Assembly: GCA_017856385.1 (NCBI GenBank)
Contig: JAFMFD010000005.1
Span: forward strand, 1 to 64,000
Length of the DNA stretch: 64,000 nucleotides
Direction of reading: 5' to 3'
Source of the DNA: Actinomycetota bacterium
GTDB taxonomy: Bacteria; Actinomycetota; Actinomycetes; S36-B12
The position numbers and the translations under genes are program-made. Positions 1-64,000 of the stretch are shown piece after piece (position 1 is the stretch's first letter; the number at the start of each line of letters is the position of its first letter). The notes under the pieces were generated by a model, which saw only the letters and a list, made by a program, of their open reading frames with translations, had not been told where the DNA came from and did no database searches.

Positions 1-1
1 C

Positions 2-361
2 GCCGCTCGCCCACCAAGGCTGTTCGAGGCCACACTCCCCCGCGAGCCGATCGTGCGGGCCGTGCGGGCCGCTGCCCTCAGCCGCATCACACCCGCAGGC
101 TTCGACCCGGCCGAGTTCGACGATGCATGGACGCGTCGAGACGACATCACGCATCGGGTGGACGTTCGACCCCAGCTCGCCCGCAAGGTCGCCGCGCTTC
201 GCGCGCACGCCTCGCAGGCCACGTCCGACGGCACCACACGCACGCTCGCCGTGCTGACCCGCCTGCCGGGCCCTCTCAGGACGCTGCTCCTCGGCACCGA
301 GTACTACGCAGCCGTGCCCACCAGCGCGACGATGTCGTCGACGAGACGCGGGGAGTCGTAG
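2..361 (+). CDS. PIG-L (LmbE-like) family deacetylase, C-terminal fragment
   Basis: The reading frame is open from the window edge, so the N-terminal half with the zinc-binding motifs lies outside. The visible 119 residues include a VDVRPQLARKVAALRAHASQ stretch, typical of the C-terminal helix of PIG-L/LmbE N-acetyl-sugar deacetylases; actinobacterial members such as MshB and Mca act in mycothiol metabolism. The natural C-terminus may be near the EYYAAV segment. The annotated stop makes the 3' end overlap the convergent miaA end by 58 bases. Which sugar conjugate it deacetylates cannot be told from this fragment. Confidence 0.62.
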   Translation, partial: AARPPRLFEATLPREPIVRAVRAAALSRITPAGFDPAEFDDAWTRRDDITHRVDVRPQLARKVAALRAHASQATSDGTTRTLAVLTRLPGPLRTLLLGTEYYAAVPTSATMSSTRRGES

Positions 362-1209
362 GGCAGCCAGGTGATCCGGCGGTCCCGCCTGAACCATCGC
401 TGCTGCCGACGCGCGAAGCGCCGGGTCGCGTCGATGGTCTCCTGCCGCGCCTGCTCCTGCGTCAACTCCCCGGCGAGGAACGCCAGGACCTGGGAGTAGC
501 CAAGAGCCCTCGACGCCGTCGGCGTCGCCGCGAGCCCGTCGGCCCGCAGTGCCCGGACCTCCTCGACGAAGCCGCGCTCCCACATCACGTTCACACGCTC
601 GGCTATCCGCGCGTCGAGGGCAGCACGGTCGATGTCCAGTCCCACCCGCACGGTCGGGTACACCTCGACAGGCTCCGGCAGACGCGCGACGAACGGCCCA
701 CCGGTCAGCTCGATCACCTCCAGTGCGCGGACGATGCGTCGGCCGTTGGTGGGCAGGATCGACGACGCAGCATCGGGATCGACGGCCGCGAGCCGTGCGT
801 GCAGCGCCTCGGGTCCGACCTCGGCGAGCTCCTCCTCATATCGGGCCCGCACGGCGGCATCCGTACCGGGGAACGCCAGGTCATCGAGCACAGCGGACAC
901 GTACAGGCCACTGCCACCGACCACGATCGGCAGCGCACCCCGGGCGCGCACGTCGTCGATCGCGGCTCGCGCCCGGGTCTGGAACTCCGCGACGCTGACG
1001 GCGTGATCCATGGGCCACACGTCGAGCATCTGGTGCGGGACGCCTCCCCGCTCGGCCATCGTCGGGGTCGCAGTACCGATGTCCATGCCCCGGTACACCT
1101 GCATGGAGTCGGTGCCAACGATCTCCGCGCGGCCCAGCAGGCGCGCGACCTCCACGGCGACGGCAGACTTGCCCGACGCCGTCGGGCCCACGATGGCGAG
1201 GACGTCCAC
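304..1209 (-). CDS. miaA: tRNA dimethylallyltransferase MiaA
   Basis: 301 residues, normal for the family. It transfers a dimethylallyl group from DMAPP to N6 of A37 in tRNAs reading UNN codons. A P-loop GPTASGKS lies at residues 8-15, followed by the substrate-binding segment GTDSMQVYRGMDIGTA. The start is an ATG three bases after the miaB stop, so both are probably co-transcribed and act in sequence, with MiaB methylthiolating the base MiaA has prenylated. The 3' end overlaps the convergent PIG-L gene. Confidence 0.96.
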   Translation of the reverse strand: MDVLAIVGPTASGKSAVAVEVARLLGRAEIVGTDSMQVYRGMDIGTATPTMAERGGVPHQMLDVWPMDHAVSVAEFQTRARAAIDDVRARGALPIVVGGSGLYVSAVLDDLAFPGTDAAVRARYEEELAEVGPEALHARLAAVDPDAASSILPTNGRRIVRALEVIELTGGPFVARLPEPVEVYPTVRVGLDIDRAALDARIAERVNVMWERGFVEEVRALRADGLAATPTASRALGYSQVLAFLAGELTQEQARQETIDATRRFARRQQRWFRRDRRITWLPYDSPRLVDDIVALVGTAA

Positions 1210-1212
1210 GGC

Positions 1213-2634
1213 TCAGCCACGGAGGGTCGGCATGCCCAGACTTACGCCTGCGGCCGGAGGTACCACTCCGGCATCGCCGGCCCTGGTGTTCCTGAGACTC
1301 ACGACACGATCGGCCACGAGGTGGTGCGGGGCCGCATAGGTCACCTCAGCCGTCACCACGTCCCCGGGCCGGGCATCGCACGCCGCAACGTGCACGAGGC
1401 GGTTGTCGCGGGCCCTGCCGGAGAGCCGCTCGGTGCGCTCGTCCTTGCGACCCTCGCCCTCGGCGATCAGCACCTCGACCTCACGGCCCTCCTGGCGCCT
1501 GTTCTCCTGCCATGCGATGTCGTTGACGACGTCGATGAGGCGGTCGTACCGCTCTTGAACGACCTCCTTCGGCACCTGGTCGGGCATTGTCGCGGCGGGC
1601 GTGCCGGGCCGTTGGGAGTACTGGAACGTGAAGGCACTTGCGAACCGTGCCTGCCGGACTACCTCGAGCGTCGCGCGGAAGTCCTGCTCGGTCTCACCGG
1701 GGAAGCCGACGATGATGTCGGTCGTGATCGCGGCTTCGGGCATCGCCTCGCGCACTCGGTCGATGATCCCGAGGTAGCGGTCGGCGCGGTAGGAGCGACG
1801 CATGCGCTGCAGCACGGCATCCGAGCCTGACTGGAGCGGCATGTGCAGCTGTGGCATGACGTTGGGTGTCTCGGCCATGGCCGCGATCACGTCATCGGTG
1901 AAGTCGCGCGGGTGGGGACTGGTGAACCTCACCCGCTCGAGTCCGTCGATCCGCCCGCACGCACGCAGAAGCTTGGCGAAGGCAGCACGATCGCCGAACT
2001 CCGACCCGTACGCGTTGACGTTCTGCCCGAGCAGGGTGACCTCGAGGACTCCCTCGGCCACGAGGGTCTCGATCTCGGCGAGGATCTCGCCCGGTCGGCG
2101 ATCCTTCTCGCGGCCGCGCAGCGCCGGCACGATGCAGAACGTGCAGGTGTTGTTGCACCCCACGCTGATCGAGACCCATGCAGCGTAGGCGCTGTCGCGG
2201 CGCGTCGGCAGCGTGGAGGGGAACACCTCGAGGGCCTCGAGGATCTCGACCTGCGCCTCCTGCTCGATGCGCGCCCGCTCGAGCAGGACCGGCAGCGAGC
2301 CGATGTTGTGGGTCCCGAACACCACATCGACCCACGGCGCGCGCTCCAGGATCGTGGCCTGGTCCTTCTGGGCGAGGCAGCCACCCACGGCGATCTGCAT
2401 GCCCGGGCGCGACTGCTTCACCGGCACCAGGTGGCTGAGGTTCCCGTAGAGCCGGTTGTCCGCGTTCTCCCGCACGGCGCACGTGTTGAACACGACCACG
2501 TCCGCTCCCTCGCCATCCGCGGCACGGACGTAGCCGGCCGACTCGAGCAGGCCCGCGAGCCGCTCGGAGTCATGCACGTTCATCTGGCAGCCGTAGGTGC
2601 GCACCTCGTAGGTGCGGGCTGCCGTTGGAGTCAC
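1213..2634 (-). CDS. miaB: tRNA-2-methylthio-N6-dimethylallyladenosine synthase MiaB
   Basis: 473-residue radical-SAM methylthiotransferase. The N-terminal UPF0004 domain carries cysteines at 16, 52 and 86 for the auxiliary 4Fe-4S cluster. The radical SAM motif CNNTCTFC is at 160-167, and a TRAM domain follows at the C-terminus. The GTG start is supported by a TAGACT box ending 6 bases upstream, which suggests a leaderless transcript; this box overlaps the stop codon of the upstream GNAT gene. It converts i6A37 to ms2i6A37 in tRNA, using the product of the adjacent miaA. Confidence 0.96.
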
Positions 2635-2640
2635 GCGCCG

Positions 2641-2646
2641 AGTCTA
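2641..2646 (-). promoter_or_regulatory. miaB -10 box (leaderless)
   Basis: TAGACT on the minus strand, 6 bases before the GTG start of miaB. This fits a TANNNT -10 element that would place transcription start at or next to the start codon. No clear -35 was seen. Confidence 0.5.
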
Positions 2647-3207
2647 GGTGTCGACGAATCTGCGCCGGTACTCGCGAGCGGGTAGCTCGAAGACGTCCTC
2701 CGGACCGTCCTCATCATCCTGCTGGACGCCGATGTGGGCGAAGCCGAGCGAGCGGACCAGGTGCTGGGAGGGCCCATTGCCCGGGCTGACCGTGTAGCGC
2801 AGGGTGACGACGCCGGGCTGGTCGATGACCCAACTCCACATGCCGTGCAGCATCTCCCGCGCCAGGCCATGGCCCCGGTGGGCGGGGACCACCTCCAGTC
2901 CGATCTCGACCATTCCGTCGGCATCAGGCGCGTCGTGGAAGCCGGCGCTGCCGATGATGACGCCCTCGTCGCGCAGCACCGCCATGCGCAACAGATAGGG
3001 AGCAATCTCGGGCTGGGCCACGACCCGTGGGATCCGGTGCGGCAGCGGGCCTGGATCGTCGACCAGATGACGATGCGGGTTCGTGAATCCTCGAACCGCC
3101 CACAGGTGCGGATCCGCCGGGTTCTCGGCCAGCAGCTCATAGTCCTGTGGCCGCACCATGTGCAGATCGAGCCGGGCGGTCCGGATCGGCAGGTCGTCCG
3201 TCACCAC
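2644..3207 (-). CDS. GNAT family N-acetyltransferase (RimJ/RimL type)
   Basis: 187 residues. The N-terminal TARLDLHMVRPQDYELLAEN pattern and the central segment with RGHGLAREMLHGM (acetyl-CoA pyrophosphate loop) match the RimJ/RimL branch of GNAT enzymes. The loop is preceded by the strand DGMVEIGLEVVPAHR. The substrate, either a protein N-terminus or a small amine, is unknown. It lies 9 bases upstream of miaB on the same strand, but miaB appears to have its own promoter. Two in-frame GTG codons at the start leave the exact N-terminus uncertain by one residue. Confidence 0.85.
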   Translation of the reverse strand: MVTDDLPIRTARLDLHMVRPQDYELLAENPADPHLWAVRGFTNPHRHLVDDPGPLPHRIPRVVAQPEIAPYLLRMAVLRDEGVIIGSAGFHDAPDADGMVEIGLEVVPAHRGHGLAREMLHGMWSWVIDQPGVVTLRYTVSPGNGPSQHLVRSLGFAHIGVQQDDEDGPEDVFELPAREYRRRFVDT

Positions 3208-3235
3208 TGAAGCACCCCGGGCACCGACCGGGGGC

Positions 3236-3514
3236 TCACTCCTCGAGCGCGCCGCACTCCATCATCGCGTTCATGACGGCCTCCTCGGTCTCCGGCGACG
3301 CGGTGTCCTCGGCGACGGCCGTGAGCTCCTCCTCGCTGAGCGACTCCATGGCGCTGATCACGCAGTCGACCATCTCGGGGGGTGCCCCAGAGTCGGCGGC
3401 CTCCTGGCGCAGCTGCTCGATGATCTCGGCCTTCGCATCACTGCCGCCACCCCCGCAGGCGGCGAGCAAGAGCGGCAGGGCCAGGGCGACAACGGCAAGG
3501 CGTGAACGGGTCAT
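3236..3514 (-). CDS. Small lipoprotein of unknown function
   Basis: 92 residues. The signal peptide MTRSRLAVVALALPLLLAAC ends in a lipobox with Cys20, followed by a GGGGSD linker, so the mature protein is probably lipid-anchored on the outer face of the membrane. The mature part is acidic and helical, with two further cysteines (near 51 and 87) that could form a disulfide. A longer reading frame extends upstream, but the ATG at 3514 follows a TACTCT box by 6 bases and begins the signal peptide, so this start is preferred. No family was recognised. Confidence 0.8.
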   Translation of the reverse strand: MTRSRLAVVALALPLLLAACGGGGSDAKAEIIEQLRQEAADSGAPPEMVDCVISAMESLSEEELTAVAEDTASPETEEAVMNAMMECGALEE

Positions 3515-3520
3515 GGGCGC

Positions 3521-3526
3521 AGAGTA
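3521..3526 (-). promoter_or_regulatory. -10 box of the small lipoprotein gene (leaderless)
   Basis: TACTCT on the minus strand ends 6 bases before the ATG at 3514, the same spacing seen at many other genes here. Confidence 0.5.
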
Positions 3527-3554
3527 GACCCGGTGGCGCTCTGCAGCCGATGAT

Positions 3555-5162
3555 TCACGCCTTTGTTGCCGAGGTGTCGCCCGCCTGCTGCAGGACCTTG
3601 TCGTAGTAGTCGTTCTCGGCCTGCCGACGCGGGAACATGACCCAGACGAGGACCAGGCCCGCAAGGACGAGCACGAGGCCCACGGCCATGGCCCAGGACT
3701 TCCCAGCAGTGAACGCCACGGACGCCGCATCCACGATGCGCGAGGCGACATCCGACGGGTACTGCTCAGCCACCTGCGCGGCGCTCGTGAACGAGCTGGT
3801 CATCGCCTCGGCGGTCGACTCGCTCACCTGCGACGCCTCGTCCGCAGGGAGCGCCGAGAGGTCCGCAGTGATGCGAGAGGCATAAGCCCCGGCGAGCAGA
3901 GCCCCCATGAGGGCTTGGATCACGGCTCCGCCGAAGTCGCGCGTGAGGTCCAGGAACCCCGATCCCATGCCCGCCCGCGCCGGGGGCACCGAGCCCATGA
4001 GCGCTCGCGAGGTCGGGGTCGCCGCGAGGCCCACACCCGCACCCACCAGGCCGTACGCCAGGAGTACCCAACCCACCGGGGCGCCATCCCGCCAGGTGAC
4101 GAGCATCAGCAGGAAGGCGAGGGCGACACAGGCGAGTCCGATCAGCAGGCTCACGCGACCGCCCGCGCGCGCGATGACCATCCCCGCGGCCTGACCGCCC
4201 AGGGCACTGAACACCGCGGAGGGGATCACGACCAGGGCTGCGCTGAGCGTGCTGTAGCCCAGCACGTTCTGGGTGAACTGCTGTCCGATGAACATCGCAC
4301 CGATCAGCGAGCCAAAGGTGATCGCGCCCGCGACGAAGGCCACCCAGAAGGTCCGGTGCCTGGCCAGTGCCAGGTCCACGAGGGGTCGCGGTGCCCTCCG
4401 CTGCCACCAGAAGAAGGCACCCAGGGCGCCCAGCGCTACGAGCACCGTGGCGATCCACGCAGGGCTCGCGCCGTGGTCGGCCGTCTCGATGGCGACCACG
4501 AGGCCCCCCACGCCGACGACCGACAGGACGCCCCCGAGGTGGTCGACCCTGAACCGCTCCTCCTGCGCGTGCCAGGGCAGCACGACGAGTCCGACGAAGA
4601 GCACCACGAGCACGAGCGGCACGGTGATCAGGAAGACCGAACCCCACCAGAAGTTCTCCAGCATCCAGCCGCCCACCACGGGGCCGAGCGCGGCGAAGCC
4701 CACGCCGAGGCCGGACCAGAGGGCAAGCGCACGCACCCGAGGAGCGCCCGAGTAGAGCGCGGCGATGAGGGACAGCGTCGTGGGGAACAGTAGGGCCGCC
4801 GCGACGCCCCCCAGCAGCCGCGCCACGGCGAGCACCTCGGCGTTGGGTGCATAGGCGGCGAGGAACGCCGTGGGCACCGACATCAGCGCCCCGAGCACGA
4901 AGAGCAGCTTGCGTCCATAGCGGTCGCCGATGGCACCGAGGTACAGCACGGTCGCGGCGAGACCGAGGGCGAACGCGTCGCCGATCAGGGTCAGTTGGTC
5001 CTGATCGGCATCGAGGTCCGCGCCGATGGTCGGGAGTGCGACATTGGCGATGCTGAGGTTGATATTCGCCACGATCGCGCCACCCACGAGCGCGAACAGC
5101 ACCCAGCCGCTGTGGCGGGGCTTCAGGGGCGACTCGACGGATGCGTGCGGTGCCTGCGTCAC
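3555..5162 (-). CDS. MFS drug exporter, DHA2 (EmrB/QacA) family
   Basis: 535 residues with about 14 hydrophobic segments, the DHA2 layout. Motif A appears as GAIGDRYGRKLLF after TM2, and NINLSIANVALPTIGADLDAD in TM1 is typical of proton-antiport drug exporters. The last hydrophilic tail is short. It lies 20 bases downstream of the MMPL gene on the same strand, but a TAGTCT box 6 bases before its GTG suggests an independent leaderless transcript. The substrate is unknown. Together with MMPL and TetR it forms an efflux cluster. Confidence 0.9.
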   Translation of the reverse strand: MTQAPHASVESPLKPRHSGWVLFALVGGAIVANINLSIANVALPTIGADLDADQDQLTLIGDAFALGLAATVLYLGAIGDRYGRKLLFVLGALMSVPTAFLAAYAPNAEVLAVARLLGGVAAALLFPTTLSLIAALYSGAPRVRALALWSGLGVGFAALGPVVGGWMLENFWWGSVFLITVPLVLVVLFVGLVVLPWHAQEERFRVDHLGGVLSVVGVGGLVVAIETADHGASPAWIATVLVALGALGAFFWWQRRAPRPLVDLALARHRTFWVAFVAGAITFGSLIGAMFIGQQFTQNVLGYSTLSAALVVIPSAVFSALGGQAAGMVIARAGGRVSLLIGLACVALAFLLMLVTWRDGAPVGWVLLAYGLVGAGVGLAATPTSRALMGSVPPARAGMGSGFLDLTRDFGGAVIQALMGALLAGAYASRITADLSALPADEASQVSESTAEAMTSSFTSAAQVAEQYPSDVASRIVDAASVAFTAGKSWAMAVGLVLVLAGLVLVWVMFPRRQAENDYYDKVLQQAGDTSATKA

Positions 5163-5168
5163 TCGAGC

Positions 5169-5174
5169 AGACTA
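5169..5174 (-). promoter_or_regulatory. -10 box of the DHA2 exporter gene (leaderless)
   Basis: TAGTCT on the minus strand ends 6 bases before the GTG at 5162, within the short gap after the MMPL stop. Confidence 0.5.
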
Positions 5175-5182
5175 GCGGTGGC

Positions 5183-7528
5183 TCAGCGCGCTCCCACCGT
5201 CTCGGCCTGCGGCTCGTCGTCCGTGACCTCGTCCTCACCGGGCTCGATGCGCACCGTCGGCAGGATGCGATCCAGCCACCCCGGCAGCCACCAGTTGACC
5301 CGGCCCAGCATCGACATGAGCGACGGCACGAGGACCAGTCGCACGATGAAGGCGTCGATGATGACCGCCGACGCCAGGGCGAGCCCGAACAGCTTGATCG
5401 TGGCGTTGGTGCTCGGGACGAAGGCAAGGAACACGCTCGACATGATCGCGGCAGCGATGACCACCACGCGGCCCGAGCCAGCCAGTCCTCGGCGCACGGA
5501 AGCGAGATTGTCGCCCGAGCGCACCCACTCCTCCTGCATCCGCGACACCAGGAACACCTGGTAGTCCATAGACAGGCCGAACAGGATCGCGAAGACCATG
5601 ATCGGCAGGAACGGGAAGATCGGCCCGGTGCTGGTGACCCCAAGGAACTGCGCCATCCAGCCCCACTGGAACACGGCAACGGTGATCCCCATTGCTGCGG
5701 CGAACGACAGCAGGCTCGTGACTGCCGCCGTCAGCGGCACGACGATGGAGCGGAACAGCAGCACGAGCGCGAGGAAGCCCAGTCCGATGACGATGGACAG
5801 GAAGATCGGCAGGGCGTCGCCGAGCACCGTCGTGAAATCGCTCGTGATCGCCTGGGTGCCGCCGACGTAGAGCGCCACGCCGGTCTGCTCGAGCAGGGCA
5901 GGGTTGGTCTCGGTGCGCAGGCGCTCGAGCAGCGCCGTCGTCGCCTCGTCCTGCGGCGCGGAGTCGGGGTACACCGCAATCGCCTGGACCGTCGGGGGTG
6001 CGCCGTCGCCCTGCTGGCTGGCCGCCGACAGCTTCGCGAGCACGGGCAGGGACTCCAGGCTCGGCGACGTGCCCGCCACGCCCTCCGTAGCGGCGAGTCC
6101 GGCGATCACCTGGCCGAAGGCATCGGGCGACGTCGCCCCCGACAGGTCGGCGACGACGAGGAACGGGCCGTTGACGCCCGGGCCGAAGCCCTCGGCGCGC
6201 AGGTCGTACGCGATGCGGGCGGTCGAGCCCTCCGGCTTGCCCGAGTCGTCGGCGAAGCCCTGCCGCAGTCCGAACAGCGGGATGGCGAGGACCACCACGA
6301 CGGCCAGGGCTAGAAGCGTCGGGATGATCGGGCGCCGCTGCAGGAGGCGCCCGTAGCGCGCCCACGCCCTGCCCTCGGGGTGGTCCTTCATCGAGCCGGG
6401 TCGCTTGCCCCACGGCAGCCGGAGCGCGAGCGCCTTGGTGCCGAGAAGGCTGAGCAGCGCCGGCAGCATCCACAGCGCCGACAGCATGACCGCCAGCACT
6501 GTGACGGATGCGCCCACGGCAAGCCCATTGAAGAAGTTGATGCCCAGGACGAAGAGGCCCAGCAGCGCGATGATCACGGTGCTGCCGGCGAAGAGCACCG
6601 CGCGGCCGGCCGTCTCTACGGCCTCCATGGCTGCGCGCTTCGGCTCGTGGCCGTGCAGCAGCGCCTGGCGGTAGCGGTTCATCACGAACAGGGCGTAGTC
6701 GATGCCCACGCCCAGGCCGATCATGGCCGCAAGGGTCGGGGCGAACGTGGCGACGTCGAGGACGTTGGCGACGAGCAGCACGCCCATCTGCCCCATCGTC
6801 AGGCCCACGAGCGCGACCACGATGGGCATGCCGGCAGCCACGACCGAGCCGAAGGCCACCAGCAGGATGATGATCGCGACGAGCAGTCCGATCGCCTCGC
6901 TGCTCGGCGGCTCCTGCCCGGCGAACTCGAGAACCGAGCCCTGCGCGCCAGCACGCAGCCCGTCGACATTCAGGCCCTTCACGGCAGCGATCAGCGCCTT
7001 GGCGTCCTCGGCACCGACCTCGAGCTCGCCGTCCGGACCGGTGACGAAGCTCACCGTCGCGAATGCGACCCGGCCGTCTGGGCTGACGGTGGAGAACTGC
7101 GACGCGAGGACCTGCTGCTCCTCGGGCGTGAGCGACATCATCGCGCCCATGTCGATCGACGGTGCCACGCAGCCGGAGCCGAGGGAGCCGCCACGGGCGT
7201 CGAACGGGTTGGTCACGCAGGTGACCGAGTCCAGGGCGGAAATCTCCTCGAGCACCGGCACGACCTGCGCGGCCACGGCCGGGTCGAGGGCAGCGCCGAT
7301 CTCGGGCGACCAGACAACGGTCGCTCCGCCGTCCACGCGACTGGTGTCGGTGCCGCTGGAGATGAGCAGGTCGGTGGCGACCTTGGACTCCGTGTCGGGC
7401 AGCTCGAACGAGTCGTTGAGCTGGCCGCCGAGCTGGGTGCCCAGGCCCAGCAGCGCAACGAGCGCGATCAGCCAGGCGATCAGGGCGATGACGGGACGGC
7501 GGACGGCCCAGGCGGACAGGACGGGCAT
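5183..7528 (-). CDS. MMPL family RND-type transporter
   Basis: 781 residues with two repeats of one TM, a large periplasmic-type loop and five TMs, the MMPL/RND plan. GVGIDYALFVMNRYR in the first half and FGLSMDYQVFLVSRMQEEW in the second are the paired TM4/TM10 motifs with the Asp-Tyr pairs used in proton relay. Actinobacterial MMPL proteins export lipids or drugs; the cargo here is unknown. It diverges from a TetR regulator, and the promoter between them is overlaid by an inverted repeat, so repression by that TetR is likely. Confidence 0.92.
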   Translation of the reverse strand: MPVLSAWAVRRPVIALIAWLIALVALLGLGTQLGGQLNDSFELPDTESKVATDLLISSGTDTSRVDGGATVVWSPEIGAALDPAVAAQVVPVLEEISALDSVTCVTNPFDARGGSLGSGCVAPSIDMGAMMSLTPEEQQVLASQFSTVSPDGRVAFATVSFVTGPDGELEVGAEDAKALIAAVKGLNVDGLRAGAQGSVLEFAGQEPPSSEAIGLLVAIIILLVAFGSVVAAGMPIVVALVGLTMGQMGVLLVANVLDVATFAPTLAAMIGLGVGIDYALFVMNRYRQALLHGHEPKRAAMEAVETAGRAVLFAGSTVIIALLGLFVLGINFFNGLAVGASVTVLAVMLSALWMLPALLSLLGTKALALRLPWGKRPGSMKDHPEGRAWARYGRLLQRRPIIPTLLALAVVVVLAIPLFGLRQGFADDSGKPEGSTARIAYDLRAEGFGPGVNGPFLVVADLSGATSPDAFGQVIAGLAATEGVAGTSPSLESLPVLAKLSAASQQGDGAPPTVQAIAVYPDSAPQDEATTALLERLRTETNPALLEQTGVALYVGGTQAITSDFTTVLGDALPIFLSIVIGLGFLALVLLFRSIVVPLTAAVTSLLSFAAAMGITVAVFQWGWMAQFLGVTSTGPIFPFLPIMVFAILFGLSMDYQVFLVSRMQEEWVRSGDNLASVRRGLAGSGRVVVIAAAIMSSVFLAFVPSTNATIKLFGLALASAVIIDAFIVRLVLVPSLMSMLGRVNWWLPGWLDRILPTVRIEPGEDEVTDDEPQAETVGAR

Positions 7529-7581
7529 GCGAGCCTCTTCACGGGGGTCGAAAGGGGGTCGATAGGGAGGTGCTGGGCAAT

Positions 7582-7610
7582 AGCGAACGCCACAGTCCCC
7601 TACCTGTCAA
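7582..7610 (-). promoter_or_regulatory. MMPL gene promoter, TTGACA-N17-TTCGCT
   Basis: On the minus strand a perfect -35 TTGACA (7605-7610) is followed after exactly 17 bases by TTCGCT (7582-7587). The -35 lies inside the spacer of the inverted repeat 7595-7620. Confidence 0.55.
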
Positions 7611-7620
7611 ATCAGGGGAC
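7595..7620. promoter_or_regulatory. Candidate TetR operator
   Basis: Perfect 7-base arms GTCCCCT and AGGGGAC separated by 12 bases, sitting between the divergent MMPL and TetR genes and spanning the MMPL -35 box. Position and symmetry fit an operator for the neighbouring TetR protein; binding is inferred. Confidence 0.55.
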
Positions 7621-7641
7621 GCCCGAGTTCCCTAACTCTGC

Positions 7642-7647
7642 TAGCCT
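7642..7647 (+). promoter_or_regulatory. TetR gene -10 box (leaderless)
   Basis: TAGCCT ends 7 bases before the ATG at 7655. Confidence 0.5.
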
Positions 7648-7654
7648 GCCCGCC

Positions 7655-8275
7655 ATGTCCACTGCAGCCCACCGCCGCCGAGGCGTGGCGCTCCGCGAGG
7701 CCGTTGTCGCGGCCGCCCTCGAGGAGATCGCCGAGTTCGGCCTGCGCGGGGCCTCCATGGACCGCATCGCACGACGTGCCGGCACCGGCAAGTCCGCGCT
7801 GTACCGCCGATGGGCGAACGTCCGGGAACTGGCCCTGGACGTGTTCATCAGCACGATGCAGGAGAACCTGCCCACGCCCGAGGCCTCGTCCGGCAGCCTG
7901 CGGGACGACCTGCTGGACTCGATGACCACCCTCGCGGGCGAGCTAACCGGAGACCTCGGGATCGTGCTCCGGGAGCTGATCTCCGAGGGGGCGCACGACC
8001 CCTCGCTCGTCGCGGAGTTCCAGAACAGGTTCGGCCTGCCGAAGCAGGTCGAACTCGTCTCGATGGTCCAGCAGGCCATGGCCCGGGGGGAGATCCCGCC
8101 GGGACCTGTCGATCCGTACGTCCTGCAGCTGCCCGCCGCGCTGATCATGCATGCGCTCGTCATGACCGGCGCGTGCCAGCGCACCGACGAACTCGCCCAC
8201 ATCGTGGACGCGATCGTCATGCCGCTGCTTGCGGGCAGCTCCCTGGGCGCTGCCGCGCCGCGGGCCTCCGCCTAG
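7655..8275 (+). CDS. TetR/AcrR family transcriptional regulator
   Basis: 206 residues. The N-terminal DNA-binding domain is at about 14-60, with GLRGASMDRIARRAGTGKSA then LYRRW, the classic TetR helix-turn-helix. The ligand-binding C-terminal half is typical in length and divergent in sequence. A longer frame extends far upstream as an antisense shadow of the MMPL gene; the ATG at 7655 follows a TAGCCT box by 7 bases and starts the conserved domain. It probably represses the divergent MMPL exporter and itself. Its stop overlaps the convergent recX stop by 4 bases. Confidence 0.92.
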   Translation: MSTAAHRRRGVALREAVVAAALEEIAEFGLRGASMDRIARRAGTGKSALYRRWANVRELALDVFISTMQENLPTPEASSGSLRDDLLDSMTTLAGELTGDLGIVLRELISEGAHDPSLVAEFQNRFGLPKQVELVSMVQQAMARGEIPPGPVDPYVLQLPAALIMHALVMTGACQRTDELAHIVDAIVMPLLAGSSLGAAAPRASA

Positions 8276-8805
8276 TCGACTGGAGCCTCGAGGCCCTCGA
8301 GCTCCTCGTCCGCCAGAACCTCCCGCACCACCGCGTACGCGAGCCCCGCCGAGTAGCCGCGCCTTTGGAGCATCCCGACCAGGCGCCGGGCACGTACCTG
8401 CGGCTCCAGGCGCGCGACCGTGGGTGCGCGCGTTCTGACAAGCTCCCTCGCCCGCTCGCGCTCGTCCTGCGGGTCGACCTGCTCGACTGCTTGCTGCGCC
8501 AGCGCTGCGTCGACGCCCTTGCTCTGAAGCTCACGGCGCAGAAGTGAGCGCGAACTGCCGCGTGACCGGTGCCGGGACTCGACCCACATGCGAGCGAACT
8601 GCTCGTCGTCGATCAGACCGACCTCGACAAACCGGTCGAGGACCCGCTCGGCCACCTCGTCTGGCACGGCCCGCGCCCGCAAGTCGTCACGCAGCTGGGC
8701 GCGCGTTCGCGGTGCCGAGGTCAGCCGCCGGAGCAGGATCAGTCGGGCCACCTGCTCCGGATCGGCCTCGTCGGTCCCTGCTGCCCGCGGCTGAACCTCG
8801 CGCAC
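8272..8805 (-). CDS. recX: Regulatory protein RecX
   Basis: 177 residues made of repeated three-helix units, including the ILLRRLTSAPRTRAQLRDDL and VDDEQFARMWVESRHRSRG-type segments characteristic of RecX. It modulates RecA by capping or inhibiting filaments. It starts three bases after the recA stop, so it is co-transcribed and would be induced with recA during DNA damage. It ends in a 4-base convergent overlap with the TetR gene. Confidence 0.92.
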   Translation of the reverse strand: MREVQPRAAGTDEADPEQVARLILLRRLTSAPRTRAQLRDDLRARAVPDEVAERVLDRFVEVGLIDDEQFARMWVESRHRSRGSSRSLLRRELQSKGVDAALAQQAVEQVDPQDERERARELVRTRAPTVARLEPQVRARRLVGMLQRRGYSAGLAYAVVREVLADEELEGLEAPVD

Positions 8806-8808
8806 GTG

Positions 8809-9864
<1,056 letters not shown>

Positions 9865-9900
9865 GGGTTCTCCTCACCTGATGGATGGTCGGACACGTGG

Positions 9901-9922
9901 ACGCTAGGCCACGGGGCTGACA
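9901..9922 (-). promoter_or_regulatory. PafBC-type (RecA-independent damage) promoter of recA
   Basis: On the minus strand TGTCAG (9917-9922) and TAGCGT (9901-9906) fit the motif TGTCRGnn-N8-TAnnnT recognised by PafBC in mycobacteria, with the N8 spacing exact. It lies about 37 bases before the recA ATG, giving a short leader carrying the ribosome-binding site. Confidence 0.6.
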
Positions 9923-9981
9923 TCGCCTCCTGCTCGCGCCGGGCGGTGGATCCCCGACCGATCAGGGCGACACCGGTGAAC

Positions 9982-11253
9982 CTACATCGAACGCATGTTC
10001 GAATGCGTGCGACACGCCGGGGACGCCAGGGCCACGACGAGACCGGCCAGCGGCACCAGCGCCGCGGCGCACAGCCACCCGTAGGAGGAGACGAGCACGA
10101 TCACGCCGGCCGCCGCGCCGCCGAGCGCACCGGCGGCGTTCATGACGAGGTCCGAGAGTCCCTGGACTGCCGGCCGCTCCGTGGCGTCCACCTCGTCGGT
10201 CACGAGCGTCGAGCCCGCGATCAGGGTGCACGACCAGCCCAGGCCGAGCAGGAACAGCCCGATGCCGAGCACCAGGACGTCGTCCGCCGGCGCCAGACCC
10301 GCCACCGCGCAGGCGCATGCGAGGATCGCCACTCCTCCCGCGATGACCTGCACCCTGCCTAGCCGGTCGACGGCCCAGCCGACCACGGGCGAGAGGGCGT
10401 ACATCCCGGCGACGTGGACGCTGATGACCAGCCCGATCAGCTGGAGGGTGACGTCGACGTGGGCCATGTGCACCGGCGTCATGACCATGACCATCACCAT
10501 CACGACGTGGCCGACCGCGATCGCTGCGATGCCGAGCACAGCACGCGGACGCCCGCGCAGGTGGGTGATGCCGTCGCGCAGTCTCGGTCGGTGCACCTGC
10601 TCGCCCGCGTCCGCGCGCAGGCGCAGTGAGAGGCGGTACGGGTCCGGGCGCAGCAGGGCCCACAGGGCCAGCGACGCCAGGCCCAGGCACGCCCCCGCGA
10701 GAACGTAGGGACCGGCCAGCTGCGGCAGCCCCAGGCGCAGGCCGAGCAGACCGGCGACGCTCAGCAGGTTGGGGCCCAGCACCGCACCGACCGTCCCCGC
10801 CCACACCACCCACGAGAGAGCGACCGCACGACGGTCCGGTGCGGCGAGGTCGGTGGCGGCGTAGCGGGCCTGGTAGGTCGAGGCCGACGCGACCCCCACC
10901 AGGAAGGTCCCGACCAGCACCACCGGCAGGCTCCTCAGGACCGCGCCGATGACCACCACCACGGCACCGCACGCGCCGATGCCGTACCCGGTCGCGAGCG
11001 CCGCACGGCGACCCCGGCCAAGGGCGATCCGGGCCAGCGGGAGCGCGAGCACCGCAGCGCCCAGCACGCCCATGGTCTGGGCCAGGCCTGCTGCCGCCTC
11101 GGACCCGGACACCGATGCGGCGATGAGCGCCCCGGCCGCGACGGACCCGGCCACCGCGACACCCGCGAGCACCGAGGCGCCAGAGAGCACCGCGACCGTC
11201 CGCGCCTGCACTGCGCGCACCGTCGGAGCGACCAGCGTGGCGTCGACGCTCAC
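9982..11253 (-). CDS. MFS transporter, 12 TM
   Basis: 423 residues with about 12 hydrophobic helices. RLGRVQVIAGG in the middle loop and GRGRRAALATGYGIGACG after TM2 are degenerate MFS motif A segments. The substrate is unknown. The GTG start overlaps the stop of the sulfotransferase-like gene by 4 bases (GTGA), so the two are translationally coupled. The last codons encode an SOS box for recA, so this gene's 3' end doubles as regulatory DNA. The pair interrupts the usual DUF3046-recA neighbourhood. Confidence 0.88.
   Translation of the reverse strand: MSVDATLVAPTVRAVQARTVAVLSGASVLAGVAVAGSVAAGALIAASVSGSEAAAGLAQTMGVLGAAVLALPLARIALGRGRRAALATGYGIGACGAVVVVIGAVLRSLPVVLVGTFLVGVASASTYQARYAATDLAAPDRRAVALSWVVWAGTVGAVLGPNLLSVAGLLGLRLGLPQLAGPYVLAGACLGLASLALWALLRPDPYRLSLRLRADAGEQVHRPRLRDGITHLRGRPRAVLGIAAIAVGHVVMVMVMVMTPVHMAHVDVTLQLIGLVISVHVAGMYALSPVVGWAVDRLGRVQVIAGGVAILACACAVAGLAPADDVLVLGIGLFLLGLGWSCTLIAGSTLVTDEVDATERPAVQGLSDLVMNAAGALGGAAAGVIVLVSSYGWLCAAALVPLAGLVVALASPACRTHSNMRSM
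9988..10001. promoter_or_regulatory. SOS (LexA) box upstream of recA
   Basis: CGAAC-GCAT-GTTCG matches the actinobacterial LexA consensus CGAAC-N4-GTTCG with perfect arms. It lies about 125-137 bases before the recA start, inside the last codons of the MFS gene. A TAGGTT sequence just downstream on the minus strand could be the -10 of the LexA-controlled promoter. Confidence 0.75.
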
Positions 11254-11963
11254 GCGCCCGGTCCGACGTCGTCACGGGGGCCGTGCTCCAGGCGCGTGGC
11301 CCACGCACGGCGCACCGCGTCGTCGTCACGAGGCAGGCCGAGGCAGTGGAACCCGTCGACGAGCACCTGCGGGTCGGCGGACCACACATCGTGGTCGAGC
11401 AGGAGGACCCGCCCGGGGCCGAGCAGTTCGGCGAGCTCGGCGCTGACGCCCTCCAGTCGCGCCCTCGTCTCTCGCAGCACCGGGAGCGGGTCGTGATGGT
11501 CCGGCCACCATCCGCTCGTGGCGACCCGCTCGGCCGACCGGACGTTGACCACGTATGCGATGCCGGGCAGCAGCGCATCGAGGAACAGCAGGTAGTCCAG
11601 CAGCTCGTCGGCATCGGCGAAGTGGCCGGGCTCGTACCGGACCTCCTTGAAGCCCGTCCAGCGCGTGTCGCGTCGCGGCCTCAGCAGCGTCGCGCACACC
11701 TGCTCGCGAAGGCCCGCAAGAACATCGTCGAGCCGCAGGCCACGTGAGCCGAACCACGGGTGCGCCGGGCCGGAGGCGTGATGCCGGTCGGCGGTCTCCG
11801 CCAGCGCCTGCACGTAGTCGTGCAGCCCGCGCAGCGCACCGTAGTTCTCCCCTCGCACGAGCACCCCGGGCAGGGCGTTGAGCGCGGCCTGGAGCGCTGT
11901 ACTGCCGGTGCGCCCATAGGTCACGACAGTCAGGTAGCGGAGCCGGTCCGGGCGTGGCGTCAC
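11250..11963 (-). CDS. Sulfotransferase-like protein
   Basis: 237 residues. The N-terminal LTVVTYGRTGSTALQAALNA resembles the 5'-phosphosulfate-binding loop of PAPS-dependent sulfotransferases, and VNVRSAERVATS with a later basic region resembles the 3'-phosphate-binding part. The acceptor is unknown. The GTG start overlaps the DUF3046 stop (GTGA), and its own stop overlaps the MFS start in the same way, giving a DUF3046-sulfotransferase-MFS coupled trio. A longer frame upstream would run through DUF3046 in another phase and is rejected. Confidence 0.72.
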   Translation of the reverse strand: MTPRPDRLRYLTVVTYGRTGSTALQAALNALPGVLVRGENYGALRGLHDYVQALAETADRHHASGPAHPWFGSRGLRLDDVLAGLREQVCATLLRPRRDTRWTGFKEVRYEPGHFADADELLDYLLFLDALLPGIAYVVNVRSAERVATSGWWPDHHDPLPVLRETRARLEGVSAELAELLGPGRVLLLDHDVWSADPQVLVDGFHCLGLPRDDDAVRRAWATRLEHGPRDDVGPGA

Positions 11964-12151
11964 CGGAGGGTCCCCGGGACCTCGGTGCTCGCGCACACCG
12001 CGCGCCACACCTCCTTGGTCTCGACACCGCGCGCGATCGCGTCCTCGACGGTGCAGCCGAGGTCGGACAGGACCACATCGCGGGCCCACGAGTGCGCGTA
12101 GTCGGGACCGAGCACCGCCTCCATGCGCTCCCAGAAGTCCGTCAGCCGCAC
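11960..12151 (-). CDS. DUF3046 protein
   Basis: 63 residues from the GTG chosen here. RLTDFWERMEAVLGPDYAHS at the start and VWRAVCASTEVP near the end are the DUF3046 signature, a small actinobacterial family of unknown function found between clgR and recA. In-frame alternatives are the GTG at 12154 and the ATG at 12169; none has a clear ribosome-binding site. The gene is divergent from clgR and overlaps the sulfotransferase-like gene by 4 bases. Confidence 0.85.
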   Translation of the reverse strand: MRLTDFWERMEAVLGPDYAHSWARDVVLSDLGCTVEDAIARGVETKEVWRAVCASTEVPGTLR

Positions 12152-12247
12152 CACCGCAGTCTGCCCCATCCACCCGGGAATCTCCCGGGCGACCGCGGTG
12201 TTGTCCCGGATGTCCACAGGTGGTCCCACCATCGCGCGCCACGCACC

Positions 12248-12268
12248 GCGCCGAGGTACCCTCGGCGC
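12248..12268. promoter_or_regulatory. Perfect palindrome upstream of clgR
   Basis: Arms GCGCCGAGG and CCTCGGCGC match over 9 bases around a 3-base centre. It lies between the divergent clgR and DUF3046 genes. The plus-strand hexamer TACCCT (12257-12262) in its centre could be the clgR -10. This suggests an operator rather than a terminator, because both flanking genes start here. It does not fit the published ClgR motif that I recall. Confidence 0.5.
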
Positions 12269-12305
12269 AGGCCACCGTTGAACCCGAGGCACGGAGGGAG
12301 CAGCC

Positions 12306-12569
12306 ATGATCGTCCTACGGCAGGTCATCGGCGACGAGCTCCGACGCCGTCGGCAGGACCAGGGCCGCACCCTGCGCGACGTCTCCGGGGCCGCGGCGGT
12401 CTCCCTTGGCTACCTGTCCGAGGTCGAGCGCGGCCAGAAGGAGGCGTCGAGCGAGTTGCTCGCCGCCATCTGCGATGCCCTCGAGGTGTCGCTGTCCGAC
12501 GTCCTCGCGTCGGTGAGCACCCAGGTGGCCCAGGCGGAGTCAACCGATCGGACCCTTACTCCGGCCTGA
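12306..12569 (+). CDS. clgR: ClgR-type XRE transcriptional regulator
   Basis: 87 residues, a single HTH_3 domain. [20 protein letters not shown] and then [20 protein letters not shown] are almost the family consensus for ClgR, which activates clp protease and related genes in actinobacteria. The ATG follows a GGAGGG ribosome-binding site. The conserved recA-cinA neighbourhood supports the call. A perfect 9-base palindrome overlaps its probable promoter. The 3' end overlaps the convergent cinA end by 14 bases. Confidence 0.9.
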
Positions 12570-13041
12570 CCTGCAGGTCCTCCCCGCACACCGCTACCAC
12601 CAGCTCCCAGCAGGCCGACACCGTCGCCCTGCGCACCTCCGCCCGGTCGCCGTCGAACCGCAGGTGCCGGGAAAGCACGGCCTCCGGCCCGGCCACCGCG
12701 ATCCACACCGATCCCACCGGCTCGCCGGCATGGGGATCCGGACCGGCCACCCCCGTCGTGGCGATGCCCACGTCGGCGGAGAGCACCCGCCTGGCCGCCT
12801 GGGCCATCGCCTCGGCGACCTCGCGGCTGACGACGCCCGCGTCCAGCACCTCGTCCGGGATACCGAGCACCGCGGCCTTCACGTCCACGGCGTAGGCGAC
12901 CACTCCCCCGCGGAGCACATCCGAGCAGCCCGGGACGTCGGCGATGCCCGAGGCGACCAGGCCTGCCGTCAGCGACTCGGCGGTGCCGACCCGCCACCCT
13001 CGCGCGCGCAGCGCCACGACGACCTGCGCGGCGTGCGTCAC
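12556..13041 (-). CDS. CinA C-terminal domain protein (nicotinamide-nucleotide amidohydrolase)
   Basis: 161 residues, consisting only of the PncC/CinA-C domain with [20 protein letters not shown] and [20 protein letters not shown]. It deamidates NMN to nicotinate mononucleotide in NAD recycling. The N-terminal CinA domain is absent, as in many bacteria. The GTG start overlaps the pgsA stop by 4 bases (GTGA), so translation is coupled. It converges with clgR. Confidence 0.9.
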
Positions 13042-13670
13042 GAAGACTCTCCCCGGGCGGCCGACCGTGCTGACTCAAGCGACCTGCGGCGCATCCGCAC
13101 GGCGCGAACGCAGTAGTCGACGCCGGTGACGACGGTCAGCACGACGGCCACCCCCATCGCCACGGCCCTGGCCGCGTCCCACCACGGCAGGTCGACGGCG
13201 GCGAGGTACATCGCGATCGCGACGATCTGGGCCACCGTCTTGGCCTTCCCACCGCGACTGGCGGGGATGACGCCATGCTCGATCACCCAGAAGCGCAGCA
13301 GCGTGACGCCGACCTCACGGACGAGGATCACGATCGTCACCCACCACGGCAGGTCACCGAGCAGCGACAGGCTGATCAGCGCGACTCCCGTGAGCGCCTT
13401 GTCGGCGATGGGGTCGGCCACCTTCCCGAACGTCGTCACCTGGCCCGAGCGGCGGGCCAGTGCGCCGTCGGCGAGGTCGGTCAGCGCCGCGGCCAGGAAG
13501 ACCACCGCCGCAGCGTCGCGCGCAGGGCCGTCCGTGCCCGCGTCGCGCCACAGCAGATAGGCCACGAGGGGCACGCAGAGCACGCGCAGCATGGTCAGCG
13601 CGTTCGGCAGGTTCAGGACCCGCCCGGAGGTCACCGGCTCACCCGCGGGATCCGGCTGCGGGGGCCTCAT
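13038..13670 (-). CDS. pgsA: CDP-diacylglycerol--glycerol-3-phosphate 3-phosphatidyltransferase
   Basis: 210 residues with several TM helices. The CDP-alcohol phosphotransferase signature D-x2-DG-x2-AR-x8-G-x3-D-x3-D is complete (DLADGALAR through ADPIAD). It makes phosphatidylglycerol phosphate at the membrane. The ATG start overlaps the rimO stop by one base (TGATG); an upstream extension of 34 residues would lie inside rimO in another frame and is rejected. The order rimO-pgsA-cinA is conserved in actinobacteria. Confidence 0.93.
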   Translation of the reverse strand: MRPPQPDPAGEPVTSGRVLNLPNALTMLRVLCVPLVAYLLWRDAGTDGPARDAAAVVFLAAALTDLADGALARRSGQVTTFGKVADPIADKALTGVALISLSLLGDLPWWVTIVILVREVGVTLLRFWVIEHGVIPASRGGKAKTVAQIVAIAMYLAAVDLPWWDAARAVAMGVAVVLTVVTGVDYCVRAVRMRRRSLESARSAARGESS

Positions 13671-15154
13671 CACCGTGGTCCGGCGCTGGCAGGCTCGGCG
13701 ATCAGGTCGACACCGTCGACCTCGACGACGACCGCGTGCACCAGCTCCCCCACCGCGGGCAGCGCCGTCCACCCGCCGCCGGACTCCACGCCCGGCCGCA
13801 GCGATGTGGACCCGTCGTCCGGGCCCTGGTGCGCCGCGCGGCCGACGGCCAGCACCCTCCCGGACTCGTCCTGCTCGAGGCTCTCCACGAGCACCTCGAC
13901 GACCTCGCCGATCCGGTCCTCCGCCCGCTGGGCCATCAGGTCCTCGACCAGGGACGTGATCCGCCGGACCCGCGCATCGACGACGTCCTGCGGCACATGC
14001 TCCTCGAGGCCGGCAGCCTCCGTCCCGTCCTCGTCGCTGTAGCCGAAGACGCCGACCGCATCCAGGCGCGCCTCCTCCAGGAACCGCACCAGCTCCTCGA
14101 CGTCGTCCTCCGTCTCACCGGGGAAGCCGACGATGACGTTGCTGCGGATGCCCGCAGCCGGATCCAGCACGCGAATGCGCTCGACGAGGTCGAGGAACTC
14201 CGCGCGTCCGCCGAACCGGCGCATCCGCCGCAGCACCGATGCGCTCGCGTGCTGGAACGACAGGTCGTAGTACGAGGCGATCGTGGCCTGCTCGGCGATC
14301 GCCTCCAGGAGCCCGGGGCGCACCTCGGCGGGTTGGAGGTAGGCCACCCGGACCCGGTGGAGAGGCAGCCCGGCGAACTGCGGGAGCAGCGACTCCAGCA
14401 GGCGCACGTCGCCGAGGTCCTTGCCGTAGGACGTCGAGTTCTCGCTGACGAGGACGACCTCGCGCACGCCCTGCGCGGAGAGCCATGCGGACTCCGCGAG
14501 CACGTCGGCGGGCGGCCTCGACACGAAGGAGCCGCGGAAGCTCGGGATGGCGCAGAACGCGCAACGGCGGTCGCACCCCGACGCCAGCTTCACCGGTGCC
14601 ACGGGACTGTCATCGAGTCGGCGTCGCAGTACGGGAGGGCTCCAGCCGGAAGGCAGGGCCTCCTCCGCCGTCGACCCATGGCCGGGCAGGCTCACCGAGG
14701 CGGCGGGCCGGTCGACGGGCGTCAGGGGCAGCAGGTGCCGGCGATCCCGTGGCTCGTGCGCGATGGGACGCTCACCGGCGAGGATGCTGCCGAGCCGTTC
14801 GACGATCTGCGGATAGTCGTCGAATCCGAGGACGGCATCGGCCTCGGGGAGGCTGTCGGCCAGGTCGCGTCCGTAGCGCTCCGCCAGGCAGCCGACCGCG
14901 ACGACCGCCGCCGGTCCTCCGGCCGAGTCCTTCAGGTCGGATGCGGCGAGGACCGCGTCGATGGAGTCCTTCTTCGCGACATCGACGAAGCCGCAGGTGT
15001 TGACGAGCACGGCGTCGGCGTCAGCCGGCTCGCTGACCAGCTCCCATCCCTCCGCGGCGATCCGGGCGGCGAGCTCCTCGGAGTCGACCTCGTTCCGGGC
15101 GCACCCGAGAGTGACGACAGCGACGCGGGGAACGTCAGGGGGAGCCTCGGGCAC
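13670..15154 (-). CDS. rimO: Ribosomal protein uS12 methylthiotransferase RimO
   Basis: 494 residues, a paralogue of MiaB. Auxiliary-cluster cysteines are at 18, 54 and 89, the radical SAM motif CDRRCAFC is at 194-201, and a TRAM domain is at the C-terminus. It methylthiolates the conserved aspartate of ribosomal protein S12. The GTG start follows a TAGGCT box by 6 bases, so a leaderless transcript is likely. It is coupled to pgsA downstream. Confidence 0.94.
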
Positions 15155-15160
15155 GTGACC

Positions 15161-15166
15161 AGCCTA
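15161..15166 (-). promoter_or_regulatory. rimO -10 box (leaderless)
   Basis: TAGGCT on the minus strand ends 6 bases before the GTG at 15154. Confidence 0.5.
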
Positions 15167-15191
15167 CGGAGGTCGGGCGCGGGCTGCCGTC

Positions 15192-15217
15192 GCGCGTCCG
15201 GCAGGCGCGTCCGGCAG
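15192..15217. repeat. 13-bp tandem repeat
   Basis: Two adjacent copies of GCGCGTCCGGCAG lie just past the stop of the small HTH gene and before the rimO promoter. This looks like a simple slippage duplication. Confidence 0.7.
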
Positions 15218-15223
15218 GCCGGG

Positions 15224-15451
15224 TCAGCGGCCGGAGTCGTACGAGTCCACGACGATCGCGGGGTCGATCCCGATCACCTCGGCGATCGACTTGAGCTGGC
15301 CACGCGCATAGACATCTCCCCCGCAGTGACTGAAGTCGTCACCCTCCATCGCGGACAGGATCGAGGCCCGGATCTTCGTGGCGTGGGCGACGTCCTCGAC
15401 CGTGAGGCCGGCCGCCTCGCGCGCCTGTTGGATCAGTGATCCTGTCGACAT
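15224..15451 (-). CDS. Small HTH protein (RodZ-type XRE domain)
   Basis: 75 residues. LIQQAREAAGLTVEDVAHAT then KIRASILSAMEGDDF is the HTH_25 domain found at the N-terminus of RodZ, but there is no TM segment or periplasmic part, so it is an orphan domain. Such a gene sits between ftsK and rimO in many actinobacteria and its function is not known. The ATG at 15451 is preferred to an upstream start because the domain begins there, and a TAGTCT box 28 bases upstream with a GGAG-like leader fits. Confidence 0.85.
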   Translation of the reverse strand: MSTGSLIQQAREAAGLTVEDVAHATKIRASILSAMEGDDFSHCGGDVYARGQLKSIAEVIGIDPAIVVDSYDSGR

Positions 15452-15479
15452 GGCGGCTCCGTTCTCGGGCGTGGTGCCG

Positions 15480-15485
15480 AGACTA
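15480..15485 (-). promoter_or_regulatory. -10 box of the small HTH gene
   Basis: TAGTCT on the minus strand lies 28 bases before the ATG, leaving room for a short leader. It is placed between ftsK and the HTH gene, suggesting separate transcription from ftsK. Confidence 0.4.
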
Positions 15486-15533
15486 ACGCGCCGGGCGCAG
15501 GACCGCAGAGGCATCCGCCAAGGTCGATGAGGC

Positions 15534-18254
15534 TCATCCCCCGCCGCGGAGGGTGACGAGGATTCCCGGGAGGTCCTCGGCGGTGACCAGGACCTCGCGC
15601 GCCTTGCTGCCCTCGCTGGGGCCGACCACGCCCCGGGTCTCCATGAGGTCCATGAGGCGGCCGGCCTTCGCGAACCCGACCCGCAGCTTGCGCTGGAGCA
15701 TGGAGGTGGAACCGAACTGCGTGGTGACGACCAGCTCGATGGCCTGCATGAGCAGGTCGAGGTCGTCGCCGATCTCCCCGTCGATCTCCCGCGTCGATGC
15801 GGGCGCCGCTGTCACCTCCTCGAGGTACTCGGCCTCGGACTGCTGCCGGCAGTGCGCCACGATGGCGTGGATCTCGGACTCCGAGACGAATGCGCCCTGG
15901 ATCCGCAGCGGCTTGCTCGCACCCATGGGCAGGAACAGGCCGTCGCCCTGGCCGACGAGCTTCTCGGCGCCGGGCTGGTCGAGGATGACGCGGCTGTCCG
16001 CGAGGCTCGACGTCGCGAAGGCCAGGCGGCTGGGCACGTTCGCCTTGATCAGGCCGGTGACGACGTCAACGCTCGGTCGCTGGGTCGCCAGCACCAGGTG
16101 GATGCCGGCGGCGCGCGCGAGCTGCGTGATGCGCACGATGGCGTCCTCGACGTCGCGTGGCGCCACCATCATCAGGTCCGCGAGCTCGTCGACGATGACC
16201 AGCAGGTACGGATAGGGCTCGATCGTGCGCTCACTGCCCGGCAGTGGGCGAACCGAGCCCGCGCGCACCGCCTTGTTGAACTCGTCGATGTGGCGGAATC
16301 CGAAGTGCGCGAGGTCGTCGTAGCGGCGGTCCATCTCCTTGACCACCCACTGGAGCGCATCAGCAGCCTTCTTGGGGTTGGTGATGATGGGGGTGATCAG
16401 ATGCGGCACCCCCTCGTATGCCGAGAGCTCGACCCGCTTGGGGTCGACCAGGATCATGCGGACCTCCTGCGGCGTCGCGCGCAGGAGGATCGACGTGATC
16501 AGGCTGTTGATGTTGCTCGACTTGCCGGCACCGGTCGCGCCCGCGACCAGCAGGTGCGGCATGCGGGCGAGGTTGGCAACGACGAAGCCGCCCTCGACGT
16601 CCTTGCCGAGGGCTACCGCCATGGGATGGGGATCCTTGGTCGCTGCGCTGCTGCGCAGCACGTCGCCCAGGGCCACGAGCTCACGGTCGGCATTGGGGAT
16701 CTCCACGCCGATGGCCTTCTTGCCCGGAATCGGGCTGAGGATGCGGACGTCGGCACTGGCCACCGCGTAGGCGATGTTCTTCGACAGGGCCGTGACCCGC
16801 TCGACCTTGACGCTCGGGCCCAGCTCGATCTCGTAGCGGGTCACGGTCGGGCCACGCATGAACCCGGTGACCTCCGCGTCGATACCGAACTGCTCAAGGA
16901 CCTCCGTCAATGCGGCCACGACCTGGTCGTTCGAGCGCGTGGCCTTCTTGTGGGCGGGCCCGGCACCAAGCAGGTCCGGCGACGGAAGCCGGTAGGCCGG
17001 TGCGCGGCGGGGGGTGCTCCGTCGAGGAGCAGCCTCCGTCGCCACCACCACGGTGTCGTGGCGCGCGGGGTGGACGCCGACGGGAGCAGCGGGAGCCGCC
17101 TCCCGAGACGCTGCCTGATTCGCTGACTGATTCGCTGACTGATTCGCTGCCTGGGCCGCGGCCGGGGTCACGCCCGTCATCAGGGCGGCCGCAGGACGGT
17201 CGTCGACCACGATCACGGTCGACTGCACCGCCGAGGAGCCGTCCATGGCCGGCTCCGGCGCTGTCGCCGTACGGGGCTCGTCGGCGCCACGTTCACCATC
17301 GATGTCCTCCGCACTGGCCTCGGGCGAGCCGGCGGGCACGGTGCGCGAGATCCGCACGCCCGCCCAGGACGTCACCTCGTCGCGGTCAGCGCCCTCCGGG
17401 CCCGGCTCCTCCACCGAGTCCGTCCCCTCCGGGGTGGTCTCCCGAGGCGCACGCCTGCGCCCCAGGAGACCACCGATCCACCGGAGGGAGCGCGCCACAT
17501 GCTCGCGCACGACGTGCACGGGCGTGGCGGTGAGGACCATGAGCCCGAAGGCCATCAGCAGCCCGAGGGCGACACCCGCGACGACGGGACCGACAGCGGC
17601 GACAACCGGGGCGGTGAGGATCCAGCCGGCGACCCCACCGCCGGCCGCCATGGCCGCGGCGCCGTCGCTGGGCGTGGCCGCTCCGGCGATCAGGTGCCAG
17701 ATGCCGATCCCGCCCAGCAGCACCGCGGAGGCGCCGATGGCCAGGCGGCCCGTGGTCGCGGCCTCGTCAGGGTGGCGCAGGAAGCGCCAGGCCAGGGCGA
17801 GCAGGGCAAGCGGGACCAGCCAGGCGAGCACCCCGACGAGCGCGGTCATCACCATGCCCGCCCAGGAGACGAACCAGCCGTCGACCCCGAACCAGGTGGC
17901 GGCCATCAGGGTGACCGCGCCTACGATCAGCGCGAGCCCCACCCCGTCGCGGCGGTGCGCCGGGTCGAGGTCGCGGGCCCCGCGCCCGAAGGCCCGGGCG
18001 AGGGAGCCGAGCAGGTGGGCCACCGCGAGCCAGGTCGCGCGGAGGGCACGGCCGATCGCTGCCACGCCGCGGGCCACCGGCCCGGGGCCGGAGCGGGCTG
18101 GGCGACGGGCCGGTGCCGACCCCCGCGACGAGCGGCCGGACGACGCAGCGCCACGGGACGAGCGGCCGGACGACGAGCGGCCCGAGGTCGAACGACGGGG
18201 GCGACTGCCGGCCCTGGGCGGCGCGGACACGGGGGAAGACGTGCGGGAAGCCAT
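15534..18254 (-). CDS. ftsK: DNA translocase FtsK/SpoIIIE
   Basis: 906 residues. A basic Ser/Arg/Gly-rich N-terminal tail with SGRSS repeats is followed by about four TM helices, a long Pro/Ala/Gln linker, the RecA-like motor with Walker [10 protein letters not shown] near residue 568, and a C-terminal winged-helix gamma domain ([20 protein letters not shown]) that reads KOPS-type sequences. It pumps chromosomal DNA through the septum at division. The ATG follows a TAGGCT box by 6 bases. The linker contains an in-frame 12-base tandem repeat. Confidence 0.96.
17115..17150. repeat. 12-bp tandem repeat inside the ftsK linker
   Basis: Three copies of CTGATTCGCTGA (the last with one change) encode an NQSA/NQAA-type repeat in the disordered FtsK linker. 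The length is a multiple of three, so copy-number change keeps the frame. Confidence 0.8.
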
Positions 18255-18260
18255 GCGGCG

Positions 18261-18266
18261 AGCCTA
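18261..18266 (-). promoter_or_regulatory. ftsK -10 box (leaderless)
   Basis: TAGGCT on the minus strand ends 6 bases before the ATG at 18254; GTGACT 16 bases upstream could be a -35. Confidence 0.5.
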
Positions 18267-18320
18267 GCGGCGAAATCCCACAAGTCACGGTAGTCACACG
18301 CACCACATGCGTGACGGATC

Positions 18321-18347
18321 GGGGACCCCGTGCGGGCGATGGTCCCC
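18321..18347 (-). terminator. Stem-loop after rnj
   Basis: Perfect arms GGGGACC and GGTCCCC with a 13-base loop begin 10 bases past the rnj stop, before the ftsK promoter. There is no T-run, so it may be a weak or L-shaped actinobacterial terminator. Confidence 0.45.
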
Positions 18348-18357
18348 GCCGGAGGGG

Positions 18358-20037
18358 TCAGGCCTCGACGACGACCGGCACGATCATGGGCCGGCGCCGG
18401 TGCTGGGACTGCACCCACGACCCCACGACCCGGCGGATGCGCTGCTGCAGGTCGTGCACCTCGTCGGCCCCCTCCGCCAGGGCCCGCTCGACAGCCTCGA
18501 CCACCTGCTCGGTCAGCGCTCCGGCGAGGGTGTCGTCCGGACCGAAGCCCCGGGCGTGGATCTCCGGACCGGCGACGATGGCGCCATCGACGATGTCGAC
18601 GGCCACGAACACCGAGATGAAGCCCTCCTCGCCGAGGACCCGCCGGTCCTTCAGCGACGCCTCGGTGACGTCGCCGACGCCGGCTCCGTCGACGTACACG
18701 AACCCCACCGGGACGTACCCCGCAACTGTCACCTCGCCGTCCTGGAGGTCGAGCACCGTGCCGTCCTCGGCGAGGATGACGCGATCAGCATCGATCCCCA
18801 CGCTCTGCGCCACGTCGGCATTCGCGCGCATGTGCCGCCACTCGCCGTGCACGGGCAGCACGGACCTCGGCTTGACGATGTTGTAGAGGTAGCGCAGCTC
18901 GCCCGCTGCAGCGTGGCCGGAGACGTGCACCAGCGCGTTTCCCTTGTGCACGACATGCGCCCCATGGCGTGCGAGTCCGTTGATGACCCGGAACACCGCA
19001 TTCTCATTGCCGGGGATCAGCGACGACGCCAGGACGACGGTGTCGGTCGGTCCCACGGTGATCGGATGGTTCCGGCCGGCGATGCGCGCGAGCACCGACA
19101 TCGGCTCGCCCTGGGAGCCTGTGCAGATCAGCACCGCCTCATCGTCGGGCAGCTCGGCCAGGTCGTCCGAGGCGACGAGCATGCCACCGGGGATCCTCAG
19201 GTAGCCGAGGTCGCGGGCGATGCCCATGTTGCGCACCATCGAGCGACCCACGAAGGCGACCTTGCGCCCGTGGAGTGCGGCCATGTCGATCACCTGCTGG
19301 ATGCGGTGCACGTGCGAGGCGAACGACGCGACGATGATGCGGCCCTGGGCGCGCAGGAACACCGCGTCGAGGACAGGGACGATCTCCTTCTCACTGCTGA
19401 CGAAGCCCGGGACCTCCGCATTGGTGCTGTCGACCATGAGCAGGTCCACGCCCTCGTCGCCGAGCCGGGCGAAGCCGTTCAGGTCCGTGATGCGGCCGTC
19501 CAGCGGCACCTGGTCCATCTTGAAGTCGCCGGTGTGGAGGACGAGCCCGGCCGGGGTGCGGATGGCCACGGCCATGGCATCGGGGATGGAGTGGTTGACC
19601 GCGAGGAACTCCACCTCGAACGGGCCGAGGGTGATGACCGCCCCGTCGTCGACCGGCCGCACGTCCGGCGCGATGCGATGCTCGCGCAGCTTCGCCTCGA
19701 CGAGGGCCAGGGTCAGCTTCGACCCCACCACGGGGATGTCAGGGCGGAGCCGCAGGAGGTAGGGCAGGGCGCCGATGTGGTCCTCGTGCCCGTGCGTCAG
19801 GACCACGGCCTCGACCTCGTCGAGCCGATCGGCGATCGGACCGAAGTCCGGAAGGATCAGGTCGACACCGGGCTGGTCCTCCTCGGGGAACAGCACGCCG
19901 CAGTCGACGACGAGCAGCCGCCCAGCGAACTCGAAGACCGCCATGTTCCGGCCGATCTCGCCCAGCCCGCCGAGGGCGACGATCCGAAGCGCGCCCTCGG
20001 CCAGATCGGGAGGAGCGGGCAGGCGCGCGCGGCTCAT
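18358..20037 (-). CDS. rnj: Ribonuclease J
   Basis: 559 residues. A metallo-beta-lactamase domain with THGHEDHIGA (ligands His82, His84, Asp86, His87) and a beta-CASP domain with STNAEVPGF and the GRSMVRNMG region are followed by the RNase J C-terminal domain. It is a 5'-3' exo- and endoribonuclease in RNA decay and rRNA maturation. The ATG overlaps the dapA stop by 4 bases (ATGA), a pairing conserved in actinobacteria. A stem-loop follows the stop. Confidence 0.95.
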   Translation of the reverse strand: MSRARLPAPPDLAEGALRIVALGGLGEIGRNMAVFEFAGRLLVVDCGVLFPEEDQPGVDLILPDFGPIADRLDEVEAVVLTHGHEDHIGALPYLLRLRPDIPVVGSKLTLALVEAKLREHRIAPDVRPVDDGAVITLGPFEVEFLAVNHSIPDAMAVAIRTPAGLVLHTGDFKMDQVPLDGRITDLNGFARLGDEGVDLLMVDSTNAEVPGFVSSEKEIVPVLDAVFLRAQGRIIVASFASHVHRIQQVIDMAALHGRKVAFVGRSMVRNMGIARDLGYLRIPGGMLVASDDLAELPDDEAVLICTGSQGEPMSVLARIAGRNHPITVGPTDTVVLASSLIPGNENAVFRVINGLARHGAHVVHKGNALVHVSGHAAAGELRYLYNIVKPRSVLPVHGEWRHMRANADVAQSVGIDADRVILAEDGTVLDLQDGEVTVAGYVPVGFVYVDGAGVGDVTEASLKDRRVLGEEGFISVFVAVDIVDGAIVAGPEIHARGFGPDDTLAGALTEQVVEAVERALAEGADEVHDLQQRIRRVVGSWVQSQHRRRPMIVPVVVEA

Positions 20038-20948
20038 GCGGCGCTGAATCCGGGGACCCCGCCGCGCGCGAGGTCCGCGCGCAGCACCGACCGCTGCTCG
20101 GGCGTCGCGTCGACGAGGGGCAGGCGCACCGGTCCCGCGGGCAGACCCTGCATCTCCAGCGCTGCCTTCGTCAGGATGACGCCCTGCGTGCGGAAGATCC
20201 CCGTGTAGACGGGCAGCAGCGAGGCATTGATGCCGGCCGCCGTGCTCAGGTCACCGGACGCGAGCGACTCGGCCATCGCCGCAAGGCGGTCCCCGACGAT
20301 GTGGCCGACGACAGAGATCATGCCCGCGGCACCGAGCGCCATCAGCGGAAGGTTGAGGACGTCGTCGCCGGAGTACCACGCGAGTCCGGTCGTGGCCATG
20401 CCCCACTGCGCGAACTCGAGGTCGCCCTTCGCATCCTTGTTGGCGACGATGCGCGGGTGCTCGGCGATGCGCTGCAGCGTCTCCAGCTCGATCGCGGTGC
20501 CGGTGCGCTTGGGGATGTCGTACGTGATCAGGGGGAGGTCGGTGGCGTCGGCGATGGCCGTGAAGTGCCGGACGAGCCCCTCCTGGGGCGGGCGGTTGTA
20601 GTAGGGCGTCACGGCCATGACACCGTGCGCGCCTGCCGTGGCGGCGGCACGAGCGGCCTCGATCGAGTGCCGGGTGTCGTTGGTGCCCACGCCCGCGATG
20701 ATCGTCGCGCGATCACCCACCGACTCGAGCACCGCGCGGAGGACCGCGAGGTCCTCGGCATCGGTCTTGGTCGCGGACTCCCCGGTGGTGCCATTGACCA
20801 CCAGGCCGTCGTGGCGCAGGTCGTCCACCAGGTGCGCGGCAAGGCGCTGCGCACCCTCGAGGTCCAGCGATCCGTCGGGGAGGAAGGGCGTCACCATCGC
20901 CGTCAGCAGCACCCCGAAGGGCTGTGACGGACTGGTGACACCGGGCAT
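20034..20948 (-). CDS. dapA: 4-hydroxy-tetrahydrodipicolinate synthase DapA
   Basis: 304 residues from the ATG chosen. It condenses pyruvate with aspartate semialdehyde in the lysine/diaminopimelate pathway. VNGTTGESATKTDAED carries the substrate loop, TYDIPKRTG the catalytic Tyr, and ANKDAKGDL the Schiff-base lysine region. A GTG two codons upstream is possible, but a TAGCCT box ends 6 bases before the ATG at 20948, favouring a leaderless start there. rnj is coupled downstream; dapB lies 3.9 kb away. Confidence 0.95.
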   Translation of the reverse strand: MPGVTSPSQPFGVLLTAMVTPFLPDGSLDLEGAQRLAAHLVDDLRHDGLVVNGTTGESATKTDAEDLAVLRAVLESVGDRATIIAGVGTNDTRHSIEAARAAATAGAHGVMAVTPYYNRPPQEGLVRHFTAIADATDLPLITYDIPKRTGTAIELETLQRIAEHPRIVANKDAKGDLEFAQWGMATTGLAWYSGDDVLNLPLMALGAAGMISVVGHIVGDRLAAMAESLASGDLSTAAGINASLLPVYTGIFRTQGVILTKAALEMQGLPAGPVRLPLVDATPEQRSVLRADLARGGVPGFSAA

Positions 20949-20954
20949 GGTCAC

Positions 20955-20960
20955 AGGCTA
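20955..20960 (-). promoter_or_regulatory. dapA -10 box (leaderless)
   Basis: TAGCCT on the minus strand ends 6 bases before the ATG at 20948. Confidence 0.5.
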
Positions 20961-20984
20961 GCGGAGGGCCTCGGGCGCCCGCGG

Positions 20985-21710
20985 CTACGGAGCGACCCGC
21001 CCGTTCGCGACGAAGGACTCGTGCGTCAGGGGCATCAGGCGTCGCCACTCGTCCTCGTACCGCTCCGCCACCATCTCGATCTCGCGCTGCGGGTATGAGG
21101 GGAAGTGGGAGCCCTCCGCCTTGCGGCGCAGGGACAGGAAGTTCATCAGCGAGCGGGCGTTGAGCGTCACGTAGGCACTGGAGTAGATCGACACCGGCAG
21201 CACCATCCGCGCGACCTCACGTGCGATGCCAGCGTCGAGCAGCTCGCGGTAGGCGGCATAGGCCTGGGTGCACGACGCGCGCATGCGATCGTCGATCAGC
21301 GCGTACTGGGCGTCGTCGCCGGGAAGGAACTCGTAGGCCCCCGTCTTACCCACCTGGACGATCGCGCGCTCCCGATCCGGGACGTAGAACACGGGCAGCA
21401 GCTGGCGGTAGCGGCCCGACTCCTCGTTGTAGCTCGCGATGCGGTGCCGCATGTGCTCGCGCCACACGAAGATGGGAGCTCGGACGAAGAACGTCATCGA
21501 GTTGTGCTCGAACGGGCTGCCGTGGCGCTCGCGCATCAGGTAGTTGATCAGCCCCCGCGAGCGTTCGGCATCGCCGTCCACATCGTCGAGGGACTGCTCA
21601 CCGACGGTCGACACCCGAGCCGCGAACACCACATCGGCATCGGAGGCGCTCGCCCGGACGAGCTCGACGGTGATGTCGCTGCGGAAGGTGATCTCGTCCT
21701 CGTTCGCCAC
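20985..21710 (-). CDS. thyX: Flavin-dependent thymidylate synthase ThyX
   Basis: 241 residues. The ThyX signature RHR-x7-S/G-RY is present as MRHRIASYNEESGRY. It makes dTMP from dUMP using FAD, NADPH and methylenetetrahydrofolate. A longer frame runs upstream, but the GTG at 21710 follows a TAGGCT box by 7 bases and begins the conserved region. No thyA was seen in the window. The thyX-dapA-rnj order is conserved in actinobacteria. Confidence 0.95.
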   Translation of the reverse strand: MANEDEITFRSDITVELVRASASDADVVFAARVSTVGEQSLDDVDGDAERSRGLINYLMRERHGSPFEHNSMTFFVRAPIFVWREHMRHRIASYNEESGRYRQLLPVFYVPDRERAIVQVGKTGAYEFLPGDDAQYALIDDRMRASCTQAYAAYRELLDAGIAREVARMVLPVSIYSSAYVTLNARSLMNFLSLRRKAEGSHFPSYPQREIEMVAERYEDEWRRLMPLTHESFVANGRVAP

Positions 21711-21717
21711 GGGTCGC

Positions 21718-21723
21718 AGCCTA
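21718..21723 (-). promoter_or_regulatory. thyX -10 box (leaderless)
   Basis: TAGGCT on the minus strand ends 7 bases before the GTG at 21710. Confidence 0.5.
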
Positions 21724-21798
21724 TCCACGGCAGGGGCATGGGCACGCCATCCATGGGAGAGGCGTGGGTAACGCGGCCGGCGCGGGCCACAATGGCGC

Positions 21799-22353
21799 AT
21801 GGCCTTCACGGGAGTGCGGCGCGCATTGGTGTCAGACGTCGACGAGATCGGGCGGATCAATGCCTTGGCCTGGCGTGCGCGCCTGCCCGGCATCCTGCCC
21901 GCCGAGGTGCTCGACGGCCTGCGACCGGAGGAGTTCGCAGCCGAGTGGGCGCGCTCGCTGATCCATCCGCCCTCGTCACGGCACCAGGTGCTCGTCGCCG
22001 TGGATGGCGACGATGTGGTGGGCTACGCGGCTGTCGCACCGAGCGCCGACCCCGATGCGGACGACGTCACCGGCGAGGTGATCGCCCTCGAGGTCGATCC
22101 GGGGCAGTGGAGGCGAGGCCACGGCTCCCGCCTCGTCGCCGCCGTCGTCGACACCGCACGCACGTCCGGCATGACCCGGCTGTCCACGTGGTGCCCGCTT
22201 GACGATCAGGTGCGCCGGGCCTTCTGGGTCTCCGCCGGATGGGGCCCCGATACCGCCCTGCGGGACCTCGAGGTCCCTGCCGTCACCCCGGACTCCGACG
22301 GCCTGCTGCGCGAGGCGCGACTGATCACCGCGATCGCCGACGCCGACGACTGA
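21799..22353 (+). CDS. GNAT family N-acetyltransferase
   Basis: 184 residues. IALEVDPGQWRRGHGSRLVA is the acetyl-CoA-binding loop (R/Q-x-x-G-x-G/S), followed by the AFWVSAGWGPD strand typical of the C-terminal GNAT fold. The substrate is unknown. It is divergent from thyX. A CACAAT sequence 5 bases before the ATG is a poor match to the leaderless pattern used elsewhere. A strong stem-loop follows the stop. Confidence 0.85.
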   Translation: MAFTGVRRALVSDVDEIGRINALAWRARLPGILPAEVLDGLRPEEFAAEWARSLIHPPSSRHQVLVAVDGDDVVGYAAVAPSADPDADDVTGEVIALEVDPGQWRRGHGSRLVAAVVDTARTSGMTRLSTWCPLDDQVRRAFWVSAGWGPDTALRDLEVPAVTPDSDGLLREARLITAIADADD

Positions 22354-22363
22354 GAGCGCATTG

Positions 22364-22390
22364 GTCGGCGAGTCCCCCGCGCTCGCCGAC
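22364..22390 (+). terminator. Stem-loop terminator after the GNAT gene
   Basis: Perfect 9-base arms GTCGGCGAG and CTCGCCGAC with a 9-base loop start 11 bases past the stop codon. There is no T-run. Confidence 0.6.
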
Positions 22391-22494
22391 GGTCGACATC
22401 CTGCACGTCGCACGGCCCTCGGATCGCCCGCATCGCCCTGCGAAGGCACCTCCGGTCGGACATGTCGGGGTCAGAACCCCCGTCCACCGGCCGA

Positions 22495-22500
22495 TACGGT
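22495..22500 (+). promoter_or_regulatory. azlC -10 box (leaderless)
   Basis: TACGGT ends 6 bases before the GTG at 22507. A GGGGT-CAGA-ACCCC inverted repeat at 22467-22480 lies near the -35 position and could be an operator. Confidence 0.45.
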
Positions 22501-22506
22501 CGGGGC

Positions 22507-23190
22507 GTGGCCCCACCACCGACGCGTCGACAGATCCACGCGAAGGCCGTCAGCATCGCCGTGGCCTCCGGTGCCTACGCGATCTCCTACGGAGCCATCG
22601 CCGTGGCCACCGGCCTGGATGTGTGGCAGACGCAGACGCTGTCCCTGCTGATGTTCACCGGTGCCTCCCAGTTCGCCTTCGTCGGCATCCTCGGGGCCGG
22701 GGGCGGCATGGTCGCCGCCGTGCTCACCGCCCTGCTGCTCGGCGCACGCAACGGGATCTACTCGATGAGCCTGTGGCCGAGGCTCCAGTTGCGTGGTGGC
22801 CGGCGCCTGATCGGCGCCCAGCTCGCAATCGACGAGACGACCGCGATGTCGATTGCGCATGCGGAGCCCGTGGAGGACTCACGGTACGCCTTCTGGGTCA
22901 CCGGCCTGTGGCTGTTCGCGCTGTGGAACCTCGGCACGCTCGTCGGCGCGCTCGGGGCCACCGTGATCGGCGATCCCGGCACCTTCGGACTGGACGCCGC
23001 GACGGCCGCGGCCCTGCTCGCCCTGCTGTGGCCGCGGCTGGTCGACCGGCAGATGTGGGCGATCACGCTCGCCGCCGCAGGCGTGGCGATCGTCCTCACG
23101 CCGGTCCTGCAGCCCGGTGTCCCGGTGCTCGCGGCCGCCGTCGTCGCCCTGGTTGCAGGGCTCCTGCCCACGCGGATGTGGGTCCGCTGA
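22507..23190 (+). CDS. azlC: AzlC family branched-chain amino acid exporter subunit
   Basis: 227 residues, hydrophobic. MFTGASQFAFVGILGAGGG and LLLGARNGIYSMSL are AzlC family motifs. With AzlD it exports branched-chain amino acids or related compounds. An in-frame ATG at 22462 would add 15 residues; the GTG at 22507 is preferred because a TACGGT box precedes it by 6 bases and the conserved part starts soon after. The stop overlaps the azlD ATG (TGATG). Confidence 0.88.
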   Translation: MAPPPTRRQIHAKAVSIAVASGAYAISYGAIAVATGLDVWQTQTLSLLMFTGASQFAFVGILGAGGGMVAAVLTALLLGARNGIYSMSLWPRLQLRGGRRLIGAQLAIDETTAMSIAHAEPVEDSRYAFWVTGLWLFALWNLGTLVGALGATVIGDPGTFGLDAATAAALLALLWPRLVDRQMWAITLAAAGVAIVLTPVLQPGVPVLAAAVVALVAGLLPTRMWVR

Positions 23191-23498
23191 TGTGGATCGG
23201 GATCCTCGTCGCGTCGCTCGGCTGCTACGCCGAGAAGTTCCTGGGCACAGTGCTGCCCGCATCCGTCCTGGAGAACGAGCGGATCCGGCGCACGCTCGGC
23301 CTCATGCCGGTCGCGCTCCTCGCGGCGCTCGTCGCCGTGCAGACCTTCGGCAGTGGGATGTCCCTCGCCCTCGATGCCCGCGCGGCCGGACTCGCCGCCG
23401 CGATCATCGCCCTGATCCTGCGCGCTCCGTTCCTCGTCGTGGTGATCGTCGCCGCAGTGACGGCGGGTGGCCTGCGGGCTCTCGGGTGGGCGACATGA
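23190..23498 (+). CDS. azlD: AzlD family branched-chain amino acid exporter subunit
   Basis: 102 residues with about four TM segments. LASLGCYAEKFLGTVLP and the RRTLGLMPVALLAALVAVQT stretch fit AzlD, the small partner of AzlC. The ATG shares one base with the azlC stop, and its own stop overlaps the start of the following membrane protein gene (ATGA), so the three are coupled. Confidence 0.88.
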   Translation: MWIGILVASLGCYAEKFLGTVLPASVLENERIRRTLGLMPVALLAALVAVQTFGSGMSLALDARAAGLAAAIIALILRAPFLVVVIVAAVTAGGLRALGWAT

Positions 23499-24046
23499 AC
23501 GAACCGCAGCGGCCTCTCCTGTGGTTCCTGTGGCCGCGCCCCGACCCCAACCGGCCGCTGGATGGTCGGGCCAGCCAGACGCGTCTCGTCCGCGTGACAC
23601 CGAGGGGCCCGCTGCGCGTGCTCCTGCTCTGCGCCGGATCGCTCATCACCGTCGGACTGTGCGCCACCGCCGTGCTCGCCGCGCTCGGCGGACCGCTCAC
23701 CCTCGGCACGCTGGTCGGCGCCGCCGTGGCTGCCACCGCCGTACTCCTCCTGCTTCGGGCCTGGGTGGTCGGCACGTACGTCCATGACGAGGGCATCGTG
23801 ATCGAGCGGACGTTCTCCCGCCGGTCACTGCCGTGGCCCTCCATCCGGGCGGTCGCCTGCACCGCGGGTCGTGCTCCGCTGCTCGGCGCACCCGTGCCCG
23901 TGCCTGGCACCGTCGTCACGCTCGTCCTCCACGACGGCTCAGAGGTGACGACGCACGTCTACACGACGTCGCCCGACCTCGCCGCGCGGCCGGAGGCCTT
24001 CGATATGGCGCGACTGCGGCTGGAGAACTGGCTCAGGAAGGCCTGA
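23495..24046 (+). CDS. PH-like domain membrane protein
   Basis: 183 residues. Two central TM segments (about 41-60 and 65-85) are followed by a beta-rich domain with VHDEGIVIERTFSRRSLPWP, resembling bacterial PH-like domain membrane proteins of unknown function. It overlaps azlD by 4 bases and converges with dapB. A role in export cannot be inferred; coupling to azlCD may only reflect shared expression. Confidence 0.75.
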   Translation: MNEPQRPLLWFLWPRPDPNRPLDGRASQTRLVRVTPRGPLRVLLLCAGSLITVGLCATAVLAALGGPLTLGTLVGAAVAATAVLLLLRAWVVGTYVHDEGIVIERTFSRRSLPWPSIRAVACTAGRAPLLGAPVPVPGTVVTLVLHDGSEVTTHVYTTSPDLAARPEAFDMARLRLENWLRKA

Positions 24047-24085
24047 CGCCGCGGGGGTGCGCCGCGCGACCTCACGACAGATGCG

Positions 24086-24835
24086 TCACGACAGGTCGAG
24101 CAGGTCCGCGAGTCCGACCGTGAGCCCGGGGCGGGACGGCACCGTGCGCACGGCGAGCAGCACCCCGGGCATGAAGCTGGTGCGGTCCAGGGAGTCGTGC
24201 CGGATGGACAGCGTCTCCCCCAATCCCCCGAGGAGCACCTCCTGATGCGCCACGAGGCCCCGCGAGCGGATGGAGTGCACCGGCACTCCATCGATCCTCG
24301 CGCCGCGTGCTCCGGGCACCTCGTGGATCGTCGCATCGGGCGCCGGCGGCCGACCAGCGCGCGCTGCCGCGATGGCCGCTGCGGCGTGTGTCGCCGTCCC
24401 GGACGGCGCATCGACCTTGTCCGGGTGGTGCAGCTCGATGATCTCGACGGACTCGAAGTAGGGCGCCGCCATGACGGCGAAGCGCGTCATCAGCACCGCG
24501 CCGATCCCGAAGTTCGGCGCGACGACCACGCCCACCGTGGGGGACTGCCGGCACCACTCCCGCACCTGCTCGAGACGCTCGTCGGTGAATCCCGTCGTCC
24601 CGACGACGCAGTGCACCCCGGACCGGATGCAGGTCTCCAGGGTCGGCATCACCGCATCCGGGGAGGTGAAGTCGATGGCCACATCGGCGCCGGCCTCCAC
24701 GACATCCATGACGGGGTCGCCGAGATCCGTCGCGGCCACGAGCTCCATGCCGTCGGCCGATCGCACGGCCTCGACGCAGGCCTGCCCCATGCGGCCGCGC
24801 GCGCCGATGACGGCGACTTTCAGCGGATGATCCAC
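24086..24835 (-). CDS. dapB: 4-hydroxy-tetrahydrodipicolinate reductase DapB
   Basis: 249 residues. The nucleotide-binding GARGRMGQ motif is at the N-terminus, and HHPDKVDAPSGTA carries the catalytic and substrate-binding residues. It reduces the DapA product in lysine/diaminopimelate synthesis. The GTG start follows a TAGGGT box by 6 bases. It converges with the PH-like gene across a short gap with no clear terminator. Confidence 0.95.
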   Translation of the reverse strand: MDHPLKVAVIGARGRMGQACVEAVRSADGMELVAATDLGDPVMDVVEAGADVAIDFTSPDAVMPTLETCIRSGVHCVVGTTGFTDERLEQVREWCRQSPTVGVVVAPNFGIGAVLMTRFAVMAAPYFESVEIIELHHPDKVDAPSGTATHAAAAIAAARAGRPPAPDATIHEVPGARGARIDGVPVHSIRSRGLVAHQEVLLGGLGETLSIRHDSLDRTSFMPGVLLAVRTVPSRPGLTVGLADLLDLS

Positions 24836-24841
24836 AGCGTC

Positions 24842-24847
24842 ACCCTA
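24842..24847 (-). promoter_or_regulatory. dapB -10 box (leaderless)
   Basis: TAGGGT on the minus strand ends 6 bases before the GTG at 24835. Confidence 0.5.
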
Positions 24848-24860
24848 CCGACGGCTCGCT

Positions 24861-26171
24861 TCAGCCGGCGGCGGCGAACTGCGTCGACTCGTCGAAGGGC
24901 CCGATGACCGCCAGCGTCATGGGCGCGTCCAGCAGTTCACGGGCGACATCGCGCACCTGCGCCCCGGTCACCGCGTCGATGCGCTCCAGGATCCCGCTGA
25001 TGGGCAGCAGCGGATCGCCGTGCAGCTCGCTCTTGGCGATCCGGGTCATCCGGGCGCCTGGGTCCTCATGGCCCAGCACCGTCGAGCCGCGGACCTGACC
25101 GCGTCCGCGCTGCAGTTCCTCCTCCGTCAGGCCACGCGCCGCGACATCGGCCAACTGGCTGCGGCACACGTCGAGGACGGTCTCGAGCTTGCTGGGCAGG
25201 CATCCGGCATAGACACCGAAGACGCCGCTGTCCGAGAAGCCCTGGGCGTACGAGTAGACCGAGTAGGCCAGGCCGCGCTTCTCGCGGACCTCCTGGAACA
25301 GCCGGCTGCTCATGCCGCCGCCGACCGCGGTGGACAGGACCGAGAGTGCATAGCGCCGCGGATCGGTGCGTGTCAGCCCGGGTACGCCCAGGACGAGGTG
25401 CGCCTGCTCCGTCGGCCGCTCCACCACGGACGTCGCTGCCGTGGCGTGACTGCCGCCTCGCGCATCGCGCGGTGGAGCGGTGTCTGCCTGGGGGTCGAGC
25501 ACGGGCGCGAAGGCGCGCCTGACCCGGCGCACGACTTCGTCGTGGTCAAGGTTCCCGGCCGCGGACACCACGATCGACGACGGCTGGTATCGGCGGCGGT
25601 AGAAGCCGTTGATCGCCCTGCGGCTGATGGCGGAGATGGTGTCGACAGTGCCAAGGATGGGCCGGCCCATGGCTGAGTCGCCGTAGAGGGCGGCGGCGAA
25701 GACGTCGTGGACGACATCACCCGGATCGTCCTCGTGCATGGCGATCTCCTCGAGGATGACCCCCCGCTCCGCCTCGACGTCCTCCGTGCGGATCAGCGCA
25801 CCCGTGACCACATCGCACACGACCTCGATCGCCAGCGGCAGGTCCTGGTCGATGACCCGCGCGTAGTAGCAGGTGTACTCCTTGGTGGTGAACGCGTTCA
25901 GGTCGCCGCCCACCGCCTCGATCGAGGCGGAGATGTCCAGCGCCGAACGCGCCGCAGTGCCCTTGAAGAGCAGGTGCTCGAGGTAGTGGGCAGAGCCCAT
26001 CTGCCCACGCGTCTCGTCGCGCGAGCCGACCCCCACCCAGACGCCGAACGCCGCCGAGCGCACTCCCGGCAGCTGCTCGGTGATGACCCGCAGGCCGCCG
26101 GGGAGGGTGGTGCGGCGGACAAGCCCGCCGTCACCCTCCCGCAGCAGCGTGACGGTCTGCGCCCTAGGCAT
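24861..26171 (-). CDS. M16 family zinc peptidase (PepR type)
   Basis: 436 residues from the ATG chosen. The inverted zinc motif HYLEH in [15 protein letters not shown] with a downstream glutamate in the [22 protein letters not shown]-like region marks a processing-peptidase-like M16 enzyme. It follows pnp, overlapping it by 8 bases (ATGCCTAG); an ATG four codons upstream is also possible. The pnp-M16 peptidase order is conserved in actinobacteria. The substrate is unknown. Confidence 0.9.
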
Positions 26172-28359
26172 CGCCGTCGGCATCGGCGAGCACCGGAGCG
26201 AGCGAGAGCTTGCCCCGCGAGTCGATCTCCTTGATCTCGACCTCGACCTTGGTGCCCACCGGGAGCACGTCGTCGACGTTCTCGACGCGCTTGCCGGCGT
26301 TGAGCTTCTTGATCTCCGTGATGTGCAGGAGGCCGTCCTTGCCGGGCATCAGGGAGACGAACGCCCCGAAGGTGGTCGTCTTGACCACCGTCCCGAGGTA
26401 CCGCTCGCCGACCTCCGGCATCGTGGGGTTGGCGATCGCATTGATGGCCGACCGGGCCGCCTCCGCCGATGCACCGTCGGCCGCACCGATGTAGATGGTG
26501 CCGTCGTCCTCGATGGTGATGTCCGCGCCGGTGTCCTCCTGGATCTGGTTGATGATCTTGCCCTTGGGCCCGATCACCTCGCCGATCTTGTCAACCGGCA
26601 CGGTGATGCTGATGACGCGCGGCGCGGTCGGCGCCATCTCGTCAGGAGCGTCGATCGCCTCGCCCATCACCTCGAGGATGGTCATCCGGGCGTCCCGCGC
26701 CTGACGGAGCGCCTGGGCCAGGACCTCGGCCGGGATGCCGTCGAGCTTGGTGTCCAGCTGCAGCGCCGTGACGAAGTCCCGGGTGCCGGCGACCTTGAAG
26801 TCCATGTCGCCGAATGCATCCTCCGCGCCGAGGATGTCGGTGATGGCCACGTACTCTGTGCGACCGTCGACCTCCCCGGAGATCAGGCCCATGGCGATGC
26901 CCGCGACGGGGGCGCGCAGCGGCACTCCCGCGTTGAGCAGCGACATGGTGGACGCACAGACCGAGCCCATCGACGTCGAGCCGTTGGACCCGAGCGCCTC
27001 CGAGACCTGGCGGATGGCGTACGGGAACTCCTCGCGCGACGGGAGGACGGGAAGGAGCGCGCGCTCGGCGAGCGCTCCGTGCCCGATCTCACGGCGCTTG
27101 GGCGACCCGACCCGGCCGGTCTCGCCCGTCGAGTACGGCGGGAAGTTGTAGTTGTGCATGTACCGCTTGCGGTTCTCCGGGTTGAGCGTGTCCAGCTGCT
27201 GCTCCATGCGCAGCATGTTCAGCGTGGTGACGCCGAGGATCTGCGTCTCGCCGCGCTCGAACAGGGCCGAGCCGTGGACCCGGGGCAGGACGTCGACCTC
27301 GGCGTTCAGGGTGCGGATGTCGGTGATGCCGCGACCGTCGATACGGACCTTGTCGCGCAGGACGCGATCGCGCACAACCTTCTTGGTCACCGAGCGGATC
27401 GCCGCGGAGACCTCCTTCTCGCGACCCTCGAACTGCGTCGCAAGCTCGGCCTGGACGACCTTCTTGATGTCGTCGAGGCGGGCCTCGCGCTCGGCCTTGC
27501 TCACGATCTGCATCGCCTCGCGGATATCCGCGATCGACAGTCGCTCGACCGCGTCGTAGACATCGGGCTGGTAGTCCAGGAACAGCGGGAAGTCCTCGGT
27601 CGGACGGGCTGCGACTGCGGCCAGCTCGATCTGCGCGGTGCACAGGGCGCGGATGAACGGCTTGGCGGCCTCGAGGCCCTGGGCGACGACCTCCTCGGTC
27701 GGCGCGGTCGCGCCCCCCGCGACGAGCTCGATGGTGCGGTCGGTGGCCTCCGCCTCCACCATCATGATGGCCACGTCGTCGCCCGCGATCCGTCCGGCGA
27801 CGACCATGTCGAACACGGCCTCCTCGAGCTGGTCGTGCGTCGGGAACGCGATCCACTGGCCGCGGATGAGTGCCACGCGAACGCCGCCGATCGGCCCGCT
27901 GAACGGAAGGCCCGCCAGCTGGGTCGATGCCGACGCCGCGTTGATGGCCACGACGTCGTAGAGGTCGCGCGGGTTGAGAGCCATGACCGTGATGACGACC
28001 TGGACCTCATTGCGCAGACCCTTGGTGAACGTCGGGCGCAGCGGACGGTCGATCAGCCGGCACGTGAGGATCGCGTCCTCGGACGGACGGCCCTCGCGAC
28101 GGAAGAACGAGCCGGGGATGCGGCCCACGGAGTACATGCGCTCCTCGACGTCCACCGTGAGCGGGAAGAAGTCGAACTGGTCCTTGGGCTGCTTGCCCGC
28201 TGTCGTCGCCGACAGCAGCATGGTGTCGTCGTCGAGGTAGACGGCGACGGAGCCGGCGGCCTGACGGGCAAGCCGGCCGGTCTCGAAACGGATGGTGCGG
28301 GTGCCGAAGCTGCCGTTATCGATGACGGCCTCAGCGGATGTGATCCGGGTACCCTCCAC
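26164..28359 (-). CDS. pnp: Polyribonucleotide nucleotidyltransferase (PNPase)
   Basis: 731 residues. It has two RNase PH-like domains joined by a helical domain, then KH ([20 protein letters not shown]) and S1 ([20 protein letters not shown]) domains at the C-terminus. It degrades RNA phosphorolytically and, in some actinobacteria, adds tails. The GTG start has a perfect AGGAGG ribosome-binding site 5 bases upstream. The 200-base leader after rpsO holds several hairpins that could mediate the autoregulation known for PNPase. Confidence 0.97.
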
Positions 28360-28404
28360 GGGTGCCTCCTGTTCATGAATGCATCACAGGGCGCACGCGC
28401 CGGG

Positions 28405-28523
28405 CGACCGGTGGCGGTCTTCGATCGAGGCCCACGGGCGGCGCCCTGAGGGCGCTTCCGTAGGTCACTACCGAGGACCGACGACGGGCGCGCAGGTCGC
28501 GGCGCCCCGGATCCGGTTCGGAT
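28405..28523 (-). promoter_or_regulatory. Hairpin-rich pnp leader / rpsO-pnp intergenic region
   Basis: The 202-base gap between rpsO and pnp has no gene. Three stem-loops are visible: GACCG/CGGTC at 28406-28419, GCGCCC/GGGCGC with a 3-base loop at 28441-28455, and ATCCG/CGGAT at 28511-28523. In other bacteria this region is cut by an RNase III-type enzyme and represses pnp; that role here is inference. Confidence 0.45.
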
Positions 28524-28561
28524 GAGCGATCTTCAGTTGTGGTGGATCAGTGAGCGTGCTG

Positions 28562-28831
28562 TCAGCGACGCAGGCCGAGCTTCTCGATGATCGCCCGGTA
28601 ACGCTCGATGTCGGTCTTGGTGAGGTACTGCAGGAGCCGGCGACGCTGACCCACCAGGATCAGCAGGCCACGCCTGCTGTGGTGGTCGTGCTTGTGCTCC
28701 TTCAGGTGCTCGGTGAGGTCCGAGATGCGGCGCGTGAGAAGCGCGATCTGCACCTCGGGACTGCCGGTGTCCCCCGGCTTCGTGCCGTACTCGGCGATGA
28801 TCTGCTGCTTGGTGGCAGTGTCGAGTGACAT
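28562..28831 (-). CDS. rpsO: 30S ribosomal protein uS15
   Basis: 89 residues, exactly the family length. [20 protein letters not shown] and [20 protein letters not shown] are diagnostic; it binds 16S rRNA in the platform. The ATG at 28831 begins the conserved region; a longer upstream frame is not supported. A TACCCT box about 85 bases upstream could be the promoter. pnp follows, as in most bacteria. Confidence 0.97.
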
Positions 28832-28916
28832 GGTGGTTCCGTTCCTCGCCCGTCGGGCGGTCAAGAGGTCACGAATCGCAGCGCTGTGCCAGCCCCACGA
28901 CCGTCTGTGCTCCCTG

Positions 28917-28922
28917 AGGGTA
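28917..28922 (-). promoter_or_regulatory. Possible rpsO -10 box
   Basis: TACCCT on the minus strand, about 85 bases before the rpsO ATG, just downstream of the stem-loop ending the preceding gene. Confidence 0.3.
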
Positions 28923-28928
28923 CCAGCC

Positions 28929-28941
28929 GGGCGCGGCGCCC
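28929..28941 (-). terminator. Short GC stem-loop after the membrane protein gene
   Basis: GGGCG and CGCCC around a 3-base loop, 11 bases past the stop of the preceding gene. It is short and has no T-run. Confidence 0.35.
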
Positions 28942-28952
28942 CCTCATCCGCG

Positions 28953-30107
28953 TCAGGCCCCCTCGGCGCGCCGCGCCGCCACATACGCCCGTCGCACGTA
29001 CAGGGACGTCTCGAGGTCACGCCTGATGCGGTCGTAGAAGTGCTCGCGATAGGCCCCGTCCGTTGCCGTGTAGATCGTGACGTAGAAGCCGGCGAAGGCG
29101 CCGAGGAAGGCGGACACCCGCAGGAGCGGCGCGGTGATGCCGTGGTCGGGGCCCAGCGCAACGTACGTGACGACATCCTCCAGGCCGGCCAGCCAGGCCT
29201 GCTGCACCGACAGCGAGACGGCGATCGCGCCGAAGGTGACGAAGAACGCCCACACCACGACGGCGAACAGGGTGACCTGCACCAGCTGGGCGACGGTCAT
29301 CACCAGGCCGATGTTGCGACGCTGTCGGGGAGTCAGGGGAACCGGATCGCCCAGACCCGGGAGGCCGGGGGCGAGGGCCGCCATCGGCGTGCCCTGGCAC
29401 GCCGACACGACCTCGTCGTGCCCCGCCGAGGCCTCGATGAGCCTGACCTCGCCCGGGACCCGACCGACGACGAACGCCACGCCGAGGAAGGCGAACACTG
29501 CGATCACCAGCCACAGGCGCGGCGCCGACATGGTTCCGGCCACCTGCCAGACCTCGGTGTTGACGAACAGGAACGTGATGAAGAGCAGCATGAGCGGCAA
29601 GGCACGCGTGGCCAGTCGATACAGGTCGTAGACGCCACGGGTCGTGTAGCGGACCGCCCAGAACGTGAGCGGCAGGACGGCATAGCGCGTGACGACCCAG
29701 GCGATGGCCAGGAGGATGAGCGACTGGAACACGTAGCCGAGGCTGTCCTCGAGCGGCCCGTTGCTCACGATCACGACGAGGGCGGGGCCGACGACATAGG
29801 CGGCCAGGTAGGGCCAGGACACGCGCGTGGGAAGCGCCCACCAGGAGCGTCCCGCCCGCAGGTTCCGAGCCCCGTAGACCACCAACACGATCGCCGCGAA
29901 GCCGAGGCCCGCCAGGGACCACCACAGGCTGTCGAGCTGGACCGCCGCGAGCCCGACCTGGAGCAGGAAGGTGACAGCGAGGAACGGCGTCGCGCGCGTC
30001 CAGATATCGGTCGACGACCGGTAGTCCTCGACGAAGAACGGCAGGCCCCGTCGGATGAACCAGCGTTCGGTGGCCGGCAGTGCCGATGTCGCAGCTCCAG
30101 CGCTCAC
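28953..30107 (-). CDS. Multi-pass membrane protein of unknown function
   Basis: 384 residues with at least seven hydrophobic segments. The N-terminus [20 protein letters not shown] precedes the first TM, and the last 40 residues are basic and soluble. No transport or enzyme motif was recognised. The GTG overlaps the ribF stop by 4 bases (GTGA), so it is coupled to ribF. The longer upstream frame lies inside ribF in another phase and is rejected. Confidence 0.8.
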
Positions 30108-31006
30108 GGCCGGTCCACCGCCAGCGCGGCAGCCGCCTGCTGCACGTCCTGCCCCATCTGCTCGATCAGGGCCGGGACATCCGCGAACGTGGCCTGCCCG
30201 CGCAGCCTCGCCACGAACTCGACGGTGACGGGCTGCCCGTAGAGGTCGAGGTCGTCGCGGCCGAGGACGTAGGACTCGACGCGCCGCTCCGCCCCGTCGA
30301 ACTGGGGGTTGGTGCCCACCGAGATCGCGGCCGGGAGGCGGAACCCGGCATGCACCAGCCAGCCCGCGTACACCCCGTCGGCGGGGATCGTGGCGGGGTA
30401 GTCCCACGCGAGGTTCGCGGTCGGGTAGCCGAGCTCCCGGCCGCGGTGGTCGCCGTGCACGACGACCCCGTCGATCGCATACCGGCGCCCCAAGGCGTGG
30501 GTCGCCGCAGCAACGTCGCCGTCGGTGACCATGGCGCGGATTGAGGTGGACGACCAGCGCGCGTCGCGCTCCCCGGCCAGCGGCACGGCATGAACTTCGA
30601 AGCCCGATGCCGCCCCGGCCTCGCGCAGGGAGGCGACGGTGCCCGCGGCGCGCTTGCCGAAGCGGAAGTCCTCCCCCACGACGACGGCCTGCGCGCCGAG
30701 CCTGCCCACCAGCTCCGATTCGATGAACTGCTCCGGCGTCAGTTCCGCGATCGCGGAGTCGAAGCCGAGCACGTCGACGACGTCCGCTCCCGCCTCCTCG
30801 AGCAGGCGCACGCGCAGTGCTCGACTGGCCAGCGAGGTCGGTACGCGCCCGGGATCGACCACCGCCATCGGATGCGGATCGAAGGTCACGGCCACGAGGG
30901 GCAGGCCCAACTCATCGGCGACGCGGCGTCCCTCGGACAGCAGGATGCGGTGCCCTCGGTGGACCCCGTCGAACACGCCGATGCACAGCACCGAACCCCT
31001 GCTCAC
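30104..31006 (-). CDS. ribF: Bifunctional riboflavin kinase / FMN adenylyltransferase
   Basis: 300 residues. The N-terminal FAD synthetase domain has the nucleotidyltransferase motif GVFDGVHRGHR, and the C-terminal riboflavin kinase domain includes GHRGRELGYPTANLA-like and VGTNPQFDGAERRVESYVL segments. It makes FMN then FAD. The GTG start follows a TAGGGT box by 6 bases. No FMN riboswitch was seen upstream. Confidence 0.95.
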   Translation of the reverse strand: MSRGSVLCIGVFDGVHRGHRILLSEGRRVADELGLPLVAVTFDPHPMAVVDPGRVPTSLASRALRVRLLEEAGADVVDVLGFDSAIAELTPEQFIESELVGRLGAQAVVVGEDFRFGKRAAGTVASLREAGAASGFEVHAVPLAGERDARWSSTSIRAMVTDGDVAAATHALGRRYAIDGVVVHGDHRGRELGYPTANLAWDYPATIPADGVYAGWLVHAGFRLPAAISVGTNPQFDGAERRVESYVLGRDDLDLYGQPVTVEFVARLRGQATFADVPALIEQMGQDVQQAAAALAVDRP

Positions 31007-31012
31007 GCGACC

Positions 31013-31018
31013 ACCCTA
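31013..31018 (-). promoter_or_regulatory. ribF -10 box (leaderless)
   Basis: TAGGGT on the minus strand ends 6 bases before the GTG at 31006, in the gap after truB. Confidence 0.5.
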
Positions 31019-31028
31019 GAGGCGCTCC

Positions 31029-31928
31029 TCACGGCTGGAACACCGCACGGTAGGCGGGCCCACGGTCACCTGGGCCGATGAGCGCGACGAGGTCTTCGTC
31101 GGGTCCGACGACGGCGGTCACGTCGACGACCTCGTCATGGATGACCTGCGCGGGCGGACGCCCATTGACCAGCCAGTCGCGAGCTGGTGCGTCGACCGTG
31201 ATCACGGGGAAGGCCCGGTGCACCGCGCGGCCGAGGTCGATGACGTACCCCGACGGATCGTCCGCCGCGTCCAGCGCATCCCACGCCACCGCGTCGGCGA
31301 TCGTCCACGGGCCCGAGCGCACGCGTTGCAGCTGCGTGAGGTGACCGCCGACTCCCAGCCCGGAGCCGAGGTCCCGCGCAAGGGCCCGCACGTAGGTCCC
31401 GGCGCTGCAGGCGACGTGCACGTCGACATCGATGGTCCCGGACGACCGTCGGATGGCGGTCACGTCGAAGCGCTCGACGACGACCTCGCGCGCCGCCAGC
31501 TGCACGTCCTCGCCGGCGCGGACGCGGGCGTGGGCGCGGCGGCCGTCGACCTTGACCGCACTCACCGCGGTCGGCACCTGCGAGATCGGGCCGGTGAGCC
31601 GGGCCACCTCGGCGCGGATCTGCTCATCGGTCACGGCGGCGAGCCGCGAGGGGTCCGCGTGGGAGAGCGGCTCCCCCTCGCGATCGTCCGTCACCGTGCT
31701 GGACCCCAGCCGGATGGTGGCCGTGTACTCCTTGTCGTGCGCGGTCAGGTGCCCCAGCAGGCGCGTGCCGCGACCGATGCCGATGACCAGCACGCCGGTG
31801 GCCATCGGGTCCAGGGTGCCTGCGTGGCCCACTCGGCGGGTGCCCAGGAGCCGCCGGACCCGCGTGACGACGCCGTGCGAGGTGATCCCCGGCGGCTTGT
31901 CGAGGACCAGGAGCCCCGATTCACTCAC
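31029..31928 (-). CDS. truB: tRNA pseudouridine(55) synthase TruB
   Basis: 299 residues. LLVLDKPPGITSHGVVTRVR and HAGTLDPMATGVL carry the KP motif and the catalytic aspartate (Asp40). It makes pseudouridine 55 in the T-loop of tRNAs. The start overlaps the rbfA stop by 4 bases. It is the distal gene of the nusA-infB-rbfA series. Confidence 0.95.
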   Translation of the reverse strand: MSESGLLVLDKPPGITSHGVVTRVRRLLGTRRVGHAGTLDPMATGVLVIGIGRGTRLLGHLTAHDKEYTATIRLGSSTVTDDREGEPLSHADPSRLAAVTDEQIRAEVARLTGPISQVPTAVSAVKVDGRRAHARVRAGEDVQLAAREVVVERFDVTAIRRSSGTIDVDVHVACSAGTYVRALARDLGSGLGVGGHLTQLQRVRSGPWTIADAVAWDALDAADDPSGYVIDLGRAVHRAFPVITVDAPARDWLVNGRPPAQVIHDEVVDVTAVVGPDEDLVALIGPGDRGPAYRAVFQP

Positions 31929-32362
31929 CCCTGCGACTGCTCCTCGGCATCGTGCCAGTACGGATCGGCGTCGCCCGCGAACGTGGCATGCGCTGCCTGC
32001 TCATGGACGGCGGCGTCGGCCTCGGCGGCCTGGCGCAGAAGGTCCTCCAGGTGCCGCGCGTTCTCCGGCACGGCGTCGGGGACGAAGGCCAGGGTCGGGG
32101 TGAACTTGATGCCGGTCTGGCGCCCCACCTCGGAGCGCAGGATGCCCGTTGCGGACGCGAGCGCCGCAGCCGTGTCAGCCTGCGCGACCTCGTCACCGAG
32201 CACGGTGTAGAACACCGAGGCCTCGCGCAGGTCGGGCGTGACCCGTACATCGGTGATGGTCACGAATCCCAGCCGCGGGTCCTTGATCCGCAGCTCGAGG
32301 GACTCGGCGATGATCACCTTGATGCGGTCGGCCAGCTTTCGCTGGCGTGCCTCGCTGGCCAT
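31925..32362 (-). CDS. rbfA: 30S ribosome-binding factor RbfA
   Basis: 145 residues with a KH-like fold: RQRKLADRIKVIIAESLELR, then DPRLGFVTITDVRVTPDLRE and ASVFYTVLG. It assists late maturation of the 30S subunit. The C-terminal 35 residues are acidic and probably disordered. It starts one base after the infB stop and overlaps truB by 4 bases. Confidence 0.95.
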   Translation of the reverse strand: MASEARQRKLADRIKVIIAESLELRIKDPRLGFVTITDVRVTPDLREASVFYTVLGDEVAQADTAAALASATGILRSEVGRQTGIKFTPTLAFVPDAVPENARHLEDLLRQAAEADAAVHEQAAHATFAGDADPYWHDAEEQSQG

Positions 32363-32363
32363 G

Positions 32364-35111
32364 TCACGCCTTCCGCGGCTTCTCGCGCATCTCGTAGGTC
32401 TCGATCACGTCGTCGACCTTGAGATCCTGGAAGGTGCCGAGGTTGATGCCGCACTCGAAGCCCTCGCGCACGTCGGTGACGTCGTCCTTGAAACGGCGCA
32501 GCCCGGCGATGGTCAGGCCATCGGCGACGACCGCGCCGTCGCGGACCAGGCGAGCCTTGGCGTTGCGGCGCACCTCCCCGGACTGGACGAGGCAGCCGGC
32601 GATCGTGCCGAACTTGCTGGACTTGAAGACTTCGCGGACCTCCGCCATGCCGAGCTGAACCTCCTCGAACTCGGGCTTGAGCATCCCGCGGAGCGCCGCC
32701 TCGACCTCCTCGATGGCCTGGTAGATGACGCTGTAGTAGCGGACGTCGACGCCCTCCTCGGCCGCGAGCTCGGCGACCTTGCCCTCCGGGCGCACGTTGA
32801 AGCCGATGATGACCGCCTTGGACGCGCTCGCCAGTGTGACGTCGTTCTTGTTGATGGCGCCCACGCCGCGATGGATGACGCGCAGGTTCACCTCGTCCCC
32901 GACGTCGATCTTGAGCAGGGCATCCTCGAGCGCCTCCACCGAGCCGGACACATCGCCCTTGATGATGAGCGTGAGCTCGGCGACCTCGCCCTTCTCGAGG
33001 GACTCCAGGAAGTCCTCGAGCGACCGCTTGACGCGGTTTCGGGCCAGCAGGGCATTGCGCTCGCGCGCCTGGCGCGTCTGCGCGATCTGCCGGGCCACGC
33101 GATCCTCGGGAACGACCATGAAGGAGTCGCCCGCACCGGGGACCGACGTGAGGCCCAGCACCTGCACCGGCATCGAAGGGCCGGCCTCCTCGACCGGGTT
33201 GCCGTCGTCGTCGAGCATCGCGCGAACGCGGCCGAAGGCGTCGCCCGCGACGATCGAGTCGCCGGGGCGCAGCGTCCCGCGCTGGACCAGCACGGTCGCC
33301 ACCGGGCCACGGCCGCGGTCGAGGTGCGCCTCGATCGCGACGCCCTGCGCGTCCTGATCGGGATTGGCCCGCAGATCGAGGGCGGCATCCGCAGTGAGCA
33401 GGACCGCCTCGAGCAGCTCCTCGAGTCCGGTCCCCTGCTTGGCGGACACGTCGACGAACATCGTGTCGCCTCCGTACTCCTCCGCCACGAGCCCGTACTC
33501 GGTCAGCTGACCGCGCACCTTGGCCGGGTCGGCACCCTCCTTGTCGACCTTGTTGACGGCGACGACGATGGGCACCCCCGCTGCCTGGGCGTGGTTGAGC
33601 GCCTCGATCGTCTGCGGCTTGACGCCGTCGTCGGCAGCGACGACGAGGATCGAGATATCGGTGACCTGAGCACCTCGTGCGCGCATGGCGGTGAACGCCT
33701 CGTGACCGGGCGTGTCGATGAAGGTGATGCGCCGCTCGGTGCCGTCGGCGGTCACGGTGCCCACCTGGTACGCGCCGATGTGCTGCGTGATGCCGCCGGC
33801 CTCGCCGCTCACCACGTTGGTCGACCGGATCGCGTCGAGCAACTTGGTCTTGCCGTGGTCGACGTGACCCATGACGGTGACGACCGGCGGACGGATCTCA
33901 AGGTCCTCGTCCTCGCCCTCATGGCCGCCGAACTCCAGGTCGAAGGACTCCAGCAGCTCGCGGTCCTCGTCCTCCGGCGAGACCACCTGGACGTCGTAGT
34001 TCAGCTCCGTGCCGAGAAGCAGCAGGGTGTCGTCGTCGATCGACTGGGTGGCCGTCACCATCTCGCCCAGGCCGATGAGCACCTTGACGAGATCAGCCGG
34101 CATGGCGTCGATCTTCTCCGCGAAGTCCGTCAGGCTCGCACCACGGGGCAGGCGGACGACCTCGCCGCCGCCACGCTTGATGCGCACGCCGTCCATGACG
34201 GGCGCCTGCATGTTGTCGAACTCCTGGCGCTTCGCGCGCTTGGACTTGCGGCCGCGCGAGGGGCGACCCCCGGGCTTGCCGAACGCGCCGGCCGTAGTGC
34301 CGCGTCCGCCCGGTGCACCGGGCCGACCCCCGAAGCCGCCGCGCGGCGGAGCGCCCGGCCCGCCGAGGCCGCCGGGACCACCGGGGCCGCCGGGCCCGCC
34401 GCGGCCCGGCGCAGGTCCGCGGCCGTACGCGCCCGGACCACCCGGACCACGCCCCGGGCCACCCGGACCACCCGGACCACGACCAGGGCCACCCGGACCA
34501 CGGCCGGGGCCACCCGGGCCTCCCGGACCGGCGGGTCGGCCGGGCCGGGGCGGCATCATGCCCGGATTGGGCCGGGGAGCGCCGGGCACGGACGGCGCGG
34601 GACGGCCCATGCCGGTGCCCGGGCCAGAGCTGAAGGGATTGTTGCCGGGGCGGGGTCCGGTCGGGCGGCCCATGCCGGTGCCTGCGCCGAACGGATTGTT
34701 GCCCGGGCGGGGTCCGGCGGGCCGGGGCCCGGCCGGACGCGGTCCCGCATCGCCCGGCGCCGCGGACTCGGCAGCCGGGGCGGCGGGTGCAGCAGGTGGC
34801 GCAGCCGGCGGGGGCGCGGCAGGCGGGGTCGGAGCAGGCTCGGCAGCGGCCGGAGCAGCGGCCATCGGGGCTTCGGCCTCGGCGGCGGGGGCAGCCTTCT
34901 TCGCCGCGGGCTTGGCCGCCGGCTTCTTCGCAGGTGCCTCCCCGGCCGCCGGCGGCGGGGGCATGGCCTCCCGGAGTCGACGGGCCACGGGGGCCTCGAC
35001 CGTCGATGAGGCGGACTTGACGAATTCGCCGAGCTCGGCGAGCTTGGCCAGCACGTCCTTGCTGCTTACCCCGAACTCCTTGGCGAGTTCATGGACCCGA
35101 ACCTTCGACAC
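32364..35111 (-). CDS. infB: Translation initiation factor IF-2
   Basis: 915 residues. An N-terminal IF2_N subdomain ([20 protein letters not shown]) is followed by a very long Ala/Lys and then Gly/Pro/Arg-rich region (about 75-290). Next come a second IF2_N domain, the GTPase domain with G1 [12 protein letters not shown] near residue 420, and the IF2 C-domains that bind initiator tRNA. The GTG start has an AGGAGAG ribosome-binding site 14 bases below a strong hairpin in the ylxR-infB gap. Confidence 0.97.
34312..34560. repeat. Gly-Pro-Arg coding repeats in infB
   Basis: Degenerate short repeats of GGCCCGGGA-like units on the minus strand encode [10 protein letters not shown]-type runs in the IF-2 linker. 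Low-complexity linkers at this place are usual for actinobacterial IF-2. Confidence 0.7.
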
Positions 35112-35125
35112 GACTCTCCTGTCTT

Positions 35126-35149
35126 GGTCCGGGCAGGGTGCTCCGGACC
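35126..35149 (-). promoter_or_regulatory. Hairpin between ylxR and infB
   Basis: Perfect 7-base arms GGTCCGG and CCGGACC with a 10-base loop end 14 bases before the infB start, just above its ribosome-binding site. It could act as an attenuator or processing site within the nusA-infB transcript. Confidence 0.45.
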
Positions 35150-35184
35150 GTCAGTGCACGCGATACACGTTCATGCTCGCGGGC

Positions 35185-35553
35185 TCATGGGGTGTTCATC
35201 CTCGAACTCCCGGTCGGCTCATGCGGCGCAGAGCGCCCATCCTCCCCGACGGCGGTCGCCGCCGGGGCCATGCCCATCTCCACGAGCTCTCGCAGGTCGG
35301 CCAGGTCCAGCGGACCGGGCACCCGCAGGGCCCGCGGGAACGCGCCCGAGCGCTCGGCGCGTGCCAGGCACGACGCTCGAGGGTGCAGGTGCGCTCCGCG
35401 GCCGGGGAGTCGGCGGGCCGGGTCGGGGATGACCCGTCCGGCGTTCGCGACCACCCGGACCAGTTCGGACACATCGTCCCGTTGGCGGCAGCCGACGCAG
35501 GTGCGCTGGCGGCCGGACGGTACGACGTGGGCCGAGTGTACCCCTCCGCTCAC
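35185..35553 (-). CDS. YlxR/RnpM family RNA-binding protein
   Basis: Up to 122 residues. [19 protein letters not shown] and the [19 protein letters not shown] segment define the YlxR (DUF448) family, recently linked to RNase P modulation. The annotated GTG overlaps the nusA stop (GTGA); a start about 10 codons later is also possible. It sits between nusA and infB as in most Gram-positive bacteria. The C-terminal tail after the family domain is variable. Confidence 0.88.
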
Positions 35554-36587
35554 CCGCGGTCGTCCACCGCGGTGCCGCCGTCCGCCGCCGCCGCCGGATT
35601 CGGCCCGCCGCCCGACGGCGCCGGGGCGGTGTCAGGCCGGATGTCGATGCGCCAGCCGGTCAGCCGCGCCGCCAGGCGGGCGTTCTGGCCCTCGCGGCCG
35701 ATGGCCAAGGAGAGCTGGTAGTCCGGAACCAGGACCCGTGCTGCCCGTGCGGTGGGATCGACGATCTGGACGGCCGTGACCCGGGCCGGCGACAGGGCGT
35801 GAGCGATCATCTCCGCCGGGTCTTCGCTGGTGTCGACGATGTCGATCTTCTCCCCGTGGAGTTCCGCCATGACCTGGCGCACCCGCTGCCCCATCGGACC
35901 GATGCAGGCCCCCTTCGCATTGACCCCGGGCACGGTCGACCGCACGGCGATCTTGGTGCGGTGCCCCGCTTCGCGGGCGACCGCGGTGATCTCGACCGTG
36001 CCGTCGGCGATCTCCGGCACCTCGAGGGCGAACAGCCGTCGCACGAGGTTCGGGTGCGTGCGCGACAGGGTCACCTGCGGGCCCTTGAACCCCTTGCGGA
36101 CTCCGGTGACCACGCACTTCAGCCGCGTGCCGTGCACGTAGGACTCCCCCGGGACCTGCTCCTCCGGTGGCAGGTTCGCCTCGATCTTGCCGATGTCGAC
36201 CCGGACCATGCGCGGATTGCTCGACTGCTGGACGACACCGGACACCAGGTCGCCCTCGCGGCCGGTGAACTCGTTCAGTGTCACGTCACCCTCGGCCTCG
36301 CGCAGCCGGCCGAGCAGTACCTGCTTGGCCGTCGTGGCCGCGATACGTCCGAATCCCTCGGGGGTGTCGTCGTACTCCTCGACGATCGCGCCGTCGTCAT
36401 CGGTTCGGGCCGCCCACACGGTCACGTGCCCGGTCTTGCGGTCGACCGTGACGCGCGACACCGCGGCTGCGCCCTCGGTGCGCTGGTAGGCCACCAGGAG
36501 CGCCTGCTCGATGCTCTCGACCACCAGGTCCAGCGAGAGATCCTTCTCCCGGACGAGGGCCTTCAGTGCAGTGACGTCGATGTCCAT
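35550..36587 (-). CDS. nusA: Transcription termination/antitermination factor NusA
   Basis: 345 residues with an N-terminal RNA-polymerase-binding domain, S1 ([20 protein letters not shown]) and two KH domains ([39 protein letters not shown]). The C-terminal acidic repeats of the E. coli protein are absent, as is usual in actinobacteria. The ATG shares one base with the rimP stop (TGATG). Confidence 0.96.
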
Positions 36588-37111
36588 CAGGTCGCCTCCC
36601 CTTCACTGTCGTCGATAGCGGTGTCGGCCTCTTTGCGATCGAACTCGACCTGCACCACGGCCCTGGTGATCGATGCCCTCGCGAGTTCCACGACCTCACC
36701 GTCGACAGTCATACGCACGGTCGCGCCGTCGGCCGACACGACATCCTCAGGGGGCGTGACGATGCGCCCCACGACCTCGGTGCCGTCCGCCATGACGACG
36801 CGAACGAGGCGCCCCGCCGCACGCCGCCAGTGGCGGGGATCGGTGAGCGGCCGATCCACGCCCGGCGACGACACCTCCAGCACATACGGGCCGGGGACAG
36901 CCGCGGCGAGGGGCCCATTCTCGAGCAGGTCGCCGACCATGCGGCTCACCTCGGCCACCGCATCCAAATCGATGCCGCCGTCGCGATCCACGATGACCCG
37001 GACCACGTGGCGACGGCCGGAGCGCTGGACGGTGACGTCCTCGACATCGAACCCGCGGGCCTCGAGCGGGCCGGTCAGGCCCTCGCGGATCACGTCTGCT
37101 GAAGCGTCCAT
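36587..37111 (-). CDS. rimP: Ribosome maturation factor RimP
   Basis: 174 residues. [20 protein letters not shown] and [20 protein letters not shown] are the RimP signatures. It is needed for 30S assembly. The ATG at 37111 has a GGGAG ribosome-binding site; a longer frame upstream would run into the divergent lipoprotein gene and is rejected. It heads the rimP-nusA-ylxR-infB-rbfA-truB series. Confidence 0.95.
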
Positions 37112-37226
37112 GGCTCCCGATCCTGCGGTCCGATTGTGAGGTGCGATTGTCACTGCTGGCAGGGGCCCAACCGGGGGATGGGCTCGTTCCCGGCAGCACT
37201 GTACCGAGGCGTGCCATCCTTGGTAC

Positions 37227-37733
37227 ATGCCCGACCGCGAGCACCTCCTGCGGATCACCCGGCGCCGCGGGCTCGGCCTGGTCGCCCTGCTCGCCCCCGC
37301 ATCCGTGCTGGCCGCCTGCTCGAGCGAGCCTCCGCCCGACGTGGCCGCGACCCCGACCGCCGCCCCCGAGCCCGACGTGCGCCAGCGCGCAGCGCTGGAC
37401 GAGGTCGGCCTCATCGCCCTTTACGACTCCGTGCTCGCGTCGCTGCCTGACGCCGATGAGCGCCGCCGGGCCCCGCTGCGCGAACTGAGAGAACAGCACG
37501 TGGCCCACCGCGACGCCCTCGACCCCGACGCCGTCGCCGCGTCCGTCGTTGAGCCCGGCGACGGCGAGCCGGTGGCACCCGGACTGACGGACCTCGCCGA
37601 TGCCGAGCGCCAGGCGGTGAAACAGCGCATCAGGTCGTGCGTGGATGCGACCGATGAGCAGACCGCGCGCCTGCTCGCCCTCATCGCCGCGTCGGAGGCA
37701 TCGCACGTGCCCGCGGTGCGGGGCCTGCTGTGA
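37227..37733 (+). CDS. Alanine-rich lipoprotein of unknown function
   Basis: 168 residues. A twin-arginine-like RRRGLGLVALLAPASVLAAC signal peptide ends in a lipobox with Cys31. The mature region is helical and acidic with no recognised domain. It is coupled to the following DUF4439 gene by a GTGA overlap, and the pair sits beside rimP in other actinobacteria, suggesting joint action at the membrane. A CATCCT sequence 6 bases before the ATG is a weaker version of the leaderless -10. Confidence 0.82.
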   Translation: MPDREHLLRITRRRGLGLVALLAPASVLAACSSEPPPDVAATPTAAPEPDVRQRAALDEVGLIALYDSVLASLPDADERRRAPLRELREQHVAHRDALDPDAVAASVVEPGDGEPVAPGLTDLADAERQAVKQRIRSCVDATDEQTARLLALIAASEASHVPAVRGLL

Positions 37734-38170
37734 CCCCGGCGGAGGCCTGGGCCGCCGTGGTCGCGGGCGAGGATGCCGCGATCTACGCGTACCAGGTCGC
37801 TGGAGGCCGGGTGGCCGCAAGCGACCGGAGGGCTGCACGAGCCGGCCTCGACGCGCATCGCCAGCGCCGGACCCGCGCCGCCGCGCTCCTCGAGCAGGCG
37901 GGGGGCGAGCAGCCTGCCGGGGATTCCTCGTACGCGCTTCCCGACAGCGTGGCCCGGCCCCGGGGCGCCCGGCGCCTCATGGCCGACGTCGACCTCGCCC
38001 TGGTGCCCGTGTACGCCGATGCGGCGGGTGCCGCACAGGGCGACGATCGACGATGGGCCGCGCGCGCTGCCGCGGACTGCGCGACAAGCGCGATGGCGTG
38101 GGGAGCGAGCGCGCAGGCCTTTCCGGCCGGACCGACCGCCTACGCCTTTCCGGCCGGACCGACCGCCTAG
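37730..38170 (+). CDS. DUF4439 ferritin-like domain protein
   Basis: 146 residues. WAAVVAGEDAAIYAYQVAGG and a second helix pair with DVDLALVPVYADAAG fit DUF4439, a ferritin-like four-helix family of unknown role. Metal-binding residues are not certain. The GTG start overlaps the lipoprotein stop. The last nine codons are an exact tandem duplicate in which the first copy's stop position reads TAC, so the protein is nine residues longer than its apparent ancestor. Confidence 0.85.
   Translation: MTPAEAWAAVVAGEDAAIYAYQVAGGRVAASDRRAARAGLDAHRQRRTRAAALLEQAGGEQPAGDSSYALPDSVARPRGARRLMADVDLALVPVYADAAGAAQGDDRRWAARAAADCATSAMAWGASAQAFPAGPTAYAFPAGPTA
38117..38170. repeat. 27-bp tandem duplication at the DUF4439 3' end
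   Basis: Two 27-base copies encode AFPAGPTA followed by Tyr (TAC) in the first copy and stop (TAG) in the second. They differ only at the last base. Confidence 0.9.
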
Positions 38171-38195
38171 GCCCGCGTCGGCATCGACGTGCGCG

Positions 38196-38993
38196 CTACG
38201 CGAACGTCGAGGCCACGAGGTCCCAGGCCAGCCGCAGGATCAGCACGCCGACGACCGCGAGGAAGACCACGCGGACGAACGCGCTGCCCCGCCGGATCGC
38301 CATTCGCGCTCCGATCACCGCGCCGATGACATTGCAGCAGGCCATGGCCGCCGCGAGCACCCACAGCACCGAGCCGGTCGCGGTGAAGACGACGAGTGCC
38401 GCGGCGTTCGTGCCGAGATTGACGATCTTGGCCGTGGCCGACGCGCGCAGGAACGAGTACCCCAGGACGGCAACCAGGACGAGCAGCAGGAACGATCCCG
38501 TCCCGGGACCGAGCAGTCCGTCGTAGAACCCGATCACCGCACCCGCCACGGCCGCGACTGCGTAGTGGCGGCGCCGGCCCTGCCACCGGAGCCGATCCTG
38601 CAGGCCCATGGACGGCTGGAGCAGCGTCCACAGCCACGCGGCCACGAGGAGGACGACGATCAGCGGGCGGAAGACCTCCACCGGGATCCGACTCGCGGTC
38701 GCCGCGCCCGCGGCACTGCCCAGGACTGCCGTCACCACCATCGGCAGTGCGGTGCGCACATCCGGTCGGGCCCTGCGCGTGTAGGTCACCGCGGCCGCGG
38801 TCGTCCCGGCGATGCTCGACGCTTTGTTCGTCGCGAGCGCCTGCACGGGCGCCGCCTCGGGCACCGCGAGGAGGAGCGCCGGCAGCTGCAGCAGGCCTCC
38901 CCCGCCCGCCACGGCATCGACCCATCCGGCCGCGAGCGCGGCGATGCACAGCAGGACGAGCATGCCGGTGTCGGGCATGCCGAGGGCCTCCAC
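38196..38993 (-). CDS. TauE/SafE (TSUP) family membrane transporter
   Basis: 265 residues with about eight TM segments. AGWVDAVAGGGGLLQLPALL at the N-terminus and GFYDGLLGPGTGSFLLLVLV in the middle are the two repeated TSUP motifs. Members export sulfite, sulfoacetate or other organic anions; the substrate here is unknown. The GTG start lies 3 bases after the HAD stop; the ATG five codons in is an alternative. It converges with DUF4439. Confidence 0.9.
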   Translation of the reverse strand: MEALGMPDTGMLVLLCIAALAAGWVDAVAGGGGLLQLPALLLAVPEAAPVQALATNKASSIAGTTAAAVTYTRRARPDVRTALPMVVTAVLGSAAGAATASRIPVEVFRPLIVVLLVAAWLWTLLQPSMGLQDRLRWQGRRRHYAVAAVAGAVIGFYDGLLGPGTGSFLLLVLVAVLGYSFLRASATAKIVNLGTNAAALVVFTATGSVLWVLAAAMACCNVIGAVIGARMAIRRGSAFVRVVFLAVVGVLILRLAWDLVASTFA

Positions 38994-38996
38994 GGC

Positions 38997-39710
38997 CTAC
39001 GCCCAGGACTCGAGGATCTCGAGGATGTCCCACGGCTCGTGGGCCACGGCATCCGGACGCGCCGACGCATCGGGCACCTGCTCCTCGGGCACTCTGGAGT
39101 GCGGGATCCAGATCGTGCGCATGCCCGCGCGCTGGGCGCCGGCGATGTCGTCCCAGAGTCGATCGCCCACGAAGACCGAGTCGCCTGCCGTGGTCCCCAG
39201 CCGCGCGAGGATCGCCTCGAACGCCTGGGCATGGGGCTTGGCGACCGGCATCTCGCTGGTGAACAGTGCGGCGTCGATGAGTCCGGTCAGGTCATCGCGC
39301 TCGAAGACCTCCTCATGGTGCGCCCGCGGCCACATGGTGTTGCTCAACACCCCGATCGCCCAGCCGCGCTCGCGCAGTGCGGCGAGCAGCGGCGGCACCT
39401 GCGGATGCGCGCACGTATGCGGGGCCCAGAAGTCCAGATACCCGGCGAGCGCACGCAGGTGCAGCGCGCTGGAGGTGTCGATGTCCTCGTCGAGGAACAG
39501 CTGCTCGAGCGCGCCGGCGGTGGTTGCTCCGTGCGACTCGCGCTGCACCTGCCACCGGTGCTCCTCGGCCGCCGCGAGACGCCGGGCGAGTGCGCCGGCG
39601 TGCTCAGGGTCGTACACCTCCGCGTAGGCGTACCACTGGGCGACGAGGTCGATGTCGTGCCAGGGCGTGATCGTGCCGCCCCAGTCGAAGACGACCGCCC
39701 GCGCCGCCAT
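38997..39710 (-). CDS. HAD superfamily hydrolase
   Basis: 237 residues. Motif I reads FDWGGTI, so the nucleophile Asp is present but the usual second Asp is Gly, as in HAD members with altered acid/base chemistry. Motif II GVLSNTMW, a lysine in VAKPHAQAF and motif III VFVGDRLWDD are intact. The substrate is unknown. Its start lies inside a 16-base tandem duplication at the proS 3' end. Confidence 0.88.
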   Translation of the reverse strand: MAARAVVFDWGGTITPWHDIDLVAQWYAYAEVYDPEHAGALARRLAAAEEHRWQVQRESHGATTAGALEQLFLDEDIDTSSALHLRALAGYLDFWAPHTCAHPQVPPLLAALRERGWAIGVLSNTMWPRAHHEEVFERDDLTGLIDAALFTSEMPVAKPHAQAFEAILARLGTTAGDSVFVGDRLWDDIAGAQRAGMRTIWIPHSRVPEEQVPDASARPDAVAHEPWDILEILESWA

Positions 39711-39736
39711 GTCAGGAGGCCGCCATGTCAGGAGGC
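39705..39736. repeat. 16-bp tandem duplication at the proS/HAD junction
   Basis: Two adjacent copies of CGCCATGTCAGGAGGC (plus strand). On the coding strand each copy carries a stop-start unit TGACATGG, so a 4-codon ORF (MAAS) lies between the proS stop and the HAD start. Confidence 0.9.
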
Positions 39737-41491
39737 CGTGATGCCTCGGATGACGGCGACCGCGTCCGCAACGTCGACGTCCTGCCGCTCACCCGAGCGC
39801 CGGTCCTTGACCTCGACCTGCCCGTCGGTGAGCCGCTTGCCGATGACGACGATGGTCGGCACGCCGAGCAGCTCGGAGTCGTTGAACTTCACGCCGGGCG
39901 ACACGCCGCGCCGATCGTCGTAGAGCACCCGCACGCCGGCCGCGTCGAGCTCGGCAGCCAGGCGCTCGGCCACCTCGAACGGCTCGTCAGCCTTGCCGGT
40001 CGCCACCAGATGGACATCGGCCGGAGCCACTTCCCGGGGCCAGACGAGCCCGTGCTCGTCGTGCCACTGCTCGGCGATGGCCGCGACGGCCCGCGAGACC
40101 CCGATGCCGTACGAGCCCATCGTCACGGTCACCAGCCGGCCGTTCTCGTCGAGCACCCGCAGGTCGAGGGCCTCGGCGTACTTGCGTCCGAGCTGGAAGA
40201 TGTGGCCGATCTCGATACCGCGCGCGAGCGTGAGCACCCCTCCGCACGCGGGGCATGCGTCACCCTCGCGGACATCGGCCACGTCGAGGACTCCGTCGCC
40301 GGTGAAGTCGCGTCCGGCGACGAGGTCGTAGACGTGACGGCCGGGCTCGTTGGCCCCCGTGATCCAGCGCGAGCCCTCGACGACCCTTGGGTCGAGCAGG
40401 TAGCGCACGCCATGGGCCTCGCCGAGGGCCGCCGGGCCGATGTAGCCCTTCACGAGTGAGGGGTAGGCCGCGAAGTCGGCCTCCTCGAACACCTGTGGCA
40501 CTCCGGGCTGGATCGCGGCCTCAAGACGCCGGACGTCGACATCGCGATCTCCGGGCAGGCCGACGGCAAGCGCAGTCCTCGACCCGTCCGGCGCTGTGAC
40601 CATGAACAGCACGTTCTTCAGGGTGTCGGACGCCGTCCATGGCCGGTCGTCGCGGACCAGGTCGGGACGCGAGTTGGACAGCGCGACGAGGGTCTCGATG
40701 GTCGGGCTGTCGGGCGTGGTCTCCACGTGCGCAGCGGGCACGCCCGCGGCGTCGAGCGCGGGTGGCACCGGCGTGAGGACGGCCTCGACATTGGCCGCAT
40801 AGGCGCAGGAGGTGCACCGGACGAAGGTGTCCTCGCCGACAGGGGTCGGGGCCAGGAACTCCTCGCTGGCCGACCCGCCCATGGCTCCGGAAGTCGCCGA
40901 CACGATCACGAAGTCGAGTCCGAGCCGCTCGAAGGTGGAGACGTACGCATCGCGATGCCTCTGGTACGAGACCGCAAGTCCCGCATCATCGACATCGAAC
41001 GAGTAGGAGTCCTTCATGACGAACTCGCGACCGCGCAGGATGCCGGCCCGTGGACGCGCCTCGTCGCGGTACTTGGACTGGATCTGGTAGATCACCAGCG
41101 GGAGGTCCTTGTAGGACGAGAACTCGCCCTTGACGAGGAGCGTGAACATCTCCTCATGCGTGGGGCCGAGCAGATAGTCCGCGCCCTTGCGGTCCTGCAG
41201 CCTGAACAGCGTGTCGCCGTACTCCGTCCACCGGTTCGTCTCCTCGTACGGCTCGCGCGGCAGCAGTGCCGGGAAGTGCACCTCCTGGAAACCCGCAGCA
41301 TCCATCTCGGCGCGCACGATGCGCTCGACATTGCGGTAGACCAGGTAGCCGAGCGGCAGCCACGTGAAGACGCCGGGCGCGACGCGCCGCACGTAGCCCG
41401 CTCTCACCAGCAGGCGGTGGCTGGGCACCTCTGCGTCAGCAGGGTCGTCCCTCAGGGTCCGCAGGAACAGCGTCGACATCCGCACGATCAC
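39728..41491 (-). CDS. proS: Prolyl-tRNA synthetase, bacterial type
   Basis: 587 residues. The class II catalytic core is split by the large INS editing domain (about 230-400) and ends with the anticodon-binding domain. [20 protein letters not shown] and the motif 2 segment [20 protein letters not shown] are clear. The GTG at 41491, giving M-I-V-R-M-S, follows a TAGGGT box by 7 bases and matches the N-terminus I recall for mycobacterial ProS; the ATG four codons later is less likely. Confidence 0.95.
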
Positions 41492-41498
41492 GCGGCAC

Positions 41499-41504
41499 AC
41501 CCTA
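41499..41504 (-). promoter_or_regulatory. proS -10 box (leaderless)
   Basis: TAGGGT on the minus strand ends 7 bases before the GTG at 41491, in the short gap after the GNAT/DUF4081 gene. Confidence 0.5.
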
Positions 41505-41516
41505 GTCCCGGGGCCG

Positions 41517-42368
41517 TCAGAACAGGACGGTGGCGAACAGGCCGTGGTCGCGGAAGCCGACCGCCTCGTAGCAGCGTCGGGCCGCAGTGTTGTAGTCATT
41601 GACGTAGAGCGAGACCACCGGCGCGATCGTCGATCGCGACCATTCCACAACCGCCGCCATACCCGGGACCGACAGGCCGCGACCGCGGAACTGCGGGTTC
41701 ACCCACACGCCCTGCACCTGGCAGGCCGACGATGTCGCCGCGCCGATCTCCGCCTTGAACACCACGACACCGTTGTCGATGCGCACGAACGACCGGCCCG
41801 TGGAGATCAACTCTGCGATCCGGGCCCGGTACGCGGCGTGCATGCCCCCGGCCACCGGCGAGACCCCGACCTCCTCGGTGAACATCGCGACGCACGCGGG
41901 CACCAGGAGGTCGAGGTCCTGCAGGGTGGCCGGCCGTACGCACGGGTCCGGCACCGTGCGAGGCTCATGGTCGATGACGAGGAGCGGCTGGCACGCGCGG
42001 ACGTCACGGGCGGCGCCCCAGCGCTGCTGCAGGAGTGACCACAGGCCGAGCACCTCCTCCTGTGGTCCCACGATCGACGACGAGCGCCGCCCCGTGCCCC
42101 GCAGCCGCGAGGCGAAGGCGTCGCGGGCGGCCTCGGTCGTGCACACCGGCACGAGGTTCGCCCCGCAGTGCAGCATCGAGCGGAGTCCGTCGTCGTCGGT
42201 GAACCCGAGCAGCTCGCCACCCGTACGCCAGGGGTCGAGGCCGCCGGCCCGAACCCGCGAGGTCACGAAGCAGTGCGTGACCGGATCCTCGGCCAGCATC
42301 CGCTCCACCGCGGGCAGGTCCACCGGGCCCAGGCCGCGGACCTCGCCGACCGAGGCGAAGAGCGTCAC
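41517..42368 (-). CDS. GNAT acetyltransferase with DUF4081 domain
   Basis: 283 residues. The N-terminal half (about 1-130) is a DUF4081 domain and the C-terminal half a GNAT domain with [20 protein letters not shown] as acetyl-CoA loop and [20 protein letters not shown] as the last strand. The gene sits between ispG and proS in mycobacteria too, where its function is unknown. The GTG lies one base after the ispG stop. Confidence 0.88.
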
Positions 42369-42369
42369 G

Positions 42370-43527
42370 TCAGTCGACCGTCACCACGGGGGTGCCGCTC
42401 TCACCCGACATCTGCTCGGCCAGGGCCAGCGCCTCCTCGATGAGGGTCTCGACGATCTGGGACTCCGGCACGGTCTTGACGACCTCGCCGCGCACGAAGA
42501 TCTGGCCCTTGCCGTTGCCCGAGGCCACTCCGAGATCGGCCTCGCGCGCCTCTCCCGGCCCGTTCACGACGCAGCCCATGACGGCGACGCGCAGGGGGAC
42601 CTCGAGTCCCTCCAGGCCCGCGGTCACCTGCTCGGCCAGGGTGTAGACGTCGACCTGGGCGCGGCCGCAGGACGGGCACGACACGATCTCCAGCCCGCGC
42701 TGGCGCAGGTTGAGCGACTCGAGGATGGCGATCCCGACCTTGACCTCCTCGACGGGCGGTGCGGACAGGCTCACGCGGATGGTGTCACCGATGCCGCGGC
42801 TCAGCAGTCCGCCGAAGGCGACCGCCGACTTGACGGTGCCCTGGAATGCCGGACCGGCCTCGGTGACCCCGAGGTGGAGCGGGTAGTCGCACTGCTCGGC
42901 CAGCTGCATGTACGCCTGCATCATGACTACGGGGTCGTGGTGCTTCACCGAGATCTTGATGTCGCGGAAGTCGTGCTCCTCGAACAGCGACGCCTCCCAC
43001 AGGGCCGACTCGACGAGCGCCTCGGGCGTGGCCTTGCCGTACTTGTCCATCAGCCGCTTGTCGAGGGAGCCCGCGTTGACGCCGATCCGGATGGGCGTGC
43101 CGTGATCGCGTGCCGCGCGGGCGATCTCCCCCACCTTGTCGTCGAACTGCTTGATGTTGCCGGGATTCACGCGCACGCCGGCGCATCCGGCCTCGATCGC
43201 GGCGAACACGTACTTGGGTTGGAAGTGGATGTCGGCGATCACGGGGATGCCGCTCTTCCGGGCGATCTGGGGCAGCGCGTCTGCATCGTCCTGGCTGGGC
43301 ACCGCCACGCGCACCACCTGGCAGCCTGCCGCGGTGAGCTCTGCGATCTGCTGAAGAGTGGAGTTGACGTCCGCCGTGAGCGTCGTGCACATGGACTGCA
43401 CGCTCACCGGCGCGCCGCCGCCGACGGCGACGGGATGCGTGGGGTGGCGGAGCAGGATCTGGCGGGTGGTGCGACGCGGCGCCACGACCGCTGCGGGCGC
43501 GGAAGGCATGCCCAGGCTCACGCTCAC
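42370..43527 (-). CDS. ispG: 4-hydroxy-3-methylbut-2-enyl-diphosphate synthase IspG
   Basis: 385 residues. A TIM-barrel N-terminus with [20 protein letters not shown] and a C-terminal domain carrying the 4Fe-4S cysteines in SCPSCGRAQ and GCVVNGPGE are present. It converts MEcPP to HMBPP in the MEP isoprenoid pathway. dxr lies two genes upstream, with rseP between, the conserved actinobacterial order. The GTG is 6 bases after a CATGAT sequence, a one-mismatch leaderless -10. Confidence 0.95.
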
Positions 43528-43533
43528 AGGGGC

Positions 43534-43539
43534 ATCATG
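43534..43539 (-). promoter_or_regulatory. Possible ispG -10 box (leaderless)
   Basis: CATGAT on the minus strand, 6 bases before the GTG at 43527. It is one mismatch from TATGAT. Confidence 0.35.
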
Positions 43540-43555
43540 CCACCTGTCGCCCCTC

Positions 43556-44878
43556 TCAGCCGAGCGTGATCGGCTTGACCAGGTCCGCCCAGATGACGAC
43601 GACGCCCATCACGATGAGCACGCCGGCCACGACATAGGCGACCGGAAGCAGCCGCGCGGTGTCGACCGGTCCGGGATCCGGGCGCCCGGTCACTCGCGCC
43701 CACCACCGCCGCAGCGCCTCGTAGAGCGCGCCGGCCACGTGCCCGCCGTCGAGCGGCAGGATCGGCAGCAGGTTGAACAGGAACAGGAACAGGTTCAGCG
43801 AGGCCGCCAGGCCCAGGAACATGGCGAGCTTGGCCTCCATCGGCTGGTCCATCGCGGCCACCTCGCCGCCCAGCCGACTGACGCCGACGACGCTGACGGG
43901 GCTGTCGAGCTGCCGCTCCCCGCCGCCGAGCAGGGTCTGCGTCACGAGCTCGTACAGCCTGATCGGCAGCGAGAGCAGCGCCTGCGCCGACCGGACGGTC
44001 AGGTCCCACATGTGCGCCGGGATCGAGCTCCACGGCTGCGACTCCCATGTCGTGGTGGGCGCAAGGCCGAGGTACCCGGCGGTGACCAGCTCATCGGTGG
44101 GGTTGCCGGCCTCGTCGTACACCGGCCTCGTCGCCTCCCCGACTGTGACGTCGAGGTCGACCACCCCGCCGTCCCTCTCGACGGTCACCGTGGCCGCCTG
44201 CCCCGGGTTCGCGCGGATCCAGTCGGTCGCCGACCACCAGTCCGTTACCGGGCGGCCGTCGATGGCGACGAGCACGTCGCCGGGCCGGAAGCCGGCGGCC
44301 GCTGCGGGCGCCGGGACCGTGCCCGTGGGGCACTCGCCCGACGGCAGCGGCTCGCCCGTGGGCTGCGCCTGCGTGGGCAGGCATGCGCCGACCGACGAGA
44401 CCTGCAGGGTGGGCGATGGCATGCCGACTCCGACGAGCAGGATCGCGAAGAGGACGAAGGCGAACACGAGGTTCATGAACGGTCCGCCGAGCATGATGAT
44501 GATGCGCTTACGGACGGGCAGGCGGTAGAAGACCCGGTCCGCGTCCCCCGGCCCGATCTCCTCCAGCGACTGCTGCCGCGCCTGCGCGACCATGACGGCG
44601 AAGCGACCCGTCGTCATCGAGCGGGCGGTCCCCTCGGGATCGCCCTTGGCCGGCGGGAGCATGCCGATCATCCGAATGTATCCGCCCACGGGAATGGCCT
44701 TGAGGCCGTAGCGGGTCTCACCGCGCACGCGCGACCAGATCGTCGGTCCGAACCCGATCATGTACTCGGTGACCTTGACCCCGAACCTCTTGGCCGGGAC
44801 GAGGTGGCCCATCTCATGCAGCGCGATCGACAGGCCGATCACGACGACGAACACGAGGATGCCGAGGACCTCGAGCAT
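43556..44878 (-). CDS. rseP: Site-2 intramembrane metalloprotease (RseP/Rip1)
   Basis: 440 residues. The zinc motif HEMGH is at 21-25 in TM1, a central PDZ domain includes [16 protein letters not shown], and [12 protein letters not shown] near the C-terminus supplies the third zinc ligand. It cleaves anti-sigma factors inside the membrane; the mycobacterial homologue is Rip1. A loop between TM2 and PDZ has two cysteines. It starts directly after the dxr stop. Confidence 0.93.
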
Positions 44879-46111
44879 TCAGCCTCCCGTGTCCGTGGCG
44901 TGGAACCCATCCCCCGCGATGAGCTCCTGGGCCCGGGTCCGGGCCCAGGCGTCCGCCGCATGGACGTCCGCCAGCGCGACGGCGTTCCCGTCGACCCAGG
45001 ACGCCCCGGCACCGCGTCCGGCACCGTCGAGATGCTCCTGCAGGACCCGCGCAATGGTCTCGACGATCGCAGGGAAGGCGATCGCACCCGCGAGGAAGGC
45101 CGCGACGGCGGCCTCGTCGGCCGCGTTGAATACGGCCGGAGCCGTGCCCCCCGCGCCACCGGCGACCCGCGCCCAGTGGACCGCCGGGAACGCCGCCTCG
45201 TCGAGCGGTTCGAACTGCCAGGACGCAGCACGGCTCCAGTCGAGGGCGGGAGCCGCGTCGGGGACGCGATGCGGGAAGGCCATGCCCCACGCAATGGGGA
45301 TGCGCATGTCTGGGGGGCTGGCCTGCGCGATGGTCGAGCCGTCGACGAACTCGACCATGGAGTGCACGATCGACTGCGGGTGCACGACCACGTCGATGGC
45401 CGCGAACGGGACGTCGAAGAGCAGGTGCGCCTCGATCACCTCGAGGCCCTTGTTGACCAGCGTGGCGGAGTTCACGGTCACCAGCGGCCCCATCGACCAC
45501 GTCGGATGCGCCAGGGCCTGCTCGACGGTCACGCCATGGAGTTGCTCCTGCGTCCACCCCCGGAACGGGCCGCCGCTGGCGGTCAGGACGAGGCGCCTGA
45601 CCTCCCGGGGGGCTCCGGACAGCAGGCACTGGGCGAGTGCCGAGTGCTCTGAGTCGACGGGGACGATCTGCCCCGGCCGCGCGACAGCCTTGACGAGGGA
45701 CCCCCCGATGATGAGGGACTCCTTATTCGCCAGCGCCAGAACGCTCCCGGCCTCCAGCGCTGCGAGGGTGGCGCCGAGCCCCGCGGCGCCCGCGACCCCG
45801 TTCACCACCGTATGGGCGTCCCACGCGGCCACGCGCGCACTCGCGTCCGGCCCGGAGACGATGTGCACCGACCGGCCGGCTGCCAGCGCGTCGATCGCCG
45901 CGCGGAGCGCCTGCTCGCTCGCGGCGTCGGGAACTCCGACGACCTCGACATCGAAGGCGACGACCTGACGGGCCAGCTCCGCCAGGCGCCCCGAACCGGC
46001 GGACAGGCCGACGACCCGGAACAGGTCCGGATTGCGCGCAGCGATGTCGAGGGCCTGCGTCCCGATGGAGCCGGTGCTCCCCAGGACGCAGATGCGGCGG
46101 ATCTCGGGCAT
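44879..46111 (-). CDS. dxr: 1-deoxy-D-xylulose-5-phosphate reductoisomerase
   Basis: 410 residues. The NADPH-binding motif [12 protein letters not shown] is at the N-terminus, [14 protein letters not shown] and [11 protein letters not shown] form the metal and substrate site. It makes MEP from DXP in isoprenoid synthesis, the same pathway as ispG downstream. The ATG has a GAGGAGA ribosome-binding site, and a TAGCCT box overlaps the pucR stop codon about 24 bases upstream. Confidence 0.95.
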
Positions 46112-46134
46112 GCGCGTCTCCTCGGTTACCTACG

Positions 46135-46140
46135 AGGCTA
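46135..46140 (-). promoter_or_regulatory. Probable dxr -10 box
   Basis: TAGCCT on the minus strand, overlapping the stop codon of the PucR gene and leaving a short leader with a ribosome-binding site. Confidence 0.4.
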
Positions 46141-47679
46141 CCGGCGAACGCCGACAGAGCCCGCCCCGAGCGCTTCGGCAGCGGCCAGGGCGAACCACAG
46201 GTCGGCCCGCACGCCGGCATCCTCGAGCGAGCGACCGCAGATCGCCTCGGCGCGCCGGATCCGGTGCCGCACCGTGTGCCGGTGGATCCCCAGCTCCTGC
46301 GCGGTGGCATCCACCTGGCCGTGGTGAGCGAGCCATGCCCGCAGCGTCCCCAGCAGCTCTGCCCCCTCGCTGGACTGCAGCAGGGGCGCCAGGTAGGCCT
46401 GGGCCCACGCGGTCGCAGTCGCGGCGTCGACGAGGGATCCGAGGCTGCGGCTGCCGAGGTCCGCGTAGCGCTGGACGCCCACCCCGCGCGCCGCCTCTCG
46501 GGCCTGACCCAGCGCCTGGCGCACGTTCGTCGGATCCCTGAGGTCGGCCGGGTCGGAGATGCCGATGGCCAGGACCTCGTCACGCAGCGCGAGGTGCTCC
46601 AGCACGGCGGGCACCCGGCCCTCGTCGTCGACCGCGGCGAGGCCTACGGCCGTGGTCTCGGAATCCACCCCGAGGAGGAGGTCCTCACCGTCGACCGACC
46701 ATCGCGCGACCTCGGCCCGCGACCTGGGACGCACCTGCACGGCGATCACGACACACCTGGCCGGCTCCAGGCCGGTGAGCCCCACCTGGCGGGCGCGCTC
46801 GGACGACAGTCCCTCGATCGCGATGAGCTGCATCAGGATCCCGCGCCAGGCACCCATGCCTGCGCGCGCGGAGGCCAGGGCCATGCCCTGCCAGGAAAGC
46901 AGCGAGACCGCGAGGTTGAGGACCGCCTGGTCGGCGGTGGTGAGCGGGCGCGGACTGCCGACCGCGAGGAAGCCCTGCACCGTGTCGCGGACGCCGATCG
47001 GCACGAGCACGATGTGCTCGTCGGCAGTCACCAGGGAGGCCGACCCCAGCAGGCCGCGGGGTCGCAGGCGGTCGACCTCGCCGACCAGGTCCGAGGCGCG
47101 CCCCGCTGCCGAGGGCGGTGCGGCATCGAGCACGTCGCCGCCGACCCCGAGATGCAGCGCGAAGCCGCCGACGTGACGGGCGAGGACCGAGATCGCCGCC
47201 TCGGCAGCCGAGCCCTCGTCCTCGCCGCGTGCCGCCAGCACGGCTCGGATCATGCGGCGCTGGGCCTCGAAGGACGCCCCCGACTCCGCGTACTCCTCTG
47301 CCGCCAGCAGGCGCGAGACCGCGCGGCTCACCGCGACGAAGGGCACCGGTCGCCCGATCTCCAGCAGGGGAAGCCCGCTGGCCTCGGCCGCGGCAACGAG
47401 GGCGGGCGGCACCTCGTCGTGGTGCAGCCCGACACCGAACCCCAGACCGGCCGCACCGGCGCCCACGAGTCGTTCCACGTAGTCCGCACAGGCCTGCTGA
47501 CCGACCTCCATCGTCATGCCGGTGGTGAGCACCAGGTCCCCCGGCTCGATCCACGGCGTGGGGTCGGACTGCTCCGAGACGGCCACCCAGCGCAGCGGGC
47601 GACCCAGGCCGGTGCCGGGGGTGCACACGCGCAGGTCCAGATCGGCGAGTCGAACGACCTGCTCGAGGGTCACCGCCAT
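46138..47679 (-). CDS. PucR family transcriptional regulator
   Basis: 513 residues. An N-terminal PucR ligand-sensing domain (about 1-125) and a middle GGDEF-like region are followed by a C-terminal HTH_30 domain with QVDATAQELGIHRHTVRHRI. Such regulators control purine, GABA or polyamine catabolism. It is divergent from gabT, and an inverted repeat sits just upstream of its -10. The ATG follows TAATGT by 6 bases, so the transcript is probably leaderless. Confidence 0.9.
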   Translation of the reverse strand: MAVTLEQVVRLADLDLRVCTPGTGLGRPLRWVAVSEQSDPTPWIEPGDLVLTTGMTMEVGQQACADYVERLVGAGAAGLGFGVGLHHDEVPPALVAAAEASGLPLLEIGRPVPFVAVSRAVSRLLAAEEYAESGASFEAQRRMIRAVLAARGEDEGSAAEAAISVLARHVGGFALHLGVGGDVLDAAPPSAAGRASDLVGEVDRLRPRGLLGSASLVTADEHIVLVPIGVRDTVQGFLAVGSPRPLTTADQAVLNLAVSLLSWQGMALASARAGMGAWRGILMQLIAIEGLSSERARQVGLTGLEPARCVVIAVQVRPRSRAEVARWSVDGEDLLLGVDSETTAVGLAAVDDEGRVPAVLEHLALRDEVLAIGISDPADLRDPTNVRQALGQAREAARGVGVQRYADLGSRSLGSLVDAATATAWAQAYLAPLLQSSEGAELLGTLRAWLAHHGQVDATAQELGIHRHTVRHRIRRAEAICGRSLEDAGVRADLWFALAAAEALGAGSVGVRR

Positions 47680-47685
47680 GGCCGC

Positions 47686-47691
47686 ACATTA
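47686..47691 (-). promoter_or_regulatory. pucR-family gene -10 box (leaderless)
   Basis: TAATGT on the minus strand ends 6 bases before the ATG at 47679. Confidence 0.5.
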
Positions 47692-47692
47692 C

Positions 47693-47707
47693 TGCGTGGA
47701 CAACGCA
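47693..47707. promoter_or_regulatory. Candidate PucR operator
   Basis: Inverted repeat TGCGT-GGACA-ACGCA directly upstream of the PucR gene -10 and about 50 bases before the gabT -10, in the only intergenic region shared by the two divergent genes. Confidence 0.45.
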
Positions 47708-47756
47708 ATGCCACAGGATGCTCCACGCGGGCGTATGCCGAGACTGACATGACGCC

Positions 47757-47762
47757 TACGCT
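47757..47762 (+). promoter_or_regulatory. Possible gabT -10 box
   Basis: TACGCT, 30 bases before the gabT ATG, leaving a leader with a GAGGAG ribosome-binding site. No convincing -35 is seen, consistent with activator dependence. Confidence 0.35.
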
Positions 47763-47792
47763 CAGCAGCACCACCACGTACGAGGAGTCGCC

Positions 47793-49136
47793 ATGACCGC
47801 TGTCGTCCACCACGAGATCCCCCAGCAGCGCCTGCTGGTCACCGAGATCCCCGGCCCGCGATCGGTGGCGCTGCAGGCGCGCAAGACCCAGGCCGTGTCC
47901 AACGGGGTGGGTGTCACGCTCCCCATCTACGTGGTGCGCGCCGGGGGCGGCGTGCTCATCGATGCCGACGGCAACTCGTTCATCGACATGGGCTCCGGCA
48001 TCGCCGTCACCACGGTCGGCAATGCCAATCCCGACGTCGTCAGGGCCGTGCAGGAGCAGGTCGCCGACTTCACGCACACGTGCTTCATGGTCACGCCGTA
48101 CGCGGGCTACGTGGAGGTGTGCGAGGCGCTCAACCGAGTCACTCCCGGGGACCACGAGAAGCGGTCTGCGCTGCTCAACTCCGGTGCCGAGGCCATCGAG
48201 AACGCGGTGAAGATCGCCCGCTCGTACACCCGCCGGCAGGCGGTCGTCGTGCTCGAGCACGGCTACCACGGTCGCACCAACCTGACCATGGGGATGACCG
48301 CCAAGAGCATGCCCTACAAGCACTCGTTCGGCCCCTTCGCGCCCGAGGTCTACCGCGTGCCGGCCTCCTACCCCTTCCGCGACCGCGGACTCAAGGGCCC
48401 GGAGATGGCGGAGATCGCGACGACGCGCATCGACCGCGAGATCGGTGCCGAGAACGTCGCAGCCATCGTCATGGAGCCGATCCTCGGAGAGGGTGGCTTC
48501 ATCGTCCCCAGCCCGGGCTACTACAAGGCGATGGCTGACTACGCCAAGGCGAACGGCATCGTGTTCGTCGCCGACGAGATCCAGTCCGGCTTCTGCCGCA
48601 CTGGCGACTGGTTCGCGTCAGAGTTCGAGGACGTCGTCCCAGACCTCATCACGACCGCCAAGGGCATCGCGGACGGAATGCCGCTCGCCGCCGTCACCGG
48701 CCGCGCGGAGATCATGGATGCCGTGCATCCAGGTGGCCTGGGCGGCACCTACGGGGGCAACCCGGTGGCCTGCGCCGCGGCTCTCGCGGCCATCGACTGG
48801 ATGGAGCGCAATGACGCTCCTGCGCTCGCCCGTCAGATCGAGTCCGTCATGATCCCGCGACTGCGGGAGCTGGCGCTGCAGTTCCCGGCGATCGGGGACA
48901 TCCGCGGACGCGGCGCGATGATCGCCATCGAGCTCGTCAAGCCCGGCACGATGGATCCCAACACCGAGCTGGCGGCGGCCCTGAACAAGTACTGCCACCA
49001 GCACGGGGTCGTCACCCTGACCACGGGCACGTACGGGAATGTCTTCCGCTTCCTCCCCCCGCTGACCATGCCGCTGCCCCTTCTGGAGGAGGCGCTCGGC
49101 ATCCTGCAGCAGGGCTTCGAGGAGGCCACGCGCTAG
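47793..49136 (+). CDS. gabT: 4-aminobutyrate--2-oxoglutarate aminotransferase
   Basis: 447 residues, PLP fold type I, class III. NSGAEAIENAVKIARSYTRR, VFVADEIQSGFCRTG and the lysine in TTAKGIADGMPLAAV match GABA aminotransferases. It converts GABA to succinate semialdehyde. A clear GAGGAG ribosome-binding site precedes the ATG. It is divergent from the PucR regulator, which probably controls it. Its substrate GABA would come from the ALDH-containing operon nearby; no dedicated succinate-semialdehyde dehydrogenase is certain in the window. Confidence 0.9.
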   Translation: MTAVVHHEIPQQRLLVTEIPGPRSVALQARKTQAVSNGVGVTLPIYVVRAGGGVLIDADGNSFIDMGSGIAVTTVGNANPDVVRAVQEQVADFTHTCFMVTPYAGYVEVCEALNRVTPGDHEKRSALLNSGAEAIENAVKIARSYTRRQAVVVLEHGYHGRTNLTMGMTAKSMPYKHSFGPFAPEVYRVPASYPFRDRGLKGPEMAEIATTRIDREIGAENVAAIVMEPILGEGGFIVPSPGYYKAMADYAKANGIVFVADEIQSGFCRTGDWFASEFEDVVPDLITTAKGIADGMPLAAVTGRAEIMDAVHPGGLGGTYGGNPVACAAALAAIDWMERNDAPALARQIESVMIPRLRELALQFPAIGDIRGRGAMIAIELVKPGTMDPNTELAAALNKYCHQHGVVTLTTGTYGNVFRFLPPLTMPLPLLEEALGILQQGFEEATR

Positions 49137-49162
49137 GTCGTCCACAGGCGCGAGCCCAGCAC

Positions 49163-49191
49163 TTGGCGCGCGTGCGCAGGCGACGTAGCGT
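49163..49191 (+). promoter_or_regulatory. Promoter of the secreted protein gene (leaderless)
   Basis: TTGGCG (49163-49168), exactly 17 bases, TAGCGT (49186-49191), then 6 bases to the GTG at 49198. Confidence 0.55.
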
Positions 49192-49197
49192 CGAGTA

Positions 49198-49641
49198 GTG
49201 CGCCTTCTGCTCCGCGTGATGTCCGTCGCGCTCACCTCGACCGTCGTCACCACCACTGTGGCCACGGCCGTCGCAGCCGTGCCCGATCCGGCGGAGCCGA
49301 CGGAGCGGGCTTGGTACTGGGAGTGGTCGGACGGCTCCCGAGACCGGGAGCGATCACTGGCCGAGGCGCGATACACGCGGTGGTCCGACCTGCCCGGCCT
49401 CCGGGTCGCCAGCGATCCCCCGGCAGTCGGCCGCACCGTGCTGCTGCAGGTCATGCGCGACGGGCGGTGGCTCACCGAGGACTCCGCACGCACTGCGGCG
49501 GACGGGCGAGCCCTGCTCTCCCTCAATCCCTACTGCGAGGACGGGGCGTGGTGCACCGGGCTGGACGCCTACCGGCTCGTCGCCGGTGATGCCACCGCGC
49601 GCCTCGCCGTGCGCTTCACGCCTACAGCGGGGTCTGCCTGA
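49198..49641 (+). CDS. Secreted protein of unknown function
   Basis: 147 residues. A signal peptide of about 27 residues (RLLLRVMSVALTSTVVTTTV, cleavage near AVAAVPD) precedes a compact domain with VLLQVMRDGRWLTEDSARTA, reminiscent of a short beta-sandwich of the kind seen in secreted actinobacterial proteins, and two cysteines (CEDGAWC). No family was recognised. It has its own good promoter and converges with the saccharopine-dehydrogenase-like gene, overlapping it by 20 bases. Confidence 0.75.
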   Translation: MRLLLRVMSVALTSTVVTTTVATAVAAVPDPAEPTERAWYWEWSDGSRDRERSLAEARYTRWSDLPGLRVASDPPAVGRTVLLQVMRDGRWLTEDSARTAADGRALLSLNPYCEDGAWCTGLDAYRLVAGDATARLAVRFTPTAGSA

Positions 49642-50842
49642 TCCCGTAATCCTGGCCGTAGCCATCGCGCATGAGGTCGAGGAACGGGACGGCATCGAAG
49701 GCCTCGGGGCCCAGGACGCCGGAACCGCTCCAGCGCCCGTCCGCCAGCAGTTCCAGTGCGATGACGGGGTTCAAGGCGGTCTGCCAGACCACCGCCTGGA
49801 CGCCGTACTCGCGCATCGTCCACTCGTTGTCCGCGATGTGGTACAGGTACACCTCGCGCGGACGGCCGTCCGTGCCCGTGCCGGTGACCCAGGTGCCCGC
49901 GCACGTCCTGCCTCGCATGCGGTCGCCGAGCGACGCCGGGTCCGGCAGAACTGCGGCGACGACGTCGCGCGGACTGACCATCATCCCTCCGACCGACACG
50001 GGGTCGGTGCGGTCGAGGCCGAGCCGGTGGACCGTCTTCAGCACGTCGATGAAGTCCTCGCCGAGCCCGTACTTGAAGGTCACCCGACGGCAGTCGATCC
50101 ACCGCGGGACGAGCAGGACCTCCTCGTGCTCGACATTGATGACCTCGACGGGGCCGATCCCCTCCGGGAAGTCGAAGACCTCGGGCTCGGAGAACGGCTG
50201 CGTCGTGAACCAGCCACGCTCTCGCTCCCAGATGATCGGCGGGTTCAGGCACTCCTCGATCGTGGTCCAGATGGAGAACGACGGCGCGAAGTCGAACCCG
50301 TCGACCGCCAGGTTCGCGCCGTCGCGGATCCCGATCTCGTCGATCTCGCTGAACAGGTGGTCGGCCGCGTAGCGTGCGAACACGTCGGCGAGACCGGGCT
50401 CGACGCCCATGCCGCACAGGGCAAGCCTCCCGCGCCCGGCCCACGCCTCCGACTGCGCGAACTGCTCGTCCCCCAGCTTCACGCCGACCTGCGAGAAGGG
50501 GTGCGTCGGGTGCGGGCGCGACAGGCTCATGGCGGTGTCGAGGTAATCGGCGTCGGCCGCGAGCGCACCGTCGAAGATCGGCATGACGAATCGCGGGTCG
50601 ACCATGTTGAGCACATGCGTGATGCCGTGCTCCCGGCTCAGGGCGGCGACATCGTCGGCTCGCGAGGCGTCAAGGCCGATGCCGAGGAACCGGCTGTCGT
50701 CCACGCGATCCACCACGCGGGCGCAACGCGCAGGGTCGTAGTCGGCGACGATCCAGAGATCGAAGAAGTCTCGACGCGCCGCGATGAGCGCAGCCGACGT
50801 GCCCACTCCGCCCGCGCCGATTGCGAGGACGCGGATTCCCAT
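49622..50842 (-). CDS. Saccharopine dehydrogenase-like (NAD(P)-dependent) protein
   Basis: 406 residues. The N-terminal Rossmann motif GAGGVGTSAALIA and the following VADYDPARC acidic strand end fit the saccharopine dehydrogenase/carboxynorspermidine synthase fold; EPGLADVFARYAADHLF is the second-domain hallmark. It is the last gene of the polyamine operon, 2 bases after the ureohydrolase gene. Family members form or cleave carboxyalkylated amines or make homospermidine, so a polyamine substrate is plausible; the step is not known. The ATG has an AGGGGG ribosome-binding site. Confidence 0.8.
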   Translation of the reverse strand: MGIRVLAIGAGGVGTSAALIAARRDFFDLWIVADYDPARCARVVDRVDDSRFLGIGLDASRADDVAALSREHGITHVLNMVDPRFVMPIFDGALAADADYLDTAMSLSRPHPTHPFSQVGVKLGDEQFAQSEAWAGRGRLALCGMGVEPGLADVFARYAADHLFSEIDEIGIRDGANLAVDGFDFAPSFSIWTTIEECLNPPIIWERERGWFTTQPFSEPEVFDFPEGIGPVEVINVEHEEVLLVPRWIDCRRVTFKYGLGEDFIDVLKTVHRLGLDRTDPVSVGGMMVSPRDVVAAVLPDPASLGDRMRGRTCAGTWVTGTGTDGRPREVYLYHIADNEWTMREYGVQAVVWQTALNPVIALELLADGRWSGSGVLGPEAFDAVPFLDLMRDGYGQDYGIRQTPL

Positions 50843-50844
50843 GA

Positions 50845-51861
50845 CTACCCCCTGCCGTCCAGCAGCGGCTGACGTGGATCCCAGGTCGTGCCGTCACGAT
50901 CGTCCTGACGACGTCGCGCGAGGGCGCTCAGCGCCTCGAGCACCACGCGGTTGCCGAGCATGGCGGTGATGTCGGCGTGGTCGAAGGGCGGCGAGACCTC
51001 CACGACATCGATGCCCCACACCGGCAGCTCGTAGCAGATGCGCCGGACCGCGTCGAGCAGCTGACGTGAGGTGAGGCCGCCTGGCTCCGGCGTGCCCGTC
51101 CCCGGTGCATGCCCCGGGTCGCACACGTCGATGTCGACGCTGAGGAAGATCCCGTCGCACTCGGAACGGGCGATGGCGAAGGCCTCGTCCATGACCTCGT
51201 CGAGACCGCGAGCGGTGATCTCCGTCATCTCGTAGGACCGCATCCCCTGCTCGGCCATCCAGGCCAGAGTCTCCGGCCCGGGCCAGTAGCCGCGCAGCCC
51301 CAGTTGCAGGAACCGGTCGCCACGCGCTGCACCCGACTCAATGAGCCGGCGCATGGGCTGCCCGTGGCCGATGAGCGACCCGAAGTCGATGTCGCCGGTA
51401 TCCGCATGCGCGTCGAAGTGCAGCACCGCGACACGTCCCCAGCCACGTGCTCGCGCCACGCCGGTGACGTCCGGCCAGGTGATGGTGTGGTCGCCGCCGA
51501 GCACGAGCGGTATCGCACCCGTCGACGCCACGCGCTCGATCACCCGCTCCAGGTCGGCGCACGACCGGGCTGCGTCACCGCTGAAGAGCTCGACATCGCC
51601 TCCATCGAGCACGCGCAGGTCCTTCAGGCCATCCACGCGCATCGCGAGGGATGGCCGTGAGCCGTCGTGCGCGAGGTAGCAGGCCGCACGAAGGGCCGCA
51701 GGACCGAACCGTGCACCGCTGCGGTACGAGGTCCCTCCGTCGAAGGGGGCGCCCACGATGACGACATCGGCGTCCGCGTACGTCGCCGAATCATCGAGGT
51801 CGCACCTGTCGACGCCGAGGAACGTGTAGTCCGGACCGTACTGCGCGCCGTAGCGGGTCAT
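50845..51861 (-). CDS. speB: Agmatinase / guanidino-acid ureohydrolase
   Basis: 338 residues. The binuclear manganese site is complete: LGGDHTI, HFDAHADTG and SVDIDVCDPGHAPGTGTPEP. It releases urea from agmatine (giving putrescine) or from 4-guanidinobutyrate (giving GABA); sequence alone does not decide, and either product feeds this cluster. The ATG follows a TATGGT box by 6 bases, so it may have its own leaderless transcript within the operon. Confidence 0.88.
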   Translation of the reverse strand: MTRYGAQYGPDYTFLGVDRCDLDDSATYADADVVIVGAPFDGGTSYRSGARFGPAALRAACYLAHDGSRPSLAMRVDGLKDLRVLDGGDVELFSGDAARSCADLERVIERVASTGAIPLVLGGDHTITWPDVTGVARARGWGRVAVLHFDAHADTGDIDFGSLIGHGQPMRRLIESGAARGDRFLQLGLRGYWPGPETLAWMAEQGMRSYEMTEITARGLDEVMDEAFAIARSECDGIFLSVDIDVCDPGHAPGTGTPEPGGLTSRQLLDAVRRICYELPVWGIDVVEVSPPFDHADITAMLGNRVVLEALSALARRRQDDRDGTTWDPRQPLLDGRG

Positions 51862-51867
51862 GCCGAC

Positions 51868-51873
51868 ACCATA
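51868..51873 (-). promoter_or_regulatory. Ureohydrolase gene -10 box (leaderless)
   Basis: TATGGT on the minus strand ends 6 bases before the ATG at 51861. Confidence 0.5.
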
Positions 51874-51888
51874 GCCATCGTCTGCCGT

Positions 51889-53307
51889 TCAGCTGTCGAA
51901 TCCGAGGCCTGCGCGATCGAGCAGGCGGAGCCACAGATTGCGACGCCCTCCTTGAGCGTCCGCCCGTGCGAGCGATCGGGTGGTGATCGCGATTCCCGCC
52001 GAGCGGATCGGCTCGGGCGGGAATGGCAGCGGCCGCGAACGGACCATGTCGAGGCGGGTGCGCTCGGTGTCCCGGCCGTCCAGGAGGTCCAGCATCGTCA
52101 GCGCGCCGAAACGCGATGCGCCCACGCCAAGGCCGGTGAAGCCGACCACGTAGCCGACCTTGCCCTGCATCGCCGTTCCCCAGAAGGCGGTGAACCGCGA
52201 GCAGGTGTCTATGGCACCGCCCCAGCCGTGGGTGAAACGGATGCCTGCAAGGTCCGGGAAGGTCTGGAGGAAGTGCTCCGCAAGGTGTCCGAAGCAGGAC
52301 TCCTCGCTCTCGAACCGGCGGCTGACCCGGCTGCCGAAGTGATGGACCGCGTCGTAGCCGCCCCACAGGATTCGACCATCAGGCGTCACGCGGTAGTAGT
52401 GGAAGCGGTTCCCCGAGTCGGACATCCCCTCACGGCCCTCCCAGCCAATGGCGCGCCACTGTGCCGCGGTCAACGGCTCAGTGACCAGCACGTAGTCGTA
52501 GACGGGCACGATGTAGTGCTTGATTCGGGCAAGCAGTGGCGGAAATGCGCTGGTGGCGAGCGCAACCCTCGTTGCGCGCACGACGCCTCGACGGGTCACG
52601 ACCTCCACGACGGAACCGCTGTCGCGGATGTCCTCGACCGGCGTGCCCTCGTGGATGCGGACGCCGATCGATTCGCACGCTGCAGCGAGGCCCCAGGCCA
52701 GACGAGCCGGGTCCACCAGTGCCACTCCGGAGCGTTCCCACGCCGCAGCGAGGTAGGTCGGCGAGTGGATGCGCGCTCGCACGGCCTCCTCATCGAGGAA
52801 CTCCCACTCCTCGCCGAGCGAGCATGCCAGTTCGACAGCGTCCTGCAGTTCGCGAACCTGATGCGCCGCCACGGCGACGTCGATCTCCCCCGTGCGCACG
52901 AACGAGCAGTCGATGCCGAGGTCATGGATGGTCTTGTCGATCGCGTCCAGGTTTTCGCGCCCCATGCGCAGCAGTTCGGGCATCTCGTCACGGAACCGGC
53001 TCGCACCGTTGACGACGCCGTGGGTCAGGGAAGCTGACATGAAGCCCCCATTGCGACCGGTGGCCCCCTCGGCGATCCGGGCACCCTCCAGCAGCACCAC
53101 CTCGCGAGCAGGGTCCTGCTGCTTGGCGAGCAGCGCCGACCAGAGGCCGGTGAACCCGCCTCCTACGACGACGAGGTCGGCGCTGCCATCGCCGGCGAGC
53201 GGCGGACGAGGCCGGGGACGATCCGGCGTGTCCAGCCAGAAGGGACTCACGCGCAGCCCGGCGAGAGCCTCCAGGGCGGTGGGTGATGGGTGGGACGCAA
53301 ACTGCAC
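51889..53307 (-). CDS. FAD-dependent amine oxidoreductase (DAO/PuuB-like)
   Basis: 472 residues. The FAD-binding motif VVVGGGFTGLWSALLA is near residue 40, and GATGRNGGFMSASLTHG is the flavin-contact loop of the DAO family; GWGGAIDTCSRFTAFWGTA and the late VGFTGLGVGASRFGALTM complete it. Homologues such as PuuB oxidise gamma-glutamylputrescine, others simple amines. The GTG at 53307 is chosen because AAGGAG lies 7 bases upstream; a TTG six codons earlier is weaker. It follows potC. Confidence 0.88.
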   Translation of the reverse strand: MQFASHPSPTALEALAGLRVSPFWLDTPDRPRPRPPLAGDGSADLVVVGGGFTGLWSALLAKQQDPAREVVLLEGARIAEGATGRNGGFMSASLTHGVVNGASRFRDEMPELLRMGRENLDAIDKTIHDLGIDCSFVRTGEIDVAVAAHQVRELQDAVELACSLGEEWEFLDEEAVRARIHSPTYLAAAWERSGVALVDPARLAWGLAAACESIGVRIHEGTPVEDIRDSGSVVEVVTRRGVVRATRVALATSAFPPLLARIKHYIVPVYDYVLVTEPLTAAQWRAIGWEGREGMSDSGNRFHYYRVTPDGRILWGGYDAVHHFGSRVSRRFESEESCFGHLAEHFLQTFPDLAGIRFTHGWGGAIDTCSRFTAFWGTAMQGKVGYVVGFTGLGVGASRFGALTMLDLLDGRDTERTRLDMVRSRPLPFPPEPIRSAGIAITTRSLARADAQGGRRNLWLRLLDRAGLGFDS

Positions 53308-53390
53308 AGGTGGGCTCCTTGCCAAGTCGGCTCCAGAACGAGACGCAGCCGAACGCTCCGCCTTCCCACCAGTCCCTTCAGCGAATCATG

Positions 53391-53403
53391 CCCCTCGCAG
53401 GGG
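53391..53403 (-). promoter_or_regulatory. Hairpin in the potC-oxidase gap
   Basis: CCCCT/AGGGG arms around a 3-base loop in the 122-base gap after potC. It could be a partial terminator or processing site; a TAGTAT sequence at 53417-53422 on the minus strand could start a separate oxidase transcript. Confidence 0.35.
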
Positions 53404-53429
53404 CTCAGTGAGCTTCATACTACCCGCGC

Positions 53430-54257
53430 TCATGACCTCGGCAAGGCGTCTGCCGGCACCACGCTGGTCGCCAGGCTCCGGCGCCGACGCTGGTTGACGA
53501 ACTGCGCCGTCAGGACGATCAGCAGTGCCACAACGAAGACGATGGTCGCCAGCGCGTTCACCTGGACCGGAATACCCCGCTGCGCCGCCCCCCAGATGTA
53601 GATCGGGAAGGTGACGAGGGTGCCTGCATTGAAGAAGCTGATGATGAAGTCGTCGAACGAGAGCGCGAAACCCAGAAGCGCTGCCCCGACGATGCCGGGC
53701 AGCACGAGGGGGAAGGTGACATAGCGGAAGACCGCACGCGGATTCGCGTAGAGGTCACGGGCCGCCTCCTCCAGGCGCGGGTCCATGCCCTGGAGTCGAG
53801 CCTTCACGGTCACCACGACGAACGAGATGATGAACATGATGTGCGCGATGATGACCGTGCCCTCGCCGAGGGGGAACCTGAGGTTGAGGAAGAGGGCCAG
53901 GAGGCTCGCACCCATGACGACCTCGGGCGTGGCCATCGGCAGAAAGATGAGCAGGTTCGTCGTGCTGCGCCCACGGAAGCGGTAGCGCACGAGTGCGAAG
54001 GCGATCATCGAACCGAGGACGGTGGCGACGATGGTCGAGATGACTCCGATCTGGATGCTGGTCACGAAGGACGAGCAGACACCCGGCACCCCGCACAGGT
54101 TCGTCCACGCATCAAGGGAGAACTCGTTCCACGTCAGGTTGTACTTGCCGCTGGGCTTGTTGAACGACAGGACCATGATGACGGCGATGGGGACGAACAG
54201 ATAGACCAGGACCGCGATCCCCACGATGCCGACGAGGTTTCGGCGCAGCCAGCGCAT
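53430..54257 (-). CDS. potC: Polyamine ABC transporter permease PotC
   Basis: 275 residues, six TM segments. The EAA loop EEAARDLYANPRAVFRYVTF-like sequence near residue 175 contacts the ATPase. It is one of two membrane subunits of a spermidine/putrescine importer. The ATG shares one base with the potB stop. Order potD-potA-potB-potC with downstream catabolic genes indicates uptake for degradation. Confidence 0.92.
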   Translation of the reverse strand: MRWLRRNLVGIVGIAVLVYLFVPIAVIMVLSFNKPSGKYNLTWNEFSLDAWTNLCGVPGVCSSFVTSIQIGVISTIVATVLGSMIAFALVRYRFRGRSTTNLLIFLPMATPEVVMGASLLALFLNLRFPLGEGTVIIAHIMFIISFVVVTVKARLQGMDPRLEEAARDLYANPRAVFRYVTFPLVLPGIVGAALLGFALSFDDFIISFFNAGTLVTFPIYIWGAAQRGIPVQVNALATIVFVVALLIVLTAQFVNQRRRRSLATSVVPADALPRS

Positions 54258-55150
54258 CAGACGAGATCCTCCGTGCCAGCCCGTCGGATGTATGTGAACA
54301 CCAGGACGAGGATGATGGCCATCAGGACGAAGGACAGTGCACTGGCGGTCGGGTAGTCACGGAACTGGATGAAGTTGATCTGGATCGCATTGCCGATCAT
54401 GCGGTTCCCGGTTGACCCGAGCAGGGCGGCATTGATGTAGTCGCCGGCCGCGGGGATGAAGGTGAGCAGCGTGCCTGCGACGACGCCCGGCATCGACAGC
54501 GGCCACGTGACCTTGCGGAATGCCGTGGCCGGCGAGGCATAGAGATCACCGGCGGCCTCGATCAGTCGTGGGTCGATCTTCTCCAGCGCCGCGTAGAGGG
54601 GCAGGATCATGAAGGGCAGGAAGTTGTAGGTGAGTCCGGCGACGACGGCGATACCCGTGTTCAGGATGCGACCGTCGGGCAGCAGGTGCAGGGCGTTCAG
54701 CGTGCTCGTGATGATGCCCTCGTCCGCGAGGATCGTCTTCCACGCATACGTCCGCAGCAGGAAGGACGCGAATGAGGGAGCGATGACCAGGACCAGCAGG
54801 AGTGAGCGCCAGCGCCCCCCACGGAAGGCGATGAAGTAGGCGAGGGGGTAGGCGATCACCAGCGCGATGATCGTGGCGATCCCGGCGTACACGAACGACC
54901 GCACGAACAGCGGCCAGTACTCGGCCATGGCGGACGCGTAGTTGCCGAACTCCAGGCCGACCGCGTAGCGGCCGGACTGCCCCTCGATCGGCTTCTGCAG
55001 GCTGGTGAGGAACAGGGTGACGAACGGGATGGCGAAGAACACCGCGAGCCAGGCGATCCCCGGGAAGAGGAGCAGATAGCCCGTGCGCGAGGACTTCTGC
55101 GCCGACGGTGTACTCGAGGCGCGCCCCGCGGCTGGGACGACGGCGACCAC
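54257..55150 (-). CDS. potB: Polyamine ABC transporter permease PotB
   Basis: 297 residues from the GTG chosen, six TM segments after a short cytoplasmic tail, with the EAA loop LIEAAGDLYASPATAFRKVT. A longer frame would overlap potA by 46 bases; the GTG at 55150, two bases after the potA stop, is preferred. It pairs with PotC. Confidence 0.92.
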   Translation of the reverse strand: MVAVVPAAGRASSTPSAQKSSRTGYLLLFPGIAWLAVFFAIPFVTLFLTSLQKPIEGQSGRYAVGLEFGNYASAMAEYWPLFVRSFVYAGIATIIALVIAYPLAYFIAFRGGRWRSLLLVLVIAPSFASFLLRTYAWKTILADEGIITSTLNALHLLPDGRILNTGIAVVAGLTYNFLPFMILPLYAALEKIDPRLIEAAGDLYASPATAFRKVTWPLSMPGVVAGTLLTFIPAAGDYINAALLGSTGNRMIGNAIQINFIQFRDYPTASALSFVLMAIILVLVFTYIRRAGTEDLV

Positions 55151-55152
55151 GC

Positions 55153-56262
55153 TCAGGACCCCGCGCCGTCGAGGCCGAAGGTGTGGCTCGGCGCCCAATG
55201 GAGCACCACGGGGTCACCCACGTCGCAGCGGTCACCCACGATGACGTTCTGCTCGAAGACCATGAACTCCTGTCCCCAGCTCGAGCGAACGAGGTACTGG
55301 GTGGACACGCCGGTGTAGGAGACATCGGTGACGGTCCCGTCCACGCGGTTGTGGCTCTCCGGTACACGGTCGCGGTCGACCGCATCGAGCACCGTGATCT
55401 TCTCCGGCCGAACACCCACGATGACGTCCGAGCCAGCCGCGAAGCACCTCTGGGAGGGCACCGCGAACGTGAGGCCGTGGGCCTCGACCAGCGTATCGTC
55501 GCCCGCTGCCCCGGAGCGCCGCCCGACGATCAGGTTCGACTGGCCGAGGAAGTTGGCGACGAACACCGTGCGCGGCGTCTCGTAGATGTCGGCGGGGTGA
55601 CCGAGCTGCTCGATGCGCCCGGCGTTCATGACGGCCACGGTGTCGGCCATGGTCATGGCCTCCTCCTGGTCGTGGGTCACGTGGACGAACGTGGTGCCCA
55701 CGTCGACCTGGATGCGCTTGAGCTCGATCTGCATCTGCCGCCGCAGCTTGAGGTCGAGGGCACCCAGCGGCTCGTCGAGCAGGAGGACTTCCGGTCGGTT
55801 GATGAGGGCCCGGGCCACCGCGACGCGCTGCTGCTGGCCGCCGGAGAGCTGGGCCGGCTTGCGCCGCGCCATGGGGCCCAGCTCGACGAGCTCGAGCATC
55901 TGCTCGACGGCGGGCTTGACGTCCTTGATCCCTCGCCGGCGCAGGCCGAAGGCCACGTTCTCGAAGATGTCGAGGTGCGGGAACAGGGCATAGGACTGGA
56001 ACACCGTGTTGACCGGTCTCTCGAAGGCCCGCAGTCGGGTGATGTCTCGGTCGCCGATGCGGATCGAGCCCTCAGTGGGATCCTCGAGCCCTGCCACCAT
56101 GCGCAGGGTCGTGGTCTTCCCGCAGCCCGAGGCCCCGAGGAGCGCGAAGAACGAGCCGGCGGGGATCGTCAGCGTGAGATCGTCGACCGCAACGAAATCC
56201 CCGAAGCTCTTGGTGAGGTTCTGCAGGTGCAGGTCCTCCACCGTGTTGGCCTTCTCCGCCAC
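55153..56262 (-). CDS. potA: Polyamine ABC transporter ATP-binding protein PotA
   Basis: 369 residues. Walker A GASGCGKTT, signature LSGGQQQRVAVARAL, Walker B VLLLDEPLGALD and a C-terminal TOBE domain (about 290-369) are present. It powers the PotBC importer. It lies 49 bases downstream of potD. Confidence 0.94.
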   Translation of the reverse strand: MAEKANTVEDLHLQNLTKSFGDFVAVDDLTLTIPAGSFFALLGASGCGKTTTLRMVAGLEDPTEGSIRIGDRDITRLRAFERPVNTVFQSYALFPHLDIFENVAFGLRRRGIKDVKPAVEQMLELVELGPMARRKPAQLSGGQQQRVAVARALINRPEVLLLDEPLGALDLKLRRQMQIELKRIQVDVGTTFVHVTHDQEEAMTMADTVAVMNAGRIEQLGHPADIYETPRTVFVANFLGQSNLIVGRRSGAAGDDTLVEAHGLTFAVPSQRCFAAGSDVIVGVRPEKITVLDAVDRDRVPESHNRVDGTVTDVSYTGVSTQYLVRSSWGQEFMVFEQNVIVGDRCDVGDPVVLHWAPSHTFGLDGAGS

Positions 56263-56311
56263 GATGCCGCCGCCCTTTCTGGTGCCCCGCCGGGTGGTGG
56301 GCCTTCAGAGC

Positions 56312-57517
56312 CTAGTTGCCGATGGCCTTCTGGAACTCGCGCTCGTACTGCTCGTTCTGCTCGGACGTCAGCGTCATGAAGACATAGGCGTTGGACAGGG
56401 TCTCCTCGTTCGGGAAGATCCACTGGTTGTCGACCAGCGATGGGTCGAGCGCCTCCATGGCCTCCTGCGCGCCCTTCACCGGGCAGATGTACTGGACGTA
56501 TGCCGCCACCTCGGCCGCGACGGCCGGATCGTAGTAGTAGTTCATCGCGAGCTCGGCGTTCTTCTTGTGCTGGGCGAGCGACGGCACGAGCATGTTGTCG
56601 GTCCACAGGGTCGCGCCGGACTCCGGCAGCGCCACGCCGAAGTCCTCTCCCAGCTGGATCATGTCGCCGGACCAGCCGATGACGGCGAGCACATCGCCGG
56701 ACTCGAGGGCCGCGATGTAGTCATTGCCGGTCACCTGACGGATCTGACCGCTGTCGACCTGCTGCGTCAGGTACTCGATGGCCGCGCTGAACTCGTCGTC
56801 CGTGAAGTTGCTGGGGTCGGCGCCCTGGTACGCGAGGATCAGGCCCATCGTGTCGCGCATCTCAGAGAGCACGGTGATCCGACCCTTCAGCGCCGGGTCG
56901 AAGAGCTGGTCGAGCGAGCTCAGCGTGTCGGTTCCCAGCGCGGCCTGGACACCGGCCTTGTTCCAGCCGAGTGCGCCGAAGCCGGACTGCCACGGCAGGC
57001 TGTAGTCGCGGTTCGGGTCGAAGGACACGTTCTGCCAGGCCGGGAGCAGGTTGGCGCGATTCGGGACCAGCTCCCCATTGAGCTTCTGGGCGTAGCCGTT
57101 CTGGATCCACTGCGCGGCCATCCAGTCGGTGAGCACGACGATGTCACGCCCGATGTCCTGACCTTGCTCGAGCTGGGTGCGGACTTTGGCGAAGAACTCG
57201 TTGTTGTCGTTGACGTCCTCGGTGTACGCCACCGTGATACCGGTCTGCTCCTGGAAGGCATCGAGTGACGGCCGCGTACCGGCCTCTTCGTCGATGTCGA
57301 TGTAGAGGGGCCAGTTGGACCAGTTGAGGGTCTTGTCGGTGTCGCTGAGGTCCTCTGCAGCCTGCGGCTCGGCCGAGCTTCCCCCACCGGCGCCACAGGC
57401 GGCCGCAGCCAGCGCTGCGCTGCCGATCCCGGCCGCCTGGAGGAGTCGGCGACGGGAGACGGACGTCGCCATCGTGCCGGCGAGGGTGGCGACGACGTCG
57501 GGGCGCTTGCTGTTCAT
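56312..57517 (-). CDS. potD: Polyamine-binding lipoprotein PotD
   Basis: 401 residues. A Tat-type signal SRRRLLQAAGIGSAALAAAAC ends in a lipobox Cys, so the folded protein is exported and anchored outside. The mature part has WSNWPLYIDIDEEAG and TGITVAYTEDVNDNNEFFAK, typical of PotD/PotF periplasmic-fold binding proteins. GGAGG lies 6 bases before the ATG. Whether it prefers putrescine or spermidine cannot be told. Confidence 0.93.
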   Translation of the reverse strand: MNSKRPDVVATLAGTMATSVSRRRLLQAAGIGSAALAAAACGAGGGSSAEPQAAEDLSDTDKTLNWSNWPLYIDIDEEAGTRPSLDAFQEQTGITVAYTEDVNDNNEFFAKVRTQLEQGQDIGRDIVVLTDWMAAQWIQNGYAQKLNGELVPNRANLLPAWQNVSFDPNRDYSLPWQSGFGALGWNKAGVQAALGTDTLSSLDQLFDPALKGRITVLSEMRDTMGLILAYQGADPSNFTDDEFSAAIEYLTQQVDSGQIRQVTGNDYIAALESGDVLAVIGWSGDMIQLGEDFGVALPESGATLWTDNMLVPSLAQHKKNAELAMNYYYDPAVAAEVAAYVQYICPVKGAQEAMEALDPSLVDNQWIFPNEETLSNAYVFMTLTSEQNEQYEREFQKAIGN

Positions 57518-57579
57518 GCTTCCTCCATTGTTCGCATCCGGGGGCTTGGGTCGAGGACCGGCGTCCAGTCTGCCCTACG

Positions 57580-59064
57580 CTACGCCGGTCCGGTGAAGAT
57601 CGTGCGATGCCACGGCTTGCGCGCCTCGCCGGTGATGTCCAGGCTGACGTGCTTGACCTGCGTGTACTCCTCGAAGGAGTAGGTCGACATGTCCTTGCCG
57701 AAGCCGGACTGCCGGTACCCGCCATGGGGCATCTCGCTGACGATCGGGATGTGGTCGTTGATCCACACGCAGCCGGCCCGGATCTCCCGCTGCGCCCGCA
57801 GGGCCCGGAAGACGTCGCGGGTCCAGGCGGACGCGGCAAGTCCGTAGACGGTGTCGTTGGCGAGGGCCAGGCCCTCATCGTCGGAGTCGAAGGGCAGGAC
57901 GACGAGCACGGGGCCGAAGACCTCGTCACGGACGATTTCGGAGTCCTGGGCGGCGTCGACGACGACGGTCGGCAGGTAGTAGGCCCCGCACGCCAGGTCC
58001 CCGCCCGGGGCGGCGCCGCCCACCAGGACGCGAGCCCCTGCCGCGCGCGCCCGATCGACGAATCCGGCCACCCGCTCGGCCTGCCTCGCGGTGACGAGGG
58101 GGCCGATGTCGGTCGACGGATCGGCCGGCGGCCCCACGCGAACGCCCCCGAACAGGTCCGTCACGCCGTTGACGAAAGCGTCGTAGAGGGGGCGCTGGAC
58201 GTAGGCGCGGGTCGCCGCTGTGCAGTCCTGGCCGGTATTGATGAGCGCTCCGGCAACGGCACCGTGCACGGCTGCCTCGAGGTCGGCGTCGTCGAACACG
58301 ACGAACGGGGCCTTGCCACCGAGCTCGAGGTGCACGCGCTTCACGGTCGCCGTGGCCAGGGACATGACGCGCTTGCCCACCGGGGTCGATCCGGTAAAGG
58401 ACACCATCGCCACGTCCGGATGACTCACGAGCGCCTCGCCTGCCTCCGGCCCGGTGCCCACGACCACGTTCACCACACCCGCCGGCACTCCCGCGGCAGC
58501 GCAGTCCTCGGCCAGCATCACCGTGGTCAGCGGCGTGATCTCCGCCGGCTTGAGCACGATGGTGTTGCCCGCGGCTATGGCCGGCAGTGCCTTCCAGACG
58601 GCCATCTGCAGGGGGTAGTTCCACGGCGCGATGGACCCGACGACGCCGATGGGCTCCCGTCGGATGATCGACGTGTGCGCACCGTCCCACTCGGCAGCGG
58701 CCTTGCCCTCGAGATTCCGCGCCGCACCCGCGAAGAACGCGATGTTGTCGATCGAGCCCGGTACGTCGAAGCCGGACGACAGGCGCAAGGGCTTGCCGGT
58801 CTGCCGCGACTCGATGGCGGCGTACTCGTCGGACCGGCCCGCCATGCGGGCGGCGAGGGCGTGGAGGGCCGCCGAGCGCTCCGCCGGCATCGCTCGCGAC
58901 CACTCCGGGAAGGCGTCCGAGGCGGCCGCGACCGCAGCAGCCACGTCGTCACCGCCGGCCATTTCGAACTCGTCGACCACGGAGCCATCCGCCGGGTCGA
59001 CGACCACGCCGCGCTCCGCCGACGTCCCCGTCCGGGGGACTCCTCCCGCGAAGACCGCGTCCAC
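57580..59064 (-). CDS. Aldehyde dehydrogenase (aminoaldehyde type), copy 1
   Basis: 494 residues. The catalytic Cys lies in NTGQDCTAATRAYV, the general base in LELGGKAPFVVFDDAD, and GSIAPWNYPLQMAVWKALPA is the cofactor-site segment. Closest in style to gamma-aminobutyraldehyde dehydrogenase, oxidising 4-aminobutanal to GABA. It is the second gene of the minus-strand operon with GGGAGG before its GTG. Copy 2 lies directly upstream and is clearly paralogous. Confidence 0.88.
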   Translation of the reverse strand: MDAVFAGGVPRTGTSAERGVVVDPADGSVVDEFEMAGGDDVAAAVAAASDAFPEWSRAMPAERSAALHALAARMAGRSDEYAAIESRQTGKPLRLSSGFDVPGSIDNIAFFAGAARNLEGKAAAEWDGAHTSIIRREPIGVVGSIAPWNYPLQMAVWKALPAIAAGNTIVLKPAEITPLTTVMLAEDCAAAGVPAGVVNVVVGTGPEAGEALVSHPDVAMVSFTGSTPVGKRVMSLATATVKRVHLELGGKAPFVVFDDADLEAAVHGAVAGALINTGQDCTAATRAYVQRPLYDAFVNGVTDLFGGVRVGPPADPSTDIGPLVTARQAERVAGFVDRARAAGARVLVGGAAPGGDLACGAYYLPTVVVDAAQDSEIVRDEVFGPVLVVLPFDSDDEGLALANDTVYGLAASAWTRDVFRALRAQREIRAGCVWINDHIPIVSEMPHGGYRQSGFGKDMSTYSFEEYTQVKHVSLDITGEARKPWHRTIFTGPA

Positions 59065-59090
59065 CCCTGCCTCCCGTGTGCTTGCGCTCG

Positions 59091-60536
59091 TCAGGAGTCG
59101 ATGTTCGCCATAACGTGCTTGATCCGCGTGTAGTCCTCGAACCCGTACATCGACAGGTCCTTGCCGTAGCCACTGTGCTTGAAGCCGCCGTGCGGCATCT
59201 CAGCGACGAGCGGTATATGCGTGTTGATCCACACGCAGCCGAAGTCGAGGTTGCGGGCCATCCGCATGGCCCGACCGAAGTCCTTCGTCCAGACGCTGGA
59301 CGCGAGGCCGTAGTTGACGCCGTTGGCCCAGGCGAGGGCCTGCGCCTCGTCGGAGAACCGCTGGACCGTGATGACCGGGCCGAAGATCTCGTTCTGGATC
59401 ATCTCGTCGTCCTGCTGCAGGCCCGCCACGACCGTGGGCGACACGTAGAAGCCGCGATCGCCCTGGCGACTGCCGCCGGCGACGATCTCCGCGTGCTTGG
59501 GTGTGCGCTCGAGGAACCCGAGCACCCGCTCCATCTGGTGCACGTTGTTGACCGGGGGCACGAGCGCCTCGCCCCCGGGGCCGTCGTCGAACGTGGTCCC
59601 CGTCCCCTTCGCCTGCTCGGCGAGGGCCGCCACGAAGTCGTCGTATATGCGCTCGGAGACGATCATGCGCGTCGCGGCCGTGCAGTCCTGCCCGGCGTTG
59701 AAGTAGCCCGCGACCGCGAGCCACTCGGCTGCCGCCTCCATGTCGGCATCATCGAAGATGACCACCGGTGCCTTTCCGCCGAGCTCGAGGTGGACCCGCT
59801 TGACGTCCCGCGACGCCGACTCGGCGACCTGCATGCCCGCCCGCACCGATCCGGTGATGGAGACCATCTGCGGGATCGGGTTCTCGACGAGCGCGCGGCC
59901 GGTGTCACGGTCGCCGCAGATCACGTTCATGACACCGGGCGGGAGGATCCCTGCATCGGTGATGAGCTCCGCCATGCGCACGGTGGTCACGGGAGTGGTA
60001 TCGCTGGGCTTGACCACCACGGTGTTGCCCGCGGCTATCGCCGGGGCCCACTTCCAGACGGCCATCATCATCGGGTAGTTCCAGGGGGTTACCTGGCCGA
60101 TGACCCCCACCGGCTCGCGGCGGATGATCGACGTGAACCCGCGCATGTACTCACCGGCCGCACGGCCCTCGAGCACGCGCGCCGCCCCGGCGAAGAATCG
60201 GATCTGGTCGATCATCGGCGGGATCTCTTCCGAGGCCGTCACCGCGATCGGCTTGCCGGTGTTCTCGCTCTCGAGGGCCACGAGCTCGTCGGCGTGCGCC
60301 TGCAGCACGTCCGCGATGCCGAGCAGGGCCGCCTGCCGCTCCGAGGGCGTGCTGTCGCGCCATCCCGCGAATGCGCGCTCTGCGGCGGCGAAGGCCGCGT
60401 CGACATCGGCCCCGTCCGAGACGGCAGCCTGCGCGAACACCTCGCCTGTCGAGGGGTTGACCAGATCGCTGGTGCGCCCGCTGGCGGACGGCACCCGCTC
60501 GCCATCGATGAGATTGCTGATGACGCGGCTTGCCAT
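59091..60536 (-). CDS. Aldehyde dehydrogenase (aminoaldehyde type), copy 2
   Basis: 481 residues. NAGQDCTAATRMIV holds the catalytic Cys and LELGGKAPVVIFDDAD the base region; VTPWNYPMMMAVWKWAPAIA is close to 4-aminobutanal and gamma-glutamyl-aminobutanal dehydrogenases. It heads the minus-strand operon and diverges from the Lrp gene. GGGAGG precedes the ATG. A longer frame upstream overlaps the Lrp gene and is rejected. Having two ALDHs may cover two aldehydes, for example from putrescine and spermidine, or one may oxidise succinate semialdehyde. Confidence 0.88.
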   Translation of the reverse strand: MASRVISNLIDGERVPSASGRTSDLVNPSTGEVFAQAAVSDGADVDAAFAAAERAFAGWRDSTPSERQAALLGIADVLQAHADELVALESENTGKPIAVTASEEIPPMIDQIRFFAGAARVLEGRAAGEYMRGFTSIIRREPVGVIGQVTPWNYPMMMAVWKWAPAIAAGNTVVVKPSDTTPVTTVRMAELITDAGILPPGVMNVICGDRDTGRALVENPIPQMVSITGSVRAGMQVAESASRDVKRVHLELGGKAPVVIFDDADMEAAAEWLAVAGYFNAGQDCTAATRMIVSERIYDDFVAALAEQAKGTGTTFDDGPGGEALVPPVNNVHQMERVLGFLERTPKHAEIVAGGSRQGDRGFYVSPTVVAGLQQDDEMIQNEIFGPVITVQRFSDEAQALAWANGVNYGLASSVWTKDFGRAMRMARNLDFGCVWINTHIPLVAEMPHGGFKHSGYGKDLSMYGFEDYTRIKHVMANIDS

Positions 60537-60612
60537 GGAGACCTCCCGATGAGACGACGACCGGCACACAGATCGTTGCGCTTTGCGGGCCGATTGACCA
60601 GACACTATGCGG

Positions 60613-60645
60613 ATTCCGTCGCGAATATGGTGCCATTCCGCGAAT
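60613..60645. promoter_or_regulatory. Paired repeats in the Lrp/ALDH divergent promoter
   Basis: ATTCCGTCGCGAAT at 60613-60626 and ATTCCGCGAAT at 60635-60645 are pseudo-palindromes spaced 22 bases apart start to start, about two helical turns. The region is AT-rich for this genome. They suit an Lrp/AsnC operator; a TATGGT within (60625-60630) could be the Lrp gene -10. Confidence 0.5.
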
Positions 60646-60686
60646 TTCGCTTGATCCCGGCTCCCGTCCTGCGCCACCATGGCCCC

Positions 60687-61157
60687 ATGGCCCCGCGCGA
60701 GCGTTCCCCGATCGCGCTGGACGATACCTCCAAGGCGATCATCGAGCAGCTCCAGCAGGACGGCCGTCGGCCCTACGCGACGATCGGCCGGGCCGTGGGG
60801 CTGTCCGAGGCCGCCGTGCGCCAGCGCGTCCAGCGCCTCCAGGAGGCCGGCGTCATGCAGATCGTCGCGGTCACCGATCCCGTGCAGGTGGGGTTCGCGC
60901 GCTCGGCCATGATCGGGATTCGCGTGCAGGGCGACGCCGAGGCCGTGGCCGAGCAGATGGAGCGGATGCCCGAGGTCGACTACCTGGTGGTGTGCGCGGG
61001 CAGCTTCGACATCCTCGCGGAGATCGTCGCCGAGGACGACGACCACCTCCTCGACGTCGTCAACCGTCGCATCCGCGGTATCCCCGACGTACAGTCGACC
61101 GAGACGTTCGTCTACCTGAAACTGCGCAAGCAGATCTACACCTGGGGAACGCGGTAG
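60687..61157 (+). CDS. Lrp/AsnC family transcriptional regulator
   Basis: 156 residues. The N-terminal HTH (IIEQLQQDGRRPYATIGRAV; SEAAVRQRVQRLQEAGVM) is followed by the RAM ligand domain from about 75. It probably senses an amino acid or polyamine product and controls the aminotransferase downstream and the ALDH operon across the divergence. The ATG is taken because the domain starts right after it; the frame upstream is antisense shadow. Confidence 0.92.
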   Translation: MAPRERSPIALDDTSKAIIEQLQQDGRRPYATIGRAVGLSEAAVRQRVQRLQEAGVMQIVAVTDPVQVGFARSAMIGIRVQGDAEAVAEQMERMPEVDYLVVCAGSFDILAEIVAEDDDHLLDVVNRRIRGIPDVQSTETFVYLKLRKQIYTWGTR

Positions 61158-61168
61158 GTGATGACCTC

Positions 61169-62569
61169 GTGACGACGACACCGCAGGACGTGACCGAGCC
61201 CGGGGCGGATCCGTGGGCTCGACGCGCGCAGGAGCACCTGTGGATGCCGTTCACCCGCCACTCCGTCTACGAGGGTGGCGGCCACGTGCCCGTCATCGTC
61301 CGTGGCGAGGGCGCCTACGTGTGGGACGACCGCGGGCGTCGCTACCTGGACGGCCTGGCCGGGTTGTTCACCGTGCAGCTCGGACACGGGCGCACCGAGA
61401 TCGGCGAGGCGATGGCCCGACAGGCCACGGAGCTCGGCTATTTCCCCATCTGGTCGTACGCGCATCCGCGGGCCATCGAGCTGGCTGAGCGCCTTGCGCA
61501 CCTGGCACCTGGCGACCTCAACCGGGTGTTCTTCACCAGTGGCGGGGGCGAGGCGGTCGAGTCGGCATGGAAGCTGGCCAAGCAGTACTTCCGCATCACC
61601 GGCCAGCCAACCAGGCACAAGGTCATCTCGCGTGCCGTGGCGTACCACGGCACGCCGCAGGGTGCTCTGTCGATCACCGGTATCCCCGAGGCCAAGGCTC
61701 CGTTCGAGCCGCTGGTCCCCAGCACTGCCCACGTGCCCAACACGAACATCTACCGAGCTCCGGACGGTCTTCGCGATGATGAGAAGGCGTTCGGACGCTG
61801 GGCGGCGGACCGAATCGCGGAGGCCATCAGGTTCGAGGGTCCGAGCACCGTTGCCGCCGTGTTCCTCGAGCCGGTGCAGAACGGCGGAGGATGCTTCCCT
61901 CCCCCGCCCGGCTACCTCGAGCGCGTGCGCGAGATCTGCGACGAGTACGGCGTGCTGCTGGTCGCGGACGAGACGATCACGGCTTTCGGCCGGATCGGCG
62001 ACACTTTCGCGATGTCGCGGTTCGGCGTCACGCCTGACATCATCACGTGCGCCAAGGGCATGACCTCCGGCTACTGCCCGATGGGCGCCATGATCTGCAG
62101 TGATCGGCTCTTCGAGCCCTTCCGCAAGGGCAGTGCCACCTTCCTGCACGGCTTCACGTGGTCCGGTCACCCGGTGGGAGCGGCCGCCGCCCTCGCCACT
62201 CTCGACATCTTCGAGCGCGAGGGGATCCATGCGCACGTGCGCGAGCACGAGGAGCAGTTCCGCCAGACCCTCGAGCGGCTGCGCGACCTGCCGATCGTCG
62301 GCGACGTGCGCGGTGCGGGGTACTTCTACGGGATCGAACTCGTCCAGGACCGCGCAACACGCCAGACGCTGTCCAACGAGCAGGCCGAGCGCGTGCTGCG
62401 CGGATACCTGTCGACCGCCCTGTTCGACCATGGGCTGTACTGCCGGGCCGACGACCGAGGGGATCCGGTGGTCCAGCTGGCCCCGCCGCTGATCATCGGC
62501 CCCCCGGAGTTCGACGAGATCGAGCAGATCCTCCGTACCGTGCTGACCGAGGCCTGGAGCCGACTGTGA
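61169..62569 (+). CDS. Class III aminotransferase, putrescine/diamine type
   Basis: 466 residues, PLP fold type I. HLWMPFTRHSVYEGGG at the start, VLLVADETITAFGRIG and the lysine in ITCAKGMTSGYCPMGA fit the SpuC/putrescine--pyruvate and omega-amino acid transaminase group. It would convert putrescine to 4-aminobutanal. It follows the Lrp gene by 11 bases, and its stop overlaps the next gene (GTGA). Beta-alanine or another omega-amino acid is a possible alternative substrate. Confidence 0.85.
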   Translation: MTTTPQDVTEPGADPWARRAQEHLWMPFTRHSVYEGGGHVPVIVRGEGAYVWDDRGRRYLDGLAGLFTVQLGHGRTEIGEAMARQATELGYFPIWSYAHPRAIELAERLAHLAPGDLNRVFFTSGGGEAVESAWKLAKQYFRITGQPTRHKVISRAVAYHGTPQGALSITGIPEAKAPFEPLVPSTAHVPNTNIYRAPDGLRDDEKAFGRWAADRIAEAIRFEGPSTVAAVFLEPVQNGGGCFPPPPGYLERVREICDEYGVLLVADETITAFGRIGDTFAMSRFGVTPDIITCAKGMTSGYCPMGAMICSDRLFEPFRKGSATFLHGFTWSGHPVGAAAALATLDIFEREGIHAHVREHEEQFRQTLERLRDLPIVGDVRGAGYFYGIELVQDRATRQTLSNEQAERVLRGYLSTALFDHGLYCRADDRGDPVVQLAPPLIIGPPEFDEIEQILRTVLTEAWSRL

Positions 62570-63237
62570 CCGATCGACCGCACTCCCCCGCCGATTCCGA
62601 CCGGACCAGGATCCGGCGCATCCCCGAAAACGCCGTCCACGATCGCGCCACTCTCGACGCGGTGCTCGACGCTGGCCTCGTTGCACACGTGTCGGTGGTG
62701 TCGGGCGAACAGCCCTTCGTCCTGCCCGTCGCCTACGCACGTCGCGATGATGAGGTGCTGTTCCACGGCAGCAGCGGCTCGCGTCTGTTCCGCACCCTCG
62801 CCGAGGGACAGCCCACCTGCCTGACGGTCACCCTCCTCGACGGGCTCGTCCTCGCCCGCAGCGCCTTCCACTCGAGCATGCACTACCGCTCGGCGATGGT
62901 CCTCGGCGTCGCGCGGCGCCTGACCGGGGAGGACGAGCTGGACGGCCTGCGGGTCGTGACCGAGCACCTGCTGCCCGGACGCTGGGACGACTGTCGGCAG
63001 CCGACCGCCAAGGAGCGCGCGGCCACCATCCTCCTGTCCCTCCCCCTGGAGGAGTGGTCGCTCAAGATCGGCACCGGAGATCCGCAGGACGACGAGGAGG
63101 ACATCACCGACGCGCCCTACTCAGGCATCTGGGCAGGCAGCGTCCCCATCCGGGAGAGTTTCGGGACCCCGGCCCGATCAGCCGACTGCCCGCCGGAGAT
63201 CCCGCTGCCCGAGTACGTGCAGCGTTGGCGTCGATGA
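62566..63237 (+). CDS. FMN-binding split-barrel protein (PNPOx/NimA-like)
   Basis: 223 residues. RRIPENAVHDRATLDAVLDA then VVSGEQPFVLPVAYARRDDE and FHGSSGSRLFRTLAEG are the pyridoxamine-oxidase-like / nitroimidazole-reductase (PF12900-type) signature. The chemistry in a polyamine operon is not known; a flavin or PLP-handling role is possible. It overlaps the aminotransferase (GTGA) and the following oxidase (ATGA), so all three are coupled. Confidence 0.8.
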   Translation: MTDRPHSPADSDRTRIRRIPENAVHDRATLDAVLDAGLVAHVSVVSGEQPFVLPVAYARRDDEVLFHGSSGSRLFRTLAEGQPTCLTVTLLDGLVLARSAFHSSMHYRSAMVLGVARRLTGEDELDGLRVVTEHLLPGRWDDCRQPTAKERAATILLSLPLEEWSLKIGTGDPQDDEEDITDAPYSGIWAGSVPIRESFGTPARSADCPPEIPLPEYVQRWRR

Positions 63238-64000
63238 GCGCTGACCACCGCCGCCTGTCCCTGTGGTGGGACGGCCTTCCGCCGGACCTGCGGCGCCCAC
63301 TGGGATCGCCCCTGCCCGGACCGGCGACGTTCGACGTGGCCATCGTCGGTGCGGGCTTCACCGGACTGTGGACCGCGTACTACCTCGCGCGACGCGATCC
63401 ATCGCTGCGCATCGTGGTCCTGGAGGCGGAGGTCGCGGGGTTCGGTGCATCGGGGCGCAACGGGGGGTGGGCGTCGGCCCTCTTCCCCGCATCACTGGAG
63501 GCGCTTGCCCGCGCGACGTCCCGCGACGACGCCACTCGCATGAAGCGCGCGATGATCACCTCGATCGACGAGATCGACCGGGTCGCGCGCAGTGAGGGAT
63601 GGGACATCGGCTGGGCCAGGGGCGGGACGGTCATCGCTGCCCGCACTCCGCTGCAGCTGCGGTCCGCGCGCGACGAGGTCGCGAATGCGCGCTCATGGGG
63701 CTTCGGCCCCGATGACCTGTGCCTCCTCGACCGCGCGGAGACCCAGGCGCGCCTGGGTGCCACGGACGTGCTGGGCGGTACCTATACACCCCACTGTGCG
63801 GCCATCGACCCCGCACGCCTCGTCAGGAGCCTCGCCGGAGCGGTCGCGCGCTCGGGCGTGAGCCTGCACGAGCACACGCGGGTGCAGGCCATCGAGCCGG
63901 GCATCGTGCGCACCGACCTGGGCGACGTGCGGGCCGAGGTGGTGGTCCGTGCCACCGAGGGCTACACCCGGAGCCTGGCCGGTCACGTGCGCACTCTGGC
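63234..64000 (+). CDS. FAD-dependent amine oxidoreductase, N-terminal part (cut by window end)
   Basis: The first 255 residues are visible and the frame is open at the window end. VAIVGAGFTGLWTAYYLARR is the FAD motif and FGASGRNGGWASALFP the flavin loop, both alike in the oxidase at 51889-53307, so the two are paralogues of the DAO family. The ATG overlaps the preceding stop (ATGA). It probably oxidises an amine made or imported by this cluster; the substrate is unknown. Confidence 0.87.
   Translation, partial: MSADHRRLSLWWDGLPPDLRRPLGSPLPGPATFDVAIVGAGFTGLWTAYYLARRDPSLRIVVLEAEVAGFGASGRNGGWASALFPASLEALARATSRDDATRMKRAMITSIDEIDRVARSEGWDIGWARGGTVIAARTPLQLRSARDEVANARSWGFGPDDLCLLDRAETQARLGATDVLGGTYTPHCAAIDPARLVRSLAGAVARSGVSLHEHTRVQAIEPGIVRTDLGDVRAEVVVRATEGYTRSLAGHVRTL

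What the first reader, a model, noticed from the sequence alone, without database searches (positions are those of the whole stretch)
49622..50842. Saccharopine-dehydrogenase-like enzyme at the end of a polyamine operon
The protein has the Rossmann and second-domain signs of the saccharopine dehydrogenase/carboxynorspermidine synthase fold but sits 2 bases from a ureohydrolase in a catabolic operon. No known putrescine degradation step needs it. It may cleave N-carboxyalkyl amines, form or split homospermidine-like compounds, or trap the aldehyde/imine made by the oxidase. This is the best candidate here for an undescribed enzymatic step.
Basis: partly seen in the sequence, partly recalled or inferred. 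Interest (0 to 1): 0.65.

Follow-up and report, generated by a model that had tools for sequence, protein, structure and literature searches.

The report
Uncharacterised NAD-type polyamine-operon dehydrogenase
A widespread but unstudied actinobacterial enzyme, labelled 'saccharopine dehydrogenase' in databases, sits inside polyamine-uptake and breakdown operons and looks like an NAD+-using relative of polyamine-building enzymes that has been turned to breaking amines down.

Summary
The ORF is real (49622-50842, minus strand, 406 aa, GC3 0.91). It starts 2 bases after an agmatinase-type ureohydrolase and is the last of nine same-strand genes (two aldehyde dehydrogenases, PotD-A-B-C, FAD amine oxidase, ureohydrolase). 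The fold assignment is right. Sequence and an AF2 model (pLDDT 95) place it nearest carboxyspermidine dehydrogenase (CASDH; 28-31% identity, TM 0.9), further from lysine dehydrogenase, saccharopine reductase and homospermidine synthase (HSS). It is not a CASDH: the catalytic Glu/His-Glu-Glu set is kept, but the NADPH pocket (S-R-T-K) is an NAD-type one (D34). The substrate loop is changed to W192...E197-C-L-N-P, resembling HSS. No carboxynorspermidine decarboxylase is found in the own genome or in any of about 65 carriers among 396 Actinomycetota genomes, whereas four ~30%-identical CASDHs examined sit beside one. It is a discrete actinobacterial subfamily, found beside FAD amine oxidase and ureohydrolase, aminobutyraldehyde dehydrogenase, or an APC permease in several lineages. 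Best reading: an NAD+-dependent amine dehydrogenase feeding aminoaldehydes into the GABA route. The substrate (putrescine, spermidine, agmatine or a carboxy-amine) is not determined. None of the five bacterial polyamine-degradation routes in the literature read here uses such an enzyme. New variant of a known kind.

The parts
49622..50842 (-). SDH-like enzyme (406 aa): subject of the finding; Rossmann domain plus saccharopine-dehydrogenase C-terminal domain
50801..50818 (-). Rossmann glycine loop G9-A-G-G-V-G14
   Evidence: sequence and alignment A2
50741..50743 (-). D34, acidic residue at the end of strand b2 (ADYD), in place of the NADPH-binding S34-R35-T36-K39 of CASDH: NAD-type pocket
   Evidence: D in 97% of the subfamily, S in all CASDH; CASDH residues from PMC10413350
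50252..50269 (-). Substrate loop W192-T-T-I-E-E197 (followed by C-L-N-P-P); E197 = CASDH E188; W192 replaces CASDH E183; E-C-L-N-P resembles HSS E237-G-L-Q-P
   Evidence: HSS roles from PMC4725965
50120..50128 (-). H239-E240-E241 catalytic motif (CASDH H228-E229-E230; same H-x-E pattern as HSS H296-N297-E298)
   Evidence: PMC10413350, PMC4725965
50845..51861 (-). Ureohydrolase, above the agmatinase cut-off (TIGR01230 190 vs 174 bits); metal motifs GGDHT, DAHAD, DIDVCDP present
51889..53325 (-). FAD-dependent amine oxidase of the DAO family (polyamine/aminophosphonate oxidase-like)
53430..54257 (-). ABC permease PotC-like
   Evidence: position and conserved order
54257..55198 (-). ABC permease PotB-like
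   Evidence: position and conserved order
55153..56262 (-). ABC ATPase PotA-like
56312..57517 (-). Polyamine-binding protein PotD/PotF-like
57580..59064 (-). ALDH1, aminobutyraldehyde dehydrogenase subfamily (NF010000 689.5 vs 615 bits)
59091..60536 (-). ALDH2, second aldehyde dehydrogenase; its homologue lies directly upstream of the SDH-like gene in Nocardioidaceae, where it scores as aminobutyraldehyde dehydrogenase
47793..49136 (+). 4-aminobutyrate (GABA) transaminase, convergent; next step of the same route
   Evidence: NF004714 733 vs 639 bits
46138..47679 (-). PucR-type regulator divergent from the GABA transaminase

Best explanation
The protein is an NAD+-dependent amine dehydrogenase of the CASDH / homospermidine-synthase / lysine-6-dehydrogenase clan, used in the catabolic direction. 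Proposed working: a cationic di- or polyamine taken up by PotABCD (or, in other lineages, by an APC permease) enters the cleft between the two domains. E197-H239-E241 acts as a general-base triad, and W192 with the acidic residues holds the ammonium groups. Hydride passes from the carbon next to the nitrogen to NAD+, and water splits the imine into an aminoaldehyde (4-aminobutanal, 3-aminopropanal or 4-guanidinobutanal) plus ammonia or the leaving amine. The aldehyde is oxidised by the operon's aminobutyraldehyde dehydrogenases, the ureohydrolase removes any guanidino group, and GABA transaminase passes the product to central metabolism. Shown computationally: fold, kept catalytic residues, NAD-type pocket, conserved gene partners, absence of the biosynthetic partner. 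Inferred: direction, the amine class of substrate, coupling to the aldehyde dehydrogenase. Unknown: the exact substrate.
For: Fold: AF2 model pLDDT 95.2, nearest solved structures CASDH 8deb/4ina/8h52/4rl6 (TM about 0.9), then lysine dehydrogenase 3abi (0.73), saccharopine reductase (0.70), HSS (0.64-0.69). Catalytic residues of CASDH kept: E188, H228, E229, E230 = E197, H239, E240, E241 (PMC10413350). In HSS the same Glu/His-x-Glu triad is essential and oxidises putrescine to 4-aminobutanal with NAD+ (PMC4725965). NAD-type pocket: D34 in 97% of the subfamily against S34-R35-T36-K39 in NADPH-specific CASDHs. Substrate loop: W192 and E-C-L-N-P against the CASDH N-P-E-I-N-I-R-E-I; HSS reads N-T-W-S-V-E-G-F-V-S-E-G-L-Q-P, and the 34% relative L130 reads W-S-P-S-I-A-I-E-E-C-L-L-P in gap-free register with it. 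Partners: 54 of 80 loci have a polyamine/GABA catabolic or transport gene within 150 bp: FAD oxidase 24, ureohydrolase 23, GABA-AT 11, ALDH2 8, APC 6, in Nanopelagicales, Micromonosporaceae, Nocardioidaceae, Microbacteriaceae and (plasmid records) Streptomycetaceae, with different gene orders. No decarboxylase.
Against: No activity data. Coenzyme preference and direction are inferred from motifs. The operon already holds an FAD oxidase that could make the same aldehyde, so a second dehydrogenase may be redundant or do something else. Mycobacterial copies lack these neighbours, and about 22 of 80 loci show none of the probed genes within 150 bp. Many of the 80 loci are Micromonospora, so the counts are not independent.
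Confidence: 0.45

Rival explanations
1. It cleaves a secondary amine: the reverse of CASDH/HSS chemistry, splitting carboxyspermidine, another N-carboxyalkyl amine, spermidine or homospermidine with NAD+ into an aldehyde and a diamine, so that spermidine-type compounds can enter the putrescine route.
For: The closest enzymes (CASDH, HSS, saccharopine reductase) all make or break secondary amines. The catalytic set is kept. The operon has no other obvious secondary-amine enzyme except the FAD oxidase.
Against: The loop around E197 differs from CASDH (R187->E196, E183->W192), so the CASDH carboxylate-binding mode is probably not kept, though which residues bind it was not tested. The FAD oxidase could itself cut spermidine: its S. 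coelicolor counterpart SCO5671 is proposed to do so (PMC8998196).
Confidence: 0.22
2. It is a homospermidine-synthase-like enzyme: NAD+ stays bound, one amine is oxidised to 4-aminobutanal and condensed with a second amine, making an unusual polyamine.
For: NAD-type pocket, H-x-E plus Glu triad and E-x-L-[NQ]-P loop as in HSS.
Against: Sequence and fold are closer to CASDH than to HSS (TM 0.9 vs 0.64-0.69); about 70 aa shorter; sits with aldehyde-oxidising and GABA genes, not biosynthetic ones.
Confidence: 0.12
3. It acts on lysine or another basic amino acid (lysine 6-dehydrogenase or true saccharopine dehydrogenase).
For: Lysine dehydrogenase 3abi is the next structural match. In Streptomyces fungicidicus the copy lies 2-3 genes from ArgP-like and LysE/ArgO genes and near ornithine decarboxylase. 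APC amino-acid permeases adjoin several copies.
Against: Only 15-16% identity to 3abi. The adjoining aldehyde dehydrogenase in Nocardioidaceae is of the aminobutyraldehyde subfamily (723 vs 615 bits). PotABCD plus agmatinase context elsewhere.
Confidence: 0.1
4. It works reductively with NADH, trapping the aldehyde/imine made by the FAD oxidase as a stable secondary amine.
For: CASDH itself runs reductively (PMC10413350); the FAD oxidase is adjacent.
Against: NAD-type pocket and catabolic neighbours favour oxidation. Copies in APC-permease or ALDH2 contexts often lack a neighbouring oxidase. The operon already has two aldehyde dehydrogenases.
Confidence: 0.08
5. It is a biosynthetic carboxy(nor)spermidine dehydrogenase.
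For: Best NCBIfam and PDB matches; HEE motif kept.
Against: 164 bits against a cut-off of 800. No carboxynorspermidine decarboxylase in the own genome or in any of about 65 carriers; the only strong hit in 396 genomes is G168, which has its own true CASDH beside it. NADPH pocket lost. CASDHs form one fully supported side of the tree.
Confidence: 0.03

Closest known systems
Carboxyspermidine / carboxynorspermidine dehydrogenase (CASDH; PDB 8deb, 8h52, 4ina, 4rl6; NF043000)
   Same: Fold and domain order, about 28-31% identity over the full length, catalytic E188/H228/E229/E230 kept, Rossmann GxGGxG
   Different: NAD-type instead of NADPH pocket; substrate loop changed (N-P-E-I-N-I-R-E to S-I-W-T-T-I-E-E); no carboxynorspermidine decarboxylase partner; lies in catabolic/transport operons
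Bacterial homospermidine synthase (4plp, 4xq9, 6y87)
   Same: Glu...His-x-Glu triad, NAD-type coenzyme site, Trp before the catalytic Glu, E-x-L-[NQ]-P loop
   Different: Shorter (406 vs about 474-480 aa), TM only 0.64-0.69, W-E spacing 5 instead of 8, catabolic neighbours
L-lysine 6-dehydrogenase (3abi)
   Same: Clan and fold; oxidises a terminal amine to a semialdehyde
   Different: 15-16% identity, TM 0.73; lacks the HEE motif according to PMC10413350
Saccharopine reductase / dehydrogenase (1ff9, 2axq, human AASS)
   Same: Pfam domains, overall fold
   Different: 12-13% identity, TM about 0.7; no lysine-pathway neighbours

Membership tests
CASDH (carboxyspermidine dehydrogenase) | Three-domain saccharopine-dehydrogenase-like fold, closest to 8deb/8h52 | tested here: met
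   TM 0.91/0.93 to 8deb
CASDH (carboxyspermidine dehydrogenase) | Catalytic Glu188 and His228-Glu229-Glu230 | tested here: met
   E197, H239, E240, E241
CASDH (carboxyspermidine dehydrogenase) | NADPH pocket Ser34, Arg35, Thr36, Lys39 | tested here: not met
   D34, Y35, D36, R39; S34 in all CASDH rows, D34 in 97% of this subfamily
CASDH (carboxyspermidine dehydrogenase) | Carboxynorspermidine decarboxylase (nspC) in the genome, usually adjacent | tested here: not met
   contrast where true CASDHs adjoin nspC
CASDH (carboxyspermidine dehydrogenase) | Score above the NCBIfam NF043000 cut-off (800 bits) | tested here: not met
   164 bits. Even the true CASDH L131 scores only 403, so this cut-off alone is weak
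CASDH (carboxyspermidine dehydrogenase) | NADPH-dependent condensation of aspartate semialdehyde with a diamine | not testable with these tools
   needs enzyme assay
Bacterial homospermidine synthase | E237-H296-E298 triad with W229 | tested here: inconclusive
   triad pattern present (E197, H239-x-E241); W192 aligns only with a 3-residue gap
Bacterial homospermidine synthase | About 470-480 aa, best structural match to HSS | tested here: not met
   406 aa; TM 0.64-0.69 against 0.9 for CASDH
Bacterial homospermidine synthase | Homospermidine formation with tightly bound NAD | not testable with these tools
   needs enzyme assay
Saccharopine dehydrogenase (lysine pathway) | Pfam Sacchrp_dh_NADP and Sacchrp_dh_C domains | tested here: met
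   (shared by the whole clan)
Saccharopine dehydrogenase (lysine pathway) | Close sequence kinship to fungal/human enzymes and lysine-pathway neighbours | tested here: not met
   no hit by sequence profile at E 0.1, 12-13% identity by fold, polyamine neighbours
L-lysine 6-dehydrogenase | Closest kinship to 3abi and no HEE motif | tested here: not met
   15-16% identity, HEE present (HEE absence in 3abi from PMC10413350)

The most novel reading that the evidence does not exclude
A sixth type of bacterial polyamine degradation: an NAD+-dependent polyamine (putrescine or spermidine) dehydrogenase of the saccharopine-dehydrogenase fold. It would release aminoaldehyde directly without oxygen, H2O2, transamination or glutamylation, and would be spread through about one sixth of Actinomycetota.
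Probability: 0.35. Interest if true: 0.75.

Novelty: new variant of a known kind. Interest (0 to 1): 0.5.

Why it matters
If true, NAD+-linked polyamine oxidation conserves electrons as NADH and avoids peroxide, and would be a first polyamine-degrading role for this fold, which so far builds polyamines or handles lysine. It would correct a misleading 'saccharopine dehydrogenase' name in roughly 65 of 396 sampled actinobacterial genomes, including Mycobacterium, Streptomyces and Micromonospora species. It also gives a clean case of how a biosynthetic scaffold changes coenzyme and direction.

Tried and rejected
CASDH membership: rejected on coenzyme pocket, partner gene and tree. Literature search for the gene pair or a 'putrescine dehydrogenase' of this fold: nothing found in the held library; that library lacks most subscription papers. 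Substrate from neighbours of mycobacterial copies: they adjoin a P450, tgt and an acetyl-CoA hydrolase/transferase-like gene, which gave no pathway. A 3D superposition on HSS or CASDH active sites could not be made because no coordinates are handed out. In the tree, row L132 was a mis-framed translation on a very long branch and L130 is a long branch; the CASDH split does not rest on L132.

Full report
WHAT IS THERE. The ORF at 49622-50842 (minus strand, 406 aa) is present as described. Its codon usage (GC by position 0.69/0.46/0.91) and a purine-rich AGGGGG ahead of the ATG mark a real gene, and it begins 2 bases after the stop of the ureohydrolase 50845-51861. Both halves match Pfam saccharopine-dehydrogenase domains above cut-off. 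It ends a run of nine same-strand genes: ALDH2, ALDH1, PotD, PotA, PotB, PotC, FAD amine oxidase, ureohydrolase, this gene, with gaps of -46 to 104 bases. The ureohydrolase passes the agmatinase cut-off, ALDH1 the aminobutyraldehyde-dehydrogenase cut-off, and the convergent 47793-49136 gene the GABA-transaminase cut-off. No promoter or terminator consensus was found at the downstream end. The genome is a Nanopelagicales-like actinobacterium, judged by its relatives.

HOW WIDESPREAD. Close relatives occur in 36 of 59 related genomes (this count includes weaker matches). In an even sample of 396 Actinomycetota genomes about 65 carry a copy of at least 57% identity (counted from the table). Two more lie at 46-49%, then there is a gap to 31-34%. 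So it is a discrete subfamily, mainly actinobacterial, with a few copies in Chloroflexota MAGs (L086, L089) and one 'Spirochaetaceae' MAG (L054; transfer or misbinning).

NEIGHBOURS. In the 80 best genome loci, 54 have at least one of FAD oxidase, ureohydrolase, GABA transaminase, ALDH2, PotC or APC permease within 150 bp. The partners change by lineage while the theme does not. Nanopelagicales have Pot-FADox-Ureo-SDH. Micromonospora have Pot-FADox-SDH-Ureo (order swapped). Nocardioidaceae and L141 have ALDH2-SDH, where the Nocardioidaceae ALDH2 is a clear aminobutyraldehyde dehydrogenase (723 vs 615 bits). Microbacteriaceae, Streptomyces and L138 have an APC permease next to SDH. The 34% relative in L130 has Lrp-SDH-FAD oxidase. 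Caveat: the 80 loci are unevenly sampled (many Micromonospora), and mycobacterial copies have none of these neighbours.

WHAT KIND OF ENZYME. By sequence the only full-length PDB relatives are the CASDHs 4ina, 4rl6, 8deb and 8h4z. The AF2 model (pLDDT 95.2, pTM 0.93) matches the same structures at TM about 0.9, then lysine dehydrogenase 3abi, saccharopine reductase and homospermidine synthase. Against the CASDH structure paper (PMC10413350), the proposed catalytic residues E188, H228, E229 and E230 are all kept (E197, H239, E240, E241). The residues that make CASDH NADPH-specific (S34, R35, T36, K39) are replaced by D34-Y35-D36...R39. An acid at the end of the second Rossmann strand is the usual mark of NAD(H) enzymes (general knowledge). 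The substrate loop differs at most of its conserved positions other than E188: N181->S190, P182->I191, E183->W192, I184->T193, R187->E196. What it resembles instead is HSS: N-T-W-S-V-E-G-F-V-S-E-G-L-Q-P (sequence read from PDB entries; the search query itself was recalled) against W-T-T-I-E-E-C-L-N-P here and W-S-P-S-I-A-I-E-E-C-L-L-P in L130, the last in gap-free register. In HSS this tryptophan binds the amine by cation-pi contact, E237/H296/E298 form an essential triad, and the first half-reaction is NAD+-dependent oxidation of putrescine to 4-aminobutanal (PMC4725965).

NOT A CASDH. The biosynthetic partner, carboxynorspermidine decarboxylase, is absent from the own genome. In 396 Actinomycetota genomes only G168 has a strong one (E 1e-114; the others are weak matches, probably diaminopimelate-decarboxylase cross-hits), and G168 has a true CASDH beside it with the S-R-T motif. 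The three proteobacterial ~30% relatives that I looked at also adjoin nspC. In the tree the eight CASDHs are one side of a fully supported branch.

MECHANISM. I commit to NAD+-dependent oxidation of an amine: triad E197-H239-E241 as base, W192 and acids holding the cationic substrate, hydride to NAD+, hydrolysis of the imine to an aminoaldehyde that the operon's aminobutyraldehyde dehydrogenases oxidise on the way to GABA. Shown: residues, coenzyme-pocket type, partners. Inferred: direction and substrate class. Unknown: substrate. Five degradation routes are recognised in bacteria (gamma-glutamylation, aminotransferase, spermidine dehydrogenase, direct oxidation, acetylation; PMC8998196), and to my knowledge none uses this fold. 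My literature searches found no paper on this subfamily, within an open-access library only.

VERDICT. Observation confirmed, interpretation partly supported. New variant of a known kind: a coenzyme-switched, catabolic-context branch of the CASDH/HSS clan. Interest 0.5: uncharacterised and widespread, with directly testable predictions, but the substrate is unresolved and the fold and chemistry type are familiar.

Noticed in passing
L131:5287-7699 (genome G168): A true CASDH operon in an actinobacterium: CASDH, carboxynorspermidine decarboxylase, and by eye a speA-like gene with an agmatinase-like gene nearby; the only strong nspC hit in 396 Actinomycetota genomes sampled.
   Followed up: partly
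L130:5825-9121: A 34%-identical relative lies between an Lrp/AsnC regulator and a DAO-family FAD oxidase; its loop W-S-P-S-I-A-I-E-E-C-L-L-P matches HSS without gaps, so it may be a second catabolic subfamily.
   Followed up: partly
window 60687-63998 (+): Divergent from the operon: an Lrp/AsnC regulator, a class-III aminotransferase, a PNPOx-like protein (by eye) and a second FAD amine oxidase that runs off the window; a conserved second polyamine/amine module, also seen in Micromonospora.
   Followed up: partly
window 50845-51861 (-): The ureohydrolase's best solved match is 7esr 'probable agmatinase 2' (to my knowledge the cyanobacterial guanidine hydrolase), ahead of guanidinobutyrase 3nio; its substrate may not be agmatine.
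   Followed up: no
window 49198-49641 (+): A 147-aa ORF with a signal-like N-terminus converges on the SDH-like gene and overlaps its 3' end by 20 bases; no Pfam match.
   Followed up: partly
L028:9638-11398: A second, partial copy of the SDH-like gene (C-terminal about 145 aa) lies in tandem after the full one.
   Followed up: no
L043, L045, L050, L052, L076, L080, L085 (mycobacteria): Mycobacterial orthologues are followed by a conserved gene with an acetyl-CoA hydrolase/transferase C-terminal domain, often with a P450 or tgt upstream; meaning unknown.
   Followed up: partly
L151:2600-5001 (Streptomyces fungicidicus plasmid): The orthologue lies near LysE/ArgO, ArgP-like and ornithine decarboxylase genes with a divergent TetR regulator, a hint of basic amino-acid metabolism.
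   Followed up: no
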